A stretch of 64,000 nucleotides of DNA from Halobacterium jilantaiense (GTDB taxonomy: Archaea; Halobacteriota; Halobacteria; Halobacteriales; Halobacteriaceae). A program made the position numbers and the translations under genes. Location of the stretch: assembly GCF_900110535.1 (NCBI RefSeq), contig NZ_FOJA01000001.1, positions 1,240,001 to 1,304,000 on the forward strand. The letters are read 5' to 3'. This document shows positions 1-64,000 of the stretch, piece by piece. The notes under the pieces are model-generated. The model saw only the letters and a list, made by a program, of their open reading frames with translations, was not told where the DNA came from and did not search any database. Position 1 is the first letter of the stretch; each line of letters opens with the position of its first letter.

Positions 1-867
1 CCAGAGAACCCGGAGCAGGCCGACGCCGTTGCCGACGACCTCGCCGGGTTCGCGGGCGGTGACGTGGGAGCCCCCAATTTCTTCGGGCAGCAGCGCTTCG
101 GCAGCAAGCGCCCCGTCACCCACGAGGTCGGGCTCGCCATTCTCCGGAACGACTGGGAGGCCGCCGCGATGGCGTACCTCGGCGCGCCCACCGAACACGA
201 GCCCGAGGACTCGCAGGCCGCCCGCGAGTACGTTGAGGACACCCGCGACTGGACGGGGGCTCTGGAGGAGTTCCCGCAGCGCCTGCGCTACGAGCGCACG
301 ATGCTGCACGAGCTCGCGGACGGCGGGAGCTTCCGGGACGCCGTCGAGACGTTCCCGTCGAACCTCCAGCGCCTGTTCGTGAACGCCGCCCAGTCCTACG
401 CCTTCAACCGGATTCTCTCCGAGCGGATGGACCGAGGGCTGCCGTTCCACGAACCGGTCGCGGGCGACGTGGTGTGGTTTGCGGATAGTGACGCCGACGC
501 GGCGATCGCACAGCCCGACTCCTCGCGCGAGCAGCGCGTCACCGAGTCCCGCGTGGACGTGATGGCGCGGCACTGCGAGCGCGGCCGCGCGTTCGTCACC
601 GCGCCGCTCGTCGGCACCGACACCGAGTTCGCGGACGGCGAGCCCGGCGACATCACGCGAAGTGTGCTCGACGACCTCGACCTCGCGCCCGCGGACTTCG
701 ACCTGCCCGGCGACTGGAGCAGCGAGGGCACCCGCCGCGCGATTCTCCTCCGGCCCGACCTCACGGTCAGCCACGACCCGCTCACGTTCGAGTTCGCGCT
801 ACCCTCGGGGAGCTACGCCACCGTGGTCCTCCGGGAGTTCCTCAAATCGAGTCCGCTCGACCTCTGA
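1..867 (+). CDS. truD: tRNA pseudouridine synthase TruD, 5'-truncated by the window edge
   Basis: The open frame runs from base 1 without a start codon and gives the C-terminal 288 residues. The signature NFFGQQRFG (residues about 26-34 of the visible part) is the TruD hallmark of the form N-[YF]-F-G-x-Q-R-F-G. TruD isomerises U13 in tRNAs in bacteria; archaeal and eukaryotic members (Pus7) modify U13 or U35 of tRNA. The catalytic Asp motif lies in the N-terminal third and is outside the window, so activity cannot be judged. The next gene starts 56 nt downstream on the same strand. The family call is firm; only the missing start is uncertain. Confidence 0.92.
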
Positions 868-923
868 GCGCGCCCTCCCGAGAAACACCGCGCTTTTGCG
901 CCCCGAACCGCTTTCTCCAGCGT

Positions 924-1646
924 ATGGAGTGCTCGCGGTGCGGCACGCCGCTGGAGAAGCCGGGCGACTACTGCCTGGTGTGCCGGACCGGGAACTGCGA
1001 CGCGGTCGTGGCGGACTGCAGCCGGGAGCGCGCGACGCTCACGTTCCTCGACGACGAGGACGTGGTCGGGCAGACCGACGTGACGACGATGCCAGAGGAC
1101 GGCGACGAGACCGGGGTCATCGAGCTCCGGAACTTCGCCGGCCGCATCGCGGACGAGATTCGCCGCAAGCGGCCGGAGGACGTGTTCGTCGCGGGAGCCC
1201 ACGAGGTCATCCGCGCCGTCCGGGCGGACCTCCACCACGACGTCTACCGCGTCGAGCCCGACGACCCCGTGGAGTCGGTGCTGGACCGCCGCGGCGACCG
1301 CGTGCTCGACGTCGTCGACAAGCCCGCCCGCGAGAAAATCGGCGGCCGACACTCGACGCTCATCGGCGACCGCGACGGCCAGCAGGCAATCCGCACCGTC
1401 GCCGCGCACCCGAACGTGAAGAAGGTCATCCCCGGACCCATCGACGCGGGCGGCTCCGGCTCTCGGACCGGCGTTCGCGCGAAGGTCACGCGGGCCGACG
1501 ACAACGGCAACCTCCGCCTGCTCGTGCGGGACGGCTCCAGCGTGCAGGAGAACCGCGTCGTCACCACGGCGATGAGCCGCGAGACCGGCGAGCGCGTCCG
1601 CGACGACCTCAACGGCGCGCTCACCGAGGAAGCGCTCCGGGAGTGA
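924..1646 (+). CDS. DUF2103 family zinc-ribbon protein
   Basis: 240 residues starting at ATG. The N-terminus is a compact zinc ribbon with Cys3, Cys6, Cys17 and Cys20 (CSRCG and CLVC knuckles). The rest is acidic and basic mixed with no membrane segment, and contains a conserved-looking [12 protein letters not shown] stretch and an [13 protein letters not shown] stretch. From memory this matches DUF2103, an archaeal family annotated as predicted metal-binding; no biochemical role is established to my knowledge. The IPGPI/VKKV text with basic residues could suggest RNA binding, but that is inference. It follows truD closely and may be cotranscribed with it. Confidence 0.75.
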
Positions 1647-1729
1647 CGACGGGGTTCGGTCCTGCCGACGCGGGTGTCCGACGAGACCGGAAACAGTTTG
1701 TGCGCTCCGGCAGACCGGCTGTTGTCCCC

Positions 1730-1912
1730 ATGATCGACTCGAAGACAATCCAGCTGACGACGCTCTGGTTCGTCGTCATGACGTTCATCCAAACCGCCGA
1801 GAGCGGCGGCAATCCCCTCCTGAGCGTGCTCGCCATCTTCGCGATTCTTCTCACGTACGTCCTACCGGTCGTGATAGTCGGCCGCCTCGCAGCCGGCGTG
1901 CTTCGGGACTGA
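1730..1912 (+). CDS. small two-helix membrane protein, 60 aa, unknown function
   Basis: ATG at 1730 gives 60 residues. Two hydrophobic segments are visible, residues about 8-22 ([12 protein letters not shown] core) and 30-55 ([22 protein letters not shown]), with a short polar turn containing ESGGN. The C-terminus ends LAAGVLRD. No family is recognised. The frame is preceded by an AT-richer stretch (gaaacagtttgtgcg) that could hold a promoter. Such short hydrophobic proteins are common in haloarchaea and are often missed. The composition supports a real gene, but it could be spurious. Confidence 0.6.
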
Positions 1913-1967
1913 CGGTCCCGGCTGGTTCGGTCGTCTCCTCACTTCGTCAGGGCCGCTCGTTCGTTCC

Positions 1968-1990
1968 GTCCCCTCGCTACGCTCGGGGAC
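1968..1990. repeat. hairpin copy 1 of a 23-nt intergenic element
   Basis: The arms GTCCCC and GGGGAC enclose an 11-nt loop TCGCTACGCTC. A second copy with the same loop layout lies 38 nt downstream (2029-2051). Located between the small membrane protein and rpl37ae; it could act as a transcription terminator for the upstream genes or as a processed RNA structure. Confidence 0.6.
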
Positions 1991-2028
1991 GCGACTCACG
2001 GGTCGCTTCGCGCCCCGTTCGCGTTCCT

Positions 2029-2051
2029 GTGCCCTCGCTGCACTCGGGCAC
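2029..2051. repeat. hairpin copy 2 of the 23-nt intergenic element
   Basis: The arms GTGCCC and GGGCAC enclose TCGCTGCACTC, nearly the loop of the copy at 1968. The arm differences are compensatory: CCC/GGG is kept while GTC/GAC becomes GTG/CAC. This argues that the structure rather than the sequence is retained. It ends 13 nt before the TATA-like box of rpl37ae. Confidence 0.6.
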
Positions 2052-2063
2052 ACAACTCGTAGC

Positions 2064-2070
2064 GTTTATG
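2064..2070 (+). promoter_or_regulatory. TATA-like box of the rpl37ae operon
   Basis: The sequence GTTTATG is centred 31 nt before the ATG at 2098, a spacing that fits a leaderless or nearly leaderless transcript, as is usual in haloarchaea. Confidence 0.5.
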
Positions 2071-2097
2071 TGCGCGACGGCGGTAGACGCTGCCACT

Positions 2098-2385
2098 ATG
2101 GCTAACCAGAGCTCCACCGGGAGTGCCGGCCGGTTCGGCGCGCGCTACGGGCGCGTCTCGCGCCGCCGGGTCTCCGACATCGAGGGCACGATGAACGAAG
2201 ACCACGCCTGCCCGGACTGCGGTGCCGACAAGGTCTCCCGACAGGGGACCGGCATCTGGCAGTGTGGCAAGTGCGACTACAAGTACACGGGCGGAGCGTA
2301 CCAGCCCCAGACGCCCGGCGGCAAGACGGTCACGCGCTCGATTCGCACCGCGCTCGGTGAGAGTGCCGACGGCGACGACGAGTAA
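2098..2385 (+). CDS. rpl37ae: 50S ribosomal protein L37Ae
   Basis: 95 residues from ATG 2098. The zinc-finger residues Cys38, Cys41, Cys56 and Cys59 (CPDCG and QCGKC) and the basic N-terminus [13 protein letters not shown] are characteristic of L37Ae (eL43), a zinc protein of the large ribosomal subunit. The haloarchaeal C-terminal tail is acidic (ESADGDDE). The stop is followed after 2 nt by rpoP, and pcc1 comes next; this gene order is conserved in archaea and supports the assignment. An alternative upstream ATG at 2029 lies inside a hairpin element and adds no family-like sequence. Confidence 0.96.
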
Positions 2386-2387
2386 CG

Positions 2388-2522
2388 ATGGCGTACAAGT
2401 GCTCCCGCTGCAAGCGTGACGTCGAACTCGACGAGTACGGGGGCGTGCGCTGTCCGTACTGCGGCCACCGCGTGCTCCTGAAGGAGCGCAGCCGCGACGT
2501 GAAGGAAGTCAACGTCGAGTAG
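2388..2522 (+). CDS. rpoP: DNA-directed RNA polymerase subunit P (Rpo12)
   Basis: A 44-residue protein from ATG 2388. The zinc ribbon is Cys5, Cys8, Cys22 and Cys25 (CSRC, CPYCG), followed by the near-invariant C-terminal [15 protein letters not shown]. Rpo12 is the archaeal counterpart of eukaryotic Rpb12/ABC10-alpha and sits at the Rpo3 side of the polymerase, where it aids assembly. It lies 2 nt after rpl37ae and 2 nt before pcc1, so it is surely cotranscribed. Confidence 0.96.
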
Positions 2523-2524
2523 GC

Positions 2525-2782
2525 GTGACGCACTCGACGGAGCTCGTTTTCCGGTACGACTCGCCCGCCGCTGCGTCCGTCGTCGCGAGCAGCGTCGCCG
2601 TCGAGGCGGGCGACATCGAGGGCGACCGCAGCGAGGCGGTCGTCGACTGCGACGGCGACACCGTGACCGTGACCGTCGACGCCACGGACTTGACGGCGCT
2701 GCGTGCCGGCCAGAACACGTGGCTCACGCTCGTCGAGGTGGCCGAGCGCGCGGCCGAGTCGGCCGGCCGCCGCGCCGAGTGA
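2525..2782 (+). CDS. pcc1: KEOPS complex subunit Pcc1
   Basis: 85 residues starting at GTG 2525, two nt after the rpoP stop. The pattern is typical of Pcc1: a short beta strand (TELVFRYDS), a helix, a second strand pair with VDCDGDTVTVTVDATD, then a helix TALRAGQNTWLTLVEVAERA. Pcc1 dimerises and bridges Kae1 in the KEOPS complex, which makes the universal t6A37 modification of ANN-decoding tRNAs. Position after rpl37ae-rpoP is a recurrent archaeal arrangement. Length and composition fit; no oddity seen. Confidence 0.88.
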   Translation: MTHSTELVFRYDSPAAASVVASSVAVEAGDIEGDRSEAVVDCDGDTVTVTVDATDLTALRAGQNTWLTLVEVAERAAESAGRRAE

Positions 2783-2899
2783 CGCGAACGGTCCGGTCCT
2801 CAGAACGCCGTTTAGGGTCGCGAGACGGCGGGAGACGAGACGTGACGCCGCGCGCCCACAAAGCGGGGGTTTTTCCGTCGGGCGCGCGACCCAATAGGT

Positions 2900-3274
2900 A
2901 TGCAGGGTAACCTACCGCCGGAAGCGCAGGAGAAACTCGAGACACTGCAGGACCTTCAGGAGAAGGCCCAGAACGTCGCGGCCCAGAAGCAGCAGGCCGA
3001 GCAGCAGCTCTCCGAGGCCGAGACGGCGCTCGACGCGCTCGGCGACATCGACGAGGACACCACGATGTACCGCGAGGTCGGCGAACTCCTCGTGGAGACG
3101 GGCTACGACGACGCGCACGACGACCTCGACGAGAAGGTCAGCGACCTCGAGGTCCGCGTCGAGACCCTCCAGAAGCAGGAGGAGCGCGTCCAGGAGCAGT
3201 TCGAGAGCCTCCAGGAGGAGCTCCAGGACATGCTCGGTGGCGCTGGCGGTGCGATGGGCGGCCCGAGCGCGTAA
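2900..3274 (+). CDS. pfdB: prefoldin subunit beta
   Basis: 124 residues from ATG 2900. Two long Gln/Glu/Lys-rich coiled-coil helices (residues about 7-48 and 75-112) flank a short beta-hairpin region ([17 protein letters not shown]), the prefoldin beta layout. It ends in a flexible GGAGGAMGG tail. Prefoldin is a hexamer of two alpha and four beta subunits that captures unfolded proteins and passes them to the thermosome. A putative TATA lies in the 117-nt gap after pcc1 (gggtttttccg), so it may have its own promoter. The DUF3194 gene follows after 7 nt. Confidence 0.95.
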
Positions 3275-3281
3275 CGCTCAG

Positions 3282-3521
3282 ATGCCGACCGACGAGGAGG
3301 TCGTGGAGACGGCCGCCGAAGCCGCCGAGGGCCTCGTCCTCGACCGGCTGCGGACCAGTGACGTAGACGACCTCGACATCACGGTGACGTTCGAGGACGG
3401 CGTGCTGGACGTGGACATCTACGTCCGGGCCCCGGACGCGGACGCCGACGTGGAGCAGGTCGCGGACGACGGCGCGCTCGCAGCGCAGGCGGCCGTCGAC
3501 GACCTGTTCGCGGACGAGTAG
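3282..3521 (+). CDS. DUF3194 family protein
   Basis: 79 residues from ATG 3282, 7 nt after prefoldin beta. The sequence is very acidic, with a helix (EEVVETAAEAAEGLVLDRL), two strands (DLDITVTFEDG and VLDVDIYVRAP) and a C-terminal helix. I associate this with DUF3194, a haloarchaeal and euryarchaeal family regularly next to prefoldin beta; the link suggests a role in protein folding or translation, but no function is known to me. The resemblance to the Pcc1 alpha/beta layout two genes upstream is only general. Confidence 0.75.
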   Translation: MPTDEEVVETAAEAAEGLVLDRLRTSDVDDLDITVTFEDGVLDVDIYVRAPDADADVEQVADDGALAAQAAVDDLFADE

Positions 3522-3578
3522 GCGGTGAGAGCTTCTCGCCGTTCGCGACGCTCGCCAGCGACGGCTCTCGACTGGTGG

Positions 3579-4259
3579 TTACCGGAGGGCGTCGGCGAGC
3601 CGGTTGGAACCGTCAGCGAGCGGGGGTCCGTGTCCGGGACACGCGTACTCGAAGTCGGGTGCACGGCGACACAGCGTCCGGACACTGTCCTCGACTCGCG
3701 CGGCGTCGTGACTCGTGAGCCAGCCGGTGGGTTTCAGTCTGTCGCCGAGTCCGTAGACCAGGTCACCGAGGAACGCGACGGACAGGGCCTCGTGGACGTA
3801 GGCGACGTGCCCGGGCGTGTGACCCGGGGTGTGGTACGCGTGGAAGCCCCCGATGGTGTCGCCATCGGCGACGGCTCGAATCGGGAGGTCGGGCAGGTCG
3901 AGTCGTCGGTAGTAGAGTCGGTGGAGCGCCCCGACGACGTTGCGAGCGGTCCACGGCGGTAGCCGGTCGCCAGCGACGTACGGCACCTCTCGTTCGTGGA
4001 CGTACACCGGGGCGTCCAGTTCCGGTGTGAGTCGTGCGAGCGTGCCGACGTGGTCGGCGTCGGAGTGCGTCAGCAGCACGCGGTCGACGTCGCCGGGTTC
4101 GACGTCGGCAGCGCGCAGGCCGTCTCGAACGGTCGACTCGTCACCTGGCCACCCGGCGTCCACGAGCGTCGTCTCGCCGTCGTCGACGACGTAAGCGTTC
4201 GGCATGTCGAGAGTCGAGCAGTCGACGTGAGTGACGCCGGGCGGCAACTGCGCCGTCAT
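3579..4259 (-). CDS. MBL-fold metallo-hydrolase
   Basis: 226 residues. The metallo-beta-lactamase metal motif is present as THSDADH (His65, Asp67, Asp69, His70); the middle His of the usual HxHxDH is replaced by Asp. Further ligands are seen in HTPGHTPGH, FLGDLVYG and the C-terminal CPGHG. The family hydrolyses esters, thioesters or related bonds through a di-metal site; the substrate here cannot be read from sequence. Soluble, no signal peptide. Its stop faces the DUF3194 gene (57 nt apart), and the DUF2070 gene lies upstream on the same strand, 42 nt away. Confidence 0.85.
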   Translation of the reverse strand: MTAQLPPGVTHVDCSTLDMPNAYVVDDGETTLVDAGWPGDESTVRDGLRAADVEPGDVDRVLLTHSDADHVGTLARLTPELDAPVYVHEREVPYVAGDRLPPWTARNVVGALHRLYYRRLDLPDLPIRAVADGDTIGGFHAYHTPGHTPGHVAYVHEALSVAFLGDLVYGLGDRLKPTGWLTSHDAARVEDSVRTLCRRAPDFEYACPGHGPPLADGSNRLADALR

Positions 4260-4301
4260 TACCGGAACTGCCAGCAGGAGTGCCGTGAGTGTTTCGGCGG
4301 G

Positions 4302-6173
4302 CTACGTGAGGAAGAAGACGAGGACGCTGATGGTGACCGTCGCGAGGACGGCGAGACCGGCGACGGCACCACCCATCGCGATGACGGCGTTGGCGTGGCT
4401 GGCGAGCGTCTCCGTGCGGTCGTTACCGAAGACGGTGACTTCGGCGCGCTCGCTGGCCATCCCGGCTTCGACCGGTTCGAGGTCGTCGACGGCTTCCTCG
4501 GCGAGGTCGACGACGACGTCCGTGAGGTCGTCCCAGTCGATGGCGGCCCCGACCTGGTTCGAGGATTCGACGGTGTTGACGATGTGCGTGTCCGTCGTCA
4601 TGATTTCGGCGTGGTCGACGCCGACGGCGTCCAGAGCGTCCATGAGTTCGTCGCGGAGCCCGGGCTCCATGTTGTTGCCGTCGACGAGCACGTACGCGGT
4701 GCGGTCGCCGCCGGTCTCCAGAACGGAGACACGGACACCGAGCGGGCCGATACCGTCGCTCGGCCGCCAGGGCGTGCGGTCCCAGGCGACGCCGAGGCGC
4801 ATGACGGACTCCTCGGCGTCCCGGAGTTCCCGGGCCGCTGTGCCGGCCGCCTGAATCATCTGGAACGAGCGCTCGCTGCCGGGGTAGACGTGGCCGAGGT
4901 CGTCGCCTTCCAGACCGTTGTTGGAGTTGTGGGCGTCCACGAGCAGGACGTCGTCCATCCCCTCGACCCGGGCTTCGGCGGCCGCCGACAGCCCGACGGC
5001 GTACTCGACGTCGTCGGCGAACTTGGGCGCGTACGTGGAGACGAGCAGCGCCTTGTCGTCGAAGGCCTGCGCGAGGAGTTTCGCTTCACCCTCCTGAACG
5101 CGAACGGGACGGGTGGCCGTGTCGCTGTACTCGATGGTCTCGTGGGCGTCGGCGGCGGCGTCGACGAGCGTGTCGACCTCGCGCTCGGTGACGAGGTTGA
5201 AGTCGTGGCCGGCGGTGGCGTGCGGTGGGAACGCCAGCCCCGAGGCGGACTCTGCGACCCGCTGGGGGAGGTTCCCGCCGCCGATTTCACCCATCGGTCC
5301 GGGGTGAATCATCGGCAGCACGAAGCGGGCCTTCTCGGTCTCGTCGCTTGTCCGGCGGAAGGACAGGACGGTGACGGGGACGACGGCCTCCTCGCCGATC
5401 TGCTCGAAGAAGTCCTCGAGCTCCCGGGTGCCTTCGGCGATGTGGCCGATGAAGCCGCCGACGAAGTCCAGCACGCTGACGCCGAGGCTGCGTTTCCACG
5501 GGCGGTCGATGGCGAGCACGAAGCCGTAGGCGACGCCGCCGTACAGTCCGGTCATCGCGGCGAGCAACAGGAAGTCCTCGGGCGCGAACGCGTACTGGAT
5601 TTCCGGGGGTGCCTGCGCCGGCCGGGAGAGGTACGCCGGCACCAGCGGGCCGCCCTCGGTGAGGTAGTTCATGGTGCCGCTGTAGACGAACAGCAGCAGG
5701 CCGGCGGTGGCGGTCTGGACGCTCGCCGGCACCGCGGACACCAGCAGGGAGTTCCGGGAGACCGCGAGGATGACGAGGAACCGGACCGCGAAGACGAGCG
5801 CGAGCGCGGCGATGAGCGCGTCGAAGACGAAGTTCTGGCCGAACCGCGGAATCAGGACGGCGACGACGCCCGCCAGCACGAGCACGACCACCACCACCAC
5901 TTCGCAGGCGACCGCGAGCAGCGAGGAGCGGTTGTACGTGAGTTGCCCGCCGAAGTAGCGGTCGACGGGCGTGGTGGCGAGACTCGCGACGACCGTCGGG
6001 ACGCCGATGAAGAAGAGGCCCTGCCAGGCGTCCTCCAGAATGTACTGGCTGTCGAAGGCCGCGACGCCCGCGAGCGCGGCGATGACGAGCGAGAGCGCGA
6101 CGCTCGTGTACCAGCGTGGGGCGCGGAAGATGTACTTCGAGAGGCTCGCTAGTTCGCCCTGGGTCTCGGTCAT
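4302..6173 (-). CDS. DUF2070 family membrane protein
   Basis: The start is ATG 6173 (MTETQGELASLSKYIFRAPRW), which begins like the family; the open frame extends upstream, but that part overlaps the guaA gene and is Arg/Ser-rich noise. 623 residues: about seven transmembrane segments in the first 230 residues, a large soluble domain with MIHPGPMGEIGGGNLP and DAHNSNN motifs, and a final transmembrane helix (NAVIAMGGAVAGLAVLATVT). DUF2070 is archaea-specific and has no assigned activity; the His/Asp/Asn-rich motifs in the soluble domain look like a metal or phosphate site, which is my inference. Confidence 0.85.
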   Translation of the reverse strand: MTETQGELASLSKYIFRAPRWYTSVALSLVIAALAGVAAFDSQYILEDAWQGLFFIGVPTVVASLATTPVDRYFGGQLTYNRSSLLAVACEVVVVVVLVLAGVVAVLIPRFGQNFVFDALIAALALVFAVRFLVILAVSRNSLLVSAVPASVQTATAGLLLFVYSGTMNYLTEGGPLVPAYLSRPAQAPPEIQYAFAPEDFLLLAAMTGLYGGVAYGFVLAIDRPWKRSLGVSVLDFVGGFIGHIAEGTRELEDFFEQIGEEAVVPVTVLSFRRTSDETEKARFVLPMIHPGPMGEIGGGNLPQRVAESASGLAFPPHATAGHDFNLVTEREVDTLVDAAADAHETIEYSDTATRPVRVQEGEAKLLAQAFDDKALLVSTYAPKFADDVEYAVGLSAAAEARVEGMDDVLLVDAHNSNNGLEGDDLGHVYPGSERSFQMIQAAGTAARELRDAEESVMRLGVAWDRTPWRPSDGIGPLGVRVSVLETGGDRTAYVLVDGNNMEPGLRDELMDALDAVGVDHAEIMTTDTHIVNTVESSNQVGAAIDWDDLTDVVVDLAEEAVDDLEPVEAGMASERAEVTVFGNDRTETLASHANAVIAMGGAVAGLAVLATVTISVLVFFLT

Positions 6174-6192
6174 GCTCGCTGTACCCGCTCGG

Positions 6193-6747
6193 TCACTCCG
6201 CGCAGACGTCGACGAAGTTCTCGAAGACCGCTTCGCCTTCCTCGGTGTGCGCGACTTCGGGGTGCCACTGGACGCCGTAGAGGTCGCGGTCGGCGTCCCC
6301 CATCGCTTCGACGCCGCAGATGTCGCTGTCCGCGGTCCGCGTGAAGCCCTCGGGGAGTTCGACGACTTCGTCGGCGTGGCTCGCCCACACGCGGGTCTCG
6401 GGTGCGAGCGACCCGACGACGGGGTCGGTCTCGTCCTGGATGCGGACGTCGACGTCCGCGTAGCCGCCGTAGTCGCCGGACTCGACGCGGCCGCCGAGTT
6501 CGTCCGCAATCAGTTGGAGGCCGAGACAGATGCCGAGGACCGGGACGTCGAGGTCGAGGTACTCGCGACAGTTGCCGACGTCGTCCATGTCGGGGCCGCC
6601 GGACAGCACGAGGCCGTCCGCCTCGATGTCCTCGGGGGGTGTCGTGTTGTCCACGAGTTCGACGTCCACCCCGTCCATGTCCCGGAGCAGGCGGTGCTCC
6701 AGGTGGGTGAACTGCCCGTGGTTGTCGACGACGAGGATGCGCGTCAT
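6193..6747 (-). CDS. guaA: GMP synthase glutamine amidotransferase subunit A
   Basis: 184 residues from ATG 6747. A class I glutamine amidotransferase with catalytic Cys74 in GICLG, and His162/Glu164 in QWHPE. The short length and the N-terminus MTRILVVDNHGQFTH are those of the archaeal two-subunit GMP synthase, in which this subunit supplies ammonia to a separate ATP-pyrophosphatase subunit (GuaB/GuaAb) that converts XMP to GMP. The ATP-pyrophosphatase gene is not in the window. It ends 19 nt before the DUF2070 start, so the two may be cotranscribed. Confidence 0.93.
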   Translation of the reverse strand: MTRILVVDNHGQFTHLEHRLLRDMDGVDVELVDNTTPPEDIEADGLVLSGGPDMDDVGNCREYLDLDVPVLGICLGLQLIADELGGRVESGDYGGYADVDVRIQDETDPVVGSLAPETRVWASHADEVVELPEGFTRTADSDICGVEAMGDADRDLYGVQWHPEVAHTEEGEAVFENFVDVCAE

Positions 6748-6770
6748 TGAACCGGGGTAAACGGTTCGCG

Positions 6771-6782
6771 ACTAAAAACCCA
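6771..6782 (-). promoter_or_regulatory. TATA-like box of guaA
   Basis: On the minus strand the text reads GTGGGTTTTTAG, centred about 29 nt before the guaA ATG, giving a leaderless transcript by the usual haloarchaeal spacing. Confidence 0.5.
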
Positions 6783-6840
6783 CCCGTTCTGGTGAGGCGG
6801 CCGGGACGAGGCGTTGCAGTGGCTGCGGCAGCCGGTGGGG

Positions 6841-6848
6841 TTTTAATC
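6841..6848 (+). promoter_or_regulatory. possible rightward TATA box with no clear gene behind it
   Basis: TTTTAATC on the plus strand, 21-25 nt before a GTG at 6866. It points toward the HNH-like gene from its 3' side, so any transcript would be antisense to that gene. The 255-nt gap between guaA and the HNH-like gene contains this box, the guaA box and the weak open frame listed next. Confidence 0.35.
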
Positions 6849-6865
6849 ACTCAGAGTGGTAGCAT

Positions 6866-7162
6866 GTGACAACGAGTGCGGGGCGACTGACGATTTCGCT
6901 GGATGGAGCGTTCCGCGACGACGAGGCCCGCCAGCCGTTCCTCGGCGGTATCGGTATGTGGTCGTCGGTCACAGCCGAGTGGCCGGCAGCTACCGAGTCA
7001 GCTCACGTCTCGTGGTCCTCCGTGTCGAAGCGCTCGGCCGCCGACTCGAAGCCGAGTTCCGACTGCTCGTCGCTCCGGCGGCTCTCGGCCGCCGCGATGG
7101 CGTCCGGGTCCGGGTTCGCGTCGTCGTCCACGCGCGCCCACGAGTCGTGGACCTTCGCGTGA
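6866..7162 (+). other. doubtful 98-codon open frame overlapping the HNH gene antisense
   Basis: The frame starts GTG 6866 just behind a TATA-like box. The first 46 codons are intergenic and read fairly protein-like (RLTISLDGAF, FLGGIGMW), but the remainder is antisense to the HNH-like gene with the wobble positions of the two frames coinciding, which by itself keeps stops out. It may be a small gene, a gene remnant, or only an antisense transcript. No family recognised. Confidence 0.2.
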
Positions 7163-7530
7163 CACCACCGGCAGAGGTAGACTGTTATCTCGTGGCCGAC
7201 GTCCTCGTCGCTGTCGTACGCGAGGTGGTGTTCCTCGAGCAGCGGGCGCTCGTCGTCGTGGGCGCGCCGGCGCTCTTCGAGCCCGCAGCGCACGCACTCG
7301 CGGTCGCGCTGCCGGCAGCGGTAGTGCGGGCAGTCCGCCCACGCCCAGTCGCCGTCCGCGACCGGGCACCGGAACTCCTCGGCGCGGCGCTCGGCGGCGA
7401 ACTCGCGGTCCTGCTCGGGGAACTCGAAGGCGTACCGGCACTTGCCGTCGCCGGTGGCGTAGTCGCAGACGCCGGCGTGCTCGTAGGGGTCTTCGACCCC
7501 GACGGCCGTCCCGGACGGCGTCTTCTTCAT
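7003..7530 (-). CDS. HNH-like zinc protein (haloarchaeal DUF7097-type)
   Basis: 175 residues from ATG 7530 (MKKTPSGTAVGVEDPYEHAG). There are many Cys/His pairs: CDYATGDGKC, FRCPVADG, CPHYRCRQRDREC, VRCGLEE, then EEHHLAYD and LCRWCHAKVH. The last two form an HNH-endonuclease-like core (E-H-H, then C-x2-C-H-x3-H), while the upstream cysteines form a separate zinc-ribbon-like part. HNH proteins cut DNA or bind it; no partner restriction or mobile gene is nearby, so a nuclease role is inference. Conserved in haloarchaea as far as I recall (DUF7097, unverified). Divergent from the DUF192 gene with only 60 nt between starts. Confidence 0.7.
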   Translation of the reverse strand: MKKTPSGTAVGVEDPYEHAGVCDYATGDGKCRYAFEFPEQDREFAAERRAEEFRCPVADGDWAWADCPHYRCRQRDRECVRCGLEERRRAHDDERPLLEEHHLAYDSDEDVGHEITVYLCRWCHAKVHDSWARVDDDANPDPDAIAAAESRRSDEQSELGFESAAERFDTEDHET

Positions 7531-7590
7531 CGCCTCCCAGTCGTCGCCGCTCAGGGTAACGCTTTTCGCCGCCGCCCTCGCAGTCCGACC

Positions 7591-7941
7591 GTGCACGTCC
7601 GCCACGACCCCGGGAGCGGCGACGTCCGGACGCTCGCCAGCAGCGTCGACACCGCCGACTCCACGCTCGCGCAGGCCCGCGGCCTGATGTTCCGCCGGTC
7701 GATTCCCGACGACTACGCGCTCGTGTTCCCGTTCGGGGACGCCGGCGTCCGGGACGCTCACATGGTGTTCGTCCCGTTCGATATCGACGCTCTCTGGGTG
7801 GAAAACGAGGAAGTCCAGCACGTCGAGACGATGAGCGCGTGGGCCGGCCGCGCGGAAGCGCGCTGTGACACGCTCGTCGAGCTCCCGGCCGGTGCGGCCA
7901 GCGGCGTCAGCGTCGGCGACCGCGTCTGGGTCGAGGACTAG
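7591..7941 (+). CDS. DUF192 family protein
   Basis: 116 residues from GTG 7591 (MHVRHDP). The motif order fits DUF192: LAQARGLMFRRSIPDDYALVF, then HMVFVPFDIDALWVE and a C-terminal ELPAGAASGVSVGDRV. DUF192 is a small beta-rich fold found in bacteria and archaea, often secreted, of unknown function. This copy lacks an obvious signal peptide. Its last 4 nt overlap the convergent htrA-like gene. The gap upstream (cgcttttcgccgcc) holds a TATA-like stretch about 27 nt before the start, so the gene is probably leaderless. Confidence 0.85.
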   Translation: MHVRHDPGSGDVRTLASSVDTADSTLAQARGLMFRRSIPDDYALVFPFGDAGVRDAHMVFVPFDIDALWVENEEVQHVETMSAWAGRAEARCDTLVELPAGAASGVSVGDRVWVED

Positions 7942-9014
7942 GTCTCCGAGCGCACGCCCAACTCGATGTCCGCCGTCCGGCGCTCGCCGTCCCGGAGGTA
8001 CGCCACAGTGGCCGTGTCACCGGGACTGGTCTGGAGTGCGAGCAGACTCAGCAGGTCCTCGAACGTCTGGACGGTCGTACCATCGACCGACAGCACCACG
8101 TCACCGCCGGTCCGCACCTGCCGGCCGTCGACGAACGCGGTGCCGTCACTTCCCTGCATAACGCCAGCGGACGGCCCGGTCGGGTCGACGGACACCACGA
8201 GGAGGCCTCGTGCCTCGTCGAGGTCGTTGGCCTCCGCGACGGCCGGCGTCACCGCCGTGAACGACAGCCCGATGTAGGCGTGCTGGTAGTCGCCGTCCGC
8301 GACGAGCCCCGGCACGACGCGCTCGGTGAGCGCCGCCGAGATGCCGAACGCGATGTTGTCCCCGCCGCCCGAATTGATGACCGCGACCACCTCGCTGTCC
8401 AGAGACATCAGCGGCCCGCCGCTGTTCCCGGGGTTCACGGCCGCGTCGGTCTGGACCGCGTCCGGGATGCGGTAGCCGGTCGGCGCGGGAATCGCGCGGT
8501 CGGTGCCGCTCACCACGCCCGTCGTCGCGGACCCGCTGAGCGCGAACGGATTCCCGATGGCGACCACTTCCTGGCCGACCACGGGGGCCGCGTCAGCCAG
8601 CGGCAGCGGCGTCGCGTCCGCAGGCCGGTCCGCGACGCGAATCGCCGCCAGGTCGCTGTGCGCGTCGGTGCCCAGAACGGTGCCCGCCCGCCACTCGCCG
8701 TCGTTGAACCGGACGTCCACCTCCTCGGCCGGCCCGACGACGTGCTCGTTCGTCACCACGACGGCGTCGTCGTACACCCACCCCGTCCCCTGGCCCGAGT
8801 CGGTCCGGACCAGCACCACGGAGTCGATGCTCTCGCGGTAGACCCGCGTGTACGGGCTCACGTCGCCCGACCGCGTGGTCGACGGGTCGCCAGTCGTCGT
8901 GCCGTCGGTCGTCGCCACCGTGGTCTCCTGATTCGTCGGTGCCCCGCTGCAGCCCGCCACCCCGGCCGCAAGCGCGCCCGCTCCCAGCCGGAGAACGTCG
9001 CGTCGGCTCGGCAT
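7938..9014 (-). CDS. secreted HtrA/DegP-like serine protease, Tat lipoprotein
   Basis: 358 residues from ATG 9014. The N-terminus has a twin-arginine motif (SRRDVLRLG), a short hydrophobic stretch and a lipobox ending VAGC with Cys22, so it is probably exported folded and lipid-anchored outside. A Thr-rich linker follows to residue 50. The trypsin-like triad is visible: His91 (TNEHVV), Asp121 (HSDLAAI) and Ser198 (GNSGGP). A PDZ-like domain occupies about residues 255-350 (YIGLSF, LLVVSVDPTGPS, GDVVLSVDG). HtrA proteins degrade or refold damaged envelope proteins. A complete, probably active enzyme. Confidence 0.92.
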   Translation of the reverse strand: MPSRRDVLRLGAGALAAGVAGCSGAPTNQETTVATTDGTTTGDPSTTRSGDVSPYTRVYRESIDSVVLVRTDSGQGTGWVYDDAVVVTNEHVVGPAEEVDVRFNDGEWRAGTVLGTDAHSDLAAIRVADRPADATPLPLADAAPVVGQEVVAIGNPFALSGSATTGVVSGTDRAIPAPTGYRIPDAVQTDAAVNPGNSGGPLMSLDSEVVAVINSGGGDNIAFGISAALTERVVPGLVADGDYQHAYIGLSFTAVTPAVAEANDLDEARGLLVVSVDPTGPSAGVMQGSDGTAFVDGRQVRTGGDVVLSVDGTTVQTFEDLLSLLALQTSPGDTATVAYLRDGERRTADIELGVRSET

Positions 9015-9136
9015 GGAATCTGTCACGGACTGGCTGTACGGGCGAGCGCCGGGAATAGCTTCTGGAGCGCGAGGGGACCAGCGCAGGCGTCTGGCAGCGA
9101 CACAGCCGTCGCTTCGCGGCGTAGTGCCGGTAGAAC

Positions 9137-9220
9137 GCCGAGGAGGAGATTTGAACTCCTGAGTCCGTGTGGACAGTTGCTCTCGAAGCAACCGCCTTGG
9201 CCAGGCTAGGCTACCTCGGC
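9137..9220 (-). tRNA. trnS: tRNA-Ser (anticodon CGA)
   Basis: An 84-nt class II tRNA on the minus strand. Acceptor arms GCCGAGG and CCTCGGC pair over 7 bp. The anticodon stem GTTGC/GCAAC encloses the loop TTCGAGA with anticodon CGA, reading UCG serine codons. A long variable arm (TGTCCACACGGACT) and the T-arm AGGAG-TTCAAAT-CTCCT follow. CCA is not encoded. A TATA-like CACTAAAC lies about 30 nt upstream on the minus strand. Confidence 0.96.
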
Positions 9221-9321
9221 TCGTTCGATGCGAGGCCGGCCGTGAGTTTAGTGGTTTCGGTTCGGAAAACGGCTGTCGTGCCAACCGGTAGCAATAAACC
9301 GGGGGAGGGAAAGGACGTGGT

Positions 9322-10275
9322 ATGGACGTCACCAGCGTGCGTGACGAGTGCGACGCCGTCCTGAGCGAAGTGGAGTCCGCGGTCATCACCGACCGCGAGT
9401 TCCTCGAAACGGTCCTCGTCGGCTTCCTCGCCGACGGCCACGTCCTCCTCGAAGACGTCCCCGGCACCGGGAAGACGCTGACTGCGCGGAGCGTCGCGAC
9501 GGCGCTCGGCCTCGAGTTCAGCCGCGTGCAGTTCACCCCGGACCTGCTGCCGACGGACGTGCTGGGCACTCACGTCTTCAACGAGAAGACCCGGGAGTTC
9601 GAGTTCCAGCCCGGCCCCATCTTCGCGAACGTGGTGCTGGCGGACGAGATCAACCGCGCGCCGCCGAAGACGCAGGCGGCGCTCCTCGAAGCGATGGAGG
9701 AGGGGCAGGCGACCATCGACGGCGAGACGATGGAGCTGCCGGACCCGTTTTTCGTCATCGCGACCCAGAACCCCGTCGACCAGGAGGGGACGTTCCCGCT
9801 CCCGGAGGCGCAGATGGACCGGTTCGTGGCGAAGGCCGGCATCGGCTACCCGGACGAGGCGGGCGAACTCGACCTGCTCCGGCGGCGCGCGGGCCGCGAC
9901 ACCCGGAGCCCGACCGTCGAGCCGGTGCTGGACGACGAGCGCGTGCAGGCCGTGAAGCAGGCACCCGAGGACGTGCGCGTCGAGGGCGACCTCCTCCAGT
10001 ACATGGTGTCCATCGCGCGTGCGACCCGCGAGGACCGCCGCGTCGACGTCGGCGTGAGCCCCCGGGGCACCCAGCGGCTGTTCGAGGCGGCGCGAGCCCG
10101 GGCCGCGGTGAAGGGCCGCGAGTACGTCGTGCCGGAGGACGTGAAGCGCCTCGCGCCGAACGTGCTCGCCCACCGGCTCGTGCTGACGCCGGACGCGGCC
10201 GTCGAGAACGTCGCGAAACGCGACATCGTTGACAGCGTCCTCGACGACGTTTCGGTCCCGACCGTCGAGGCCTGA
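9322..10275 (+). CDS. moxR: MoxR family AAA+ ATPase
   Basis: 317 residues. Walker A PGTGKT at 47-52, Walker B with LADEINRAPPKTQ (Asp108-Glu109), sensor-1 IATQNPVDQEGTFPLPEAQ, and a helical lid with GVSPRGTQRL. MoxR ATPases are chaperone-like remodelers that usually work with a von Willebrand-type or DUF58 partner and membrane proteins. The DUF58 gene and two DUF4129 genes lie 1-5 kb away on the opposite strand, so the module is split into two convergent units here. A TATA-like GCAATAAAC lies about 28 nt before the start. Confidence 0.93.
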   Translation: MDVTSVRDECDAVLSEVESAVITDREFLETVLVGFLADGHVLLEDVPGTGKTLTARSVATALGLEFSRVQFTPDLLPTDVLGTHVFNEKTREFEFQPGPIFANVVLADEINRAPPKTQAALLEAMEEGQATIDGETMELPDPFFVIATQNPVDQEGTFPLPEAQMDRFVAKAGIGYPDEAGELDLLRRRAGRDTRSPTVEPVLDDERVQAVKQAPEDVRVEGDLLQYMVSIARATREDRRVDVGVSPRGTQRLFEAARARAAVKGREYVVPEDVKRLAPNVLAHRLVLTPDAAVENVAKRDIVDSVLDDVSVPTVEA

Positions 10276-10423
10276 CGCCGGACTGCTCGCCGCCGTCTCT
10301 CCCCCGGCCGACGAGACGAGCGACAGAGAGCCTCGTGTTCGTCTGTCGCGACCACCGCGCGGGAACAGGTTGCGCCCGCAGGAGTGAAGAAAACTTATCA
10401 ATTCTGGTCGAAGTAACCGAGTA

Positions 10424-10873
10424 ATGACTGGAACAGTCGACCCGCCGGACGTGGCCAGACGGAAGCGGCTCTACTACGGGCTGTTCATCCTCGGCACCTT
10501 CATGTGTGCCGCCGCGGTGATGTTGACCCTCCCCGCCCTCCAGTACGAGTTCCAGCAAGAAGCGACCGGCGCGACGACGGAGGGGGACGGGATTCCGTAC
10601 GACGTTCTCACGGACCAACAGCAGCGCGTCGTTGACGGCGCGCTCGACGGCGAGCAGTACGTCTTCGAGACCAGTCAGCCGCTCCCCGGAAGGGCCAACC
10701 TCGCCTTCGAACCGACGCAACTGCGGGTGCGCAAGAACGGGATGGTACACACATTCACGTACCAGTCCGTCTTCCCGGCGACGGAGCCGATGGGACTGAC
10801 AGTTATCGGCCTCGCCGTCGGCGGTCTGCTGACGATAGTCGAGTCGGTTCGGCGCTACCACTTCGCGAACTAG
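10424..10873 (+). CDS. membrane protein of unknown function, 149 aa
   Basis: 149 residues from ATG 10424. Two transmembrane segments, about residues 15-38 (LFILGTFMCAAAVMLTLPAL) and 123-142 (MGLTVIGLAVGGLLTIV), enclose an external loop of about 85 residues. No family recognised. A clear TATA-like AAACTTATCAA is centred about 30 nt upstream, so it has its own promoter and is probably leaderless. It is convergent with the small membrane gene at 10924. Sitting between moxR and its partner operon, it may belong to the same envelope module, but nothing in its sequence proves that. Confidence 0.75.
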   Translation: MTGTVDPPDVARRKRLYYGLFILGTFMCAAAVMLTLPALQYEFQQEATGATTEGDGIPYDVLTDQQQRVVDGALDGEQYVFETSQPLPGRANLAFEPTQLRVRKNGMVHTFTYQSVFPATEPMGLTVIGLAVGGLLTIVESVRRYHFAN

Positions 10874-10923
10874 CCCGCCGCCCAGCCCGTGGTCGCGAGC
10901 CGGACCGCCGGCGACGGTAGCCG

Positions 10924-11418
10924 TCAGGTCCGGAGGACGTACGCGAGCAGCGTCCCGCCGAGCAGTAGCGTCACGAGGGCAGTCACGGGGAGACTTCTCG
11001 GGCCGAACGTGTAGACGACGAGCGTGACGGCCGCGACGAGCGCCGAGAGCGCCGCCGTCGAGAACACGTGGACGAGGACGGACTGCCCGACGCGGGCGTC
11101 GCGGCCGACGTCGACGCCGAGGCTGACGGCGTGCTCGCCGGCGTCGTACGCGACGACAGTGCCGACCCCGCCCACGAGCGTGTACGCGGGGTCGAGGCCG
11201 GTGGCGGCACCGAACACGACGCCGACGGCGAGCGTGGCCGCGCCGAGCGAGACGAACCGCCGGGTGCCCTGCTGGGCACCGAACACGAGCAGCCCAGCGC
11301 CGGCAGCGCCGAGCGCGAGGCCGATGCCGGAGCCGAGCGCCGGCACGAGCGCGACGACGGCGGCGACGGCGGCGGGCGCGACGGCGACGGTCGGCGGCCG
11401 GGCGTCGAACTCCGTCAC
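10924..11418 (-). CDS. polytopic membrane protein, last gene of the DUF58 operon
   Basis: 164 residues from GTG 11418, whose GTGA overlaps the stop of the DUF58 gene. Almost entirely hydrophobic, with about six transmembrane segments (for example VAVAPAAVAAVVALVPAL and LPVTALVTLLLGGTLLAYVL) and one polar loop around VDVGRDARVGQS. I recall this family as haloarchaeal DUF7519, unverified. Translational coupling to DUF58 and the shared operon suggest a role in the MoxR-linked envelope complex. No enzyme motif is visible. Confidence 0.75.
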   Translation of the reverse strand: MTEFDARPPTVAVAPAAVAAVVALVPALGSGIGLALGAAGAGLLVFGAQQGTRRFVSLGAATLAVGVVFGAATGLDPAYTLVGGVGTVVAYDAGEHAVSLGVDVGRDARVGQSVLVHVFSTAALSALVAAVTLVVYTFGPRSLPVTALVTLLLGGTLLAYVLRT

Positions 11419-12677
11419 GCCGACCACCCCCGTTCGGCGTCGGCGACGGCGAGCGCCAGCGAGTCGCCGGCCCGCCAGTCGATGACGCGGACGCCAGCCG
11501 TCCGCAGCGACCGGATGCGGACCGCGCGCTCCACGCGCGAGAACTGCTGGCCGAGCGTGTCCGCGCCCGTGACATCCGGCGACACGACCGTCACGGGGTG
11601 GCCGCTGGCCTCCAGCCGGCGGACGTACTCGGCGGCGTCGTCGTCGACGAGCGGCGAGCAGAACACCACTTGGGCGTCGTCCGGGAGGTGTTTGCGGAGC
11701 CGCCGGAACACCAGCGCACCGAGGAATCTGCGGTCCGGGGTCGACACGGAGAAGCCGCGGTCGCGGGCGAGCAGTTCTTCGAGGCGGGCGCGGTGTTCGC
11801 GGCCGAGGCCGGGCGCGAGCCACGCCCAGTACGGGCCGAGCGAGGCGACACCGACCTGGTCGCCCGAGTCGAGAAGGGCGGACGCAACGCCGCCCGCGGC
11901 CTCCACGCCGTACTCGACGGCGTTCGTGCCGTCCTGGTCGGCGACGTGGGCCTGGGCGCGGGTGTCGACGACCGCGACGACGGTGGCGGCGCGCTCCTCC
12001 CGGAACTGGATGGTCGCGAGCTCGCCGTCCCGGGCGAGGCGCTTCCAGTCCACTCGACTGAGGGGGTCACCGGAGCGGTACTCGCGGGTGGCGTGGAACT
12101 CCACGCCGGAGCCGCCGGTCGACGTCGAGACGCGGCCGACGCGCTGGACGGTCTGTGCCCGCAGCGGGAACGACTCCAGGCGCGGGAGGTCTGGGACGCA
12201 CGCGAGCGCCGACTCGGTGGCGACGGACATCCGGGTCTCGTGGCCGCCCGACGCGTCGCGGGCGACCACGTCGACGCTACCGAACTCGTGTTCGCCACGA
12301 ATCACCTCGACTGTGTAGGTGACGGACGCGGACTTCCCGGCGCGGAGCGCGGTGGCGAGCCGCGGCGACCCCGAGACCACCGAGAGGGTCTCCGGGACGC
12401 CGTCGACGACGCGGAGGTCGGGCAGCAGCGACCCCTCGTTCGTGACCGTCAGGGTCACGTCGACCCGGTCGCCGGGCTCCGGGTCGTCGTCGGACAGCGA
12501 CCGCTCGACCGAGAGGCAGGGGTCGGGCGCGGTGAACAGCCGCGCGTAGCCCGCGACTGCGACTCCGAACACGCCGAGGACGAGCACGCCGGGCACGCGG
12601 GTGGCTGCGCCGACTGCGAGCGCGAACAGCGCCAGCGCGACCGCGCCGCGCCACCGAAGGGTCTCCTCGGAGCGCAT
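11415..12677 (-). CDS. DUF58 domain protein
   Basis: 420 residues. Two N-terminal transmembrane helices (residues about 9-45), then a beta-rich extracytoplasmic-type region with RSLSDDDPEPGDRVDVTLTV (an accessory Ig-like part), and the DUF58 core with EYRSGDPLSRVDWKRLARDG followed by a VWA-like start VVAVVDTRAQ. DUF58 proteins are regular partners of MoxR ATPases; the VWA-like fold is thought to be the adaptor. The gene starts 1 nt into the overlap with the DUF7269-like gene and is coupled downstream to the small membrane gene. Confidence 0.92.
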   Translation of the reverse strand: MRSEETLRWRGAVALALFALAVGAATRVPGVLVLGVFGVAVAGYARLFTAPDPCLSVERSLSDDDPEPGDRVDVTLTVTNEGSLLPDLRVVDGVPETLSVVSGSPRLATALRAGKSASVTYTVEVIRGEHEFGSVDVVARDASGGHETRMSVATESALACVPDLPRLESFPLRAQTVQRVGRVSTSTGGSGVEFHATREYRSGDPLSRVDWKRLARDGELATIQFREERAATVVAVVDTRAQAHVADQDGTNAVEYGVEAAGGVASALLDSGDQVGVASLGPYWAWLAPGLGREHRARLEELLARDRGFSVSTPDRRFLGALVFRRLRKHLPDDAQVVFCSPLVDDDAAEYVRRLEASGHPVTVVSPDVTGADTLGQQFSRVERAVRIRSLRTAGVRVIDWRAGDSLALAVADAERGWSA

Positions 12678-13255
12678 CAGCTCTCACCTCCCCGGAGGCC
12701 GACAATGTGTCGGAGTTCGCGGACGACGTGTTCGGCCTGCCGCTCGTAGACCGGGTCGGCGCTGAGGATGGCGTCGAAGACGTCCGTGGCCGGCGAGTCG
12801 ACGTCCTCCGCGAAGAACGCCGCGGCGGCCCGGTCGTCGGTCCACGTGCCCTCGTCGAGTTGGCGTTCGGCTTCCTCCGGCGCGAGCCCCCGAGCGTCCA
12901 CGAGCGCGCGCACGGTGACGCTGCGGAGTCGGTCGCTGAACTGCGCGTCGTCGAGGTTGGTTCGGAAGCTGCCCGAGCCCTCGCGGAGGCGAGCGTCGAT
13001 GTCCTCGCCGGGCCGCGGCGGCTCGAACCGGGGTTCGAGCGATTCGTTGCGGTCCTCGTCGTCGGTCTCGTCGCGGAACTCCGTGGAGCTGCGGGCGATG
13101 CCCGCGGAGAGCGCGAACGCGGCCGCGAGCGCGGCGATGACTATCGTCGGGAGCGGCGGGAACCGGAGGGTGCGCGCGAGCGACGGCTGGACCGCGACGG
13201 CGAACCCGAGGGCGGCCAGCACGACGCCGAGCGCGAGCAGGATGCGGCGCAGCAT
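12677..13255 (-). CDS. DUF7269-type membrane protein of the MoxR-DUF58 operon
   Basis: 192 residues. Two transmembrane helices at residues about 4-22 and 36-54 are followed by an acidic linker and a helical C-terminal domain (DRLRSVTVRALVDARGLAPEEAERQLDEGTW ... VYERQAEHVVRELRHIVG). I recall this as haloarchaeal DUF7269, unverified. The gene shares a base with both neighbours (13255 and 12677), so translation of DUF4129, this gene and DUF58 is tightly coupled. Function unknown; probably a membrane scaffold between the two. Confidence 0.75.
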   Translation of the reverse strand: MLRRILLALGVVLAALGFAVAVQPSLARTLRFPPLPTIVIAALAAAFALSAGIARSSTEFRDETDDEDRNESLEPRFEPPRPGEDIDARLREGSGSFRTNLDDAQFSDRLRSVTVRALVDARGLAPEEAERQLDEGTWTDDRAAAAFFAEDVDSPATDVFDAILSADPVYERQAEHVVRELRHIVGLRGGES

Positions 13256-14217
13256 CAGCGCTCACCACCCTCCGTGTACCGCTGTTCGATGGCTCGCAGC
13301 GCGTCGACGGCTCGTTCCTCGCGGTCAGGCGTCGCCTCGGCTCCGCCGTACCGGACCTCCCGGAAGACGTCGGTCAGCGCGTCGACGTGGGCGGCGTCCA
13401 TGCCGGCGTCGCAGGCGGCCGTCGCGAACTCCCGCGGCGTGCTCGTCTCCGGGTCGGGCAGGTCGATGTGGTCGGTCATGTCCCGCCACGCGCGGTACAC
13501 CTCGTTGTCCACGTCGGCGGCGTCCTCGATGCGGTCGGCCGCCTCGCCGGCGGCCGCGCCGACGGCGGCCAGCGCGTCCCGGTCCTCCGGGTCGCCGGTC
13601 TTCGCCTCGGGAAGCGGGTCGTCGTCGGGTTCGTCGTCGCCGCTCGCGCGGTACGCGAGCACGGCGAACAGGACGGCGACGACCACGAGCAGGCCGACGA
13701 GGACGGTCGGAGAGACCAGCTGGTCGACGGCCTTCCCGGCGGCGTTCCCGCCGAAGTCGCCGCCGCTGGAGTTGTTCTGAAGCTCGGGAAGGAGCGCGGC
13801 GTCGCGCTGATTCAGGGGGCTGCTGGTTCCGCAGTCCGTCAACAGCATGTACGGCACCGCGAGGAACAGGGTCACCGGGAACAGGACTGCGGCCGCGTAG
13901 ATGGCGTTCTCGCGGCGTTTCAGTATCCAGCCCGCGCCGGCGAGGGCTGCCACGCCACCGATCAGCACCCACGGTGACAGCAGTATGGGAACGCAGGCAG
14001 CGCTGAGCCGTATCGGGTCGCCGCCTTCGGGCTGTTCTGGGACAGGCTGGGCGTTGTCGTTGTCACCCTCCCGGTCGGCGTCTCCGGGCTGGAAGTCGCT
14101 GCCGACGCCCGGGCCAGCGCCGGACGGCGACTGGGGGTCGGCGAGCGTCGACGCCGCCAGAGCGACGGCGAGGACACAGAGGAGGGCGACTATCAGGACG
14201 CGTACGTTTCGGTCCAC
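13255..14217 (-). CDS. DUF4129 domain membrane protein, copy 1
   Basis: 320 residues. A secretory signal or TM (VRVLIVALLCVLAVALAAS) is followed by a charged linker, three TM segments (about 80-100, 110-128 and 163-185), then an acidic spacer and the C-terminal DUF4129 domain. The domain shows EVYRAWRDMTDHIDLPDP, TPREFATAACDAGM and LTDVFREVRYGGAEATPDRE. DUF4129 domains are fused to transglutaminase-like proteins in bacteria and occur with MoxR-DUF58 in archaea. A second copy lies immediately upstream (14269-15258). No catalytic residues are known for the family. Confidence 0.88.
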   Translation of the reverse strand: MDRNVRVLIVALLCVLAVALAASTLADPQSPSGAGPGVGSDFQPGDADREGDNDNAQPVPEQPEGGDPIRLSAACVPILLSPWVLIGGVAALAGAGWILKRRENAIYAAAVLFPVTLFLAVPYMLLTDCGTSSPLNQRDAALLPELQNNSSGGDFGGNAAGKAVDQLVSPTVLVGLLVVVAVLFAVLAYRASGDDEPDDDPLPEAKTGDPEDRDALAAVGAAAGEAADRIEDAADVDNEVYRAWRDMTDHIDLPDPETSTPREFATAACDAGMDAAHVDALTDVFREVRYGGAEATPDREERAVDALRAIEQRYTEGGER

Positions 14218-14268
14218 TGTCGCGCGGTTATCTACTCGAAAGCATAGGTCTTGCGAACAGTTCTCTCG

Positions 14269-15258
14269 CTAGCGGTTGTCCCACCCCAGGGCCGCGTCGC
14301 GGTCGGCAGCCGTCTGGAGGCTGCGGAGCGCGTCGACGGCTCGCTGTTCGCGGTCGGGCGTCGCCTCGGCGTCGCCGTACCGGACCTCCCGGAAGACGTC
14401 GGTCAGCGCGGCCACGTCCTCGGCCGGCATTCCGGCGTCGCGGGCCGCGGCCGCGAACTCGGCGGGGGTCGCCGCACCGGGGTCCGGAATCCCGGTCGCC
14501 GCAGCCATCGCTCGCCACGCGCGGTACACCTCGTTGTCCACGTCGGCCCCGGCTTCGATGCGGTCGGCCGCGTCGCCCGCCGCGGCGGCGACCGAGAGAC
14601 TCGCGTTCACGCCCGAGTCGGCCGCCTCGCCGGACTCGTCGCTCGCGTCGTCGCTGGACGGTGCCGGGTCGTCGCCCGTGGCGTGGTACGCGACGACGAC
14701 CAGACTCGCGACCACGGCGACGACGCCCAGCACCACTACGGGGTCGGTGAGGAGGGTCGTCGCGGCCTCGGCCGCTGCCTCACCGCCGCCCGACGAGCCG
14801 GTGTCGCCGGGCGCGAACACCAGTTCGTCGACGCCGCGGGACTCCGACGGCACGGACGACCGGCAGTCCGTGGCCGCGAGCCAGAACGGCACGGCGGAGA
14901 GGACGGCACCGCCCACAACCACGACGGTCGGCGTCGTGGCGACGCGTCGGCGGACAGCGACGGCCGCGGCCCCCGTCAGGACCGCAGCGACCGCGAAGAA
15001 CGCCGGCGACCGCAGGACCGGGACGCAGACACCGGACAGCGGTGGCGTCGTCTGCTCGGTCGCCGTCTCGACGTTCCGAGCGACGCCGCTGCTCGCGTTC
15101 TCCGACTGGTGAGCGCCCTCTCCCGCGACCGGGGATTCGTCGCCACTGCCAGTGCCCGAGCCCCGTGGCTCGGTCGGAGCCGGCAGCGTCGCCGCCGCCA
15201 GCGAGACGGCGACCACGCAGACCAGCGCCAGGACGACCGCGCTCCGGCGACGAGTCAC
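14269..15258 (-). CDS. DUF4129 domain membrane protein, copy 2
   Basis: 329 residues from GTG 15258 (MTRRRSAVVLALVCVVAV); a TTG at 15288 in the same frame would add 10 residues but gives an atypical start. Same layout as the downstream copy: signal/TM, Ser/Glu-rich linker, three TM segments and a C-terminal DUF4129 domain with EVYRAWRAMAAATGIPDP, TPAEFAAAARDAGM and LTDVFREVRYGDAEATPDRE. The final 60 residues of the two copies match almost word for word, while the linkers differ, so this is a tandem duplication. First gene of the leftward operon, divergent from pilB. Confidence 0.88.
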   Translation of the reverse strand: MTRRRSAVVLALVCVVAVSLAAATLPAPTEPRGSGTGSGDESPVAGEGAHQSENASSGVARNVETATEQTTPPLSGVCVPVLRSPAFFAVAAVLTGAAAVAVRRRVATTPTVVVVGGAVLSAVPFWLAATDCRSSVPSESRGVDELVFAPGDTGSSGGGEAAAEAATTLLTDPVVVLGVVAVVASLVVVAYHATGDDPAPSSDDASDESGEAADSGVNASLSVAAAAGDAADRIEAGADVDNEVYRAWRAMAAATGIPDPGAATPAEFAAAARDAGMPAEDVAALTDVFREVRYGDAEATPDREQRAVDALRSLQTAADRDAALGWDNR

Positions 15259-15365
15259 GCACAGAACGTAGCGGACGGGGGGAAACAAAAGTTACTGGTG
15301 GGTTAGACGACGGTTTGACCCATCAGCCAGTCGAACGGCTCGTTCCACTCTCCCCAAGTAATTAT

Positions 15366-15395
15366 CTGATTCAAGTTTACTAAATTTTAAATCAG
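15366..15395. promoter_or_regulatory. AT-rich divergent promoter with an inverted repeat, pilB side
   Basis: The arms CTGATT and AATCAG (15366-15371 and 15390-15395) enclose a run with AAATTTTAAAT at 15382-15392. The latter is centred 27 nt before GTG 15414, so it is very probably the pilB TATA box and the transcript is leaderless. An inverted repeat around the TATA box is the usual layout of an archaeal repressor site. The 158-nt divergent region is markedly more AT-rich than its surroundings. Confidence 0.5.
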
Positions 15396-15416
15396 GATAG
15401 GCGCGACTCATCTGTG

Positions 15417-17561
15417 ATGCTCCAGCAGGCCGACGCCGTCCCCGCGCCCGCGCCGCCGGACAGCCCGGACGCGTGGTACGCCCCGGACGTGCGCGCCCAG
15501 TACGAGGTCCACCCCGGCACCGTCGTCACCGTCTCGGAGACCGACGGCGGCTTCGCGTACGACGCCCGGCGGCCCGTCCTCGGCGCGAGCGACGAGACAG
15601 CACTCGACCGCGTCCGCGACTACTTCGCGGACGCACAGCTCTCCCGCCCCCGGACGCGGGAGGGCACCCGAGAGCGGGTGGCCGACGGTCTCGCCGAGAA
15701 ACACCGCCAGGTCGTCGCCCGACTCACCGACTGCTCGCGGGCGGCCCGCAGGCGCGTGGAGTTCCACGCGCTCTGCGAACTCCGCGGGCTCGGCGACCTC
15801 ACGCCGCTGGCCCTCGACGACGACGTGGAGGTCGCCGACGCTACCAGCGACTGCCTCGCCGTTCACACCAGCGAGTACGCGCCGGCCCGAACCGACCTCC
15901 CCGCGGACCCGCCGCACCTCGACCGCTTCCTCTCCGAGCGACTCGCGCGCTACACCGTGCCGTTCCGCGACTTCGAGATACCCGTGGTGGTCTACCGAGA
16001 GCGCGTACTCGGCCGGGACGCCTTCGACACCAAGTACGCCGTCCGCGAGCCCGACCGCCTCCCCGGCGACGACGAACTCGTCGCCGAGTGCAAGGACCGC
16101 ATCTGGGAGGCCAGCGTCTCGGACGTGCTCGGCGACGGCCGCGACCGCACCGAGTTCGTCGCCGAACGCGCCCGCACGCTCCTCTCCCGGCGGCTCACCG
16201 TCCGGAACACGCGGGCGTGGCTGGACGCCACCCGGCACAGAGTGCGGGCCGCGCTCGCCGAGTACGGCCTCGCCGTCCCGCCGGTCGGGTGGCGGTTCAG
16301 TGACGACCGGCTGGAGGACCTGACGTACTACGTCCTCCGGGACTTCGTCGGCGACGGCGAACTCACGGTCCCCATCCGCGACCCCCACCTCGAAGACGTG
16401 GAAGCGAACCGCCTCGGGGAGCGCGTGAAAGTCGTGCCGCGCGGGAGCCTGCGCGCGCACGGCGAACGGCTCCCCACCAACCTCGTGCTGGACGACGAGC
16501 AGCGATTCGTCAACCTCGTCACCCAGCTCGCCGCCCGGGACGGCGTCGAACTCAACGCCTCCAATCCGTCGGCGAAGGTCAACCTCGAACCCGCGGAGGT
16601 CACCGACGACGTGACCATCCGGTGTGCGGTCGCGCTCCCCGCAATCAGCGAGGACGGCCCGCACGTCTCCATCCGGAAGCAGGCCGCCGACGCGCTCACA
16701 CCCGTCGACCTCCTGGAGCGCGACAGCATCACTCCGGAGGTCGTCGCGCTGCTCTGGATGGTGTACGAACACCACGGCGTCGTCCTCTACTCGGGTCCCA
16801 CCGGCGTCGGGAAGACGACGCTGATGAACGCCCACATGCCGTTCGTCCCCTTCGACGACCGCCCCATCAGCATCGACGAGGGCAGCCGGGAGGTCCGGCT
16901 CCCACACGAGACCGGCGTCTCACTGACCACCCGCGACCACGAGCGCGAGTTCAAGCGCGTCTCGATGGCGGACCTGATGACCGAGACCAATTATCTCAAT
17001 CCCGACGTGGAGGTCATCGCCGAAATCAACACCCGGGAGAGCTTCGAGAGCTTCGCGCAGGTGCTGAACACCGGCCACGGCGTCGTCGGCACGACGCACG
17101 CCGAGGACGTGGAGACGCTCGTGAACCGGGCGGTCGAGCAGGGCGTCCCCGCCTACCTCCTCCGCGAGGTCGACCTCGTCGTCTTCCCCCGGCACGTCAA
17201 CGGCGACCGGTACGTCGGCGAGGTCGTGGAGTTCGTCAACGACCCCGACGACGCCACGGAGACCATCGAGAAGGACGGCGGCGCAGTCCACTACCGCCGG
17301 GTCGCCGAGCGCGAACCGGGCAGCGAGAGCGACTACTCGTTCCGGGGCGTCGCGGACGTGCGGTTCTTCGATGCGCTCGCGGCGCGCACCGACCGGCCCG
17401 TCGAGGACGTCCACGACGAGTTCGCGCAGAAACGCCGCTACGTCGAGTACCTCCACCGCGAGGGCGTCGACGACTTCGACGAGCTGTTCGGGCTGCTGTC
17501 GGACCTCCGCACCGACGAGGCAGCGACCGTCGAGCGACTCCAGCGGAGGGCCGGCGAGTGA
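15417..17561 (+). CDS. PilB/TadA-type type II/IV secretion ATPase of an archaeal pilus
   Basis: 714 residues from ATG 15417 (GTG 15414 is equally possible; the promoter spacing points to 15414). Walker A SGPTGVGKTTL lies near residue 460, an Asp box DRPISIDEGSREVRL follows, and a Walker B-like EVIAEINTRESFESFAQVLNTGH with the His box VGTTHAEDVETLVNR completes the secretion-ATPase core. The N-terminal 400 residues are the long haloarchaeal extension. Such ATPases power assembly of type IV pili and archaella from the cytoplasmic face. It overlaps the TadC-like gene by GTGA. No archaellum genes (flaI/arlI context, arlH) are nearby, so it is a pilus-type system. Confidence 0.92.
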   Translation: MLQQADAVPAPAPPDSPDAWYAPDVRAQYEVHPGTVVTVSETDGGFAYDARRPVLGASDETALDRVRDYFADAQLSRPRTREGTRERVADGLAEKHRQVVARLTDCSRAARRRVEFHALCELRGLGDLTPLALDDDVEVADATSDCLAVHTSEYAPARTDLPADPPHLDRFLSERLARYTVPFRDFEIPVVVYRERVLGRDAFDTKYAVREPDRLPGDDELVAECKDRIWEASVSDVLGDGRDRTEFVAERARTLLSRRLTVRNTRAWLDATRHRVRAALAEYGLAVPPVGWRFSDDRLEDLTYYVLRDFVGDGELTVPIRDPHLEDVEANRLGERVKVVPRGSLRAHGERLPTNLVLDDEQRFVNLVTQLAARDGVELNASNPSAKVNLEPAEVTDDVTIRCAVALPAISEDGPHVSIRKQAADALTPVDLLERDSITPEVVALLWMVYEHHGVVLYSGPTGVGKTTLMNAHMPFVPFDDRPISIDEGSREVRLPHETGVSLTTRDHEREFKRVSMADLMTETNYLNPDVEVIAEINTRESFESFAQVLNTGHGVVGTTHAEDVETLVNRAVEQGVPAYLLREVDLVVFPRHVNGDRYVGEVVEFVNDPDDATETIEKDGGAVHYRRVAEREPGSESDYSFRGVADVRFFDALAARTDRPVEDVHDEFAQKRRYVEYLHREGVDDFDELFGLLSDLRTDEAATVERLQRRAGE

Positions 17562-19405
17562 CCGGCGGCGACACGCTCGGCGTGGTCGACCGCGCACTGT
17601 ACGCGCTGTTCGCGCGGCAGGCGGACCGCGACCGCCACGACCCCGACCGCAAACGCTACCGCGCCACCCGCCTCGACCTCGGGTTCGACGTCTTCCTCGC
17701 CCGCGTCTACGGCGCGTCCTGGCTCGCGCTCGCGGCCGTCGCGGCGGCAGCGGCGGTCACCGGACTCGCGCTCGGGGTCGGCCCGCTCGCACCGATAGCG
17801 CAGGTCCTGCCGGCGAGCCAGCCGGCCGCCGTGTGGCTCGCCGTGGGCCTCCCGCTGGGGCTCGTCACCAAGCGGGCGACAGTGTGGGCGGGCGGCCGCT
17901 ACCTCGGCTGGCGGGCGAAAGCCCGCCGGGCGGACATCCAGGCCACACTGCCGGGTGCCGTCCGCTACCTTTCCGTGCTCGCGTCCGGCACGACGGACGA
18001 GCGGGCTCTCCTCGCGCGCATCGCCGACCGGCCGGCCGCCTACGGCGAGACCGCGGCGGCGTTCCGGGACGTGCTCAACACCGCCGAACTCACTGGCAGC
18101 GTCGACCGCGGGCTGCGAGTCGTCGCCCGCGACACGCCGAGCCGGGACGTGCTCGCGCCCTTCCTGCTGAAGCTCCGCGAGCACGCCGCCCAGGGCCCGG
18201 ACGCCGTCGCCCAGTACCTCGAACTCGAATCGCGGATGCTCGCGAACAGCCGCGAACGCAGCCGCGAGCGCGCCGCGGGTTTCCTCGAACTCGTCGCCGA
18301 ACTGTTCATCGTTCTCCTGGTGTTGCCCGCGCTGCTGGTCATCGTCGCCACCGTCATGAGCGTCCTCGCGCCCGGGCTCGGGGCACCGGTCGCCACGCCG
18401 CTCGGAACGACCACGGTGCGCGCGATGCTGGTCTACGGCAGCGCTGGCTTCGTGCTCGTCGTCGGCGTGCTCGCCGCCTGGCTCGTCGGCGATATGCGGC
18501 CCCGAGGGTTCGCCTGGCACGGCCACAGCCGCTCGACCGGCCTCGGCGTGCTCGCGAACGCAGCCAGAAACCCAGCGGACGCCGCCGTCGTCGCCGCCCT
18601 GCCTGCGCTCGCCGTGGGCGGCTGGCTCGCCGACACGGGCCTGAACGTGGTGAACGTCGCGCTGCTGTCGTACGTCGCGTTCGCCGTCCCGGTCGGCGCT
18701 GTCGCCGCACGCCGCGCGCGTATCGACGACGCGAAGGACCGCGAGATACAGGACTTCGTCCACGCCGTCTCCGGCCACGTCAGCCTCGGCCGGCCGTTCG
18801 GCGACGCCGTCTCCCGGGTCGCCGACGACGTCGACCTCGGCCCGCTGAACCCCGACGTCGACGACCTCGCGTTCAACCTCGCAGTCACCACCCACGACGA
18901 GGATGTCCGGGCGGCCGCCCTCGGCCAGTTCGTCGAGCGCGTCGACACCCAGCTCGCCGCCCAGACCGTTGGCCTCGTCTCCGGCGCGCTCGACGCCGGC
19001 AGCGACGCCGACGCCGCCTTCGAGGCGCTGCAGGCGGAGGTCGGCCGGCTCTACCACGAGAAGCGCGCGCTCCGCTCCCGGCTGCTCGTCTACGTCGCCG
19101 TCGGCTGGACGACCGCGCTGCTCGTCGTCGGCATCACGGTCGCCGTGAACCTCGCCGTCCTCGACAGCTTCGCGCAGCTCTCGGCGGTCTCGGACGCCGC
19201 GAACGCGGGCGGCCTCGCCATCGACCCCGGCGCTGTCGACCTGGAGCGCGACCGCTTCCGGTTCTACGTCGTCACGCAGGCGACGATGCTGGCCTGCGGC
19301 TGGTTCGCCGGTGCCGCGAACCGCGGGCGCTACGACGCCCTGCTGCACTCGGGGCTGCTCGTCGCGGTCGCCTACGCCGTCTTCGCCGGGGTGGGGATGC
19401 TGTGA
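17558..19405 (+). CDS. TadC/PilC-type pilus platform membrane protein with two T2SSF-like halves
   Basis: 615 residues from GTG 17558 in the GTGA overlap. Two similar halves are visible: residues about 135-275 (LPGAVRYLSVLASGTTDERAL ... AELFIVLLVLPALLVIVATV) and about 385-560 (IQDFVHAVSGHVSLGRPFGDAV ... LLVYVAVGWTTALLVVG). Each has a cytoplasmic helical T2SSF domain followed by paired TM helices; about nine TM segments in all. This is the platform on which the secretion ATPase acts. In bacteria one T2SSF repeat pair is typical; the long archaeal form fuses them. Its stop overlaps the next gene by GTGA. Confidence 0.88.
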   Translation: MTGGDTLGVVDRALYALFARQADRDRHDPDRKRYRATRLDLGFDVFLARVYGASWLALAAVAAAAAVTGLALGVGPLAPIAQVLPASQPAAVWLAVGLPLGLVTKRATVWAGGRYLGWRAKARRADIQATLPGAVRYLSVLASGTTDERALLARIADRPAAYGETAAAFRDVLNTAELTGSVDRGLRVVARDTPSRDVLAPFLLKLREHAAQGPDAVAQYLELESRMLANSRERSRERAAGFLELVAELFIVLLVLPALLVIVATVMSVLAPGLGAPVATPLGTTTVRAMLVYGSAGFVLVVGVLAAWLVGDMRPRGFAWHGHSRSTGLGVLANAARNPADAAVVAALPALAVGGWLADTGLNVVNVALLSYVAFAVPVGAVAARRARIDDAKDREIQDFVHAVSGHVSLGRPFGDAVSRVADDVDLGPLNPDVDDLAFNLAVTTHDEDVRAAALGQFVERVDTQLAAQTVGLVSGALDAGSDADAAFEALQAEVGRLYHEKRALRSRLLVYVAVGWTTALLVVGITVAVNLAVLDSFAQLSAVSDAANAGGLAIDPGAVDLERDRFRFYVVTQATMLACGWFAGAANRGRYDALLHSGLLVAVAYAVFAGVGML

Positions 19406-20118
19406 CGCGCGAGAACCGCGCGCAGTCGAACGTCGTCGGCGTCGCAATCCTGCTCGGCGTCACGGTTGTCGCGCTCGGCGCGCTCACGGCGAGCGTCGGC
19501 ACCGTCGTCGACCAGCACGCCGCCGCCAGCGACACCCGGCGGGTCGCCGGCGACCTCGACGACGCCCTCCGGCCGGTCGAGACGACGGGCGTCCACCGGG
19601 GCGGCGTGGCGTTCACGGACGGCGAACTCGCCCTCGTCGAACGGCAGGTCCGGGTGTTGAACACGAGCGGCGTGGCCGCCACTGTCGACGCGAACGCGCT
19701 GCGGTTCTCGGCAGGCAGCCGGGCGGCGACCTACCTCGCGGGCAGCGTGCTCGTCGCGGGTGACGGCTGGGCGCGCGCCCGGAGCCCGCTCGCGGTCGCC
19801 GCCGACCCGGACGTCCTCGTCGTGAGCGTGCCCGCACTCCGCGGGAACGTCTCACTGGCGGCCAGCGGCGGTGGCGGCGTCACCAGAACCGTCCGGTCGA
19901 ACGTCAGCCACCACCGCCGCAGCCTCGGGGACGCCGGCTACCGGGTCGCCGTCGAGACGGAGTACGTCGACGCCGTCGCCGACGAGTTCGAGGCGATGGG
20001 CGCGACGACCACGACCCGTGACTTCGACGGCGACGGGGTCCGGAGCGTCGTGGCTCACTTCGACGGCGTGCGCACCGGCTACCTCGTCGTCCACGAGACG
20101 GAGGTGACCGTCGAGTGA
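19402..20118 (+). CDS. single-TM pilin-like protein 1 of the operon (DUF7289-type)
   Basis: 238 residues from GTG 19402, GTGA-coupled. The N-terminus MTRENRAQSNVVGVAILLGV leads straight into a hydrophobic segment (VVGVAILLGVTVVALGALTASVG), the layout of archaeal prepilin-like proteins. The rest is a beta-rich domain with VRVLNTSGVAATVDANALRF and a C-terminal YRVAVETEYVDAVADEFEAMG. This is the largest of the five small proteins and resembles the haloarchaeal DUF7289 family (from memory). I infer a pilin or minor pilin anchored in the membrane with its globular part outside. Confidence 0.8.
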   Translation: MTRENRAQSNVVGVAILLGVTVVALGALTASVGTVVDQHAAASDTRRVAGDLDDALRPVETTGVHRGGVAFTDGELALVERQVRVLNTSGVAATVDANALRFSAGSRAATYLAGSVLVAGDGWARARSPLAVAADPDVLVVSVPALRGNVSLAASGGGGVTRTVRSNVSHHRRSLGDAGYRVAVETEYVDAVADEFEAMGATTTTRDFDGDGVRSVVAHFDGVRTGYLVVHETEVTVE

Positions 20119-20582
20119 CCGCCGGCCGCGCGGTCACGCCCGCCGTCGGGAAGGCCCTCGAAGCCGGCATCGTCGTGCTGTTCGTCGCCACTGCGACGAC
20201 GGCGCTGTACGGCGGCGTGGTGCCCGACGCCCGGAACGCCGCCGGGAGCGAAGTCGGCGAGCGCGCGCTCGAACACGCCGCCGCGGAGGTGGAAGCTGCC
20301 GTCCCGCCGTCGGGCCGGGAGGCCGCGGTCGAGCGCCGGGTGTCGCTGCCCGAGAGCATCAGGGACTACGGCTACGAGATTCGGGCGGCGAACGGGTCGC
20401 TCGTCCTCGCCCACGACCACCCGAGCGTCGGCGGGTCGACGCCGCTCGTGCTCCCCGACCGCGTCCGGACCGTCACGGGCGCGTGGGACGGCGGCGGTGG
20501 CGTCGTCCGCGTCGAACCGCACCCAGCGGGCGGCGTGGTCGTCGTGCTCGCGGACGAGCCGAGTGAGGTGAGCGACCGGTGA
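20115..20582 (+). CDS. single-TM pilin-like protein 2 (DUF7266-type)
   Basis: 155 residues from GTG 20115. The N-terminus is MTAGRAVTPAVGKALEAGIV followed by a hydrophobic stretch (VVLFVATATTALYGGVV), then an acidic Ala/Glu helix and a beta-rich C-terminus (YGYEIRAANGSLVLAHD, VVRVEPHPAGGVVVVLAD). The R-A-V-T-P-A-V-G text resembles the R-[GA]-V-S-P-V-I-G start of classical archaeal pilins, so of the five this one looks closest to a prepilin. It shares 4 nt with the genes on both sides. Confidence 0.75.
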   Translation: MTAGRAVTPAVGKALEAGIVVLFVATATTALYGGVVPDARNAAGSEVGERALEHAAAEVEAAVPPSGREAAVERRVSLPESIRDYGYEIRAANGSLVLAHDHPSVGGSTPLVLPDRVRTVTGAWDGGGGVVRVEPHPAGGVVVVLADEPSEVSDR

Positions 20583-21241
20583 CCGCGAGCCGGGGGCAGG
20601 CGAATCTGCCCGCGCTGGCGGTGGCGCTGCTGCTGGTCGGCGCGAGCGTCGGCGTCGCCGTGGCGCTCGCGGGCGGCGCGTTCGCGGCCGCGAACACGGA
20701 CGCGCAGGACACTCGCTTGGTGTCGTCGCTCGCCGAGCGCCTGGTCGCCGCAGACGGCCCGCTCTCGGTGCGCGCAAACGTCCTCTCGCGAGACGCGGTC
20801 GAGAACGCCTCGGGAGGGCTCTGCCCGGGAGCCGCGGACTGCCAGCTCCGGCTCGATGGGGAGACTGTCGCTGCGCGCGGCGACCCGAAGCGCGGCGAGA
20901 CCGTGCGCCGCATCGTGCTCGTCGCGGACACCGAGCGGCGGACGCTCGACGCCGCGCTCTCCGGGAAAGACGCGGTGACGCTCCCGCGGCGGACCGCGAA
21001 CGCGACGGTCCGGCTGGACCCGCCGACCGGGACGCGCGTGACGACCGTCCGGGCGAACGACCGCGTCGTGCTCCACGACCCCGGCGGCCTCGACGGCCGC
21101 TACGACCTCGCGCTCTCCCGGTACGACACCGTGACGCTGGCACTCGACGCGAACCGCGACCTCGGCCCCAGGGCGCTGACAGTCGGCTACCGCGTCGAGA
21201 CCACGAGCAAGGCCGTCCTAGAGGTGACCGTCGATGCGTGA
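20579..21241 (+). CDS. single-TM pilin-like protein 3 (DUF7263-type)
   Basis: 220 residues from GTG 20579. It begins MTASRGQANLPALAVALLLV and continues GASVGVAVALAGGAFAAA; the SRGQANLP text precedes the TM. The rest is a soluble domain with one close cysteine pair (LCPGAADCQL, about residues 81 and 87) that could form a disulfide outside the cell. Beta-rich C-terminal part (YDTVTLALDANRDLGPRAL). Family from memory DUF7263. Function inferred from context only: a structural or chaperone subunit of the pilus. Confidence 0.75.
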   Translation: MTASRGQANLPALAVALLLVGASVGVAVALAGGAFAAANTDAQDTRLVSSLAERLVAADGPLSVRANVLSRDAVENASGGLCPGAADCQLRLDGETVAARGDPKRGETVRRIVLVADTERRTLDAALSGKDAVTLPRRTANATVRLDPPTGTRVTTVRANDRVVLHDPGGLDGRYDLALSRYDTVTLALDANRDLGPRALTVGYRVETTSKAVLEVTVDA

Positions 21242-21653
21242 GCAGCCGCCGCGCGGCCAGGTGTCGCTGCCGGCTGTCGAGGCCGCCGTCGGCGTGCTGT
21301 TCGTGGTCGCGGTCGCGGCGGCGTTCGCGTTCGGGTCGCCAGCGGGCGGCGTCCCACGGGACGCCCAGCTGGACGCGTACGCCAGCGATGCCGCGACAGT
21401 GCTCGCGAACGAACCGCCCCAGCACGGCGACAGCACCCGACTCGCGGAGGTCGCGGCGTCAGAGGACGCGTTCGACCGGGAGGCCGACGCGCTGGAGCGC
21501 CGCGTCGACCGCATCCTCCCTGACAACCTCCTCTTCCGGGTGGCGACGCCCCACGGGACGGTCGGGTACGCGCGCCCGTCGACTGTGCCGACGGGCGTCG
21601 CGACGGTCCCCACGGGCGGTGGGACAGTGACGGTATGGGTGTGGTACGCGTGA
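21234..21653 (+). CDS. single-TM pilin-like protein 4 (DUF7262-type)
   Basis: 139 residues from ATG 21234, overlapping the previous gene by 8 nt. It begins MREQPPRGQVSLPAVEAAVG and continues into a hydrophobic run (VLFVVAVAAAFAFG). The PRGQVSLPAVE text includes a Glu inside the hydrophobic segment, reminiscent of Glu5 of type IV pilins. An acidic helix and a C-terminal strand-rich tail (VATVPTGGGTVTVWVWYA) follow. Family from memory DUF7262. Confidence 0.75.
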   Translation: MREQPPRGQVSLPAVEAAVGVLFVVAVAAAFAFGSPAGGVPRDAQLDAYASDAATVLANEPPQHGDSTRLAEVAASEDAFDREADALERRVDRILPDNLLFRVATPHGTVGYARPSTVPTGVATVPTGGGTVTVWVWYA

Positions 21654-22147
21654 CGCGGCGCGGCCAACTCGTGCTCGTCGCGGCGGCCGTCGCGGCGCTC
21701 GCGCTCGTTCCGGTCGCGGCGGCCTACCTCCAGTTCGGCTACGCGCCCGATGTCGCCGACCCTGACGCAGACCACGGCGAGCGCGTGGCGAGCGAACTCG
21801 ACCGGCTCGTGGACGACGCCGCGGAGCGCGCGACCGGGCGGCCCTGGAGCGAGCGCGAGGCGGCAGTACGAGAACTCCGCGCGGCGCTCGGGCCACCGGT
21901 CGACACACTGGAGCGGAGTCGGCTGGGCGACGCCGTCGCCGTGCACGTCACGGAGAACGAGTCCGCCGTAGCGGGTGTCGCGTGCCCCAGTGGTCGCGGA
22001 CGCGCGTTCGGTGACTGCGAGCGCGACGGCGGTGTGGTCCTCCAGGAACGCGCGAACGAGACTGTGGTCGTCGCAGTCGCGCTCGACGTGCGCGTGACGA
22101 CGCCGGACGGAACGACGACGTTCACGCGGGTACTTCAACCGAGGTGA
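21650..22147 (+). CDS. single-TM pilin-like protein 5 (DUF7261-type)
   Basis: 165 residues from GTG 21650 in a GTGA overlap; an in-frame ATG at 21635 is possible but less likely given the coupling pattern of the row. It begins MTRRGQLVLVAAAVAALALV; the RRGQ precedes a hydrophobic segment (residues 6-26). A predicted helical part (ERVASELDRLVDDAAERATG) and a beta-rich part follow, with a cysteine pair (VACPSGRGRAFGDCERDG). Family from memory DUF7261. Last gene of the tightly packed row; the operon ends here before a 279-nt gap. Confidence 0.75.
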   Translation: MTRRGQLVLVAAAVAALALVPVAAAYLQFGYAPDVADPDADHGERVASELDRLVDDAAERATGRPWSEREAAVRELRAALGPPVDTLERSRLGDAVAVHVTENESAVAGVACPSGRGRAFGDCERDGGVVLQERANETVVVAVALDVRVTTPDGTTTFTRVLQPR

Positions 22148-22390
22148 CAGTTCGGCGAATGGCGGCGAGCTTACTTCGTGGAATGGGGCGGTTGCCGCCG
22201 GCACGCTGGGCCGGCCAGGCGGCCGACCGCTGGCCTGTACGCCACTCGACACCGCCGCGGGTCACAGCGGCTGGAGTACTCGTCTCCGGGAAGCGACAGT
22301 AGGACCGGATTTCGCGCAGCAGCCCGACGCACGGCGGCTCGTAGCTTCGGCGTTGTGCTGCCGGGGCCGAGCCTACTCGCGAATCGGCGT

Positions 22391-22398
22391 TTTATAAC
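22391..22398 (+). promoter_or_regulatory. TATA-like box of the FG-GAP surface protein gene
   Basis: TTTATAAC, centred 32 nt before ATG 22427. The 279-nt gap 22148-22426 otherwise shows no frame with coding character; the stretch 22178-22400 is GC-rich with several short inverted repeats such as GGCCGGCCAGGCGGCC. Confidence 0.6.
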
Positions 22399-22426
22399 AA
22401 AGACAACAGATGCCGCCAGCGGTGGT

Positions 22427-25354
22427 ATGGGCACGCGACCAGGCGAGCGACAGAGTGCATCGTCACGCACGAGCAGACTCCTCACACTACTCGTCGTTGG
22501 AGTACTCGTCGTCGCTCCGGCGAGTGTGGGGGTCGTCGGATCGACCGCGGGCGACGCCAGCGACGCTACGGGCGACGGTCCAGTGCAGCAGACGCCGCTC
22601 GTTCCCGAGACAGGCTCGCTCGGCGACGCGAGCACGACGTTCGCGGGGGCAGGTGCCAACGACACGTTCGGGACTGCGCTCGCGCACGGAGACCTCAACG
22701 GGGACGGCGTCGAGGACGTCGTCGTCGGCGCGCCCGAGAACAACACGGGTGAGGGGACCAACTCCGGCGCGGTCTACGTGTTCTACGGTCCCGTCGAGGA
22801 CGGCGACATCGACGCGGCGTCCGCCAGCGTCACGCTCCACGGCGTCGACGCCGGCGACCGCGCCGGCTACGCCGTGGCCGCGGGGGACGTGGACGACGAC
22901 GGGGCGGACGACCTCGTCGTCGGCGCGCCGCTCGAAGACGCCAACGGCCAGTCCGCGGGCACGGTGTACGTCGTCGACGGGGGCGACGACCTCCCCGAGA
23001 ACGGGTCGCTCTCGGACGCGGACCACGTGCTCCGCGGCGAGAGCGCGGGCGACCGCGCCGGCTGGTCCGTCGCCGCCGTGAACCGAACCGACGGCGACGA
23101 CGTGCTCGTCGGGGCACCCGGGAGTAACGCCTCCGCCGCCAACGCCGGCGCTGCGTACGTCGTCTCGGACGTCGACCCCGGCGTCGGTTCGCTCGCTGAC
23201 GCCAGCACGACACTCACCGGCGAAGGCAGCGGCGACGCCGCCGGCTGGTCCGTCGCCGAAGCCGGCGACGTCGACGGAGACGGCAGTCAGGATATTCTCG
23301 TGAGTGCGCCGTGGAACAACTCCACCGCCACCGACGCCGGTGCCGTCTACCTCCTCACGGAGACCGACGTGGGGACGGTCTCGCTGGCGGACGCCCGGCT
23401 GAAGCTCGCCGGCGACGCCGCTCGCGACCGCGCGGGCTGGGACGTCGCCGAGGCCGGCGACGTTGACGACGACGGCTACGACGACGTCCTCGTCGGCGCG
23501 CCGACCGCCGAGACGGCGGACAGCGAGTCGAACGCCGGCATCGCATACGTGGTCTACGGTGGCGAGGGCGACACCGGCACGGTGAACCTCTCCGACGCCG
23601 GGACGACGCTCGCCGGCGAGGGCGAGGACGACTTCGCCGGCTACTCGGTCTCCTCGGCCGGGTCCGGCGACGTGACCTGCGACGACTATGCCGACGTGCT
23701 CGTGGGCGCACCCGGCAACAACTCGACGGCCGTCGAGGCCGGAGCCGTCTACGTCGTCGCCGGCAGCGAGTCCCCCGCGACCGAGCGCAACCTCTCGACG
23801 GCCGACGCGACGCTCGCCGGTGAGGGCGAAGGCGACCGCGCCGGCACCGCCGTCTCCGACGCGATGGACGTGACTGGTGGCGGCGACAAGGACGTCCTCG
23901 TCGGCGCACCGTTCAACAACTCCAGCGCCGTCGACGCCGGTGCCGCCTACCTCGTCGCCGGCGACTGCCCCGAGCCGGAACCGGAGCCAGAGCCGGAGCC
24001 CGAACCGGAGGACGTCGTCGTCACCACGGAGTGCGCCGACGAGCAGGGGACGGTCACGGTCAGCAACCCCAACGGCGAGCGCGTCACGTTCACCATCGAG
24101 GGCGACAGCTACACCCTCGCCGCCGACGGTTCGGACGACGATTCGGTTACGCTCTCCGACCTCGACGACGGCGACTACCAGTGGAGCGCGGAAACCGAGG
24201 ACGGCACGGACGTCGGCGGTGGCACGCTCACCGTCGATTGCGACGAACCCGACGACGTGCTGGTGACACTGGAGTGCGTCGACGAACAGGGCGAGCTGAC
24301 AGTCACCAATCCGAACGACCAGAACGCCACCTTCAGCATCGAGGGCGACAACTACACGCTGACTGCCAACGGCACCGCCAACGACTCCCTCGTGGTCTCC
24401 GACCTCGACGACGGTGACTACCAGTGGAGTGCCGAGGCCGAGGACGGCACCGACATCGGCGACGGCACGCTCACTGTCGACTGCGACGAGCCGAGAGGCA
24501 CGCAGGACACCGTGGCCGTCACCGAAGAGTGCGAGCAGCTGACCGTCAGAAATCCGAGTGACAACGACGGGAACGTCGACTTCCGCGTCCGGAACGGGTC
24601 CGGCGACCTGGTCACCACCGTCCGAGACGTCGCGCCCGGAGAGGGCGACACCATCGACGGACTCACCGGTGACGACTACACCGTCGACGCTCGCTACGTG
24701 ACCAGCGACTCGTTCGCCTCCGACAACGTCACCGTCAGCGGCCAGACCGAGGCGACGGTCGCAGTCGCCAGCTGTCGACAGCCGACCGACACCACGGCGG
24801 TCTCCGAAGAGTGCGAGCAAATCACCGTGACTACCCCCGGTGACAGCGCGGAGCCCGTCGACTTCCGCGTCCGGAACGCGTCCGGTGACCCGGTCGCCAC
24901 CGCTCAGGACGTCGACCCAGGTGACAGCGCCACCGTGAACGTGACGGCAGGCGGCTACACCGTCGACGCCCGCTACGCGACCGACGACTCGTTCGCCTCC
25001 GACAACGTCACCGTCAACGGCCAGACCGAGGCAGCCGTCAGCGTCGAACAGTGTCCTGTCGAGCCGCCCACGACTACGACTGAGCAGTCAACCACCACCG
25101 AGACTCCGACCACCACCACCGAGACCCCGACTACAACTGAGGAACCAACCACCACCGAGGAACCGACCACGACTGAACAGCCAACGACCGCAGAGACTCC
25201 GACCACCACCGAAACCCCAACTAACACTACAACTGAAACCTCGACCACCACCGAAACCCCGACCAGCACCACGCCTTCGACCAGCACTGCGACGGGAGCC
25301 GCGCTCGTCGGGCTCGTGGGCTCTCTCGGTCTGTTCGTCCGCACCCGCGAGTAA
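22427..25354 (+). CDS. large FG-GAP repeat (integrin-alpha-like) cell-surface protein
   Basis: 975 residues from ATG 22427. Signal peptide at about 20-45 (LLTLLVVGVLVVAPASVGVV), then seven FG-GAP/beta-propeller repeats (about 60-510) with Ca-binding loops such as DLNGDGVEDVVVGAP, DVDDDGADDLVVGAP and DVDDDGYDDVLVGAP. A Glu-Pro spacer (EPEPEPEP) follows, then two repeats of one beta domain (each with a Cys near the start and a VDCDEP end), then two repeats of a second (EECEQ start, QTEA ... C end). A Thr/Pro/Glu stalk and a C-terminal TM (GAALVGLVGSLGLFV) end the protein. Probably an extracellular adhesin. No PGF tripartite C-terminal signal is visible. Confidence 0.85.
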   Translation: MGTRPGERQSASSRTSRLLTLLVVGVLVVAPASVGVVGSTAGDASDATGDGPVQQTPLVPETGSLGDASTTFAGAGANDTFGTALAHGDLNGDGVEDVVVGAPENNTGEGTNSGAVYVFYGPVEDGDIDAASASVTLHGVDAGDRAGYAVAAGDVDDDGADDLVVGAPLEDANGQSAGTVYVVDGGDDLPENGSLSDADHVLRGESAGDRAGWSVAAVNRTDGDDVLVGAPGSNASAANAGAAYVVSDVDPGVGSLADASTTLTGEGSGDAAGWSVAEAGDVDGDGSQDILVSAPWNNSTATDAGAVYLLTETDVGTVSLADARLKLAGDAARDRAGWDVAEAGDVDDDGYDDVLVGAPTAETADSESNAGIAYVVYGGEGDTGTVNLSDAGTTLAGEGEDDFAGYSVSSAGSGDVTCDDYADVLVGAPGNNSTAVEAGAVYVVAGSESPATERNLSTADATLAGEGEGDRAGTAVSDAMDVTGGGDKDVLVGAPFNNSSAVDAGAAYLVAGDCPEPEPEPEPEPEPEDVVVTTECADEQGTVTVSNPNGERVTFTIEGDSYTLAADGSDDDSVTLSDLDDGDYQWSAETEDGTDVGGGTLTVDCDEPDDVLVTLECVDEQGELTVTNPNDQNATFSIEGDNYTLTANGTANDSLVVSDLDDGDYQWSAEAEDGTDIGDGTLTVDCDEPRGTQDTVAVTEECEQLTVRNPSDNDGNVDFRVRNGSGDLVTTVRDVAPGEGDTIDGLTGDDYTVDARYVTSDSFASDNVTVSGQTEATVAVASCRQPTDTTAVSEECEQITVTTPGDSAEPVDFRVRNASGDPVATAQDVDPGDSATVNVTAGGYTVDARYATDDSFASDNVTVNGQTEAAVSVEQCPVEPPTTTTEQSTTTETPTTTTETPTTTEEPTTTEEPTTTEQPTTAETPTTTETPTNTTTETSTTTETPTSTTPSTSTATGAALVGLVGSLGLFVRTRE

Positions 25355-25397
25355 CTCCCCGACGCCCGTTCTTTCGCCGCGGCGCGACGAGCAGGAG

Positions 25398-25919
25398 TCA
25401 GTCCTCTGCGAACTCCTCGAAGCCCCACTCGCTGGCCCGCTCGGTCGCCTCCTCGCGGGCGCGCTCCCGGAGCGCGTCGATCTTCTCGTCGTCCTCGAGG
25501 AACGCTTCGACGGCGTCCATCGACTCCCCACCCTGACTGCCGTCGGCCGGGGCCGCGGCGCGGGTGCGGTCGGCGAGGTCGGCGTCGCCAGCGAGGCGCT
25601 CGGCCGGCGTTCCCGGCGCGACGGCGAACTGCTCGGTCTCGGGGACGGGCGGGTCGCCGCCAGCGTAACACTCCACGCGCAGCGGCCCGGGCACCGCGAG
25701 GTCGCCGAGCGCCGCGTCACCGCCGCGCCCGGAGCCGGAGTGCTTGACGTGCGTCGGGACGCCCGCCTCGAACGCCAGCACGCCCGCGCCGCCGTCGTCC
25801 AGCAGGAGCGCGTCCTGGGGCGTGAACTCGGCGTACCCCGTGAGTTCGCGGTCGAGCGCGAGCCCCAGCGCGGCTGCTGCGTCCTCGACGACCCGGGAGA
25901 ACGACACGGGCGTCGTCAT
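25398..25919 (-). CDS. acidic protein of unknown function, last gene of the MinD-like operon
   Basis: 173 residues from ATG 25919, overlapping the MinD-like stop by 4 nt. Soluble and Ala/Asp/Glu-rich. The N-terminal 90 residues look like a small mixed alpha/beta domain (VLAFEAGVPTHVKH, GPLRVECYAG); residues about 115-173 form a charged helix (FLEDDEKIDALRERAREEATERASEW). No family recognised. The gene is translationally coupled to a ParA/MinD-type ATPase, so it could be the effector or receptor of that ATPase; this is inference from position only. Confidence 0.65.
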   Translation of the reverse strand: MTTPVSFSRVVEDAAAALGLALDRELTGYAEFTPQDALLLDDGGAGVLAFEAGVPTHVKHSGSGRGGDAALGDLAVPGPLRVECYAGGDPPVPETEQFAVAPGTPAERLAGDADLADRTRAAAPADGSQGGESMDAVEAFLEDDEKIDALRERAREEATERASEWGFEEFAED

Positions 25920-26689
25920 GGCTGGTCGGGGACCACTGCGCTCCGGAACCGGTCGGCGACCGCGTCCGCGTCGCTCGCCTGCACGTCGAGCGCGTCGACG
26001 GCCGTCCGATAAGCTGCCGCGGCGTCGCTGTCCGGAGCATGTGCAAGCAGCGGTTCGCCCGCGCGCCGCGCCGCCCGCGCCGCGTCGTCCTCGGGAACGG
26101 CTGCGAGCGTCGGCCCCTCGAAGTAGCGGTCGGCTTTCGCCGCGACGCGGTCGACGGCGTCGCCGTCGGTCACGCGATTGAACAGCACGCCCGCGACGCC
26201 CGTGCCGTAGGAGGCCGCGTACTCCTGAACCTTGAGGGCGTCCGAGATGGCGGGAATCGTCGGTTCGACCACGAGCACCGTTCGGTCCGCGAGCACGACG
26301 GGGAGGACGGCGTCCCGGCTGGCGAGCGTCGCTGGCGAGTCCAGCAGGAGAACGTCCGTGTCGCTGGCGAGTTCGGCGACCACGTCCCGGAGCCGCTCCG
26401 GTTCGGCCGCGCGGAAATCAGAGAGGCTCGTCCCGCAGGGCACCACGCGCATCCCGTGTCGCTCGTAGACCGCGTCCGAGACGGCGGCGTCGGCGTCCGC
26501 CAGCAGGAGGTCGTGCAGCGTCACGTCCACGTCCGCCAGCCCAGCGTGGAACAGCAGGTTCGCCATCCCCGTGTCGGCGTCCACGACGGTCACGTCGTAG
26601 TCGTCGGCGAGCGCGAGACCGAGCGCGAGCGTGCTCGTCGTCTTCCCGGTGCCGCCCTTCCCCGACGCGACCGCGAACGCCTCAACCAT
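25916..26689 (-). CDS. MinD/ParA-type ATPase
   Basis: 257 residues. Deviant Walker A GKGGTGKTT at about residues 10-18 (with both the signature Lys and the P-loop Lys), switch I DADTGMANLLFH, and switch II LLLLDSPATLAS. No amphipathic C-terminal membrane-targeting helix is obvious; the tail is DADAVADRFRSAVVPDQP. Family members position division sites, plasmids, chemoreceptors and pili. In haloarchaea several MinD paralogs exist, and MinD4 is known to act on archaella and chemosensory arrays. The gene sits between two unknown genes that overlap it (8 nt upstream, 4 nt downstream). Confidence 0.88.
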   Translation of the reverse strand: MVEAFAVASGKGGTGKTTSTLALGLALADDYDVTVVDADTGMANLLFHAGLADVDVTLHDLLLADADAAVSDAVYERHGMRVVPCGTSLSDFRAAEPERLRDVVAELASDTDVLLLDSPATLASRDAVLPVVLADRTVLVVEPTIPAISDALKVQEYAASYGTGVAGVLFNRVTDGDAVDRVAAKADRYFEGPTLAAVPEDDAARAARRAGEPLLAHAPDSDAAAAYRTAVDALDVQASDADAVADRFRSAVVPDQP

Positions 26690-27182
26690 CGGTTGCGTCC
26701 CGCTGGTCGTTCACGTCGGTTCCGGCCGCTTCGTCGCGCGTTCGGAGCGCCGCCGCGACCGTCTGGCGGTCCGACGGCAGCTCGGCGAGCCGCCGGTCGG
26801 CGTTCGCGCGCGTCTCCCGGAGGTCCTCGCGCGGTCGACCGAGCGCACGCCCCCGGCACGCCTCGTAGAGCGCCGACACCGACGCCCGGTACGCCGCGAC
26901 GGTCTGTGCCCGCGCCACCGCTGCCGACACCGCCTCCTCGTCTCCGGTCGCCGCCACCACGTCGCCACCGTCGCCGCCGACGCTCACGACCACAGCGTCC
27001 GGTGCCCGAGCGCGGACGGTCGCCGCCGCCGAATCGGCGTCCGCCGCCGCGCAGTCGACGACCACCACCCGGTCGTCGCCAGCGGAGAGCGCGGCGGCGA
27101 GGTCGTCGACGGCGACGGCCTCGGCGTCGTCCAGCACCTCCGAGAGCGTCGACCGCGTCGCGTCCGCGACCAGAAGTGTCAC
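26682..27182 (-). CDS. hypothetical protein with a receiver-like N-terminus, first gene of the MinD-like operon
   Basis: 166 residues from ATG 27182. The N-terminal 80 residues show a beta-alpha pattern (VVVVDCAAAD, APDAVVVSVGGDGG) like a small Rossmann or receiver domain but without the phospho-acceptor layout I would expect. The C-terminal part is a charged helix. No family recognised. A TATA-like AAATATTTAATC on the minus strand is centred about 28 nt before the start, so this promoter drives all three coupled genes. A role as a partner of the MinD-like ATPase is inferred from the 8-nt overlap. Confidence 0.65.
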   Translation of the reverse strand: MTLLVADATRSTLSEVLDDAEAVAVDDLAAALSAGDDRVVVVDCAAADADSAAATVRARAPDAVVVSVGGDGGDVVAATGDEEAVSAAVARAQTVAAYRASVSALYEACRGRALGRPREDLRETRANADRRLAELPSDRQTVAAALRTRDEAAGTDVNDQRDATDG

Positions 27183-27239
27183 ACCAGCCTATGGACGCTA
27201 CCCGATTAAATATTTTCCGAGCAGATTCTGCAAACATTC

Positions 27240-27257
27240 GACCAGATCTGTCTGGTC
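27240..27257. promoter_or_regulatory. inverted repeat upstream of the MinD-like operon
   Basis: The arms GACCAG and CTGGTC enclose ATCTGT. It lies 58 nt before the start of the first MinD-operon gene and 75 nt before the divergent ubiA-family gene, so it could serve either promoter. Chance occurrence cannot be excluded for 6-bp arms. Confidence 0.35.
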
Positions 27258-27331
27258 AGCGGCCAGTTCCCAGACGCCGGGGACGCGAACCGGCTTTATC
27301 GGTCGCCGACGCCGAGCGACGGACACGCCAG

Positions 27332-28201
27332 ATGGGGTCCGACGACCACCCGGCCGGCGTCTCAGGGAGCGCGCTCGCTGGGCTCGCGCGCCGCGCCGTC
27401 CACGGCAACCTCGTCGTCTCGCTGGCCGCCACCAGTGTCGCCGCCACCACCGCGGCCCTCGTCCGCGTCCCCGTCGACCCGCTCGCGCTGTTCGTCGTGT
27501 TCGCCGCCACGCTGTTCGTCTACAGCGCCGACCGCGTCGCCGACGCCGACGTCGACGCCGCGAACCTCCCCAGACGCGCGGCGTTCGCGCGACGCCACGG
27601 CCGCACGGTGGTCGCAGCCAGCACGCTACTGTACGTGGCCGCCGTCGCGCTCGCCGCCGCTCGCGGCGTCCGCTACGTCGAGTTCCTCGCGCTCCCCGTC
27701 GTCGCCGTCGGCGTCTACTCCGGCCTGCGCGCGAAACGCGTGTTCCTCGCGAAGAACCTCCTCGTCGGCGGCGCGTGGGCCGCGGTCCCGCTCGGCGTCG
27801 GCGCACACGCCGCTCGACTCGGCGACCCACGGGTCTGGCTGCTCGCCGCCTGGACCGGCTCGGTCATCACCGTCGCCGCCGTCGTCTTCGACGTCAAGGA
27901 CGTCCACGGTGACCGTGCCGCCGGCATCGACACGATTCCGGTCCGCTACGGGCCGGCCGCGGCCCGCCGGGTCGCGACACTCGCGAACGCGGCCCTCGCC
28001 CTCGCCGTCGTCGCGCTCGTCGCGACCCGGGTGCTTCCTGGTCGCTTCCTCGTCCTACTCGTCCTCCACGCCTACGTCGCGGCCTACGTCCCGTTCGCGA
28101 CCCCCGACCGCAGCGCGCTCTTCTACGGCCTCGTCGTCGACGGCGAACACGTCGTCCTCGCACTGATTGTCCTCGTACTTCACGGAGCCGGTATGCTGTA
28201 A
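27332..28201 (+). CDS. UbiA family prenyltransferase
   Basis: 289 residues from ATG 27332, with a TATA-like GCTTTATC about 36 nt upstream. About eight TM helices. The two Asp-rich motifs of the UbiA family are present: ADRVADADVD (about residues 68-77) and FDVKDVHGDRAAGIDTIP (about 185-202). These bind Mg and the polyprenyl diphosphate. Haloarchaeal UbiA paralogs make menaquinone, archaeol lipids (DGGGP synthase) or other prenylated products; the substrate cannot be chosen from sequence alone. The first motif is somewhat degenerate compared with NDxxDxxxD. Confidence 0.85.
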   Translation: MGSDDHPAGVSGSALAGLARRAVHGNLVVSLAATSVAATTAALVRVPVDPLALFVVFAATLFVYSADRVADADVDAANLPRRAAFARRHGRTVVAASTLLYVAAVALAAARGVRYVEFLALPVVAVGVYSGLRAKRVFLAKNLLVGGAWAAVPLGVGAHAARLGDPRVWLLAAWTGSVITVAAVVFDVKDVHGDRAAGIDTIPVRYGPAAARRVATLANAALALAVVALVATRVLPGRFLVLLVLHAYVAAYVPFATPDRSALFYGLVVDGEHVVLALIVLVLHGAGML

Positions 28202-28224
28202 TTTCGAGCAGCTACACAGTCGTT

Positions 28225-28239
28225 GACAGCTGTTTACAT
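28225..28239 (+). repeat. 15-nt direct repeat, copy 1 (before tRNA-Tyr)
   Basis: GACAGCTGTTTACAT. An identical copy lies at 29091-29105, directly after the cdrL stop. The element includes the palindrome ACAGCTGT. This copy lies 23 nt after the UbiA-family stop. The gap 28202-28373 holds no gene that I can see. Confidence 0.6.
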
Positions 28240-28373
28240 GCCGTCGGTTCGTGGCTTCGGGGCTGCCGGCCGCCGGAAGCCGGTATCGGTCTCTTATTCG
28301 AGTCGCGGCCAGACGGTCTCACGAGCGTGGGACTGCCGTACCGAATCGCGAAGGCCAGAGGGTCGCAGAAAAT

Positions 28374-28446
28374 CCGCCCTCCCCGATTTGAACGGGGGAC
28401 AAGTCGATCTACAGTCGACTGCTCTACCAGTCTGAGCTAAGGGCGG
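28374..28446 (-). tRNA. trnY: tRNA-Tyr (anticodon GUA)
   Basis: A 73-nt tRNA on the minus strand. Acceptor CCGCCCT pairs with AGGGCGG. The anticodon stem GTCGA/TCGAC holds the loop CTGTAGA with anticodon GUA. T-arm CCCCG-TTCAAAT-CGGGG. CCA not encoded. A TATA-like TTAAATTT on the minus strand lies about 25-30 nt upstream (near 28470-28478). Confidence 0.96.
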
Positions 28447-28565
28447 ATGCACTCGAACGTAGGCCGGCGTCGAAATTTAAGGGTTATCATTCCAGTTCGG
28501 GAGACGATTGTCAGACGCGACAGCACATTTAATAAGGGGCGAAGCGGTAGTGCCTGACAACCGTC

Positions 28566-29090
28566 ATGTCGAAAGTCACGTTCCGCGCGGACGACGACCT
28601 CGTCGCTGCCGTCGAGGACCTCGACGCCTCGAAGAGCGAGGTCATGCGGGAGGCGCTTCGCACGTACCTCACGGAGAGTCGCGTGGACGCCGGCGGGTCG
28701 CTGGACGCGATGGTCGCCGATCGCGTCGACGGGCTGGTCGGGGACGCCGCCGAGCCGGCCGGCCGGTCCGGAGGCGCGCGTGACGTAAACATCAACATCA
28801 CCGTGGAGACCGACGACGGCGCGTCCGTCGACGCGGAGTCGTCGGGCACGGGTCAGCGCGCGGCCGACGCCGGCCGCGGCCGCCAGCAGCCCGGGGGGGA
28901 CGGCGAGCGGTCGTGCAAGCAGTGCGGGTCGTCGCTGTCCGGCGAGCACGTGTACTGCCCGAACTGCGGGGAGAAAGCGTCGCATCGCGTCTTCTGTGAG
29001 TGCGGCGACGAAGTTCGGGCCGACTGGGCGTTCTGCCCGCACTGCGGCCGTCGGACGGCGTCCGCAGACGCGCTCGACCGGCAGGGGTAA
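28566..29090 (+). CDS. cdrL: CdrL: ribbon-helix-helix regulator with C-terminal double zinc ribbon
   Basis: 174 residues from ATG 28566. The N-terminus MSKVTFRADDDLVAAVEDLD leads into a ribbon-helix-helix domain (residues 1-40, with KSEVMREALRTYL). A Gly/Asp-rich linker follows, and the C-terminal part has zinc-ribbon pairs CKQCG, CPNCG, CECG and CPHCG. In Halobacterium salinarum the cdrL product is known to bind upstream of the cdrS-ftsZ2 operon and control its transcription, which couples it to division. Its own TATA-like TTTAATAA (28528-28535) lies about 34 nt upstream. The zinc ribbons may bind DNA or partners. Confidence 0.92.
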   Translation: MSKVTFRADDDLVAAVEDLDASKSEVMREALRTYLTESRVDAGGSLDAMVADRVDGLVGDAAEPAGRSGGARDVNINITVETDDGASVDAESSGTGQRAADAGRGRQQPGGDGERSCKQCGSSLSGEHVYCPNCGEKASHRVFCECGDEVRADWAFCPHCGRRTASADALDRQG

Positions 29091-29105
29091 GACAGCTGTT
29101 TACAT
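29091..29105 (+). repeat. 15-nt direct repeat, copy 2 (after cdrL)
   Basis: GACAGCTGTTTACAT, identical to 28225-28239 and immediately after the cdrL stop codon. It lies upstream of the AGTTATATG TATA-like box of cdrS. Confidence 0.6.
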
Positions 29106-29113
29106 TCGCCGTT

Positions 29114-29122
29114 AGTTATATG
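29114..29122 (+). promoter_or_regulatory. TATA-like box of cdrS-ftsZ2
   Basis: AGTTATATG; the expected transcription start is 25-30 nt downstream, near 29143-29148, i.e. adjacent to the inverted repeat at 29149. That gives a long leader of about 120 nt before cdrS, unlike the leaderless genes around it. Confidence 0.55.
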
Positions 29123-29148
29123 TAGCAAGCTGCTCTGGGTACTCGTAC

Positions 29149-29166
29149 GTAAGACGGTCGTCTTAC
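29149..29166. promoter_or_regulatory. inverted repeat 1 in the cdrL-cdrS gap, likely RHH operator
   Basis: GTAAGACGGTCGTCTTAC: arms GTAAGACG and CGTCTTAC separated by 2 nt. It lies just after the predicted cdrS transcription start, a repressor-like position. The GTAAGAC word recurs twice more before cdrS. Confidence 0.6.
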
Positions 29167-29211
29167 ACAGAATCACCAGATGGCGCGGCCCCTTCGCGCC
29201 AACCCGGTGGT

Positions 29212-29247
29212 GTAAGACACGGAAGCGGGAGACCGGGTCCGTCTTAC
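29212..29247. promoter_or_regulatory. inverted repeat 2 in the cdrS leader (GTAAGAC ... GTCTTAC)
   Basis: GTAAGAC at 29212-29218 and GTCTTAC at 29241-29247, separated by 22 nt, use the same words as the repeat at 29149. In the RNA the two arms could also pair, so an RNA-level role is possible as well as DNA binding. Confidence 0.5.
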
Positions 29248-29266
29248 CAACACGGGGATACCAAAT

Positions 29267-29434
29267 ATGGAGCGTGTGACACTCCGGATTCCGGAACAGC
29301 AGATCGACGAGGTGGAACAGATGGTCGAACGGGGGAAGTTCCCCAACCGGAGCGAGGCGATTCGCTCCGCCGTTCGCGAGATGATCGACGAGCAGACGGA
29401 CCAGACCGGTCCGAAGAACTGGGCGAAGGTGTAG
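29267..29434 (+). CDS. cdrS: CdrS: short ribbon-helix-helix cell-division regulator
   Basis: 55 residues from ATG 29267, ending NWAKV. A single ribbon-helix-helix domain: strand [10 protein letters not shown], helix [11 protein letters not shown], the [14 protein letters not shown] helix, and a short charged tail. CdrS in Halobacterium salinarum regulates ftsZ2 and other division genes, and is cotranscribed with ftsZ2. Here ftsZ2 begins 4 nt after the stop. The protein is strongly conserved in haloarchaea. RHH proteins bind as dimers to short inverted or tandem sites, which fits the GTAAGAC motifs upstream. Confidence 0.93.
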
Positions 29435-29437
29435 ACG

Positions 29438-30628
29438 ATGCAGGACATCGTTCAGGACGCCCTCGACAACGCCGAAGCCGAGAAGCGCGAGATGGACGCC
29501 AGCACCGACGGCGACGAGTTCGGCGACCCCCGCATCGTCATCGTCGGCTGCGGCGGCGCTGGCAACAACACCGTCAACCGGCTGTACAACATCGGTGTCG
29601 AGGGCGCGGACACCGTCGCCATCAACACCGACAAGCAGCACCTGAAGATGATCGAGGCCGACACGAAGATTCTCGTCGGCAAGTCCCTGACCAACGGGCT
29701 CGGCGCTGGCGGCGACCCGTCGATGGGCGAGCGCGCGACCGATATGGCTCAGGGGACGATCAAGGAGGTACTCGGCGACGCGGACCTCGTGTTCGTGACC
29801 GCCGGTATGGGGGGCGGAACGGGGACCGGCGCAGCGCCGGTCGTCTCGAAGATCGCCAAAGAGCAGGGCGCAATCGTCGTCGGCATGGTGTCGACGCCGT
29901 TCAACGTCGAGCGCGCCCGCACCGTCAAGGCCGAGGAGGGCCTGGAGAAGCTCCGCGAGGAAGCCGACTCCATCATCGTTCTCGACAACAACCGGCTGCT
30001 GGACTACGTGCCCAACCTCCCCATCGGGGACGCGTTCTCCGTGATGGACCAGATCATCGCGGAGACGGTCAAGGGCATCAGTGAGACGATTACGCAGCCC
30101 AGCCTCATCAACCTCGACTACGCCGACATGACCGCCATCATGAACCAGGGCGGCGTGGCGGTGATGTTGGTCGGTGAGACCCAGGACAAGAACAAGACCA
30201 ACGAGGTCGTCAAGGACGCGATGAACCACCCGCTGCTGGACGTCGACTATCGCGGCGCGAGCGGCGGGCTCGTCCACATCACTGGCGGCCCGGACCTCAC
30301 GCTGAAAGAGGCCGAGGGCATCGCCGACAACATCACGGAGCGTCTGGACGCGAGCGCGAACGTCATCTGGGGCGCTCGCATCCAGGAGAACTACAAGGGG
30401 AAGGTGCGCGTCATGGCCATCATGACGGGCGTGCAGTCCGCGCAGGTACTCGGCCCGAGCACGCAGAAGCAGGCCGACAAGTCCCGGAAGGAGCTCCGAG
30501 ACGTCGAGTCCTCGGACTCGAAGCAGCGCGTGGCCGACGACGCGTCGACGGGCGGCTTCGGCGGTGCGCACTCCGACGGCGGTCAGGACGAGGTCGAGCA
30601 GGAGAACGGTCTCGACGTCATCCGGTAA
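29438..30628 (+). CDS. ftsZ2: cell division protein FtsZ2 (tubulin family GTPase)
   Basis: 396 residues. The tubulin signature GGGTGTG occurs in [13 protein letters not shown] (about residues 126-138); the N-terminal [13 protein letters not shown] and the T7-type synergy region ([11 protein letters not shown]) are intact. The N-terminal [16 protein letters not shown] tail and the [14 protein letters not shown] text match FtsZ2 rather than FtsZ1. FtsZ2 is the haloarchaeal homolog needed for ring constriction. The C-terminal tail ([16 protein letters not shown] onward) is disordered and acidic. The operon with cdrS explains the co-regulation. Confidence 0.95.
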
Positions 30629-30665
30629 TCGGCAGTCTTCTCTCTCTCTCTTTGCGATTGCCGAG

Positions 30666-30691
30666 CGACGGCACTCTGCGCGGTGCCGTCG
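30666..30691. terminator. candidate bidirectional terminator between ftsZ2 and ncsA
   Basis: The arms CGACGGCAC and GTGCCGTCG (9 bp, 8-nt loop) lie in the 78-nt gap between two convergent genes. A pyrimidine tract (CTTCTCTCTCTCTTTG) lies just upstream on the plus strand, after the ftsZ2 stop, and could be the T-rich signal that archaeal termination uses. Confidence 0.55.
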
Positions 30692-30706
30692 GTCCTGCCA
30701 GTCGGC

Positions 30707-31675
30707 CTACACTGACTCGACTGCGTCGACGAGCGCGCACTTCCGGCAGCGGTCCTGGGTCGTCGGCGCGCCACACTCCTCGCACTCACCGACGGTTTCG
30801 CCGTCCTCGTCGTCTCCGTACTCGTCGGCCGCGAGACTCGCGAGTTCCTCGTAGCCGGCCATGATGGAGTGCCGCGTTCCGGGGTGGTTCTCCTCGAGTT
30901 TCAGGAGGAGGTCCTGAATCTCGCCGCGGAACGCCTCGCTGGCGTGCGGGCACTCTTCCATGTGGACCGGGAGGTCGCGGAGCTGGGCGTACAGCGCGAC
31001 CTCTTTTTCGGGAACGTCACGGAGCGGTTTCGCGCGCGGAATCATCCCGTCTTTCTCGTTGCGCTCACCGAACGGCCCCAGACTGGCGTCGAAGTGTTTC
31101 GCGACCTGTTCGACGTTCCCCTCGAAGACGTTCATCAGTGCGGTCTCGGCCTCGTCGTCGAGGTTGTGCCCGGTGAGGAGTTTGTCCGCGTCGTACTCGT
31201 CGGCGTACCGCGCGAGCACGTCCCGGCGGAACACCCCGCAGTACGCACACGGTGCCATGTCCAGTGGGTCGTCCTCGGCGACGTCGTCCATCTCGACGTC
31301 GAACTCCTCGCGGTAGGTCGCGACCTCGTGGCGGATGCCGCGCTCGGCGACCAGTTCCTCGCAGGCGTCGAGGCTCTCGTCGCGGTAGCCCTCGATGCCT
31401 TCGTGAATCGTGAGCGCGACCAGCTCGACCCGGGGATCCTCCTCGAAGGTGTCGTGGAGGATGTCGGTGAGGACGACGCTGTCTTTCCCGCCGGACAGCC
31501 CGACGACCCACGTCTCGGGGTCTTCGGGGGTGGCGTCGGCGGGCAGCATGTCGTCCTCGCGGACGCGCCGCCGCACGCGGCGCTCCACGCTCTCGAGGAA
31601 GTGTGGCTCGCAGAGGTGGGCACCGGAGTAGGCGGCGTGCATCACCGCGTCCCGGTCGCACTTCGTGCAGTCCAT
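30707..31675 (-). CDS. ncsA: tRNA 2-thiolation ATP-pyrophosphatase NcsA (Ncs6/CTU1 family)
   Basis: 322 residues from ATG 31675. N-terminal zinc knuckle (Cys3, Cys6, Cys22, His25), PP-loop SGGKDS (about 60-65), the CAYCG motif (about residue 142) carrying the catalytic cysteines, and a C-terminal zinc ribbon CEECG ... CRKC. The family adenylates U34 of tRNA-Lys, -Glu and -Gln for thiolation; in Haloferax NcsA works with the ubiquitin-like SAMP2. All expected motifs are present. It faces ftsZ2 across a hairpin. Confidence 0.92.
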   Translation of the reverse strand: MDCTKCDRDAVMHAAYSGAHLCEPHFLESVERRVRRRVREDDMLPADATPEDPETWVVGLSGGKDSVVLTDILHDTFEEDPRVELVALTIHEGIEGYRDESLDACEELVAERGIRHEVATYREEFDVEMDDVAEDDPLDMAPCAYCGVFRRDVLARYADEYDADKLLTGHNLDDEAETALMNVFEGNVEQVAKHFDASLGPFGERNEKDGMIPRAKPLRDVPEKEVALYAQLRDLPVHMEECPHASEAFRGEIQDLLLKLEENHPGTRHSIMAGYEELASLAADEYGDDEDGETVGECEECGAPTTQDRCRKCALVDAVESV

Positions 31676-31800
31676 CGGGCACAGGTAGCGCGGTCGGCGG
31701 TTTCACCGTTTCGGGACACCGACCGGAACGGGCGCGTAAATCACATAGCGGGATAGCAAATTCGGGTGGCGGAGCAATTAGGGGCCGGCAGTGGTGGCAG

Positions 31801-32601
31801 TCACCGGACCATCCCCCGCGTGTACGCCGAGAGCGTCTCGCTGACGACGACGACGCCGAAAATCACGAGGAGAATCATCGCCACGGACTGCCAAGCGAAC
31901 GCGTTGACCGCCCGGAACAGCTGGACGCCGATGCCGCCCGCGCCGACGAACCCGAGGATGGTCGAGTCTCGGACGTTGATGTCCCAGCGGTAGACGCTCA
32001 GCCCGACCAGCGCCGGCTTGACCTGCGGGAGGATGCCGAACAGCAGCACTTGCAGCGACGACGCGCCGGAGGCACGGACCGCCTCCACTTGCCCGAAGTC
32101 GATCTCCTCGATTTCCTCGCCGAGCAGTTTCCCGAGGAAGCCGACCGACCGAAACGCGATTGCGACGGTTCCGGCGAGCGGCCCGGCCCCGAACACGACG
32201 ACGAAGACGAGCGCCCAGACGATAGTGTTCACCGACCGGCTCACCGTGACGATTAGTTTTCCGAGCCAGTAGGTCGCCGCGTTCGGCGTCGTGTTCTCTG
32301 CGGCGAGGAGTGCAACCGGAACCGCGAGGACGAGCGCGCCGGCCGTCCCCATCGCGGCGATGTGAATCGTCTCGATTAGCGGGCCGACGAGGTCGCCGGC
32401 GTACGCCACGTCCGGAGGGTACATCCGCGTGAGCAGGTCGCTGATTTCACGCGGGATAATCTCGGGTCTCGTGACGCCCATGTCGAGGAACCGCCACGAG
32501 GCGGCGAACACGACGGCCGCACCGAGCCACCCGAGGAGTCGGCCGAGTCGGTGACGGCGGTCGAACCGCTGCCACGTCTCGCTGTCGTTCGCGCTTGCCA
32601 T
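31801..32601 (-). CDS. phnE: PhnE-type ABC permease, second copy
   Basis: 266 residues from ATG 32601 (a GTG at 32604 directly before is the alternative). About six TM segments with the BPD-transport EAA-like loop EEIEEIDFGQVEAVRASGASSLQ. The repeat-like text LSVYRWDINVRDSTILGFVGAGGIG is typical of PhnE permeases for phosphonate or phosphate-like anions. Its start overlaps the stop of the upstream permease gene by 1 nt. Together the two permeases form the membrane channel, as a heterodimer. Confidence 0.88.
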   Translation of the reverse strand: MASANDSETWQRFDRRHRLGRLLGWLGAAVVFAASWRFLDMGVTRPEIIPREISDLLTRMYPPDVAYAGDLVGPLIETIHIAAMGTAGALVLAVPVALLAAENTTPNAATYWLGKLIVTVSRSVNTIVWALVFVVVFGAGPLAGTVAIAFRSVGFLGKLLGEEIEEIDFGQVEAVRASGASSLQVLLFGILPQVKPALVGLSVYRWDINVRDSTILGFVGAGGIGVQLFRAVNAFAWQSVAMILLVIFGVVVVSETLSAYTRGMVR

Positions 32602-33401
32602 CACTGGTACCTCCGTCTGACGACCGCGCTGACGCCTTCCGCGAGGAGGACGACGGCGACGATGGCGACGAGAATCGCGGAGACGTACTGGTAGCTGTAG
32701 CGGTTGAACGCGGTGAGCAACACCGACCCGATGCCGCCCGCGCCGACGATGCCGACGATGGTCGAGGTGCGGATGTTGATGTCCCAGCGGTAGACGCTCA
32801 GGCCGGCGAACCGCGGGATTATCTGCGGAACGACGCCGTAGAGGAGCGTCTGAATCGACGACGCGCCGGCCGCGCGCACCGCGTCGACGCTCCCCATGTC
32901 GATGTCTTCGAGGTCTTCGGCGAGCAGCTTCGAGAAGAAGCCGACTGTCTTGAACGTGATTGTGATGATGCCCGCCAACGGGCCGAGCCCGACGGCTTTC
33001 ACCACGAGGATGGCGACGATGATGGCGTTGAGCGCGCGTGAGACGGCGATGAATCCGCGGTTGAGGTAGTACAGCGGTTTCGGGGAGAGGTTCTCGGCCG
33101 CCATGAACGCGACCGGGACGCTGAGGAGGATGCCCGTCACCGTCGACACCATCGCCATCGCGACGCTCTCGGCCATCTTGTCGACGATGCGCTGTGCCTG
33201 TCTGGGTGTCGCGTCGGGCGGCAGAAAGTCACCCAGCAGCGACGCACCGCGACCGAACCCGCGGACGATACGGGAGAGGTCTAGGCCGACGCCCGCCGCC
33301 GACCAGACGAAGAACGCGAGGATGCCGGCGTAGACGACCCACTTCAGCTCGCGTCGCCTGAACGCCGTCGGCCGCTGCCACGTTCGCTCGTCGGTCGCCA
33401 T
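32601..33401 (-). CDS. phnE: PhnE-type ABC permease, first copy
   Basis: 266 residues from ATG 33401, one nt after the phnC stop; a GTG at 33413 would overlap phnC by 11 nt and add four residues. About six TM segments. Loop motif EDLEDIDMGSVDAVRAAGASSIQ and the text LSVYRWDINIRTSTIVGIVGAGGIG match its downstream paralog closely, so the two arose by duplication. Part of phnD-phnC-phnE-phnE, read in that order. Confidence 0.88.
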   Translation of the reverse strand: MATDERTWQRPTAFRRRELKWVVYAGILAFFVWSAAGVGLDLSRIVRGFGRGASLLGDFLPPDATPRQAQRIVDKMAESVAMAMVSTVTGILLSVPVAFMAAENLSPKPLYYLNRGFIAVSRALNAIIVAILVVKAVGLGPLAGIITITFKTVGFFSKLLAEDLEDIDMGSVDAVRAAGASSIQTLLYGVVPQIIPRFAGLSVYRWDINIRTSTIVGIVGAGGIGSVLLTAFNRYSYQYVSAILVAIVAVVLLAEGVSAVVRRRYQ

Positions 33402-33402
33402 C

Positions 33403-34242
33403 TCAGGGCTCACCCGGGAGCGACCGTCCGGGGTCGGCGTCGAGGGGTGCCGCCGACTCCGAGTCTGCAGGCGTGGACGCCGACGTGTCGGCGTCGGGCC
33501 GTTCGATTCCTCGGTAGACCCGGTCGAAGCCGGCGTCGTCGAGTTCGGACGGCGTGCCGTCGAAGACGAGTTCGCCGTCGTGAAGGCCGACGATGCGGTC
33601 TGCGTACTCCACTGCGAGGTCCACCTCGTGGATGTTGATGAGGACCGGGATGTCTCGCTCGGCGGCGATTTCGGTCAGCAACTGCATCACCGTGTTCGAG
33701 GTCTCGGGGTCGAGGCTGGACGTCGGTTCGTCGACGAGCAGAATCTTCGGCTGCTGGATGAGCGCGCGAGCGATGCCGACGCGCTGGCGCTGGCCGCCGG
33801 AGAGTTCGTCGGCGCGCTTGTCCTCCATGTCGCCGAGGCCGACGCGGTCGAGGATGTCGTAGGCCCGCCGGATGTCTTCCGGCGGGAACGACCGGCGGAA
33901 GGCCTGCCACGCGGAGACGTAGCTGAGGCGGCCCGTGAGGACGTTCTCCATGACGGTGAGTCGCTCGACCAGATTGTACTCCTGGAAGATCATCCCGATG
34001 TCGCCGCGGGCTTCCCGGAGCGCGTCGTCGCCCAGCGCCGTCAGCTCGGTGCCGTCGAGGGTGACGGTGCCACTGGTCGGCTCGGTGAGGCGGTTGATGC
34101 ACCTGATGAAGGTGCTCTTGCCCGCGCCGCTCGGACCGATCATCGCCGTCGTCTCGTTGCCCTCGACCGAGAGGCTGACGCCGCGCAGCGCTTCGTCGCC
34201 CGACGAGTACGTCTTCGTGAGGTCGGTAACGTCGAGTGTCAT
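33403..34242 (-). CDS. phnC: PhnC-type ABC ATPase
   Basis: 279 residues. Walker [10 protein letters not shown] (about 36-44), Q-loop [19 protein letters not shown], signature [15 protein letters not shown], Walker [17 protein letters not shown], and H-loop NIHEVDLA. The [17 protein letters not shown] stretch between Q-loop and signature is a PhnC hallmark. The C-terminal 40 residues are an acidic linker-like tail not needed for the fold. It starts 4 nt inside the end of phnD. It powers uptake of phosphonate, phosphite or phosphate; no C-P lyase genes occur in the window. Confidence 0.9.
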
Positions 34243-35390
34243 TCCCCGAGGGCGCTCTGCGTGTACTCGACGCCGTTGTAGCGCTGGATGACCATGATGT
34301 CGTACCAGTGGCGGCGGTACTCGATGGGGACGTACTCGTTGTAGCCGGTCCGCTCGGCGTACGCCGTGTCAGCGAAGTTCGAGTCGAGCCAGGCGGCCCG
34401 GATGCCCTCCTGGATGTCGGGGTGGAGGTTGTACCGGTACGCGATGGGGCCGTTGGGGAACGGCGCGGACGCCCAGACGACTTTGAAGTCGTCGAAGCTC
34501 AGGCTGCTGTCGCCTTCGACGGTGTCCTTGAAGCAGGTCGAGCAGATGGGGCCGGCGTCGTAGTCACCGGCGGCGATGCCCCGCGTGGTCTGGGAGTGCC
34601 CGCCGGAGAAGTTGATTTCGTAGTCCTCGCCGGCCGTCACGTCGAAGTACTGGTCGAACAGCGCGGACGGGGCCTGGTGGCCGGAGTTCGAGGCGGGTTC
34701 CGCGTGGGCAATCTTGACGTCGTCGTCCGCGAAGTCCTCGACGCTCTGGACGTCGCCCGCGTCGGCTCGCGTCGTGGCGAACAGCCGGTACCCGAACGAG
34801 CCGTCGGGACCGATACCGGCGGCGAACGGGACCGCACCACAGAGGTTGACCGCGAAGCAGGTCGTCCCGGTCGAGAAGTTCGCGATGTGGGCGCGCTCGG
34901 AGCGCATCGCTTCGACGGAGGCGGCGTAGCTGTCGACCTTGTTGTACTCGACAGACTTGCCCGTCTCCTCTTCGACGCGGTCGAAGACAGCCTGAAAGTC
35001 CTCCTCGTAGCGACCCTGAACGTCTTCGCTCGGACTCTCGGTGAAAATGAGTGTGTCCGGGTCGAGCCACTCGCTCTCGTCGTCGGGCGTCTCCCGGACC
35101 GGCTGGCCGTGGGGCACCTCGTCGACCTCGCGGTCGCCCATGCTCTCGAGGTCACTCTGGCCGCCGCGCTCGAACCCCTCGTCGATGAGCGGCTTCGAGC
35201 GGTAGTTGTGGTCTTCCCACTCGGGTTCGGCTGCGTCGAACTCGCTTGCGTCGGTCATCAGTGGGTCGCTGCCGCTGTCGCCGTCGCCGCCGGTGCTACC
35301 GAGTCCGGAACAGCCGGCGAGTCCGGCCGCGGCTGCGACTGCGGAGGTCTTCAGGAAGGTACGACGGTGGGCGCTACCGTTGTCGGACAT
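34239..35390 (-). CDS. phnD: PhnD-type substrate-binding lipoprotein
   Basis: 383 residues from ATG 35390. Twin-arginine motif HRRTFLKTS, hydrophobic run and lipobox LAGC (Cys about 26) suggest Tat export and lipid anchoring. The mature domain has the PhnD/type 2 periplasmic layout with ARP-type text ([26 protein letters not shown] and [18 protein letters not shown]). Extra cysteines at TTCFAVNLC and ICSTCF could form disulfides outside. A TATA-like TTATAATATT (35425-35434) about 39 nt upstream is the operon promoter. Confidence 0.88.
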
Positions 35391-35424
35391 CAGGTGAGTG
35401 CAAACAGCACCTCCCAAAGAGAGC

Positions 35425-35434
35425 TTATAATATT
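35425..35434 (-). promoter_or_regulatory. TATA-like box of the phn operon
   Basis: Minus-strand AATATTATAA, about 39 nt before the phnD ATG, leaving a short leader of about 12-15 nt. The leader carries an imperfect inverted repeat with arms AGGTG and CACCT that could be an operator for the phosphate-responsive regulator. Confidence 0.5.
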
Positions 35435-35569
35435 GATACGTTGCGGGACGGAACCGGTACGCTCCGGGCAATACCACTACATAGCTCTACCGGCGTGTTG
35501 GTCGTCACTGGGGCGGGAAGCAGACGCCGCCGGAGCAGCGCGTACGACAGGCCATCGGAGGGCGGTGTC

Positions 35570-36946
35570 TCACGCAGTCTCGTCGTGGAACCACGCGGTG
35601 AGCGTGCGCGTCGCCTGCTTCTCGACGCCGTAGGGCACGAAGACGAAGGGGATGGGGGAGTCGAACGCGCGGTCGCCGTACAGCCCCCAGTCGCCGACCG
35701 ACCGGGTGGTGCCGCCGTACGCGATGGGGATGTCTTCGAGGGCCTGTGGCTCGTACTCGGGGACGTAGGACTGCTCGACCCAGACCTCGTGGACGGGGAC
35801 GCCGAGTTCGTCGGCGAGCCGGGATTCGAGGCGGTCGGCGTTCCCGGAGAGCCACTCCCCGAAGGCGTCGATGTCGGCGTCGACGCGGTCGGCGTACGCG
35901 ATGCGGTGTTTCCAGCACGTCTCGGGGAACTCGCGGCCGCGGAAGCGGTCGTAGAGCGCGGCGAGCGTGGAGTCGGGGTTGTCGCGGGCGGCGACCCGGA
36001 GCCGTTCGAGGATGGTGTTGTCGTCGATGCCGCCGTCGAGGACGGCGTCGACAGTCACCGGTGGCTCGTCGCTCAGGCGGTCGAGTTCGTCGAGGAGCGC
36101 CCGGAGGAGCGCGTGGGCGTACACCGACTTGTGATGCTGGGTCACCCACATGTACAGCGCGATGCGCCCTTCGAGATAGTTGCCGATGGTGGAGAGGGCC
36201 TTGTCCGAGAGCGCCAGCCCCTCGTCGGGGTGGGCGGTGTAGGACGCGACCATGCGCGCGGTGTCGAAGCTGAGGACGTCAGCGCCGGTCATCTGGTTGT
36301 CCCGCGTGATGTAGTCGAGTCGGTCGACGTCGACGGGGCTGTGGAGAATCTGAGCGGCGACGCCGTGCTGCCAGCGGCCGCCGCGCTCGTAGGCGAGGCT
36401 GTACCCGAGGACGTGCGCGCACACCTCGTGGGGGTCGACGTCCATCGATTCGAGCGCGGCGGCGAACTCCCGGCAGACGAGCAGGCAGCCGAACAGCTCG
36501 TGCGGGCTGGCCTCGCGCAGGGGTGCGTCGCCGACGCCGGCGTCCGCGAACGTCTCCTGGAGGCCGTGGTCGGCGAGCCTGTCGAGGAGGTCCTGCCGGT
36601 CGAGGTAGCGCTCGCCGAGGTGGGAGAACGGCGGGTGCCCGACGTCGTGCAGGAGTGCCGCGCACTCCAGCGTGCGCTGGATGTCGTCGAGTTCGGCGGT
36701 GGTGGCGTCCCGGTAGAAGTACCGCTGCTCGCGGAGGTTCTCGAAGACGGTCTTCGCGAGGTGGTAGACGCCGATTGAGTGCTCGAAGCGCGTGTGGTTC
36801 GCGCCGGGGTAGACGAGGTTCGTCGCCGAGAGCTGGCGGACGTGCCGGAGGCGCTGGAACGGTTTCGTGTCGACGATGCCGTCGAGCAGTGGCTGGTCGA
36901 GTTCGACGTAGCCGTGGACGGGGTCTTTGAGCTGTGTCGTTGGCAT
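35570..36946 (-). CDS. HD-domain hydrolase (dNTPase-like)
   Basis: 458 residues from ATG 36946. HD-type metal motif is present: HTRFEHSIGVYHL (His), then LLHDVGHPPFSHLGE (His-Asp) and a distal SPVDVDRLDYITRD (Asp). This order is that of the SAMHD1/dGTPase-like branch. The C-terminal 200 residues have no named domain. Such proteins hydrolyse dNTPs, and archaeal ones are poorly characterised. Starts leftward from the 217-nt gap ahead of the zinc importer. No oddity in length. Confidence 0.87.
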   Translation of the reverse strand: MPTTQLKDPVHGYVELDQPLLDGIVDTKPFQRLRHVRQLSATNLVYPGANHTRFEHSIGVYHLAKTVFENLREQRYFYRDATTAELDDIQRTLECAALLHDVGHPPFSHLGERYLDRQDLLDRLADHGLQETFADAGVGDAPLREASPHELFGCLLVCREFAAALESMDVDPHEVCAHVLGYSLAYERGGRWQHGVAAQILHSPVDVDRLDYITRDNQMTGADVLSFDTARMVASYTAHPDEGLALSDKALSTIGNYLEGRIALYMWVTQHHKSVYAHALLRALLDELDRLSDEPPVTVDAVLDGGIDDNTILERLRVAARDNPDSTLAALYDRFRGREFPETCWKHRIAYADRVDADIDAFGEWLSGNADRLESRLADELGVPVHEVWVEQSYVPEYEPQALEDIPIAYGGTTRSVGDWGLYGDRAFDSPIPFVFVPYGVEKQATRTLTAWFHDETA

Positions 36947-37129
36947 GGTTGGGCGCAGTCGGGATTGTCGATGACAGGGCGTGGAGGACAGTCTGCCTTG
37001 CGGTCAGCGAGTGCGGAGCCCGGGCCCACCGGGCGGGCGAGACGGGGCTCGACCACGGCAATGCGAGTTCGGCCCCACCACTGATTTCGCAGTCAACAAC
37101 TACAAGTATAGGTTACCCTCAACTAGGGA

Positions 37130-37143
37130 TTAGACGCGTCTAA
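37130..37143. promoter_or_regulatory. 14-bp perfect palindrome in front of the Zn/Mn importer
   Basis: TTAGACGCGTCTAA, 20 nt before the ATG at 37164 and about 25 nt after a TATA-like AAGTATAGGTT (near 37103-37113). A palindrome on the expected transcription start is the classical archaeal metal-repressor position (DtxR/SirR or Fur type). The remainder of the gap 36947-37129 contains the leftward HD gene promoter and no gene. Confidence 0.6.
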
Positions 37144-37163
37144 AACACGCGGTTCATCCAACC

Positions 37164-38237
37164 ATGACACGCGACACGCTCGACGGAGTGACGGCGACGA
37201 GACGGCAGGCGCTGCGCGTCGGCGGCGCGGCTGCGCTCGCGGGGCTGGCCGGCTGCACTGCGCTCCCCAGCGCGCCGAACGCCGCCAGCGACGGCCAGAC
37301 GGACGGACCCGTCGCCGTGGCGTCGTTCTTCAGCTTCTACGACTTCGGCAGACAGGTCGCCGACGGCACCCCCCTGACCGTGGAGAATCTCGTCCCGACC
37401 GGCCTCCACGGGCACGGCTGGGAGCCGAACGCCAGCATCACGCAGCGCATCATCGACGCCGACGCGTTCGTCCACGTCGGCGAGGACTTCCAGCCGTGGG
37501 CGGACCGCGCAATCGAGACATTGCGCGGCGACGGCATCGACACCGCGCTCATCAACGCCCGCGAGAACGTCGACCTGGTGGACCTCGCCGCGAGCCTCGA
37601 CAGCGAGGAAGAGGGCGTCGGCGACCAGCGCGGCAAGGACCCGCACTTCTGGCTGGACCCCCAGCGAGCGAAGCAGTCCGTCGACAACATCGCCGACGGC
37701 TTCGCCTCGGTGGCCCCCGAGCACGCAGAGGCGTTCCGCGAGAACGCGGCGGCCTACAAGACCGAGGTGCTGGACCGAATCGACGCGGACTACGCCGACA
37801 TCTTCGACCGCGCCGACCGAGAGGTCGTCCAGCTCGCCGCCCACAACGCCTTCCAGTACATCGGCGTGCGGTACGGCGTCGAGATGCGGCCGCTGGTCAC
37901 CAGCCTCGCCGCGAGCGGCGACGTCAAGCCGGCAGACATCCGTGACGCCGCGCGCGTCATCCGAGAACACGACATCCAGTACATCGCCAACGGCGTCTTC
38001 GAGGCCCAGCGCCCGGCCCAGCAGCTCGTGCGCGAGACCGGCGTCGAGGCGTACTTCCCCGCGACGCCGTACGCGGGCGTCCGCGAGGAGTGGGTCGCGG
38101 AGAACTGGGGGTACGAGGAGATTGCGTACAACATCAACATGCCCACGTTCGAAGTCGTTCTCGGCAACGAATCGCCCGACAGCGCCGCGCCGCGGTCGGG
38201 CTGGGTAGACGAGTGGCAGAACTTCGAGTCGATATGA
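37164..38237 (+). CDS. znuA: Zn/Mn-type ABC importer, substrate-binding lipoprotein
   Basis: 357 residues. Tat motif TRRQALRVG and lipobox LAGC (Cys about 32). The cluster A-I metal ligands are visible: His in VPTGLHGHGWEP, His in KDPHFWLDP, His in AAHNAFQYIGVRYG, and an acidic residue near NGVFEAQRP. A DSEEEGVGDQRGKD loop lies before DPH. Family members bind Zn or Mn; which one cannot be told. It overlaps the ATPase gene by ATGA. Promoter palindrome described separately. Confidence 0.9.
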   Translation: MTRDTLDGVTATRRQALRVGGAAALAGLAGCTALPSAPNAASDGQTDGPVAVASFFSFYDFGRQVADGTPLTVENLVPTGLHGHGWEPNASITQRIIDADAFVHVGEDFQPWADRAIETLRGDGIDTALINARENVDLVDLAASLDSEEEGVGDQRGKDPHFWLDPQRAKQSVDNIADGFASVAPEHAEAFRENAAAYKTEVLDRIDADYADIFDRADREVVQLAAHNAFQYIGVRYGVEMRPLVTSLAASGDVKPADIRDAARVIREHDIQYIANGVFEAQRPAQQLVRETGVEAYFPATPYAGVREEWVAENWGYEEIAYNINMPTFEVVLGNESPDSAAPRSGWVDEWQNFESI

Positions 38238-39148
38238 GCACGCCAGAAATCGACACGACGGTAGCTGATTCGAACCCCGAACAGGAGACAGACGGAGTCG
38301 CTGCCGGCGAGGAGTCGCCCGAGCCGGTCGTCCGCCTCGACGGCGTGACGTTCGGCTACACGTCGACCCCGGTCGTCGAAGATGTCTCTCTGACCGTCGA
38401 CCGAGGCGAGTACGTGGCGGTCGTGGGGCCGAACGGCTCGGGGAAGTCGACGCTCATGCAGGTGCTCCTCGGGCTGCTCTCCCCCGACGACGGCACGGCC
38501 AGCCTGTTCGGCGAACGCGCCGGCAGCTCCGGCGACGGCGACCGAATCGGGTACGTCGCCCAGCACGCCAGCGCGTCCAAGGAGATGCCGATTACCGTCC
38601 GCGAGGTGGTGAAGATGGGGCGGTTCCCGCACGTCGGATTCGACCGCCTCCGCGGCGACGACTGGTCCCTCCGCGACCGACTGACCGAGGCACCGCTGGC
38701 GGCCGTTCGCGACGTTGCCGCCGCCGTCTCCGGCCGGCTGTCGGCGTCGGACTGGGCGCGCGTCGACGACGCGCTCGCGACGGTCGGGATGAGCGCGTTC
38801 GCCGACCGCCGCATCACCGAACTCTCGGGCGGCCAGCGCCAGCGCGCGTTCATCGCCCGGGCGCTGGCGGGCGACGCCGACCTGCTCGTGCTGGACGAGC
38901 CGACGGTCGGCGTCGACGCCGAGTCCGTCGACGCGTTCTACGACCTGCTCGCGGCCCTGAACGACGACGGCATCACGGTGGTGCTCATCGAACACGACCT
39001 CGGTGCCGTCGTCGAACACGCCGAGCGCGTCGTCTGCCTGAACCGCGAGGTCTACTTCGACGGCCCCAGCGACGCGTTCGTCGCCAGCGACGCGCTGGCC
39101 CGCGCGTTCGGCACCGAAGCCCGGTTCCTCGCGGGTGGTGGCGAATGA
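38234..39148 (+). CDS. znuC: Zn/Mn-type ABC importer, ATPase
   Basis: 304 residues from ATG 38234 in an ATGA overlap. Walker A GPNGSGKST, signature [15 protein letters not shown], Walker B LLVLDEPTVGVD, and H-loop LIEHDLGAV. An extra 30 residues (FDRLRGDDWSLRDRLTEAPL and after) sit before the signature, longer than in bacterial ZnuC. The N-terminal 40 residues are an acidic tail. Ends in ATGA overlap with the permease. Confidence 0.9.
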   Translation: MSTPEIDTTVADSNPEQETDGVAAGEESPEPVVRLDGVTFGYTSTPVVEDVSLTVDRGEYVAVVGPNGSGKSTLMQVLLGLLSPDDGTASLFGERAGSSGDGDRIGYVAQHASASKEMPITVREVVKMGRFPHVGFDRLRGDDWSLRDRLTEAPLAAVRDVAAAVSGRLSASDWARVDDALATVGMSAFADRRITELSGGQRQRAFIARALAGDADLLVLDEPTVGVDAESVDAFYDLLAALNDDGITVVLIEHDLGAVVEHAERVVCLNREVYFDGPSDAFVASDALARAFGTEARFLAGGGE

Positions 39149-40224
39149 CCGCAGTCATCGGGTTCCTGACCGGGCTGTTCGCCGCCGTCGACCCGTCGCT
39201 GCTGGTGGCGCTGCAGAGCGGCGTCGGCGCGGTCGGCGGAGCCGTCTTCGACGCACTCCTCTGGCTGCTCGACCAGTGGTACTGGCTGATGGACTGGGCG
39301 TACTACCTGACCGATCTGGAGATGCTGAACCCCCGCTACCGGTTCATGCACCGCGCCGTCCTAGTCGGGCTCTGCGTGGGCGTGATGGCACCGCTCATCG
39401 GGACGTTCCTCGTCCACCGCCAGCTCGCGCTCATCGGCGACGCGCTGGCCCACACCGGGTTCGCCGGGGTCGCGGTCGGGCTGTTCCTGAACGCCGTCCT
39501 CGACCTCGGCGTGTCCCCCTACCTCACCGCCGTGGTCGTCGCGATGATCGCCGCGCTGTTCATCGAGTTGATCTCGGAGACCACCGACGCCTACAACGAC
39601 GTCTCGATGGCCATCGTCCTCTCCACCGGGTTCGCGCTCGGGACGACGCTCATCAGCCTCAACGCGGGCGGGCTCGCGGTCGGCGTCAACCAGTTCCTGT
39701 TCGGGAACCTCTCGACGGTGTCCCCGCAGAGCGCGGCCATCCTTCTGGTGTTGTTCGGCGTCATCGTCGCGACCGTGACGCTGACGCGCAACCAGCTCCT
39801 GTACGTGACGTTCGACGAGACAGCCGCCGCCGTCTCCGGCATCCCCGTCAACTGGTACAACCGCGTGATGGTGATGCTCACCGCGATGGTGGTCGTCGGC
39901 GCGATGCAGATTATGGGCGTCATCCTCGTCGCCGCGATGCTCGTGGTGCCGGTCGCGGGCGCGACGCAGGTGTCCCGGAGCTTCTCGGAGTCGCTGGTCG
40001 TGTCGGTGGTGCTGGCGGAACTCGCGGTGCTGCTCGGCATCTCCGTCTCGTACTACGCGGGCGTCACCGCCGGCGGCGTCATCGTGCTCGTCGCCGTCGG
40101 TATCTACGTCTGCGCGGTCGCGCTCGGGAAAGTCCAGCGAGCCCGCAGTAGTCAGGCGACGCCCGAGACGGGGAGCATCGAGGTCGACGACGCTGACATC
40201 GGAACGGGAGCGAGCGGGGACTGA
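39145..40224 (+). CDS. znuB: Zn/Mn-type ABC importer, permease (ZnuB family)
   Basis: 359 residues. The family core starts near MHRAVLVGLCVGVMAPLIGTFLVHRQ and continues with ALIGDALAHTGFAGVAVG, the cation ABC-3 permease hallmark, and has about eight TM helices. An N-terminal extension of about 65 residues carries one extra TM and a WLLDQWYWLMDWAYYL aromatic belt. The acidic tail (GSIEVDDADIGTGASGD) is cytoplasmic in a haloarchaeon. Last gene of the trio. Confidence 0.9.
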   Translation: MTAVIGFLTGLFAAVDPSLLVALQSGVGAVGGAVFDALLWLLDQWYWLMDWAYYLTDLEMLNPRYRFMHRAVLVGLCVGVMAPLIGTFLVHRQLALIGDALAHTGFAGVAVGLFLNAVLDLGVSPYLTAVVVAMIAALFIELISETTDAYNDVSMAIVLSTGFALGTTLISLNAGGLAVGVNQFLFGNLSTVSPQSAAILLVLFGVIVATVTLTRNQLLYVTFDETAAAVSGIPVNWYNRVMVMLTAMVVVGAMQIMGVILVAAMLVVPVAGATQVSRSFSESLVVSVVLAELAVLLGISVSYYAGVTAGGVIVLVAVGIYVCAVALGKVQRARSSQATPETGSIEVDDADIGTGASGD

Positions 40225-40266
40225 CGGCGACCGGAGTACGAACGAACGACGGTTTCTGGACGGCTG

Positions 40267-41652
40267 TCAGGCGTAGGCGTCGAATTCGCGGCCGAACGCG
40301 GCGAAGTACGCGACGCCGGCGAGGCCGACGACCGTCGCCAGCGCGAACGAGAGTTCGGGGCCGGCGGTCAGAGTGGCGTCGAGGCCGGGCACCGGAACGG
40401 TCCAGTCGCCGCCGTACAGCAGGCCGCCGAGGGCGGCGCTCGGGATGACGACGGTGTTCCGGACGAGGTAGTAGGTGCCAGTGACGCGGCCGCCGGCGTC
40501 CTGCTCGGCGGGCCCGACGATGAGCGCCTTGTGGGCGGGGAGGCCCGCGAACCGCAGCCCGGAGTACGCGAACAGCGCGACGAGTACCCACTGCTCGGGG
40601 GGCGCGGAGATGAGCATGACCGGGAACGTCGCGTACACGAGGAAGCCGAGGCCGACGACGGGCTTCAGGCCGGTGCGTTCGGCGAGTTTCGAGACGGGGA
40701 CCTTGGTGAGGATGGCGACGGCCATCTCGACCGCGAGCAGGACGCCGAAGAACGCCTCGGGGGACAGCGAGACGCCGAAGCCGGTGAAGCCGACGCCGAG
40801 GTAGCGCGTGACGACGACCACGAAGAACACGTACACCATCCCGTTCGCGAACCGAATCAGGGTGTCCGCGACGAGCAGCGGGCGCAGCGTCTCGGGCATC
40901 GCGAGTAGGTCGCGCTTGATTGTGTCGAGGCCCTCGAAGGAGTCTCCGATGGTGTCCTCGGACGCGTCGTAGAGGTAGTGCTGGGCGACGGTGGCGACGG
41001 CCGCGAAGCCCGCCGCGAGCAGGAGGACGTACTGGAAGCCGACCCCGAACTCGTAGACTGCGAGCACGCCGGCGGCGATGGCGGGCCCGAGTAGGAAGCC
41101 GACGCGGCGGAATATCTCCGTGCTCGCGAACCCCATCGCGAGCCGGCTCGGGTCGACCGACTGCTTCACGATGGCGAACGTCGCGCCGAGCCCGAACGAC
41201 TTCCACGCCTGCGTCAGGAAGAGCCCGACGAACACCCAGACCCACGCGCCGACCGCCCAGCCACCGAGGTCCAGCGGCCCCAGTGCGACCTCGGGAACGG
41301 CGAACCCGGGGAGCGTCGGCGCGGCCGCCCACACGAGGAAGCCGACGGTGGTGATGACGGCGAACGCGGTGAGTGCGACCCGGGAGCCGACCCGGTCGGA
41401 GAGCGCGCCGCCCGGGTACGGGTAGACCGCCGAGATGAGGTTCCCGAGGCTGCCGTAGAGGCCGACGACCGCGCCGCCAGCGCCGAGCGTGTAGATGTAC
41501 TCGGGGACGTAGCGGGTCGTCATCTGGAAGGCGAGGCTAAACACCAGCATCGCCACCGACAGCACGAGCACGTCCGGTTCCAGCGCGAAGAACTGCCGGT
41601 AGGAGTCGAACGCGTCCACCTCGCCGGACTCCTCGGCGGCGCTGTCTGCCAT
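40267..41652 (-). CDS. major facilitator superfamily transporter
   Basis: 461 residues from ATG 41652 (GTG 41664 would add four residues). Twelve or so TM segments. The conserved loop GGALSDRVGSRVALT between TM2 and TM3 is the MFS motif A (G-x3-D-R-x-G-R), and a second copy-like KVPVSKLAERTGLKP lies in the C-half. The central cytoplasmic loop is QHYLYDASEDTIGDSFEGLDTIK. The substrate is not evident. Convergent with the importer permease (42 nt apart), so not part of it. Confidence 0.85.
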   Translation of the reverse strand: MADSAAEESGEVDAFDSYRQFFALEPDVLVLSVAMLVFSLAFQMTTRYVPEYIYTLGAGGAVVGLYGSLGNLISAVYPYPGGALSDRVGSRVALTAFAVITTVGFLVWAAAPTLPGFAVPEVALGPLDLGGWAVGAWVWVFVGLFLTQAWKSFGLGATFAIVKQSVDPSRLAMGFASTEIFRRVGFLLGPAIAAGVLAVYEFGVGFQYVLLLAAGFAAVATVAQHYLYDASEDTIGDSFEGLDTIKRDLLAMPETLRPLLVADTLIRFANGMVYVFFVVVVTRYLGVGFTGFGVSLSPEAFFGVLLAVEMAVAILTKVPVSKLAERTGLKPVVGLGFLVYATFPVMLISAPPEQWVLVALFAYSGLRFAGLPAHKALIVGPAEQDAGGRVTGTYYLVRNTVVIPSAALGGLLYGGDWTVPVPGLDATLTAGPELSFALATVVGLAGVAYFAAFGREFDAYA

Positions 41653-41793
41653 GCGTACCGGCACTCACCGAACCACGAAAAACCCCGTGCCGTCGCCGGA
41701 TACCGTGGCGAACGTAGTCGTCGGATGGTCTCCAGACCCCGCGCGTGGTGCTCGTGCGCAACGGTTTTCGGCTCCCGCCGGCTATCGTCGTGC

Positions 41794-42441
41794 ATGGACC
41801 GCGACGCCGCCGTCGACCGGGTCGAAGCGCTGCTCGACACGGTCGTCGACGAGGAGATGCCGGTGCCCGTCCGCGAGGTCTGGGTGTACGGCGACGTGGC
41901 GCTGGGCCTCGACCCCGTCGACCGCCTCGACGTCTACCTCACGAAGGACGTCCTGTTGCGGGGCGACGACGCCGACCGCGCCGACGAGTTCGAGCGCGAG
42001 TACGGCGTCGCCGGCGTCGGGAAGACGGTGCGGGCGTCCTGGGCGGACGACCACCCCGAACACTTGCGCGCGAACGAGAACGGCCACGTCGCGCCCGAGC
42101 GCTGTCTCGCCGCGCACCTCGTGGACGACGACGAACCCATCCACCTCGAAGTCTGCAACGCCGGCTTCGAGGACAACGTCACCCAGCGTCTGGAGGGCGC
42201 GCTCGCCACGGAGACCTACGAGCACGTCCTCGACCCCCGCGGCGTCTGCCTGTACGCCGAGGGGCACCGCGGCGAGGACGCCCTCCAGAAGCTCCGGGAC
42301 GGCGAGCTCGTCTTCCCGACGCTGCCGGACGCCCTGGAGATGCTGGGTGCCGACGACGACGAAGCCGAGTTGGCCGCCGAAGCCGTCGAAGCCAGCCGCG
42401 AGCGCGCGACGGGCGCGACGGTACGCGGCGACGTAGTTTGA
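41794..42441 (+). CDS. nucleotidyltransferase-like haloarchaeal protein (DUF7095-type)
   Basis: 215 residues. The N-terminus has REVWVYGDVALGLDPVDRLDVYL, in which the G-D ... D-x-D text resembles the G-S-x(9)-D-x-D core of minimal nucleotidyltransferases, although the Ser is replaced by Asp. Acidic throughout. I recall this haloarchaeal family as DUF7095, unverified. The catalytic role is doubtful because the G-S pair is absent. The TATA-like CGGTTTTCGGC lies about 30 nt upstream. Monocistronic, ends at two overlapping hairpins. Confidence 0.65.
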   Translation: MDRDAAVDRVEALLDTVVDEEMPVPVREVWVYGDVALGLDPVDRLDVYLTKDVLLRGDDADRADEFEREYGVAGVGKTVRASWADDHPEHLRANENGHVAPERCLAAHLVDDDEPIHLEVCNAGFEDNVTQRLEGALATETYEHVLDPRGVCLYAEGHRGEDALQKLRDGELVFPTLPDALEMLGADDDEAELAAEAVEASRERATGATVRGDVV

Positions 42442-42449
42442 AGGAGGGA

Positions 42450-42486
42450 GCCGGGACCAGTCCCGGCGTGACCTGACGCCACGCCG
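42450..42486. terminator. two overlapping hairpins between convergent genes
   Basis: First: GCCGGGAC and GTCCCGGC, 8-bp arms with 2 nt between (42450-42467). Second: CGGCGTG and CACGCCG, 7-bp arms with a 9-nt loop (42464-42486). The two share bases, so only one can form at a time. Located between the nucleotidyltransferase-like gene and the leftward aminopeptidase. Confidence 0.5.
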
Positions 42487-42551
42487 GCCGGGGGCGGCGG
42501 GAGCGCGGCAGTCCCGGTCGGACGCGACGCCGCCTGTTCGCTACCCGTGAG

Positions 42552-43649
42552 CTACGCTTCCGACTGAAAGCCGTCCTCGAAGACGAACGTCCCGTTTCGC
42601 TGCACCACGTCGCCGTCGATTTCGATGTACGAGTCCTCGCTCATGTCCACAATCATGTCCATGTGGACCGCGGAGTCGTTGAACTCGCTGTCCTCGGGGA
42701 CGCACTCGTCGATGGCCGCGCCGACGGCGAGGTGGACGGTGTCGCCCGTCTTCTCGTCGAACAGCATGTTGTACGTGAACTGGTCGATGGCTCGGTTCAT
42801 GCCGATGCCGAGTTCGCCGAGGCGGCGCGCGCCCTCGTCCGTATCGAGGATGCTCGACAGAACGTCCTCGTTCTTCTCGGCCGCGTGGTCCACGACTTCG
42901 CCGTCCTCGAACGTCAGTGAGACGCCTTCGATTTCGTTGCCCTGCCGCATCAGCGGCTTGTCGAAGTACACCTCGCCCTCGACGGAGTCCGGAACGGGCG
43001 ACGTGAACACTTCGCCGGCGGGCATGTTGTGGTCGCCGTCGTCGTTGATTGCCCGCATGCCGTCGACGCGCATCGTCAGGTCGGTGGTGTCGCCGGAGAC
43101 GACACGCACCTCGTCGGCGGGGTCGAGAAGCTCGACCATCTGGGCCTGGAACGCGCTCTGCTCGCCCCAGTCCTTGTTCACGGCGTCGTAGACGAACTCC
43201 TCGTAGGCTGGCGTGGCCATCTCGGCCTGCTGCGCCCCCGCCGCAGTCGGGTGCGTGGTGATGACCCAGCGGGTGCCGAGGCGTTCCTCTAGGACCGGCT
43301 GGTGGGCGCGGCTGCCCGCCTGAGCCTTCTCCGGCGGCACGTCGCTCGTCTCGAAGGGATTGGGGCCGCCGCCGACGAGGAACACCACGTCGGTCTCCTC
43401 CATCGCGGCGAGCTCGTGGTCTTTCGTCGTGTAGTCGTCCTCGTCCATCGCCTGCGCGTACGCTCGGGACGCCTTCGGGAGGCTCCACGACAGCGACGGT
43501 CGCGCGCCGCGCTCGCCCAGCGCCTCGTACAGCGCGACGACGAGGTCTTCGGCGTGCTTGCTCGCTCCAATCTGGACCATGTCGCCTCGCTGCACGTCGG
43601 CGCAGTGGTCGACGAGAATCTCCGCGTGCTGTCGCACTCGCTCGTCCAT
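42552..43649 (-). CDS. M29-family aminopeptidase, copy A
   Basis: 365 residues. The M29 (AmpS/AmpT) layout is evident: GELGIGMNRAIDQFTYNMLF, LFDEKTGDTVHLAVG and the metal-binding AVHMDMIVDM near the C-terminus. M29 peptidases are dimetal enzymes that remove N-terminal residues from peptides, with activity in many cations. Cytoplasmic, no signal. A second gene of the same family lies upstream on the same strand after 81 nt. The TATA-like CATAAGAC lies about 25-28 nt before the start. Confidence 0.9.
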   Translation of the reverse strand: MDERVRQHAEILVDHCADVQRGDMVQIGASKHAEDLVVALYEALGERGARPSLSWSLPKASRAYAQAMDEDDYTTKDHELAAMEETDVVFLVGGGPNPFETSDVPPEKAQAGSRAHQPVLEERLGTRWVITTHPTAAGAQQAEMATPAYEEFVYDAVNKDWGEQSAFQAQMVELLDPADEVRVVSGDTTDLTMRVDGMRAINDDGDHNMPAGEVFTSPVPDSVEGEVYFDKPLMRQGNEIEGVSLTFEDGEVVDHAAEKNEDVLSSILDTDEGARRLGELGIGMNRAIDQFTYNMLFDEKTGDTVHLAVGAAIDECVPEDSEFNDSAVHMDMIVDMSEDSYIEIDGDVVQRNGTFVFEDGFQSEA

Positions 43650-43730
43650 ACACGCACCTGTTCCGCCGCCGGCATAAGACTGGGAGAACCGGAACTCGGA
43701 TGCCAGCGGTTTATTTCCGTGCCCGTGAGG

Positions 43731-44828
43731 TCACAGTTCGTCGTCGAAGCCGTCCTCGAAGACGAACGTGCCGTTCCGCTGGACAACGTCGCCGTCGATT
43801 TCGATGTACGAGTCCTCGCTCATGTCGACGATCATGTCCTTGTGGATTGCGCTGCGGTTCTGTTCGTTGTCCGGAGCGACGGTGTCGTCGTAGGCCCGAC
43901 CGAGTGCGAGGTGGATGGTGTCGCCCATCTTCTCGTCGAACAGCATGTTGTACGTGAACCGGTCGATGTCCCGGTTCATCCCGATGCCGAGTTCGCCGAC
44001 GCGACGCGCCCCGTCGTCGGTGTCGAGTGTTGCGGCGAGTACGTCGGCGTGCTGGTCGGCGTCGTGCGCGACGACTTCGCCGCCCTCGAATTCGAGGGAC
44101 GCGCCCTCGATTTCGCGGCCCTGTGACAGCACCGGCTTGTCGAAGCGAACGGACCCGTCCACGGAGTCCGGAATCGGCGCGGTGAACACCTCGCCCCCGG
44201 GGAGGTTGGTGCGGCCGTCGTCGTTCTTGACGGGGTTGTCGCCGGTGCGCATCCTGATGTCCGTCTCGTCGCCGGCGACGATGCGGACCTCGTCACCGGC
44301 TTCCAGAAGCTCGACCATCTGCGCCTGAAACTCGCGCTGTTCTGCCCAGTCTTTGTCGATGGCGCTCCAGACGAAGTCCTGGTAGTCGTCGGTGCCCATC
44401 TCGGCTTTCTGCGCCCGCCCCGGCGCGGGGAACTGCGTCCCGACCCACTCGGTGTTCATCTGGGCGTCCTGGAGGGGTTCGTTGACTTTCGCGAACGCCT
44501 GCATGTCTTCGGGGTCCATGCCGCTCATCTCGGCGACGTTCTCGCCGCCGCGGATGCCGATGAAGACGTCACAGGCCTCGAGGAACGCGAGCGCGTGGGC
44601 CGGCGTTTCGAAGTCGTCGGCGTCGACGGCTTCGGCGAACGCCCGGACGGCCCGAGTGGGGAGACTGAGGCCGACCGGTATCCCACCGCGCTCCCCGATC
44701 TTCTCGTAGAGCGCGACTTCGAGGGGTTCGGCGACGGCGGGCGCGTTCACGCCGACCATGTCTCCTCGGTCGATGTCGGTACAGTGGTCGACGAGCAACT
44801 CGGCGTGTGACTCGATGCGGGGGTCCAT
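43731..44828 (-). CDS. M29-family aminopeptidase, copy B
   Basis: 365 residues, identical in length to copy A. The same motifs recur: GELGIGMNRDIDRFTYNMLF, LFDEKMGDTIHLALG and AIHKDMIVDMSEDSYIEI. The two proteins match throughout, most strongly in the C-terminal 110 residues, so this is a tandem duplication. Met/Lys differences around the metal site (HMDM versus HKDM) could alter specificity. Its own promoter probably lies in the 54-nt gap to the methyltransferase (AAAAAATGTTTCC). Confidence 0.9.
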   Translation of the reverse strand: MDPRIESHAELLVDHCTDIDRGDMVGVNAPAVAEPLEVALYEKIGERGGIPVGLSLPTRAVRAFAEAVDADDFETPAHALAFLEACDVFIGIRGGENVAEMSGMDPEDMQAFAKVNEPLQDAQMNTEWVGTQFPAPGRAQKAEMGTDDYQDFVWSAIDKDWAEQREFQAQMVELLEAGDEVRIVAGDETDIRMRTGDNPVKNDDGRTNLPGGEVFTAPIPDSVDGSVRFDKPVLSQGREIEGASLEFEGGEVVAHDADQHADVLAATLDTDDGARRVGELGIGMNRDIDRFTYNMLFDEKMGDTIHLALGRAYDDTVAPDNEQNRSAIHKDMIVDMSEDSYIEIDGDVVQRNGTFVFEDGFDDEL

Positions 44829-44882
44829 CGCGTGGGGTGTCGCAGGGCCACAGAAAAAATGTTTCCAGAACGACCATTCTGT

Positions 44883-45686
44883 CTACGTCCTGTCATTCGG
44901 GACGCGGCCGACCGTCACGTAGAACGGCACGGTCTCGCGGCGCACGTACTCGCCGGCCTGCATCTGCGTGACGACCTCGCGGCCCATCTCCCGCCACGCC
45001 GCCCGCAGGTCGTCGTAGGCGTCGTCGGCGAGGCCGCCGGCGGCGAGTTCGGGGCGCTGGTCGGCCAACCGTTCGCCGGTGGCTTTCCGCGCCGCCGCCT
45101 CCAGCGCGGCGTCGTCGTAGGGCGGTTCGGTGACTCTGGTGTGGTCGTAGCGCGTCGTCGAGACGTCAACGAGGCCCGCGTCTTCGAGGAGCGCTGCGGC
45201 GTCCGCGCCGAGCGCCACGTCCGTCCCGACGCCGTCGACGTAGAACCGGCGGGCGCGCGCCGACAGCCTCGTCTCCGCGTCGACGGTCGAGTCGACCGCG
45301 ACCGCGCCGTTGTCGGGCTCCACGACGGCGACCAGTTCCGAGGAGACGCGAGCGAACTCCCGGACGGCGGCAGCCGGGTCGGGGAGATTGATGAGCAGCG
45401 CCTGGCAGGCGACGAGGTCGCAGGCGTCCTCTCGGACGGGCAGGCGCGTGGCGTCGCCGGCCAGCCGGTGGTCGGCGTCGGCGTGGTCGAGCAGCCGCGG
45501 GTCGGCGTCCAGCGCGACCACCTCGGCGGGCGACTCCTCGGCGAGCACGCGCGTCAGTTCGCCCGTCCCCGCGCCGACGTCGAGGATGCGAGAGCGCCCG
45601 GGGAGGTCGAGAGCGGCGAGCGCGTCGCGGTCGCTCCACATGCCGCGGCGCGTCTCGGTGAGGTAGTCGGCACTGAACTCGCGCAC
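44883..45686 (-). CDS. class I SAM-dependent methyltransferase
   Basis: 267 residues from ATG 45686. SAM motif I ILDVGAGTGELT at about 34-45, motif II acidic end VALDADPRLL, motif III-like DATRLPVREDACDLV and VACQALLINLPDP. The C-terminal 100 residues (PPYDDAALEAAARKATGERL and after) have no named domain. The substrate is unclear; the Rossmann type fits UbiE/small molecule methyltransferases. The TATA-like AGTTTTTCGCC lies about 28 nt before the start. The 205-nt gap upstream carries a purine-rich run (near 45696-45740) and no gene. Confidence 0.82.
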   Translation of the reverse strand: MREFSADYLTETRRGMWSDRDALAALDLPGRSRILDVGAGTGELTRVLAEESPAEVVALDADPRLLDHADADHRLAGDATRLPVREDACDLVACQALLINLPDPAAAVREFARVSSELVAVVEPDNGAVAVDSTVDAETRLSARARRFYVDGVGTDVALGADAAALLEDAGLVDVSTTRYDHTRVTEPPYDDAALEAAARKATGERLADQRPELAAGGLADDAYDDLRAAWREMGREVVTQMQAGEYVRRETVPFYVTVGRVPNDRT

Positions 45687-45891
45687 GAACGGAGCGGAAG
45701 GGGGGAAGGGGCGAAAAACTGACGGGTCGGGGTTGGGGGGACGTCCGCCGCGCGCCCGGCGCGTTCGCGGCGACCGGGAGCAGGGGGATGGCAGGCGGAC
45801 GCACCTGAACTGTCACGCGCCTCGGACTTAGTACCGACCTAGGCTGAAACAGACGTTTGACAGAGTACGAGGACGGGCCGTCCACCGGGCG

Positions 45892-46725
45892 CTACTCGCG
45901 GAGCGTTCGGACGCGGTCGATGTTCCACGCGAAGCCCTTGCCGTCCTCGTTCGGCGTCTCGAGCACGAGCGGGACGTCGTGGTCGACGATGCCGTCGTGG
46001 TTGACGAACGCGCGCATGCCGTCCTCGCCGATGAGACCCTCGCCGATGTGGGCGTGCTCGTCTTTGTTCGTGCCGCAGTCGTGTTTCGAGTCGTTGAGGT
46101 GGACACACGCCAGCTGCTCGAAGCCGACGACGTCGTCGAACTCGGAGAGGGTGTCCGCGACGGCGTCCGGCGTCGAGAGGTCGTAGCCCGCGGCGAACGC
46201 GTGGGCGGTGTCCAGACAGACGCCGAGGTCATGCTCGGACTCCGCGAGGACGTACGCCAGGTGCTCGAAGTCGCCGCCGAGTTTCGTGCCTGACCCAGCG
46301 TCGCTCTCCACCAACACCGTCACGCCGTCGGGAATGTCGAGTTCGTCAAGCGCGCTCACGGCGTTGTCCAGACCCTGGTCGACGCCCGCACCGGTGTGTG
46401 CGCCCAGGTGGACGTTCACGTACGGGATGTCGAGCTTGTCGGCAGCGTCGACCTCCTTCTGCATGCTGTCGACGGACTTCTCGCGGAGGTCGTCCTTCGG
46501 CGTGCAGAGGTTCACGAGGTACGACGAGTGGATGACCCACGGGCCGTCGAGGTCTGCGGCCGTCCCGTCGCGGAACGCCGCCGCCTCGTCGTCGCCGACG
46601 TTCGGGTCCTGCCAGACCTGCGGCGAGTGGGTGAATATCTGGCCGCAGTTCCCGCCGACGTCCAGTTCGTTCCCGACGGCGTTGTCGATTCCGCCGGCGA
46701 TAGAGACGTGTGCTCCGACGCGCAT
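45892..46725 (-). CDS. nfo: deoxyribonuclease IV (endonuclease IV, AP endonuclease)
   Basis: 277 residues. The endonuclease IV fold is clear from [52 protein letters not shown] and [24 protein letters not shown], which supply the Zn ligands (His, Glu, Asp, His, Glu and His). It cuts 5' to abasic sites in base-excision repair. The length is standard. Divergent from the peroxiredoxin gene with 80 nt between. A repair gene next to a peroxide-handling gene is plausible for oxidative stress, but no shared regulation was seen. Confidence 0.93.
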
Positions 46726-46805
46726 ACGTCACCCTGCGACCGACTCGACTTAGCGGCTTCGAAGCACACGCAACGCCTATGCGTCGCCGGTGCCCTGTGG
46801 CGTCT

Positions 46806-47339
46806 ATGGCCTCCGACGACGTGCTCGCGGTCGGCGACGGCGTGCCGGACGTGACCGCGGACCTTGTGCGGCACGACGGCAGCGTCGAGACGACTCCACT
46901 GGCGGAGCTGTACGCCGACGGGCCGCTGCTCGTCGTCTTCTACACGAACGACTTCAGCCCGGACTGCGTCGACGAGTGGTGTGCGTTCCGGGACTACGGT
47001 TGGTTCACGTCGTCGGGTGACGTCTCCGTCGTCGGGTCGAGCAAGTCCCGGGTGGCCACCCACCGGAAGTTCATCGACTACCTCGACATCGACTTCCCGC
47101 TGTACTCGGACCGAGACCTCGCCATATCGGACGCGTTCGGCGTCAGCTACCGGACGTTCAAGGTGTTCCCGCGGTCGAAGCGGTCGGTGTTCCTCCTCGA
47201 CGGCGACGGCGTCGTCCGGTACCGATGGGTGGGCGACCACCCCCTCGACCCGACCCGGGACCAGCCGCCGCTGGACGAGATTCGGGGTGCCGTCGAGGAG
47301 CTCTTCGGCGACGAACCGCAGACGTTCGGCTTCAACTAG
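46806..47339 (+). CDS. peroxiredoxin/redoxin
   Basis: 177 residues. Thioredoxin-like fold with the peroxidatic cysteine Cys54 in NDFSPDCVDEWC and a second Cys59 five residues on, the BCP (bacterioferritin comigratory protein) type of peroxiredoxin. Later motifs: FPLYSDRDLAISDAFGV and VFLLDGDGVVRYRWVGDHP. Cytoplasmic. Reduces peroxides with thiols. The C-terminal 4 nt overlap the convergent lipoate-ligase-like gene. Confidence 0.85.
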   Translation: MASDDVLAVGDGVPDVTADLVRHDGSVETTPLAELYADGPLLVVFYTNDFSPDCVDEWCAFRDYGWFTSSGDVSVVGSSKSRVATHRKFIDYLDIDFPLYSDRDLAISDAFGVSYRTFKVFPRSKRSVFLLDGDGVVRYRWVGDHPLDPTRDQPPLDEIRGAVEELFGDEPQTFGFN

Positions 47340-48148
47340 GCGTCGGTGGGGTCGGTGCGCTCGCGCGTCCAGTCGTCGGTCGCGTACTTCTCGTCGGCGA
47401 GTTCGCGGGCGGCGTCGAGCTCGTCGTCGGTCCACTCGCCGACAGACGCGTCACACCACGACTGGAGCGCGTCTTCGAGAGCGGCGACGGCGTCCTCGCG
47501 GGAGATGTCGGCCTGCTCGCGGATGCTCGTCACGCGCTCCCGGAACTCGGACTCGCCGACGCCCGGGTCCGCGAACACGCCGAGGTGGTGGTCGACCGCG
47601 AGGTCGTAGGACAGCGAGCCGTGCTGGATGACGGCGTCGCGGGTGCGGTACTGGGCGTTCCCGGCGATTTTCTTCCCGCCGGCGACCATGTCGTGGGCGG
47701 GGTGGAGCGCGCGCAGGTAACACGCCGGTTCGTGGAGCGCCGGGTGCTCCTCGCCGACGAACTGCGCGTCCACGCCCATCTCGTGGAAGGCGTCGAGGAT
47801 GGGCTCGCAGAGGAGGTCGTAGCACTCCATCAGGTCCCCGGGGAGTTCGTCGGCCGGCCCCACGACGCTGTAGGAGATGTCCGCGGACTCGTCGTGGTAG
47901 ATGCCACCGCCGCCGGTCTGCCGGCGCGTCACGTCGACGCCCTCGCAGTCGGCGTACGCCCAGTCGACGGAGTCGGCGGCCTGCCGGTACCCCATCGAGA
48001 GCGTCGACGGCGACCACTGGTAGACGCGGACGGTCCGCGGGCCGCCGCCGGCCGCCGTCTCCGCGGCGACCTCTTCGAGCGCCATCTGCATCGGGCCGTC
48101 GCGGGCCTGTTCCGGTATCAGTCGCCACTCCCGGTCGGCGAGAGCCAT
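47336..48148 (-). CDS. lipoate-protein ligase A-like protein
   Basis: 270 residues. The biotin/lipoate ligase fold is recognisable: GPMQMALEEV, WSPSTLSMGYRQ, VTRRQTGGGGIYHDESADISYSV (the RRxTGGG motif), GGKKIAGNAQYRTRDAVIQHGSL. The KKIAGNAQ Lys is the active-site residue type. Haloarchaeal lipoate ligases of this type act on 2-oxoacid dehydrogenase E2 and glycine-cleavage H; whether this one transfers lipoate or octanoate cannot be told. Its 3' end overlaps the peroxiredoxin gene by 4 nt. Confidence 0.87.
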   Translation of the reverse strand: MALADREWRLIPEQARDGPMQMALEEVAAETAAGGGPRTVRVYQWSPSTLSMGYRQAADSVDWAYADCEGVDVTRRQTGGGGIYHDESADISYSVVGPADELPGDLMECYDLLCEPILDAFHEMGVDAQFVGEEHPALHEPACYLRALHPAHDMVAGGKKIAGNAQYRTRDAVIQHGSLSYDLAVDHHLGVFADPGVGESEFRERVTSIREQADISREDAVAALEDALQSWCDASVGEWTDDELDAARELADEKYATDDWTRERTDPTDA

Positions 48149-48258
48149 ACCACGCGTTCCACGGCGAGTGGCAAAAGCGGTTCGTCACCCTGTGGTCGTG
48201 ACGAGGCCGGACAGGACCGGACGATTCACCCCTCGGAACTGGCGCGACCGGGTTCGGG

Positions 48259-48265
48259 TTATATG
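48259..48265 (+). promoter_or_regulatory. TATA-like box of halorhodopsin
   Basis: TTATATG, centred 29 nt before ATG 48291, so the transcript has 0-3 leader nucleotides. No clear Bat-type upstream site was recognised by eye in the 142-nt gap. Confidence 0.6.
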
Positions 48266-48290
48266 TACCTGTGCTACGTGCTGACAAAAC

Positions 48291-49121
48291 ATGCCAACGT
48301 CAGGCGTGGAAGTCGCAACCGACGCATCGCTGCTGGCCGCACAGTCGAGCGCCGTCGACGCGATACGGGACGACGCGCTGCTGAGTTCGTCGCTGTGGGT
48401 GAACGTCGCGCTCGCCGGCGTCGCCGTCCTGCTGTTCGTGTACATGGGACGGAACGTCAGGAGCCCGCGCGCACGGTTCGTCTGGGGAGCGACGCTGCTG
48501 ATTCCGCTGGTGTCGATATCGAGCTACCTGGGCCTGCTGTCGGGACTCACCGTCGGCTTCCTCGAGATGCCGGCGGGCCACGCGCTCGCGGGCGAAGAAG
48601 TACTCAGTCAGTGGGGCCGCTACCTGACGTGGGCGCTGTCGACACCGATGATACTGCTCGCACTCGGCCTGCTCGCCGACGTGGACCGCGGGAGCCTATT
48701 CACGGTCATCGCGGCCGACGTGGGGATGTGCGTGACCGGGCTGGCGGCGGCGATGACGACGTCCTCGGTCCTGTTCCGGTGGGCGTTCTACGCCATCAGC
48801 TGTGCGTTCTTCGCCGTCGTGCTGTACGCGCTCCTGACGGAGTGGACGGCCGCCGCAGCCGACGCCGGGACCGACGAGATATTCCAGACGCTGCGCGTGC
48901 TGACTGTCGTCCTCTGGCTCGGCTACCCCATCATCTGGGCCGTCGGCGTGGAGGGACTCGCGCTCGTCGAGTCCGTCGGCGTGACGTCGTGGGGGTACTC
49001 GGTGCTGGACATCTTCGCGAAGTACGTCTTCGCGTTCCTGCTGCTGCGGTGGGTGGCGGACAACGAGCAGACCGTGGCGGCCGCCGGGAGCACGCTCGGC
49101 ACCGCGCCGGGCGACGACTAG
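48291..49121 (+). CDS. hop: halorhodopsin, light-driven inward chloride pump
   Basis: 276 residues with seven TM helices. Helix C has R110-Y-L-T113-W-A-L-S117-T-P, with Thr113 and Ser117 in place of the proton-pump Asp85 and Thr89, and Ala124 at the Asp96 position; this TSA triad is diagnostic for chloride pumps. Retinal Lys244 lies in DIFAKYVFAF of helix G. Long stretches match the Halobacterium salinarum protein as I remember it. N-terminal 30 residues are the usual leader. Chloride uptake helps osmotic balance and growth in the light. Confidence 0.96.
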   Translation: MPTSGVEVATDASLLAAQSSAVDAIRDDALLSSSLWVNVALAGVAVLLFVYMGRNVRSPRARFVWGATLLIPLVSISSYLGLLSGLTVGFLEMPAGHALAGEEVLSQWGRYLTWALSTPMILLALGLLADVDRGSLFTVIAADVGMCVTGLAAAMTTSSVLFRWAFYAISCAFFAVVLYALLTEWTAAAADAGTDEIFQTLRVLTVVLWLGYPIIWAVGVEGLALVESVGVTSWGYSVLDIFAKYVFAFLLLRWVADNEQTVAAAGSTLGTAPGDD

Positions 49122-49191
49122 CTGCGGCCCGGCGACACTGATAGCCCGCGCTCGCGCGTCGGTGTGCCGAGTCCCCGCCGCGGCCCTGTAC

Positions 49192-50199
49192 TCACGCGAG
49201 TTCGGTCTGCTGCTCGAGGGGAATCGCGTCACACGCCACCTCGAACCGCGCCCCGCCGTCCGCCCCATCCGAGAGCGAGACTTCCCAGCCGTGGGCCTGA
49301 ACGATGTCCTGAACGATTGCGAGCCCGAAGCCCGTGCCGTCCCGGTTCGTCGTGTAGCCGCGCTCGAAGGCCTTCTCGCGTTCCTCCGCCGGAATTCCCG
49401 TGCCGCTGTCCTCGACGTAGAAGCCGAACTCGTCGGGCAACGCGCTGACCCGGACAGTCAGGTCGGTCGGCTCGTTGTGCTCGACGCTGTTCCGGAAGAG
49501 GTTCTCGAACATGTTGAGCAGGCGATGCCGGTCGCCCGACAGCCGGACCGCGTCACCGACGGCGAGCGACGCCTCGCCGGTGTCGACGTTCGCCCACGCC
49601 TCCCGGGCGACGGCCCCGAGATCGACCTCGTCGGTCTCGGTGACGATTTCGCCGGACTGCGCGAGCGCGAGCGAGTCCTCGATGATGTCCTCGATTCGGC
49701 CGAGCTGCCGCTGGATGGTGTCGACGGTGTCCGCCTGGTCGCCGTCGACGTTCTCCGCCAGCAGGTCGAGTCGTCCGACCGCGACGTTCAGTGGGTTCCG
49801 GAGGTCGTGGGCGACGATGCTCGCGAACTGGTCGAGGCGCTCGTTCTGCCGCTCCAGTTTCCGTTTCCGGCGCTGCTTCTCGGTGACGTCCCGGGAGTTC
49901 AGGACGATGCCCTCCACGAACGGGTCGTCGAGGAGGTTCGCCGCTCGCGCCTCGAACACGCGCCACTCGCCGTTCGAGTCGCGGACCCGAACCCGGTAGG
50001 TCCCGGTGTAGCCGTAGTCGTCGACGTACTCCGAGAGGTCCTGGGCAATCTTCGCCTGGTCGTCCGGGTGAATGTAGGAGACGACGTTTTCGCCGGTCAA
50101 CTCGGACGGCTCGAAGCCGAGGACGTTCTCGGCGGACTGGCTGACGTACGTGATCGTCCCGCTCGTCACCGCCAGCCAGTACGTTCTATATCTCGACAT
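49192..50199 (-). CDS. PAS-domain sensor histidine kinase
   Basis: 335 residues from ATG 50199; an in-frame stop at 50230-50232 bounds the frame, and a GTG at 50169 is an alternative, set by a TATA-like GATATAGA. The PAS domain begins abruptly near GTITYVSQSAENVLG and lacks the usual first helix. PAC-like EWRVFEARAANL follows, then the H-box ASIVAHDLRNPLNVAV, N-box FENLFRNSVEHNE, G1 VEDSGTGIP and G2 GTGFGLAIV. No receiver and no TM, so a cytoplasmic soluble kinase. The stop faces halorhodopsin 70 nt away. Confidence 0.88.
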   Translation of the reverse strand: MSRYRTYWLAVTSGTITYVSQSAENVLGFEPSELTGENVVSYIHPDDQAKIAQDLSEYVDDYGYTGTYRVRVRDSNGEWRVFEARAANLLDDPFVEGIVLNSRDVTEKQRRKRKLERQNERLDQFASIVAHDLRNPLNVAVGRLDLLAENVDGDQADTVDTIQRQLGRIEDIIEDSLALAQSGEIVTETDEVDLGAVAREAWANVDTGEASLAVGDAVRLSGDRHRLLNMFENLFRNSVEHNEPTDLTVRVSALPDEFGFYVEDSGTGIPAEEREKAFERGYTTNRDGTGFGLAIVQDIVQAHGWEVSLSDGADGGARFEVACDAIPLEQQTELA

Positions 50200-50389
50200 A
50201 GAGTTTATCAGAGGTGGTGGCAGACCCTGCTACGTTCAGAGCTTCGTTCGCGTCCGCCCCGGAACCGCCTCATCTGGCCCGCTCGCGGGCAAAATCCGAG
50301 ATGGTCCACAATACCCGCTGGCCGACGCCCGACGCGGCGCTCGAGTGCTCCGCGAGGCTTTTAGGCGGCACCGGCGTAGCGACGGTCGA

Positions 50390-51292
50390 ATGGTGCGGAA
50401 CGTCGCCGAAGAGATCGCGGACCTCGACGAGGAGGACTTCCACCTGCTGTCGGGCGTCGAACACGGGATGCGGTTCTCGGAGTGGGTGAGCCGGGAGAAG
50501 CTCCCGGAGTTCTCGCGACTCACGACCGAGGAAGTCGACTACCGACTCGACCGGATGCTCGACCGCGAGTTCCTCGAACGGAAGACCATCCAGTACGAGG
50601 GCGTCCAGCTCACGTTCGCGGGCTACGACGTGCTCGCGCTCCGGGCGTTCGCCGAGCGGGACACCGTCGAAGGATTCGGCGCGCCCCTGGGCGTCGGCAA
50701 GGAGAGCGACGTCTACGAGGTGCAGTCGTTCCGCCCGATGGCGCTGAAGTTCCACCGCGAGGGCTACACCCAGTTCCGGGAAGTCCACCGCGGCCGGGAC
50801 TACACGAGCGAGAAGGAACACACGTCCTGGCTGTACACCGCGCGGAAGGCCGCCGAGCGCGAGTACGACGCCCTGGAGACACTGTACCCCACGGTGAACG
50901 TGCCGCGACCCGTCGACCAGAACCGTCACGCCATCGTGATGGAGAAGATCGACGGCACGGAGCTCTCGAAGGCGAAACTCGAACCCGCGCAGGCGAGCGG
51001 CGTCCTCGACCTCGTTCTGCGGGAGGTGGCTGCCGCGTACCGCGAGGGGTACGTCCACGCGGACGTCAGCGAGTACAACGTCTTCGTGAACGAGGACGGC
51101 GTGGTGCTGTTCGACTGGCCGCAGGCGACCCCGACCGACCACGAGAACGCCCGTGAGTTACTGGACCGCGACGTGGAGAACATCGTTCGGTACTTCCAGC
51201 AGAAGTACCCGAGTGACGTTCCGGACGCCGACCTGACCGCCGTCGCCGACGCGGTCGCAGCCGACGATTTCGGCAGCGTCGACGACTACTGA
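50390..51292 (+). CDS. rio2: Rio2 serine/threonine protein kinase
   Basis: 300 residues from ATG 50390 with a TATA-like GGCTTTTAGGC about 31 nt upstream. N-terminal winged-helix domain (residues about 5-80), ATP-binding loop GVGKESDVYEVQ, Lys in MALKFHREG, catalytic loop YVHADVSEYNVFV (Asp), and metal-binding LFDWPQ replacing DFG. Rio2 works in late maturation of the small ribosomal subunit. Length and motifs fit archaeal Rio2. The 160-nt convergent gap after it (51293-51452) shows no gene. Confidence 0.94.
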   Translation: MVRNVAEEIADLDEEDFHLLSGVEHGMRFSEWVSREKLPEFSRLTTEEVDYRLDRMLDREFLERKTIQYEGVQLTFAGYDVLALRAFAERDTVEGFGAPLGVGKESDVYEVQSFRPMALKFHREGYTQFREVHRGRDYTSEKEHTSWLYTARKAAEREYDALETLYPTVNVPRPVDQNRHAIVMEKIDGTELSKAKLEPAQASGVLDLVLREVAAAYREGYVHADVSEYNVFVNEDGVVLFDWPQATPTDHENARELLDRDVENIVRYFQQKYPSDVPDADLTAVADAVAADDFGSVDDY

Positions 51293-51452
51293 CGCCGTTC
51301 TGTGTCGTTCGCAGGTTCGTAGCGACCGCTCCGTGCTGCCACCGTATATCGTATGTCGCGATAGCAAATAGGCGACTCGGAGAAGAGAGCCGGGCGACTC
51401 GATGCATGTCCTGTGAGTCCGGGCTACCGAGACAGGCGGAATGCTCGCGCAC

Positions 51453-52508
51453 TCACTCGCCGCCCGGAATCAGGTGTATCGACGCGTCCGGAACCAGTAC
51501 CTGAACGTCCGCGCCGCGTTCGAGGGCCAGCCGGTCGAAGGTCGGTGGACGGACGTTCGCTGTGAGAGTGAGCGGCCCCGCGTCGACGTCGATGTCGACC
51601 CGGTACTCACTCCCCTCGTTCAACCACCGGGTGACCGTTCCCGAGACCGCGTTCGCCGTTCGGTCGCCGTCGGCGACGTACGGGGCCTCCACCGCCACCC
51701 GTGACGGGTGGATACAGACAGTCACGGCCGACTGAGCGACGTCTGCAGTCGCCGTCTGGAGTTGCACGTCGCCGAACTGGACTGTCGCTCCGTCCGCCGT
51801 TCGGTCAGTCACTGTCGCGTCGAAGAGATTCTCGGTGCCGGTGAAGCGCGCGACGAAGCGGCTCGTCGGCCGAGTGAGAACCGTCGACGGCGTCCCGACC
51901 TGCTCGAGGGCTCCGTCCCGAACGATGGCGATTCTGTCGCCGAGCGCCGTCGCCGTGCGCTGGTCGTGCGTGACGTAGAGCACCGGGATGTCGAGCGAGG
52001 CGAACAGGCTGTGGAGTTCGTCCCGGAGGCGTCTCCGGATAGGCGCGTCGAGACTCGACAGCGGTTCGTCGAGGAGCAACACGTCCGGGTCGGTCGCCAG
52101 CGTTCGCGCGAGGGCGACTCGCTGGCGCTCCCCGCCGGAGAGCGTCGGCGGCGTCCTGTCGAGAACGTCGGTCAGTTCGAGCAGCGCCACGAGCTCGTCG
52201 ACGCGGTCGCTGGTGGTGGCCGCGTACTCGACGTTCTCGCGGACGGTCATGTGTGGGAAGAGCGCGCCTTCTTGGAAGACCATCCCCACGCGCCGGTCTT
52301 CGAGCGGGACGCCGACCAGGTCTCGGCCGTCGAGGCGAATCGACCCCGAGTCGGGGCTGGTGATGCCGGCAATCAGCGAGAGCAGCGTCGTCTTCCCGCT
52401 GCCGGACGGCCCCAGGACGGCGAGCACTTCGTCGTCGACGGTCAGGTCCACCGGGCCGAAGTCGAACTGTCCGTAGGCCTTGCGCAGCCGAGAGAGTTCG
52501 AGTGTCAT
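51453..52508 (-). CDS. tungstate/molybdate-type ABC importer, ATPase
   Basis: 351 residues from ATG 52508 in an ATGA overlap with the permease; an in-frame ATG at 52514 is an alternative. Walker A GPSGSGKTT, signature LSGGERQRVALART, Walker B LLLDEPLSSLDAP, H-loop VTHDQRTATALG. The C-terminal 110 residues are a TOBE-type beta domain (TVQFGDVQLQTATADV and after), which in this family senses oxyanions. Whether tungstate, molybdate or sulfate is carried cannot be read from the ATPase; the binding protein favours tungstate/molybdate. Confidence 0.87.
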   Translation of the reverse strand: MTLELSRLRKAYGQFDFGPVDLTVDDEVLAVLGPSGSGKTTLLSLIAGITSPDSGSIRLDGRDLVGVPLEDRRVGMVFQEGALFPHMTVRENVEYAATTSDRVDELVALLELTDVLDRTPPTLSGGERQRVALARTLATDPDVLLLDEPLSSLDAPIRRRLRDELHSLFASLDIPVLYVTHDQRTATALGDRIAIVRDGALEQVGTPSTVLTRPTSRFVARFTGTENLFDATVTDRTADGATVQFGDVQLQTATADVAQSAVTVCIHPSRVAVEAPYVADGDRTANAVSGTVTRWLNEGSEYRVDIDVDAGPLTLTANVRPPTFDRLALERGADVQVLVPDASIHLIPGGE

Positions 52509-53320
52509 TCCCATGGGTTGGTGGCGACAGTGTTGAGAATCAACAGCGCCGCGGCGGCGATCAGTACCAGCAGTATCGCGACCGGATAGGCGTTGTCCAG
52601 GCCGAGTTGCTTGAACTCGACCCATATCTGGACCGGCATCGTCCGGGGGTAGTACGCCAGCATCATCGTCGCGCCGAACTCGCCGATCGCTCGCGCGAAC
52701 GCGAGTGTCACGCCGGCGAGAATCCCCGGACCGGCGAGCGGGAGCGTCACGCGCCGAGCGGTCGTCAGGCGGCTCTTTCCGAGCGACCGGGAGGCGTGTT
52801 CGAGCGTCTGGTCGACGCTCTCGAAGGCCGCCTTGCCCGTCACGACCACGAACGGGGACGCGACGAAGGTCTGGGCGAGAACTACGCCGGCGAGCGACCG
52901 CGTGAGTGGGATTCCCGCGGCAATCGCAGCGTCACCGAGCGGCGAACCGGGGCCGAAGACGGTGAGTAGCACGATGCCGCCGACCGTCGGCGGGAGGACG
53001 AGCGGGAGGACAACGAACGCGAGGACGACTTTCGCCACGAACCCGTCGGTGCGTGCGAGCCAGTACGCGAGCGGCAAGCCGAACAGCGCGGCGACGACGG
53101 TGCTGATCGACGCCGAGAGCAGCGACGTGGTCGCCGAATCCACGACGGTCGGGCTGCTCATCCGGGCGAGGACGTCCCCGGCCGGGACTGAAACGAACAG
53201 GGACACCATCGGCACCACGTAGTACAGCAGCAACAGCCCACCGAGGACGAGCGCGACGTTGAGCCAGTCGAAGCCGGACCCGACTGTGCCCGACTCCGTC
53301 GAGTGTGAGCGTGTCGGCAT
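52505..53320 (-). CDS. tungstate/molybdate-type ABC importer, permease
   Basis: 271 residues from ATG 53320. About six TM segments with the EAA loop HASRSLGKSRLTTARRVTLPLAGPG. ModB/WtpB type: short, with the text GEFGATMMLAYYPRTMPVQIWVEFKQLG after it, which is a ModB/WtpB feature. It starts immediately after the binding-protein stop (53321), so the three genes form one unit. Confidence 0.87.
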   Translation of the reverse strand: MPTRSHSTESGTVGSGFDWLNVALVLGGLLLLYYVVPMVSLFVSVPAGDVLARMSSPTVVDSATTSLLSASISTVVAALFGLPLAYWLARTDGFVAKVVLAFVVLPLVLPPTVGGIVLLTVFGPGSPLGDAAIAAGIPLTRSLAGVVLAQTFVASPFVVVTGKAAFESVDQTLEHASRSLGKSRLTTARRVTLPLAGPGILAGVTLAFARAIGEFGATMMLAYYPRTMPVQIWVEFKQLGLDNAYPVAILLVLIAAAALLILNTVATNPWE

Positions 53321-54340
53321 TCAGACGAGCACCGTGATGTCCGAGACCGACGACGACACCGCGTCTGCGGGTCCGCCGAGCCGGGAGTTGTGCTCTGTGG
53401 AGTGGTTGGTCGCCGCCCTGACGCGCTGGGGGACGGCACCCGAGTACGCGGGAAGCTGGTCGCGCAGCAGGAAGCCGTGGTCTTCGAGGTACTGCCCGGT
53501 GGTGTGGACGTCGAACACGGAGACGGCGGCGTCGCTCACGTGCCGGATGGTCGAGGCGTAGCTGATGACGCCGCCCTGAATTGTCTGCCCGCTAGGCAGC
53601 GTGTACGACGCCTCCGAGTACCAGTCCTCGGCGTACGCTGGATTACTCAGATTGACCTGGTCCGGCAACTCGACGTACTCGTAGTCGCGTTCGACGGCCA
53701 TGTTTCGGTAGGCGAACGCGGCGTCGATGGACCCGGCCTCGAACTGGCTGAGCAGCGACGTTTCGGGGTAGACCTGGTCTCGTTCGAGGATTCGGTCGAC
53801 GAGGTTCGGCGCGCCGTCGTAGTACCGCGAAGCGAGTTCGAGTGCGAATCGCGTGCGGTACCCCAGCGGGTCCTGGTCGGGGTCGGTTCGGCCGATAGCC
53901 ACGTCCCCCTCGACCATCGGTTCGTACCAGCGCTCGGACCCGGCTTCGGCCAGACGCTCCCCGCCGGCGGTGTCCGGATTGTACGCGACGACGACGGCGT
54001 TGCTCGTGAACACCGAGTGCCACGACGGAGAGAGCGGCGCTTCGAAGAGCGCCACGTCGGCGACAGATACGATGTCGGGGTCGCGTTGCCCCTCGTCGAT
54101 CATCCGAGCGACAGTCGCGGACCCGTGCGCTTCGATTTCGACGGGGACGTCGACGGCGGGCCTGAGGCCGTTCGCCAGCGCGTTCTGGAGACTGCCGGCG
54201 GCCAGAATCGCGATCGTCGTCGATTGACTCCCATCGCTGTCGCGCCAACCGGTACAGCCCGCAGTGCCAGCAACGGCGGCGGTTCCGGCCGCCCGGAGAA
54301 AGCGTCGACGGGTGGTCGGGGAGCGGTCAGTCACTATCAC
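53321..54340 (-). CDS. wtpA: tungstate/molybdate-binding lipoprotein (WtpA-like)
   Basis: 339 residues from GTG 54340 (GTG 54334 gives MTDRSPTTRRRF; both fit). Twin-arginine TTRRRFLRAAG and lipobox TAGC. The mature domain begins TIAILAAGSLQNAL, the AGSL being the anion-binding turn of ModA/WtpA, with a further EAHGSATVARMIDEGQRDPDIV. WtpA-type proteins bind tungstate with higher affinity than ModA. A TATA-like GATAAGCTTTT about 26 nt upstream of 54340 suggests a leaderless start there. The gene is divergent from the ferredoxin gene. Confidence 0.85.
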   Translation of the reverse strand: MIVTDRSPTTRRRFLRAAGTAAVAGTAGCTGWRDSDGSQSTTIAILAAGSLQNALANGLRPAVDVPVEIEAHGSATVARMIDEGQRDPDIVSVADVALFEAPLSPSWHSVFTSNAVVVAYNPDTAGGERLAEAGSERWYEPMVEGDVAIGRTDPDQDPLGYRTRFALELASRYYDGAPNLVDRILERDQVYPETSLLSQFEAGSIDAAFAYRNMAVERDYEYVELPDQVNLSNPAYAEDWYSEASYTLPSGQTIQGGVISYASTIRHVSDAAVSVFDVHTTGQYLEDHGFLLRDQLPAYSGAVPQRVRAATNHSTEHNSRLGGPADAVSSSVSDITVLV

Positions 54341-54456
54341 ACACGAAGCGGTGTTTGGTGCAAAAGCTTATCTCAAAGATATCTGTTTGTGGGCGCTGCC
54401 GTTTGTCGACGCTCACTCGGGGAGCGAGTTTTCCCGGTGGAGTGCAACGTCCCCGC

Positions 54457-54810
54457 ATGGGCAACGCCGACGATGGCGGCAGCGGCGACGAGAGTGGCGC
54501 GCGAGTCGTCGTCGAGCACGGGGAAGGCACTACGGAGATTACCGCGACAGCGGGCGGACCACTCAGAGACGCCCTGCTGGCGGCCGATCTGTCGCCGTAC
54601 TCGGCCGTGACTGCACGAGCGAACTGTGGCGGGCGCGGGCTGTGTGCCACCTGCGGCGTTCGGCTGCACGGCGACCGCGAACCGGCCCACTGGCACGACC
54701 GACTGGCAGCCCGATTCGGCTACCCGCGGCTGTCCTGTCAGGTGCCCGTCGAGGACGGGATGGTCGTCGAGTTACTGCCGGACAAGCGCGTGTGGGGCGG
54801 CCGCGAGTGA
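54457..54810 (+). CDS. plant-type [2Fe-2S] ferredoxin
   Basis: 117 residues. Ligands Cys57, Cys63, Cys66 and Cys94, in NCGGRGLCATCG and LSCQV. Spacing Cys-x5-Cys-x2-Cys-x27-Cys is close to the plant-type pattern Cys-x4-Cys-x2-Cys, with one extra residue in the first gap. An N-terminal acidic tail of 15 residues precedes the fold. Shorter than the classical halophilic ferredoxin (about 129 residues with an acidic insert). It probably transfers electrons in the cytoplasm, but its partner is not evident. Confidence 0.8.
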   Translation: MGNADDGGSGDESGARVVVEHGEGTTEITATAGGPLRDALLAADLSPYSAVTARANCGGRGLCATCGVRLHGDREPAHWHDRLAARFGYPRLSCQVPVEDGMVVELLPDKRVWGGRE

Positions 54811-54883
54811 GTTCTGCACCGACGACCCACGCGCATTTATAGGGTGGCCCGGTAACGTGACCGTAACTCGGGGGACCAATCGT

Positions 54884-56569
54884 ATGGAACGCATCGCTGT
54901 GGCGGTAGTCGCCCTCCTCGTGGTCGCCGCCGGCGTCGTCGCGCCCGTGGCCGCAACCGACCCGAACGACGAATCGGCGTCGCTCGGAGAGAACTACGTC
55001 ACGGTCACGCGCGGCGACAGCGTCGACATTTCGGTGAGTCACTCGACAGACGCGAACCTCACCATCGGTGGTTCGGGCGACGGCTTCGAAGTCCGGATTC
55101 CGCTCGGTGGGTCCGGGTCCAATACGATCACGCTGGACACGTACAACACGACGAGCATCAACCCCGCTGACTTTCTCTCCGTGGACGGTGCGGAGCTGAA
55201 AAGTGCACCCATCGACCAGGCACTCGAACCCGGGCAGTACACGCTGTCCGTGACCGTGGAGGGCCAGGAACTGGCTCGCGGCACGCTAGCGGTACAGCCG
55301 CGTACCGAAACCACCGGCAAGATGGGGATCGCGCCCGACGACCTCGACTTCGAGGAGGCGAGCGTAGGTGAGGCCTTTGATGCCATCACCGAGCGGGACA
55401 CCGTAGCGCGCAGCGACTACGCCGCAGTGGTCGTGAACGAGAGCGGGCTGTCGTGGGCGCTGCCGGAGTCGGGAGTCGACGTCCGGCTGAACGACGATAT
55501 CGACGTGACAATTTCGGAGCTCGACCCGGAGCCGAACACGGTCGCCGAGACGTACGGGCGAGGTCAAGTGGACGTCGTCTCACGCGTGGGTGACACCGGC
55601 GAGTTCGCCGTGCTCTGGGACACTACCGTTCCGGTCACGCGGAACTCGAACAACACCTACGAACTCCGGCTGACGCTCAGTGCGTCGAGCAATCTCGTCG
55701 AGGAAGACGAGACGCTCGTCCGCGAGCGCGTCCGCGTCGTGAACCCGAGCGTCGGACTGACGGGGTCGCCGTCGTTCACGCTCGCTCCCTGGGACAACGG
55801 GCGACTGGAGGTCACGGGACAGACGAACCTCGCTCCGTCGACGACCCTCGACGTGCGCGCACTCCAGGAGGAGTCCCCGCAGAAGCTCTGGCGGAACGTC
55901 GTCACCGTCGCCGAGGACGGCAGCTTCAGTACCGCGTTCGCGTTCGGCACCGCGAACGTGCCCGGTGAGCTCCCGCTGTGGGTGCTCGGCCACCGCAGCC
56001 AGAGCGAGGAGACCGTCTCGCTGACGCGCGCTGACGCCGCCCTGTCGTTCGCCGACCAGCAGGCCGACGAGCAGTCGGTGGTCGTCGAGAACGTCTCGCT
56101 GTCCCACGGCGGGTTCGTATCGATCACGGGGAACATCACCGGCAACGGCACCAGCACCGTCGGCGTGTCTCGACACCTCGGGGCCGGCGACCACGGGAAC
56201 GTGAGCGTCCCGCTCGTCGACCCGCTGGAGAACGAGACGACGCTGACCGCGACGGCCGTCGCGGACGCGAACCGGAACGCGAGCCTCGACGACGGCGACG
56301 TCGCCTACGAGGTCGACGGAACCGTCGTCGCGGCGAACGCGAGCGTGCGGCCGTCGCCGGAACCAGTCGACAACACGACCACGACGACGAGTGCGTCGAA
56401 CAACACGACCACAGCCGCGACCACGCAGCGGTCGCTGGACACCGAGGAGTCGGTGCCGATGACGCCGAACCAGGCGAGCGGCGGCGGTTCAGGCGGAACA
56501 GTGCCGCTGTCGCCGGTGCTGGTGGTGGTGGCGCTGGCAGCGAGCGCACTGCTCGCGGGGAGAGAGTGA
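54884..56569 (+). CDS. haloarchaeal surface protein with BGTF-like and DUF7282-like domains
   Basis: 561 residues from ATG 54884. Signal peptide 1-24 (IAVAVVALLVVAAGVVAP). An N-terminal domain (about 30-145) with ENYVTVTRGDSVDISVSHS and GQYTLSVTVEGQELARGTL resembles the BGTF domain of haloarchaeal S-layer-type glycoproteins. Residues about 395-490 (VVVENVSLSHGGFVSITG, VSRHLGAGDHGNV) resemble DUF7282. An Asn/Thr-rich stalk and C-terminal TM (LSPVLVVVALAASALLA) end the protein. Many N-x-[ST] sites suggest glycosylation. No PGF motif is seen before the TM. TATA-like CATTTATAGG lies about 45 nt upstream. Confidence 0.8.
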   Translation: MERIAVAVVALLVVAAGVVAPVAATDPNDESASLGENYVTVTRGDSVDISVSHSTDANLTIGGSGDGFEVRIPLGGSGSNTITLDTYNTTSINPADFLSVDGAELKSAPIDQALEPGQYTLSVTVEGQELARGTLAVQPRTETTGKMGIAPDDLDFEEASVGEAFDAITERDTVARSDYAAVVVNESGLSWALPESGVDVRLNDDIDVTISELDPEPNTVAETYGRGQVDVVSRVGDTGEFAVLWDTTVPVTRNSNNTYELRLTLSASSNLVEEDETLVRERVRVVNPSVGLTGSPSFTLAPWDNGRLEVTGQTNLAPSTTLDVRALQEESPQKLWRNVVTVAEDGSFSTAFAFGTANVPGELPLWVLGHRSQSEETVSLTRADAALSFADQQADEQSVVVENVSLSHGGFVSITGNITGNGTSTVGVSRHLGAGDHGNVSVPLVDPLENETTLTATAVADANRNASLDDGDVAYEVDGTVVAANASVRPSPEPVDNTTTTTSASNNTTTAATTQRSLDTEESVPMTPNQASGGGSGGTVPLSPVLVVVALAASALLAGRE

Positions 56570-56657
56570 CCCCGACAGTTTATGGAGGGCGGGCGCACTC
56601 CTTGCAGGTGAACGAGCGCTGTATGAACGGACTGGCGCGGCACACGGGGGGTCGGTG

Positions 56658-57626
56658 ATGTTCGAGGAGATGGACGAGTCGGCGTTCCCCGAGTTCCTCG
56701 CGGCGTTCTGGGGGGAGAAGGGCTGGGACGCCTCCGTCACGCCGAACGACGACGGGACGTACCTCGTCGCCGGCGACAGGGACAACGGGAAACGCGGCCT
56801 CATCGGAGTCCGGCCGGCCGAGGACACGGAGGTCGACGCCTCCGAGGTGGAGGACTTCGCGGCGTTCTGCGAGCGGAAGGGCGTCGACGTCCGAGTGATG
56901 GCGACCCGCGGTCGATTCACGACGGGCGCGCGGAGCGCCGCGGACGCCGCCGACGTCCACCTCCTGGACCCGAACGAACTCGCGACGTCGGTCCGGGACG
57001 AGGACGCCGAACACCTCCTCGACGACTTCGAGACCGGCGGCGGCGGTGGTGGGCTGCTCGGCCGAATTCCGTCACTGCCGGTGTCCGTGCCGGCCGGTAT
57101 CCCCGTGGTGCCGATTCTGGTGGCGGCGCTGGTGGTGGTGGCGGCCGTGTTCGTCGGGCCGACACTGCTGGGTTCGGTTCCGTTCATCGGGAACGGTAGC
57201 GGCGGCGGTGCGAGCGGACCGGCCGTGACGGCGCTGTCGCTGTCCGACGCGAACCAGACGGTCGCCGACGTGACGTGGGACGTTCGCACGCAGACGGACC
57301 TGGGGAACTACTCGGCACCGTCCGGGAAGACGTTCATCGTCGTGCAACTGAACGTGTCGTCGACCGGGAACGGGGACGTGGATTTGCGCGACGAGCACTT
57401 CGCGCTGGCGGTCAACGACACGTTCCGGTCGGTGCAGTCGTTCGAGAACGAGAGCCGGTCGTTCCGGTCGGCCCAGTTGCCGACGCTGGTGTCGTCCGGA
57501 GAGTCGGCGCGCGCCGTCGTGGTGTTCGTGGCACCGGAGTCGTTCGACGGCGCGACGCTCGTGGAGACCTACGAGGGACCGGGGCTGCGCTTCGAGCGCG
57601 CGGACCTCGCGTTCGACGTGGCGTAG
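56658..57626 (+). CDS. membrane-anchored protein: Mrr-like nuclease-fold N-terminus, TM, DUF4352-like exterior
   Basis: 322 residues from ATG 56658 (GTG 56655 alternative). Residues about 1-110 look like a restriction-endonuclease-like (Mrr_cat) domain: FPEFLAAFWGEKGWDASVTP, YLVAGDRDNGKRGLIGVRP and VMATRGRFTTGARSAADAADV. The usual Asp ... Gln-x-Lys core is not intact (I-G-V-R instead of Q-x-K), so catalysis is doubtful. A Gly-rich linker and TM (VVPILVAALVVVAAVFVGPTL) follow, then a DUF4352-like beta domain (FIVVQLNVSSTGNGDVDL). Divided between cytoplasm and exterior; possibly a sensor. Confidence 0.72.
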   Translation: MFEEMDESAFPEFLAAFWGEKGWDASVTPNDDGTYLVAGDRDNGKRGLIGVRPAEDTEVDASEVEDFAAFCERKGVDVRVMATRGRFTTGARSAADAADVHLLDPNELATSVRDEDAEHLLDDFETGGGGGGLLGRIPSLPVSVPAGIPVVPILVAALVVVAAVFVGPTLLGSVPFIGNGSGGGASGPAVTALSLSDANQTVADVTWDVRTQTDLGNYSAPSGKTFIVVQLNVSSTGNGDVDLRDEHFALAVNDTFRSVQSFENESRSFRSAQLPTLVSSGESARAVVVFVAPESFDGATLVETYEGPGLRFERADLAFDVA

Positions 57627-57719
57627 TTCCGAAGTTCTTAACCCCGGCGGCGAAGTAGCGGTGAGTAACTCGCTGGCGGCGGGCTCCAGTGGGCTCCTGA
57701 ACACTCAGGACGGGATGTG

Positions 57720-57739
57720 ATTCTCGGGTGACCGAGAAT
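57720..57739 (+). ncRNA. hairpin in the L15e leader
   Basis: The arms ATTCTCGG and CCGAGAAT enclose GTGA, 28 nt before the rpl15e ATG. A second, smaller stem CCTGA-ACAC-TCAGG lies just upstream (about 57699-57712). If the TATA-like GTTCTTAACC near 57633-57642 is used, the leader is about 100 nt, long for a haloarchaeon, and holds both stems. It may be an autogenous control element or a small RNA; evidence is structural only. Confidence 0.4.
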
Positions 57740-57767
57740 TGAACCACGCAAGCGCCCGCGGACAACT

Positions 57768-58358
57768 ATGGCACGAAGCGTCTACTCTCACATCAAGGAA
57801 GCGTGGCGGGACCCGAGCGACGGGAAGCTCGCCGAGCTGCAGTGGCAGCGCAAGCAGGACTGGCGGAAGGAGGGCGCAATCGAGCGCGTCGACCACCCGA
57901 CCCGGCTGGACAAGGCCCGCGAACTGGGCTACAAGGCCAAGCAGGGCGTCGTGGTCGTGCGCGTGAGCGTCCGGAAGGGGACCGCCCGGAAGTCCCGCTT
58001 CAAGGCGGGTCGCCGCACGAAGCGGCAGGGTGTCAACCGCATCGGTCGCGCGAAGAACCTCCAGCGCATCGCCGAGGAGCGCGCGAGCCGGAAGTACGTG
58101 AACCTCCGCACCCTGAACTCCTACTGGGTCGGGGAAGACGGCTCGCAGAAGTGGTTCGAAGTGATTCTGCTGGACCCCGAGCACGGCGCAATCCAGAACG
58201 ACGACAGCCTGAACTGGATCTGCGACGAGTCCCAGAAGAACCGCGCGTTCCGCGGGAAGACGAGCGCGGGCCAGCGCGGTCGCGGCCTCCAGAACCGCGG
58301 GAAGGGCACGGAGCACGTGCGTCCGTCCTCGAACGCGGGCAAGCGCCGCAAGTCGTAA
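57768..58358 (+). CDS. rpl15e: 50S ribosomal protein L15e
   Basis: 196 residues. The N-terminus MARSVYSHIKEAWRDPSDGK, the basic middle (RKSRFKAGRRTKRQGVNRIG) and the C-terminal RGRGLQNRGKGTEHVRPSSN are unmistakable L15e (eL15). It binds 23S rRNA and is essential. Length is typical (about 190-200). The tail GKRRKS is basic. Monocistronic, with a structured leader. Confidence 0.97.
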   Translation: MARSVYSHIKEAWRDPSDGKLAELQWQRKQDWRKEGAIERVDHPTRLDKARELGYKAKQGVVVVRVSVRKGTARKSRFKAGRRTKRQGVNRIGRAKNLQRIAEERASRKYVNLRTLNSYWVGEDGSQKWFEVILLDPEHGAIQNDDSLNWICDESQKNRAFRGKTSAGQRGRGLQNRGKGTEHVRPSSNAGKRRKS

Positions 58359-58482
58359 CCACCGATTCTCTTCCGTTTTCTCCGACTGCGTAGCGACAGC
58401 GCCGCGGGCCGGCGGCGTGGTCGCATCGGTTCGTCCTCCACGGCCGTGTGCGGCGGTGAGCGCGGAGCGTGGCGCTCGCGGC

Positions 58483-58877
<395 letters not shown>

Positions 58878-58879
58878 CG

Positions 58880-59734
58880 ATGCGGACAGTCACACTCACG
58901 AAGGGCGTCCCGGACTTCCGAGAGGGGCAGGTGTCCTTCGACGAGGACGGCCACCTCGAACGCGGGGACACACCGACCGTGATGAACCCGAACGACGAGC
59001 CCGCGCTCCGGGCGGCCCTCCAGACGAAAGTCCGGCACGGCGGCACGGCGAGCGTGATGAGCATGGGGCCGCCGGGCTACGGTGACGTGCTCCGAGAGGC
59101 GATGGAGACGGTGTACGCCGACGACCTCTACCTGCTGTCGGACCGCGAGATGGCGGCCGCCGACACGTGGGCGACCGCCATCACTGTCGCGACCGGCATC
59201 CGCCGGCTGGACGAACGGCCCGACCTCGCGTTCGCGGGGTTCAAGACCGCCGACGGGGAGACCGGGCACACCGGCCCGCAGACGGCGTGGTGTCTCGGCT
59301 GGCCGCTGGTCACGCACGTCGTCGCGCTCGACGTCGACACCGACGAGGGGGTGCTCCGGGCGAAGCGCCTCGTCGCGGGCGACGTGGACGAGATAGAGAC
59401 CGTCGAGGCACCGCTGCCCGCGTTCGTCGTCACCGACCCCGAGTTCGACCCGTCGTATCGGCGCGCCGAACACCGGCTGACGCACAAAGACCGCCGCGAG
59501 GAGACGCGGGGGCGGGCGGAAGACCACGAGGAACACATGACGGTCTGGGACCACGCGGACCTCAACCTCGACCCGTACTTCATCGGGCTGGACGGCTCGC
59601 CGACCATCGTCTCGGGCGTCGACCCGATTCCGAAGGCACCCGCCGAGCGGGACGCCACGGTGGTCGACCCGGCGGACGCCGACGAGATGGGCGCGGTCGT
59701 GGACGAGATGGCGCGGTTCGCGGGGGGTGACTAG
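58880..59734 (+). CDS. etfB: electron transfer flavoprotein beta subunit (EtfB/FixA)
   Basis: 284 residues from ATG 58880. The ETF-beta core shows VMNPNDEPALRAALQ, GTASVMSMGPPGYGDVLREAM and VYADDLYLLSDREMAAADTWATA, and then GETGHTGPQTAWCLGWPLVTHV. A C-terminal extension (VTDPEFDPSYRRAEHRLTHKDRR onward) is haloarchaeal. Together with EtfA it carries AMP/FAD and moves electrons between dehydrogenases and the quinone reductase. The DPSYRRA stretch is the recognition-loop region. Adjacent genes make a complete chain. Confidence 0.92.
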   Translation: MRTVTLTKGVPDFREGQVSFDEDGHLERGDTPTVMNPNDEPALRAALQTKVRHGGTASVMSMGPPGYGDVLREAMETVYADDLYLLSDREMAAADTWATAITVATGIRRLDERPDLAFAGFKTADGETGHTGPQTAWCLGWPLVTHVVALDVDTDEGVLRAKRLVAGDVDEIETVEAPLPAFVVTDPEFDPSYRRAEHRLTHKDRREETRGRAEDHEEHMTVWDHADLNLDPYFIGLDGSPTIVSGVDPIPKAPAERDATVVDPADADEMGAVVDEMARFAGGD

Positions 59735-59736
59735 CG

Positions 59737-61392
59737 GTGGCGCTCGACCCCGGCGAGTACGACATCTCGGAGCTCGGCCCCGCAATTCAGGGCGTCGAGA
59801 ACGTCGACGAGCTGGAGGCGATTCTGGAGGCGGAGAAGGCGGGCGAGGACCGGGTCGGCGCGAAACGGCTCGTCGAATCCCGCATCGAGAAGTTCCGCGA
59901 GGACGGCGACGGCGGCGACGGCGGCTTCGACCCGTCGGAGATGAGCCCCGCCGACATCGCGAACGCGCTACAGGACGTCGACAGCGTGGAGCGGCTACAG
60001 GAGATACGCGAACTGGAGGAGGACGCCGAGGACCGCGACAACGTCCTCCGACTCGTGGACAAGCGCATCGACTCGATTCAGGGCAGCGACGAGCAGACGG
60101 TCGTGGAGCGCGACCCGCCCGAGGAGCGCCACCCGGACCTCGACCACCCGACCGCCGACAAGCAGTACGTCGAGGACCTGGCGGACGGCACCTACCGCGA
60201 CATGTGGGTGTACTGCGAGACGACCGACGGCGAACTGCTGGACGTCTCCCGGGAGATGCTCGGGAAGGCGCGCCGGCTGATGGACGGCTACAACGACGAG
60301 TACGGGCGAGACGAGCGCGTCGTCGGCGTGCTGCTCGGCGACGGCGTCGCTGACCTCACTGACGAGGTGGTCGCACTCGGTGCGGACGTGGTGGTCTATC
60401 AGGAGGACGCCGAACTCGGACGGTTCCGGCACCAGCCGTACACGGAACTGTTCTCGGGGCTGGCCCGGGCGGGCGGGGAGTTAGACGATGAACCGGACGC
60501 CGGGGACTCGTCGTGGCGGGACTACGACGAGCCCCGGTACGTGTTGTTCCCGGCGACGAACAACGGCCGGGACCTCTCGGCGCTCGTGCAGGCCGAACTC
60601 GACTCCGGGCTCGCCTCGGACTGCTCGGGGCTGTACATCGACGACACGGTCGTCTCGAACCCGGCGAAGACCGGACGGGAGGGCGACAAGCGCGAGTTCG
60701 AGGCCGTCCTCCACATGAAGCGCCCGGACTTCTCGGGATTCGAGTACTCGACCATCCTCTGCCTGGACAACCCCACGCGGGAGTTCCACCCGCAGGCGGC
60801 GTCGGTGATTCCGGGGAGTTTCGAGGCACCGGAGCCCGACCCCAGCCGCGAGGGCGAGACCTACGAGTACGACTTCGACCTCCCCGAGGAGTGGTTCGGC
60901 GTCGAGGTCACCGAACACGACGAACTCGACTCGGGCGTCGACCTCACCGGCCACGACGTCGTGGTGGCGCTCGGCCGGGGCATCGGCGACGACCCCACCG
61001 AGGGGATGGAACTCGGCCTCGAACTCACGGACGCCTTCGCGGACGCCGCGCTCGGCATCACGCGGGGCATCGTCACGTCCTCGTACGACTTCGACGGCCA
61101 CGTCGAGCAGTACGCCGCCGAGGAGCGCCAGATCGGCGAGACCGGCCAGGTCGTCGAACCGAAGCTGTACGTCGCGGCGGGCATCAGCGGTGCCGTCCAG
61201 CACAAGGTCGGGATGGACGAGTCCGACACCATCGTCGCCGTGAACACGGACCCGGACGCCGACATCCGGGACTTCTCGGACTACTACGTCCGGGGCGACC
61301 TCTTCGAGGTGTTGCCGGCGCTCACCGAGGCCCTGGAGTCCGGCGAGCTGGACGAAGCCGCCCTCACTGCCGGAGGTGTCGGCGATGACTGA
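59737..61392 (+). CDS. etfA: electron transfer flavoprotein alpha subunit with duplicated N-terminal helical extension
   Basis: 551 residues from GTG 59737, 2 nt after etfB. The ETF-alpha core begins near MWVYCETTDGELLDVSREML (about residue 155) and ends with the FAD-binding region LYVAAGISGAVQHKVGMDE and IVAVNTDPDADI. The N-terminal 150 residues hold two related helical repeats (about 8-56 and 69-117) with patterns like VENVDELEAILEAEKAGEDR and VDSVERLQEIRELEEDAEDR. Bacterial EtfA has about 310 residues, so this is much longer. The extension's role is unknown. Confidence 0.9.
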   Translation: MALDPGEYDISELGPAIQGVENVDELEAILEAEKAGEDRVGAKRLVESRIEKFREDGDGGDGGFDPSEMSPADIANALQDVDSVERLQEIRELEEDAEDRDNVLRLVDKRIDSIQGSDEQTVVERDPPEERHPDLDHPTADKQYVEDLADGTYRDMWVYCETTDGELLDVSREMLGKARRLMDGYNDEYGRDERVVGVLLGDGVADLTDEVVALGADVVVYQEDAELGRFRHQPYTELFSGLARAGGELDDEPDAGDSSWRDYDEPRYVLFPATNNGRDLSALVQAELDSGLASDCSGLYIDDTVVSNPAKTGREGDKREFEAVLHMKRPDFSGFEYSTILCLDNPTREFHPQAASVIPGSFEAPEPDPSREGETYEYDFDLPEEWFGVEVTEHDELDSGVDLTGHDVVVALGRGIGDDPTEGMELGLELTDAFADAALGITRGIVTSSYDFDGHVEQYAAEERQIGETGQVVEPKLYVAAGISGAVQHKVGMDESDTIVAVNTDPDADIRDFSDYYVRGDLFEVLPALTEALESGELDEAALTAGGVGDD

Positions 61393-63046
61393 ACACGAGC
61401 ACTACGAGGCCGTCGTCGTCGGCGCGGGACCGGGCGGCGCGGCGGCGGCGGCGACGCTGGCGGCCAACGACGTGGAGACGCTCGTCCTGGAGCGCGGCGT
61501 CGACGCCGGCGCGAAGAACGTCAGCGGCGGCCTGCTGTTCGCCGAGGCGGACGCGCCCTACACGATGGACGACCTGTTCCCCGACTTCCGCGAGGAAGCC
61601 ACGGAGCGCCCGGTGACGGAGTCGTACATCCACAACGTCGCCGGCGACCGGGTCCACACCATCGACCTGGAGGGCGTCCACACGAAGGGGACTGCGTGGT
61701 GTGACGCCGTGCTCCGACGGAAGATGGACTCGTGGCTCGCCGAGCGCGTCCACGAGATGACGCGAGAGACCGGTGGCGGCCTCCTCACCGAGGTCCGGGT
61801 GAACGGGCTCCTGCGAGAAGCCGGCGAAATCGTGGGCGTGACCTGCGACGAACTCGACCCCATCCGGGCGGACGTCGTGATTGCCGCGGACGGCGTGAAC
61901 TCCGAGCTGGCGCGGGACGCCGGCCTGATGGACTGGGACGACGCCGGCGACTACTTCCAGGGCGTGAAGGCCGTCGTCGACCTGCCCGAGGGCGCGGTCG
62001 AGGAGCGCTTCGACGTGAGCGAGGACGAGGGGGCGTCGCACCTGTTCGCGGGCGACCTCTTCGACGGCGTCCGGGGCGGGGGCTTCCTCTACACGAACGA
62101 GGACACGCTCTCGGTCGGGACGGTGTTCCACCTGGACTCGCTGGCCGACGAGCGCGCCGAACCCCACGAGCTACTGAACAGGCTGCTGACGCACCCGCTG
62201 CTCGCGCAGTGGCTGGACGGCGACGACGACGAGGTCGAGTACTCGGCGAAGCTCGTGCCGGACTCGAAGCACATGGCCCACCCCGCGCCCCACGAGGACC
62301 GGCTGCTGCTGGTCGGGGACGCCGCGGGTCAGATGCAGGCCCAGGGCCCCATCATCAAGGGGATGAACCACGCCGTGTCCGCGGGCGGGCTCGCCGCGGA
62401 GGCGTTCGTCACCTCGCGGACGCGCGGGAACGCGACCGCGGGCGAACTCTACGAGCAGAAGCTCCGCGAGGAGGGCGTGATGGACGACCTGCGGCCCGCG
62501 CGCTACCGGGCGTCCAGCGCCGTCACCGAGCACGAGACCGTCGAGCAGGTGACCGAGGCGCTCGTGGACTCGCCGCTCGGCCGGCTGGGCGTCCGGGCGC
62601 TGGCGGGGACCGTCGAGCGGCTGTTCAACTCCCCGTTCGTGCTCGGCACAATCCCGGACACGAAGACCTCCTACGTGACGGTTCCGACCGTGCTCGCGGA
62701 GGAGCTCGGCGAGCGCGTCACCGGCGAGTCCGACGTGGAGCCGCCGAGTCTCGCCGACCGCATCGGCGACCTGACCTACGATACGGACGTCGGGAGCGCG
62801 CACATCGAGGTCCGCGACGAGTCCTACGCGGCCAGCGGCGCGGCCGTGACGGCGTGTCCCGTGAGCGCCGAGGACTTCGGCGGCGGCTGCTATCGCTCGG
62901 AGACCGTCAAGTCCAACGGCGACGAGGAACGCGTCGTGAGCCTCGACACCCAGCCCTGCGTGGAGTGCGGGACGTGTGCGGTCGTCGCGGACACCGACTG
63001 GGAGCACCCGCGCGGCGGGAAGGGCGTGGAGTTCCGGGAGGGATGA
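61385..63046 (+). CDS. fixC: FixC-FixX fusion (ETF:quinone oxidoreductase-like)
   Basis: 553 residues from ATG 61385, overlapping etfA by 8 nt. FAD Rossmann motif VVVGAGPGGAAAAAT at about 9-23, catalytic-like GDAAGQMQAQGPIIKGMNHAVSAG, and a C-terminal FixX-type 4Fe-4S domain with TACPV and CVECGTC (Cys, then Cys-x2-Cys-x2-Cys), ending WEHPRGGKGVEFREG. In rhizobia and most bacteria FixC and FixX are separate; here they are one polypeptide, as in mitochondrial ETF-QO. It passes electrons from ETF to the membrane quinone pool. Confidence 0.93.
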   Translation: MTEHEHYEAVVVGAGPGGAAAAATLAANDVETLVLERGVDAGAKNVSGGLLFAEADAPYTMDDLFPDFREEATERPVTESYIHNVAGDRVHTIDLEGVHTKGTAWCDAVLRRKMDSWLAERVHEMTRETGGGLLTEVRVNGLLREAGEIVGVTCDELDPIRADVVIAADGVNSELARDAGLMDWDDAGDYFQGVKAVVDLPEGAVEERFDVSEDEGASHLFAGDLFDGVRGGGFLYTNEDTLSVGTVFHLDSLADERAEPHELLNRLLTHPLLAQWLDGDDDEVEYSAKLVPDSKHMAHPAPHEDRLLLVGDAAGQMQAQGPIIKGMNHAVSAGGLAAEAFVTSRTRGNATAGELYEQKLREEGVMDDLRPARYRASSAVTEHETVEQVTEALVDSPLGRLGVRALAGTVERLFNSPFVLGTIPDTKTSYVTVPTVLAEELGERVTGESDVEPPSLADRIGDLTYDTDVGSAHIEVRDESYAASGAAVTACPVSAEDFGGGCYRSETVKSNGDEERVVSLDTQPCVECGTCAVVADTDWEHPRGGKGVEFREG

Positions 63047-63450
63047 CCGCAGACGGCGCGGGCACCGAGTCGGGCGAGCGGTCCGCGTACTGGGAGCGCG
63101 TGCGGGAGTTGGCTGCGCGCGCGGAGCGCGACCGGGCGGGCTTCGCGCCGCCGCCCGACCCGCCGGACGAGTCGCAGGCGATGCGCTACCTCCGGACGGG
63201 CGTCGGCCCCGCGGTTTCCGTCTACGTAGAGGGGCGCACCGGCGGCGACCTGGCGGCGTTCAGCGAGACGGAGGTGTCGCTGCTGGAGGACGCCGTCCGG
63301 ACGTGGCTCGGGCTGTACGCGCGCTGCTACGGCGTCGAGCGGGACGTCGACGTTTCGCTCCGGCAGGCCGCCGAGGTGCTCGTCGACACCCGGAACGTCG
63401 CGGACACGGCGGCGCTGCTGACACGCGTCCCCGAAAGCGGGTCGCGTTAA
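63043..63450 (+). CDS. small acidic protein of unknown function after fixCX
   Basis: 135 residues from ATG 63043 in an ATGA overlap with fixC. Soluble. The central part (MRYLRTGVGPAVSVYVEGRTGG) precedes two predicted helices (SETEVSLLEDAVRTWLGLYARCYGVE and VSLRQAAEVLVDTRNVADTAALLT). No family recognised. The coupling to fixCX suggests a helper in the electron-transfer chain or an assembly factor; not testable from sequence. Confidence 0.7.
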   Translation: MTADGAGTESGERSAYWERVRELAARAERDRAGFAPPPDPPDESQAMRYLRTGVGPAVSVYVEGRTGGDLAAFSETEVSLLEDAVRTWLGLYARCYGVERDVDVSLRQAAEVLVDTRNVADTAALLTRVPESGSR

Positions 63451-63493
63451 CATTTGACAAAAGACTAAGTACTCGCGTTTTGTATGAACAATT

Positions 63494-64000
63494 ATGATGG
63501 ATACCGAGCGCCGCCTGGAGTTCGGCCACGACGACCGCGAGCAGGTGTACAACTACGTAGAGCGCCACGGCGAGTGTTCGTTCGACGACCTCGAGTCGAG
63601 TCTCAGAATCGACCCGCGAGGCATCAGACACCACGTCGCAATCCTGCGACGCGACGGCTACCTCACAGTCGAGGACGACACCGTCGCCGTCGCGTTCGAC
63701 GACGCGGCGGCCGAGGAACACCGCGCGGACGACGTCGAGTTCGTCGTCCGGCCCGCCCGCCAGTCCGACCTCGCCGGGCTGGTGGGGGCGATTCGTCAGG
63801 TCGCCGACGACGGCAGCTACATCGAGGCGGAGTCGGTCGCCGACGTCGTCGACCACGAGGACGTGCTGCTGCGGCACAACGAGGTCGAGGAGCGCATGTT
63901 CTTCGTCGCCACCGTCGGCGAGGACGTGGTCGGGTGGGTCCACCTCGCCGGCTCCGAACTGGAGAAACTCGCGCACACAGCGAAGCTCACGGTCGGCGTC
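63494..64000 (+). CDS. GNAT acetyltransferase with N-terminal winged-helix domain, 3'-truncated
   Basis: Starts at ATG 63494 (the second ATG 63497 is possible) and continues past the window end; 169 residues visible. The first 65 residues look like a winged-helix HTH (QVYNYVERHGECSFDDLESSLRIDPRGIRHHVAILRRDGYL). From about residue 80 (DVEFVVRPARQSDLAGLVGAIRQV) a GNAT domain begins, with the MFFVATVGEDVVGWVHLAG core, and the sequence stops in its second half. The gap 63451-63493 carries ACAAAA and TTTTGT arms at 63457-63483 that could be a binding site. Confidence 0.8.
   Translation, partial: MMDTERRLEFGHDDREQVYNYVERHGECSFDDLESSLRIDPRGIRHHVAILRRDGYLTVEDDTVAVAFDDAAAEEHRADDVEFVVRPARQSDLAGLVGAIRQVADDGSYIEAESVADVVDHEDVLLRHNEVEERMFFVATVGEDVVGWVHLAGSELEKLAHTAKLTVGV

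Follow-up and report, generated by a model that had tools for sequence, protein, structure and literature searches.

Among the archaeal type IV pilus systems described so far, the PilB4-type system of Halobacteria, represented by HVO_1160 of Haloferax volcanii, comes closest to the locus treated here, and according to the outline given in 2016 it combines an assembly ATPase carrying extra N- and C-terminal parts with a cognate TadC and its own pilins, the roles of which are called unclear there (PMC4858521). PilB4 protein is reported to have been detected in a medium called GMM (PMC7305310). The pil-2 operon of Halobacterium salinarum and the PilB1 operon of H. volcanii are likewise described as containing PilB and PilC together with several prepilins (PMC4292770, PMC6491452). 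In Methanococcus maripaludis, several minor pilins are reported to be required for piliation, and the Epd pilins have class III signals with Gly or Ala at position -1 and Gln at +1 (PMC3875500, PMC4371748). Such signals are defined by a charged residue at -2 and Gly, Ala or Ser at -1, and the processing sites given for Methanococcus Epd pilins read RAQI, KGQV, KGQL and KGQI (PMC4371748).

The window, i.e. the whole stretch of 64,000 nucleotides from Halobacterium jilantaiense that was analysed, holds the following genes, a slash marking the predicted cut:

15414..17561, plus strand: PilB-type assembly ATPase, 715 aa (Pfam T2SSE, E 1.8e-20, residues 398-585)
17558..19405, plus strand: PilC/TadC-type membrane platform protein, 615 aa (Pfam T2SSF in two stretches, E 1.6e-13)
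19402..20118, plus strand: prepilin-like subunit 1, DUF7289 (PF23960, E 1.3e-48; site RA/QS)
20115..20582, plus strand: prepilin-like subunit 2, DUF7266 (PF23928, E 4.3e-50; site RA/VT, Lys +7, Glu +10)
20579..21241, plus strand: prepilin-like subunit 3, DUF7263 (PF23924, E 8e-75; site RG/QA)
21234..21653, plus strand: prepilin-like subunit 4, DUF7262 (PF23923, E 2.7e-58; site RG/QV, Glu +8)
21650..22147, plus strand: prepilin-like subunit 5, DUF7261 (PF23922, E 1.9e-57; site RG/QL, conserved Cys pair)

The five proteins have one hydrophobic region each, within residues 4-41, and no second 19-residue window with a Kyte-Doolittle value above 1.6, and their motifs in gene order are RAQS, RAVT, RGQA, RGQV and RGQL. 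Successive overlaps inside the row are 4, 4, 8 and 4 nt, the last becoming 19 nt if the alternative ATG at 21635 is used for the fifth gene. The initial annotation, which had described five plus-strand frames overlapping by 4-8 nt, one N-terminal hydrophobic segment in each and R-[AG]-Q before the helix in four of them, is hence borne out on all of these points, but it overlooked the motor genes upstream as well as the prior census of such systems. The ATPase and PilC genes stand directly before the row and are also joined by 4-nt overlaps, the stop of PilC being overlapped by 4 nt by the DUF7289 gene, and this arrangement argues that the row supplies the pilins of an operon for an archaeal type IV pilus, with PilB, PilC and the row forming a single, probably translationally coupled unit. 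As judged from the sequence, we consider it highly likely that the products of the five genes are type IV pilin-like subunits of a single haloarchaeal pilus machine with its own PilB and PilC. Judging by the published description and by family matches, the locus most probably represents the PilB4-type system (PMC4858521). Indeed, extra N- and C-terminal parts flank the T2SSE domain of the ATPase, which also matches the FlaI archaellum ATPase model at E 3e-40, under the cut-off of that model, and H. volcanii has family matches for DUF7261 and DUF7262.

The processing site was followed in non-redundant alignments of 41-43 sequences per family (211 in total), excluding loci above L086, near-identical rows (80% filter) and six short, damaged or fused rows removed by hand: L018 (DUF7263), L041 (DUF7262), L032 (DUF7266) and L072, L081 and L083 (DUF7289). 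Family hits with a match starting after profile position 12 were discarded, and the motif counts of DUF7266 and DUF7262 were read from alignment columns, the automatic motif picker having misassigned both because of the charges in their helices. Position -2 is Arg in 210/211 sequences and Lys in the remaining one, -1 is Ala or Gly in 211/211, and +1 is Gln in 167/168 across DUF7289, DUF7263, DUF7262 and DUF7261, the pattern in DUF7266 being R-[AG]-[VLM]-[ST]-P. The 211 sequences of the row families accordingly have the charged -2 and Gly/Ala -1 of class III signals, and in all five window proteins a single hydrophobic H-domain follows right after the site, near the N-terminus; the predicted models of DUF7261 and DUF7263 have an N-terminal helix spanning 3-29 in one and 9-38 in the other. 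Exceptions are likewise few when all sequences are counted by alignment column, leaving out the paralogues L009, L010 and L012, and L041 for DUF7261: RAQ is conserved in DUF7289, DUF7263 has R in 79/79 and Q in 78/79, DUF7262 has Q in 79/79, and DUF7261 has R in 74/75 and Q in 75/75. The sole sequence without the site in this count, the DUF7289 protein of L081, looks damaged. The segment preceding the Arg lacks sequence conservation and, as measured from the nearest start codon, ranges from 1 to 42 residues; variable length and sequence beside a near-invariant site are what is expected for a prepilin-peptidase site.

A background was furthermore taken from 461 other gene-like frames in 71 related loci, obtained by rough gene calling, of which 111 have an N-terminal hydrophobic segment; [KR][GA]Q stands beside it in 2/111, as compared to 190/241 row genes, and both of these background frames look like pilins. 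A FlaFind-like pattern was used here and in the motif picking. The five proteins might instead be common membrane proteins with an N-terminal anchor that is never cleaved, R-[AG]-Q serving e.g. as a contact at the membrane boundary, and this notion may draw on the facts that cleavage is predicted from sequence and that the window proteins of DUF7261, DUF7262 and DUF7263 have no pilin profile match. It is however very hard to reconcile with an Ala or Gly at -1 in 211/211 sequences of five families whose outer parts look mostly unrelated, and with a genome that encodes PilB, PilC and a prepilin peptidase, and we regard it as extremely improbable. The genome has a single Peptidase_A24 (prepilin peptidase) gene and no match to Arc_PepC was found in it, whereas M. 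maripaludis is described as using a second peptidase, EppA (PMC3875500, PMC4371748). The five proteins would be inserted N-in/C-out through Sec, whereupon this peptidase (PibD) would cut after Ala/Gly and before Gln, or before Val, Leu or Met in DUF7266, and PilB/PilC would pack the helices into a filament displaying five different outer domains. The earlier proposal that the row encodes pilin-like substrates of one machine is thus upheld by the conserved class III signal, the overlapping PilB and PilC genes, the matches to the Pilin_N profile and the one Peptidase_A24 gene; the motif is commoner than chance among proteins with an N-terminal helix and near-invariant across haloarchaeal orthologues, so that the case named as refuting, i.e. 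no conservation, clearly failed.

In profile searches, two of the families match known pilins in part. Pilin_N is matched by 36/41 DUF7289 and 11/43 DUF7266 members (E <= 0.1), and no window protein exceeds the curated cut-off of the pilin N-terminal models, the DUF7289 protein scoring 19.9 bits against the archaellin/type IV pilin N-terminal model (cut-off 20). All three matches of DUF7266 to PDB profiles at E <= 1 are archaeal pilins, albeit weak ones (E 0.02-0.33), and searching the sequences of solved structures gave DUF7289 one weak PilA2 match amid chance-like ones, DUF7261 chance-like matches, and DUF7263 and DUF7262 none. In profile-profile comparisons of six of the ten family pairs, DUF7289 and DUF7266 match each other with probability 76 and the remaining pairs have at most weak or N-terminal similarity, so that one common ancestral outer domain for the five families is unsupported by the pairs compared. 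The model of DUF7263 (pLDDT 91) consists of a helix plus a beta domain, the latter aligning with beta sandwiches of the carbohydrate-binding and TNF-like types at Z up to 7.4, a common background level; DUF7261, a family with two nearly invariant Cys, was modelled with pLDDT 88. Neither model had a Foldseek match at E <= 0.001 or a VIA-align Z of 8 or more, and archaeal pilins were not seen in the fold-search listings for these two.

DUF7289 and DUF7266 can be regarded as the PilA-like members of the row, and the shaft would be supplied either by one of them doubling as major pilin or by a stand-alone PilA. The former amounts to the row being a complete pilus, in which the other four are minor pilins, and it agrees with the prediction that the PilB4-type system has a PilA-related major pilin of its own, arCOG03926 (PMC4858521). 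Major pilin genes are however described in the same source as prone to duplication and often standing alone, whereas in most loci overlaps of 4-8 nt link the five genes, and tandem duplicates of row genes are found in 0/71 (L072 has DUF7289 in two pieces), which makes a complete pilus a possible but somewhat doubtful reading. The single copy of each gene and the tight coupling suggest that the five pilin-like subunits form a heteromeric complex of low copy number, at the tip or for priming.

All five genes follow PilC in 48 of the 71 named haloarchaeal loci, which were found through the ATPase; the 23 others include L018, L038 and L083, where the locus edge cuts the row and DUF7262 is present in the genome. 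Strict order by stop codon is kept in 47/48 complete loci, the exception being read as L032 with its overlong DUF7266 frame, and the overlap between PilC and DUF7289 is 4 nt in 42/49 loci. In L041, DUF7262 and DUF7261 lie in a single frame. As this gene set and its order recur in related species, the five are probably parts of one surface filament, and because they stay together in 48/71 loci, the further idea of the initial annotation, that the row supplies every subunit of a minor-pilin complex, here with the major pilin outside, is plausible and goes no further than that. Among 59 genomes of the class, the DUF7262 marker and the ATPase occur together in 21, the row only in 1, the ATPase only in 13 and neither in 24 (Fisher p 5e-6, uncorrected for kinship), DUF7262 thus being absent at E <= 1e-10 from 13/34 ATPase-bearing genomes, which counts against the one-machine reading. 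Ten genomes with the motor and without DUF7262, recognized here for the first time, offer a natural test of the purpose of the row. Five Pfam families of unknown function hereby receive a concrete, testable role, and the conserved site and tight operon together provide a defined list of subunits for one pilus system of haloarchaea. Two further neighbours were considered: the downstream FG-GAP protein is unsupported as a part of the system, having a relative in 1/71 loci (L016), and the MinD-like gene at 25919-26689, with relatives in 6/71 loci, is not claimed as a linked regulator.

Besides the site conservation across orthologues, what is added to the outline of 2016 is a set of invariant charges at the helix start. 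By alignment column, DUF7266 has Lys at +7 in 52/52 ungapped rows and DUF7262 has Glu at +8 in 79/79, positions where the other pilins read in the genome have hydrophobic residues, a difference that counts against a pilin role for these two. In bacterial type II secretion and type IV pilus systems, minor pseudopilin tips likewise consist of several small and different pilin-like proteins, which come from a row of genes and serve one machine, and most pseudopilins have an invariant Glu at mature position +5. Such a Glu5 is found in 0/5 row families, +5 being mostly Val in DUF7289 and DUF7266, Pro in DUF7263, Ser/Pro in DUF7262 and Val/Ala in DUF7261. The invariant acid near the mature start of DUF7262 is nevertheless loosely reminiscent of Glu5 and, along with five diverse outer domains and no obvious shaft protein, might indicate a short pseudopilus that secretes proteins or senses surfaces rather than a long adhesive pilus; since no secreted partner was found to be conserved with the row, the exported FG-GAP protein behind it having been found in 1/71 loci, we consider this quite improbable.

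A paralogous pil operon of the same genome, L119, which would seem to be of the pil-2 type, has DUF7289 and DUF7266 in common with the row, and DUF7287 and DUF7288, both with the R-[AG]-Q signal, occupy the place of DUF7263, DUF7262 and DUF7261. It is conceivable, if rather unlikely, that buried charges encode which pilin neighbours which and that operons use different codes, in which case Lys +7 of DUF7266 (with Glu +10) would pair with Glu +8 of DUF7262 between adjacent helices and hold a hetero-oligomer in a fixed arrangement, as an archaeal equivalent of the Glu5 rule in bacteria. The operon-specific charges make partner choice among archaeal minor pilins directly testable. In L119, DUF7266 has Tyr/His in place of Lys at +7, and Asp is found at +5 in DUF7287 and Glu at +6 in DUF7288; such charges are missing from those stand-alone pilins that were read in this genome. 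The Epd pilins are described as having an acid at +5 (PMC3875500, PMC4371748), as compared to +8 in the row and +5/+6 in L119. DUF7287 of L119 furthermore matches the DUF7262 profile weakly, at E 4.8e-4.

The row and the genes around it lie in the window as follows.

11418-15288, minus strand: divergent cluster with a DUF58 protein
15414-17561: PilB-like ATPase gene, directly before the PilC/TadC-like gene
17558-19405: PilC/TadC-like gene, beginning 4 nt inside the end of the PilB-like ATPase gene
19402-22147, plus strand: row of five overlapping frames, the first starting 4 nt inside the end of the PilC/TadC-like gene
22427-25354, plus strand: large exported protein directly behind the row, containing FG-GAP repeats and ending in a hydrophobic C-terminal tail
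25919-26689, minus strand: MinD/ParA-like ATPase

In order, the row genes match DUF7289, DUF7266, DUF7263, DUF7262 and DUF7261 (E 1e-48 to 8e-75), all Pfam families of unknown function. Each of the five proteins has a single hydrophobic region, and their class III-like starts read RA/QS, RA/VT, RG/QA, RG/QV and RG/QL, the slash marking the predicted cut between positions -1 and +1, so that frames, hydrophobic regions and motifs bear out the initial annotation's description of five overlapping single-TM genes, four of them with R-[AG]-Q ahead of the TM.

When the ATPase was used as query against named genomes, 71 loci were obtained, of which 48 have all five row genes behind PilC; row genes were not found in 20 of the remaining 23, and the other 3 are cut by the locus edge. 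In alignments that also take in loci beyond the 71, the site columns are nearly invariant in four families, with Arg at -2, Ala/Gly at -1 and Gln at +1 in 49/50 rows each for DUF7289, in 79/79, 79/79 and 78/79 for DUF7263, and in 74/75, 75/75 and 75/75 for DUF7261, while DUF7262 has 77 Arg and 2 Lys at -2 followed by Ala/Gly and Gln in 79/79 each. The conservation of R-[AG]-Q in orthologues, proposed earlier as a check, is thereby found for these four, and DUF7266 departs from it in lacking Gln: Arg occupies -2 in 49/49 ungapped rows and Ala/Gly -1 in 50/50, but position +1 in the non-redundant set (n=43) is Val in 24, Leu in 10, Met in 4, Thr in 2, and Ala, Phe and Ser in 1 each, with Gln in 0/43. 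Across the row families the stretch preceding the site Arg shows no conservation, and the nearest start codon lies 1 to 42 residues from it. A nearly invariant site behind so variable a stretch is, at the sequence level, explained by a putative processing site, whereas a start-codon artefact would not account for it. Of 111 other frames of the same loci that have an N-terminal hydrophobic segment, as given by a crude gene calling, 2 carry [KR][GA]Q beside that segment.

The own genome has one match to Peptidase_A24, and a match to Arc_PepC was not found in it. At E <= 0.1, Pilin_N matches 36/41 DUF7289 members (best 6.8e-6) and 11/43 DUF7266 members (best 8e-4), and the archaellin/pilin N-terminal model matches 24/41 DUF7289 members. 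The DUF7266 profile gave three PDB matches at E <= 1, all to archaeal pilins (E 0.02 to 0.33), no more than a hint; the profile search of the PDB gave no archaeal-pilin link for DUF7263, DUF7262 or DUF7261. In the AlphaFold2 models of DUF7263 (pLDDT 91) and DUF7261 (pLDDT 88) a long helix at the N-terminus is combined with a compact outer domain, and a fold search with these two models found no confident structural match. The DUF7261 alignment shows two near-invariant Cys, as would be fitting in an outer domain. The notion that the row encodes pilin-like proteins is strongly supported by sequence, and the further proposal that it makes up a minor-pilin complex stands as one of two live options. 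A separate DUF7261-like gene is found elsewhere in the own genome (C1:655965-656285, minus strand; a frame of about 300 aa), whose start has RGQ ahead of a hydrophobic helix, and weak DUF7261 matches in most genomes of the class may represent its relatives.

Overlaps of 4 or 8 nt occur at most junctions in most loci, and with the nearest upstream start codon taken, the PilC/DUF7289 overlap is 4 nt in 42/49 loci and that of DUF7262/DUF7261 in 38/45. In L041 (13610-14423) the latter two share a single open frame, either a fusion or a sequence error. The presence of DUF7262 (E <= 1e-10) and of the ATPase (E <= 1e-100) was compared over 59 genomes of the class, the two lists being cross-tabulated by eye: 21 have both, 1 has only DUF7262, 13 have only the ATPase and 24 lack both (p = 5e-6, kinship of the genomes ignored); 8 of the 13 ATPase-only genomes belong to one genus. 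In a separate search of 16 genomes behind 18 loci, DUF7262 exceeded the cut-off in 4 and was absent above it in ten (L057, L059-L062, L064, L065, L067, L071 and L076), whose loci, nine titled Halorubrum and L067 Halobellus, have PilB-PilC of the window type without a pilin row; the motor can therefore persist without the row. In L018, L021, L038, L075 and L083 the distance from the PilB stop on to that of PilC is 3.2 to 7.8 kb rather than about 2 kb, so PilB stands apart from PilC, which is still found with row genes in all of these except L075.

The system fits the PilB4-type system of Halobacteria as described in the available text of Makarova 2016 (PMC4858521), namely an ATPase carrying additional domains at both its N- and its C-terminus and an own pilin set, of which arCOG03926 is the predicted major pilin and the roles of the others are called unclear, and it can by description be likened to the HVO_1160 system of Haloferax volcanii. 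A literature search on these DUF names and arCOG numbers, with most subscription journals outside its scope, returned that paper alone. As far as the accessible text of the following sources goes, PilB4-PilC4 is accompanied by a pair of FlaFind-positive pilins of relatively large size (Pohlschroder and Esquivel 2015, PMC4371748), detection of the PilB4 protein was limited to one growth medium (PMC7305310), and HFTV1 infection of Haloferax gibbonsii lowers pilB4-pilC4 expression (PMC12542753).

The row system is of an already known kind, and its most novel part is a testable pattern of charges at the helix start, which is set beside that of a second operon of the own genome.

C1:570000-588000, minus strand: second pil operon (L119), with DUF7287, DUF7288, a DUF7266 relative and DUF7289 relatives after PilC

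In the window-type row, Glu +8 is found in 79/79 DUF7262 sequences, and DUF7266 has Lys +7 in 52/52 ungapped rows and Glu +10 in 44/54. Across 30 loci of the paralogous operon, R-[AG]-Q is present in 30/30 for both DUF7287, with Asp +5 in 30/30, and DUF7288, with Glu +6 in 30/30; its DUF7266 relative was found in 28/30 and its site read in 27, where position +7 is Tyr in 22, His in 5 and Lys in 0/27. These positions are nearly constant within each operon type and so offer no covariation. A simpler reading would be that the acids serve peptidase processing, by analogy with Methanococcus maripaludis, where the available text of one study has +1 Gln and +5 Glu, both conserved, as possibly required for processing by EppA (PMC3875500); such a requirement would account for the acids, but leaves the Lys of DUF7266 unexplained.

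The flanking genes recur in few of the 71 loci: relatives of the FG-GAP protein in 1 (L016), of the divergent cluster in 7-10 and of the MinD/ParA-like ATPase, a kind of protein tied to such systems in the part of Makarova 2016 (PMC4858521) available, in 6. Two similar adjacent genes of the divergent cluster, one scanned as DUF4129, match the same frames, and in L124 a frame similar to the MinD/ParA-like ATPase adjoins the row.

Follow-up and report, generated by a model that had tools for sequence, protein, structure and literature searches.

What determines the amount of division tubulin in archaeal cells is still largely an open question. Binding of CdrL at the promoter of the cdrS-ftsZ2 operon is already known, and the short repeated words that lie between cdrL and cdrS in Halobacterium jilantaiense raise the question of what is read there, and by what. 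The window analyzed here, a 64-kb stretch of contig NZ_FOJA01000001.1 from a genome of 2.95 Mb, carries on its forward strand cdrL (28566-29090), whose 174-aa product combines an RHH domain with a C-terminal double zinc ribbon (Pfam RHH_1 and DZR above cut-off, CdrL_M below cut-off; class-wide CdrL profile), followed by cdrS (29267-29434), which encodes a 55-aa RHH regulator (NCBIfam TransRegCdrSHalo above cut-off), and ftsZ2 (29438-30628; Pfam Tubulin and FtsZ_C). Our results suggest, with reasonable though far from complete confidence, that the region ahead of cdrS-ftsZ2 is a two-level control region in which a putative DNA operator is overlaid with a conserved leader RNA.

The earlier note had described four GTAAGAC words forming two inverted repeats, and all four lie where it had placed them, at 29149-29155 (+; b), 29160-29166 (-; b'), 29212-29218 (+; c) and 29241-29247 (-; c'), with c and c' 22 nt apart. 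It had missed a fifth copy (29087-29093, +; a), which shares bases with the cdrL stop codon and has a degenerate partner, GTTTAC, downstream at 29098-29103 (a'). The starts of b and b' are separated by 11 bp, that is, one helical turn. These five copies are the only ones in the window; their count alone is unremarkable, as 15 of 100 window shuffles reach five copies. Genome-wide the word is rare (31 copies in 2.95 Mb compared with 87 copies of the reversed control word), and five of the 31 copies fall within 161 bp (expected, about 0.0017). The genome scan for GTAAGAC pairs that the earlier note had proposed returned only the two pairs of this locus when GTAAGAC-N0..30-GTCTTAC was searched, and none for the reversed control.

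The earlier note had let its claim stand or fall with the conservation of the words in related genomes, and GTAAGAC was found in all 142 distinct cdrS upstream regions, where it is the commonest 7-mer and exact copies average 4.38 per 230-bp region (0.02 after shuffling), related species being counted separately in these statistics after redundancy filtering. The palindrome GTAAGACN4GTCTTAC is present in 314 of the 391 class genomes, once in each except G248, the sole genome with two sites, while a control match was obtained in one genome; the 30 retrieved copies all lie 119-135 nt upstream of cdrS. Since the words are short, chance or mere recent ancestry might be thought to account for them, but 71 of 84 genera keep the exact form although their flanks have diverged, which refutes this explanation and leaves it next to impossible. 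The spacing is likewise confined: the spacer between b and b' measures 4 nt in 119 of 140 leaders, 5 nt in 20 and 3 nt in one, and the distance from b to c is 62-68 nt in 106 exact cases. In leaders with exact copies of both a and c, a and b are 61-65 bp apart with one exception (71 bp) and b and c 62-67 bp. This near-equal spacing of a, b and c (61-68 bp, about six turns), absent from the earlier note, is the only one at the locus that could fit helical phasing, and it might be relevant to DNA binding.

The individual words differ in how strictly they are kept. In H. salinarum (L093) the five-word layout is retained with a one-base change in b (GTGAGAC), and Natrinema has the palindrome with a 5-nt spacer instead of the exact N4 form. 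Word c is degenerate in whole families; a shortened word, GTAAAC, stands at c in Haloarculaceae-type leaders (L074-L090), just as GTTTAC stands at a' in Halobacterium, and Halobaculum, Halolamina and others have no recognizable c, while c' is among the best-conserved words. Haloquadratum lacks both b' and c and has the direct repeats GTATGAC-N3-GTAAGAC-N3-GTATGAC, yet it retains b and c' with their GG and CC flanks.

A TATA-like AT-rich 8-mer begins 30-38 nt upstream of b in each of the 142 regions, and in H. jilantaiense this element (TTAGTTATAT) lies at 29112-29121 (+). Because of this spacing, transcription probably starts near 29144-29149, at or just before b, so that the b/b' palindrome (GTAAGACGGTCGTCTTAC, 29149-29166, +) would cover the start site. 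In Haloferax volcanii, a monocistronic cdrS mRNA of about 250 nt was detected on northern blots (PMC8406309), which is somewhat less than expected from the cdrS gene with a 121-nt leader. Word a and its partner a' precede the TATA element and are not expected to be part of the cdrS mRNA, and an exact word occupies the corresponding place, upstream of -150, in 99 of the 142 regions. In the mechanism that we propose, one RHH dimer would bind each GTAAGAC word on DNA, with b/b', one helical turn apart over the presumed start, as the main operator, a positioned upstream of TATA/BRE, and c and c' downstream; a protein bound at b/b' would be well placed to repress by hindering initiation or promoter escape.

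As to the protein that reads these words, the most likely candidate in Halobacterium is CdrL. In ChIP-seq of H. salinarum CdrL the sole reproducible site was found upstream of cdrS-ftsZ2 (PMC7439475), and the location of the GTAAGAC site agrees with this peak. The published region comprises the same genes, the same intergenic region and the same five-word layout as that of H. jilantaiense; the text of the paper reports the peak without a motif, words, a start site, an RNA structure or the exact base position of the peak (PMC7439475), whereas the words and the RNA structure are described here, and no description of the CdrL binding site at cdrS-ftsZ2 was found in the open literature searched. 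A single such site per genome is what the ChIP result predicts for a CdrL operator, and cdrL lies directly upstream of cdrS in nearly all loci. Together with the position of word a outside the mRNA, these observations could be taken to mean that the locus is purely a DNA operator read by CdrL alone, any RNA fold being a by-product of the inverted words.

We consider such an operator unlikely in view of the genomes in which CdrL was not found. Our CdrL profile search of the 391 genomes, in which the best eight candidates per genome were scored, gave no match in 12, and 11 of these 12 keep the palindrome, nine in the exact N4 form and two in an N5 version, so the loss of the site that would be expected upon loss of cdrL was not seen. 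The leaders read from CdrL-less species represent seven genera, and cdrL was not found in the several kb fetched upstream of those loci that were examined. In one gapless genome (G020), all 2,085,946 bases were searched and no CdrL was found, the best RHH match having an E value of 0.014 compared with values below 1e-16 for true CdrL matches, but this genome retains the intact palindrome as a single copy. Likewise, in a pair of CdrL-less relatives (g18) all 35 word bases are identical, against 76% of the remaining positions. Since the site persists where CdrL was not found, it cannot owe its existence to CdrL alone, and an operator for CdrL alone would in addition leave the covarying flanks described below unexplained. 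CdrS and a function of the RNA are the candidates for preserving the site in these species. Words a and c were statistically associated with the presence of CdrL (Fisher p = 4e-4 and 2e-6, respectively), but this result was set aside as confounded, since exact copies of the two words are missing from most Haloarculaceae-type genomes (f2), including those with cdrL. Apart from this, a tRNA-Tyr gene lies upstream of cdrL in the window (28372-28447, -), and a sequence resembling a tRNA-Tyr gene is likewise found upstream at a cdrL-less locus (L043).

The involvement of CdrS was approached through its known targets, with a motif rebuilt here from Haloferax ftsZ1 promoters; the published logo is available as a figure and was not compared directly (PMC8406309). 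These promoters carry GTCAGACN4GTCTGAC (GTCGGAC in one arm in one species) at a place compatible with the reported -50 position, and the generalized form GTNNGAC-N4-GTCNNAC occurs at 11-18 sites per Haloferax genome, compared with one for the reversed control. This symmetric 18-bp frame precedes cdrS as well as ftsZ1, hisB and panA, which are all CdrS ChIP targets in H. volcanii (PMC8406309). The shared frame, the presence of the words next to cdrS also in species without CdrL, and a 1.3-2.2-fold lower ftsZ2 expression in an H. salinarum cdrS deletion (PMC7439475) would all be in keeping with an autoregulatory CdrS operator that CdrL shares secondarily. This is in our view quite unlikely, as the cdrS promoter is not among the 18 CdrS ChIP sites in H. 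volcanii (PMC8406309) and its word is GTAAGAC in 142 of 142 regions, with A at the third base instead of the C of the CdrS boxes. The CdrS boxes also differ in being present in many copies per genome.

Both proteins resemble a regulator with a closely similar half-site. Among proteins of solved structure, NikR is the closest in sequence to CdrS and one of the closest to the RHH part of CdrL, and the strand residues assigned by alignment are R3-T5-R7 in CdrS and K3-T5-R7 in CdrL, which we take to contact DNA as in RHH proteins generally. The operator of NikR, GTATGA-N16-TCATAC (PMC7055735), has a half-site that differs from the cdrS word in one base; in contrast to the several words at cdrS, of which b and b' are one turn apart, its half-sites lie two turns apart with a 16-bp gap, and NikR is nickel-dependent. 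A more distant parallel is aCcr1, an RHH cell-cycle repressor of Sulfolobales and thus an archaeal regulator of division genes (PMC7617429), whose NCBIfam model weakly touches CdrS and CdrL, far below cut-off; it belongs to another phylum and its target is cdvA. The single-copy occurrence across the class, the 18-bp frame of CdrS targets and the NikR half-site support a putative conserved, locus-specific RHH-type operator at cdrS-ftsZ2, as the earlier note had proposed from sequence. Its assignment of this operator jointly to CdrS and CdrL does not hold in that form, because the 18 CdrS ChIP sites exclude the cdrS promoter and the site persists without CdrL. Within the two-level control region CdrL is the predicted reader in Halobacterium, and CdrS, with boxes of its own built on this frame, probably reads the site as well or did so in the past, which would explain the survival of the site in CdrL-less lineages.

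The second level of the proposed control region concerns the RNA. In the predicted fold of the H. jilantaiense leader (z -2.6), b pairs with c' and b' with c. Stem P1 would be formed by b plus GG (29149-29157, +) and CC plus c' (29239-29247, +), stem P2 by b' plus AC (29160-29168, +) and GT plus c (29210-29218, +), and both would surround a GC-rich hairpin, P3 (29181-29201, +), of species-specific sequence that was taken from the fold of this leader. The 48-nt interval downstream of b' is strongly structured, with a mean fold z of -2.15 over 140 species, compared with -0.18 and 0.0 in controls and -0.84 in ftsZ2 coding sequence. The flanks were tested outside the words at fixed positions, without alignment freedom. 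For P2, the 10-nt flanks downstream of b' and upstream of c, matched species by species, pair with -5.70 kcal/mol, compared with -4.30 kcal/mol when permuted (equaled in 0 of 5000 permutations; 61 representatives), and the paired fraction is 0.58 in register but 0.34-0.44 when slid. For P1, the 50 distinct flank pairs all have G-C as their first pair, and in several lineages A-U takes the place of G-C in the second (GG/CC vs GA/TC; Fisher p = 1e-6, uncorrected for phylogeny). The covariation thus comes from the flanking pairs, the word bases hardly varying, and is weak or uninformative within Halobacterium alone. The nested fold (b-c', b'-c) has the lowest energy in 89 of 96 leaders, with a mean advantage of 5.7 kcal/mol, and is returned by RNAalifold in four of five clades, Natrialbaceae favoring b-b' and c-c'.

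Such flanks point to pairing of b' with c and of b with c' in the leader RNA. The earlier note's suggestion that the second pair serves cooperative or looping regulation on DNA was not borne out, because c and c' lie between 11 and 38 nt apart depending on the species, c is degenerate in whole families, and the flanks covary. A c-c' RNA hairpin was also rejected, its flanks pairing at only 24-38%. The leader fold, newly recognized here as a prediction, ends about 20-32 nt ahead of the cdrS ATG, just before a GGGGA at 29254-29258 (+), a short way 3' of c' and conserved in A3, that would act as a Shine-Dalgarno-like element; the fold probably tunes translation or stability of the mRNA. The covariation and structure of the leader, and the strong conservation of c' just ahead of the ribosome site, could even suggest that the words are kept solely for RNA folding or RNA-protein recognition. 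We regard an element of RNA alone as very unlikely: any paired sequence would serve the stems, yet the word is invariant, word a lies upstream of TATA in the 99 regions noted above, direct repeats replace b' in Haloquadratum, and CdrS boxes share the frame. The account that combines both levels is preferred because invariant words and the position of a upstream of TATA need a DNA reader, while covarying flanks need RNA pairing.

Because the leader contains one and the same word four times, it could alternatively fold by pairing b with b' and c with c', and it could switch between the two folds. Attenuator-type mRNA leaders contain four segments that pair either 1-2/3-4 or 1-4/2-3 ahead of the ribosome site. 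The cdrS leader similarly has four segments with two pairing options in this position; it differs in having no known Rfam family, as a search of Rfam yielded no credible family and only tRNA and one weak chance match, and in that no terminator or ligand was identified. That four copies of a single 7-mer form a bistable RNA switch (1-4/2-3 vs 1-2/3-4) while doubling as the operator of the RHH proteins encoded beside it is unlikely; if true, a single set of words would tie the transcription of an archaeal division operon to its translation.

The two-level control region, whether or not its leader switches, bears on earlier expression data. RNA-seq and Ribo-seq of H. salinarum are discordant for the cdrS-ftsZ2 operon, which suggests post-transcriptional control (PMC8303175), and the covarying leader is a candidate explanation for ribosome occupancy of ftsZ2 not following its mRNA. 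The GTAAGAC words provide base-level targets, conserved across the class, for distinguishing control by CdrL from control by CdrS, and CdrL-less species represent natural controls.

Several observations on CdrS and its boxes stand beside these results. A search for viral relatives of CdrS found none, and a search for CdrS was without a match in three genomes that are at least 90% complete (G240, G334 and G348), either because of gaps in the assemblies or because the gene has been lost. For Haloferax dacZ, a candidate palindrome was discarded, as only a single conserved GTCAGAC word is present, while in three Haloferax species (L243, L252, L261) the same type of box stands ahead of a DUF7093 protein. 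In Halobacterium, a GC-rich version of the box, GTGCGACGCCCGTCCGAC, is found ahead of ftsZ1 where Haloferax has its CdrS box (L212, L213; around 1116000 in the H. jilantaiense genome). Finally, in H. jilantaiense (978841-978858; L273) and in H. salinarum (L275), an ORF with a bactofilin domain is preceded, at a distance of 33-39 bp, by a CdrS-type box (GTCTGACGCTCGTCTGAC / GTCTGACGGTCGTCCGAC). Bactofilins are a family of cytoskeletal proteins, and judged by its box this ORF is a possible CdrS target that would link division and shape.
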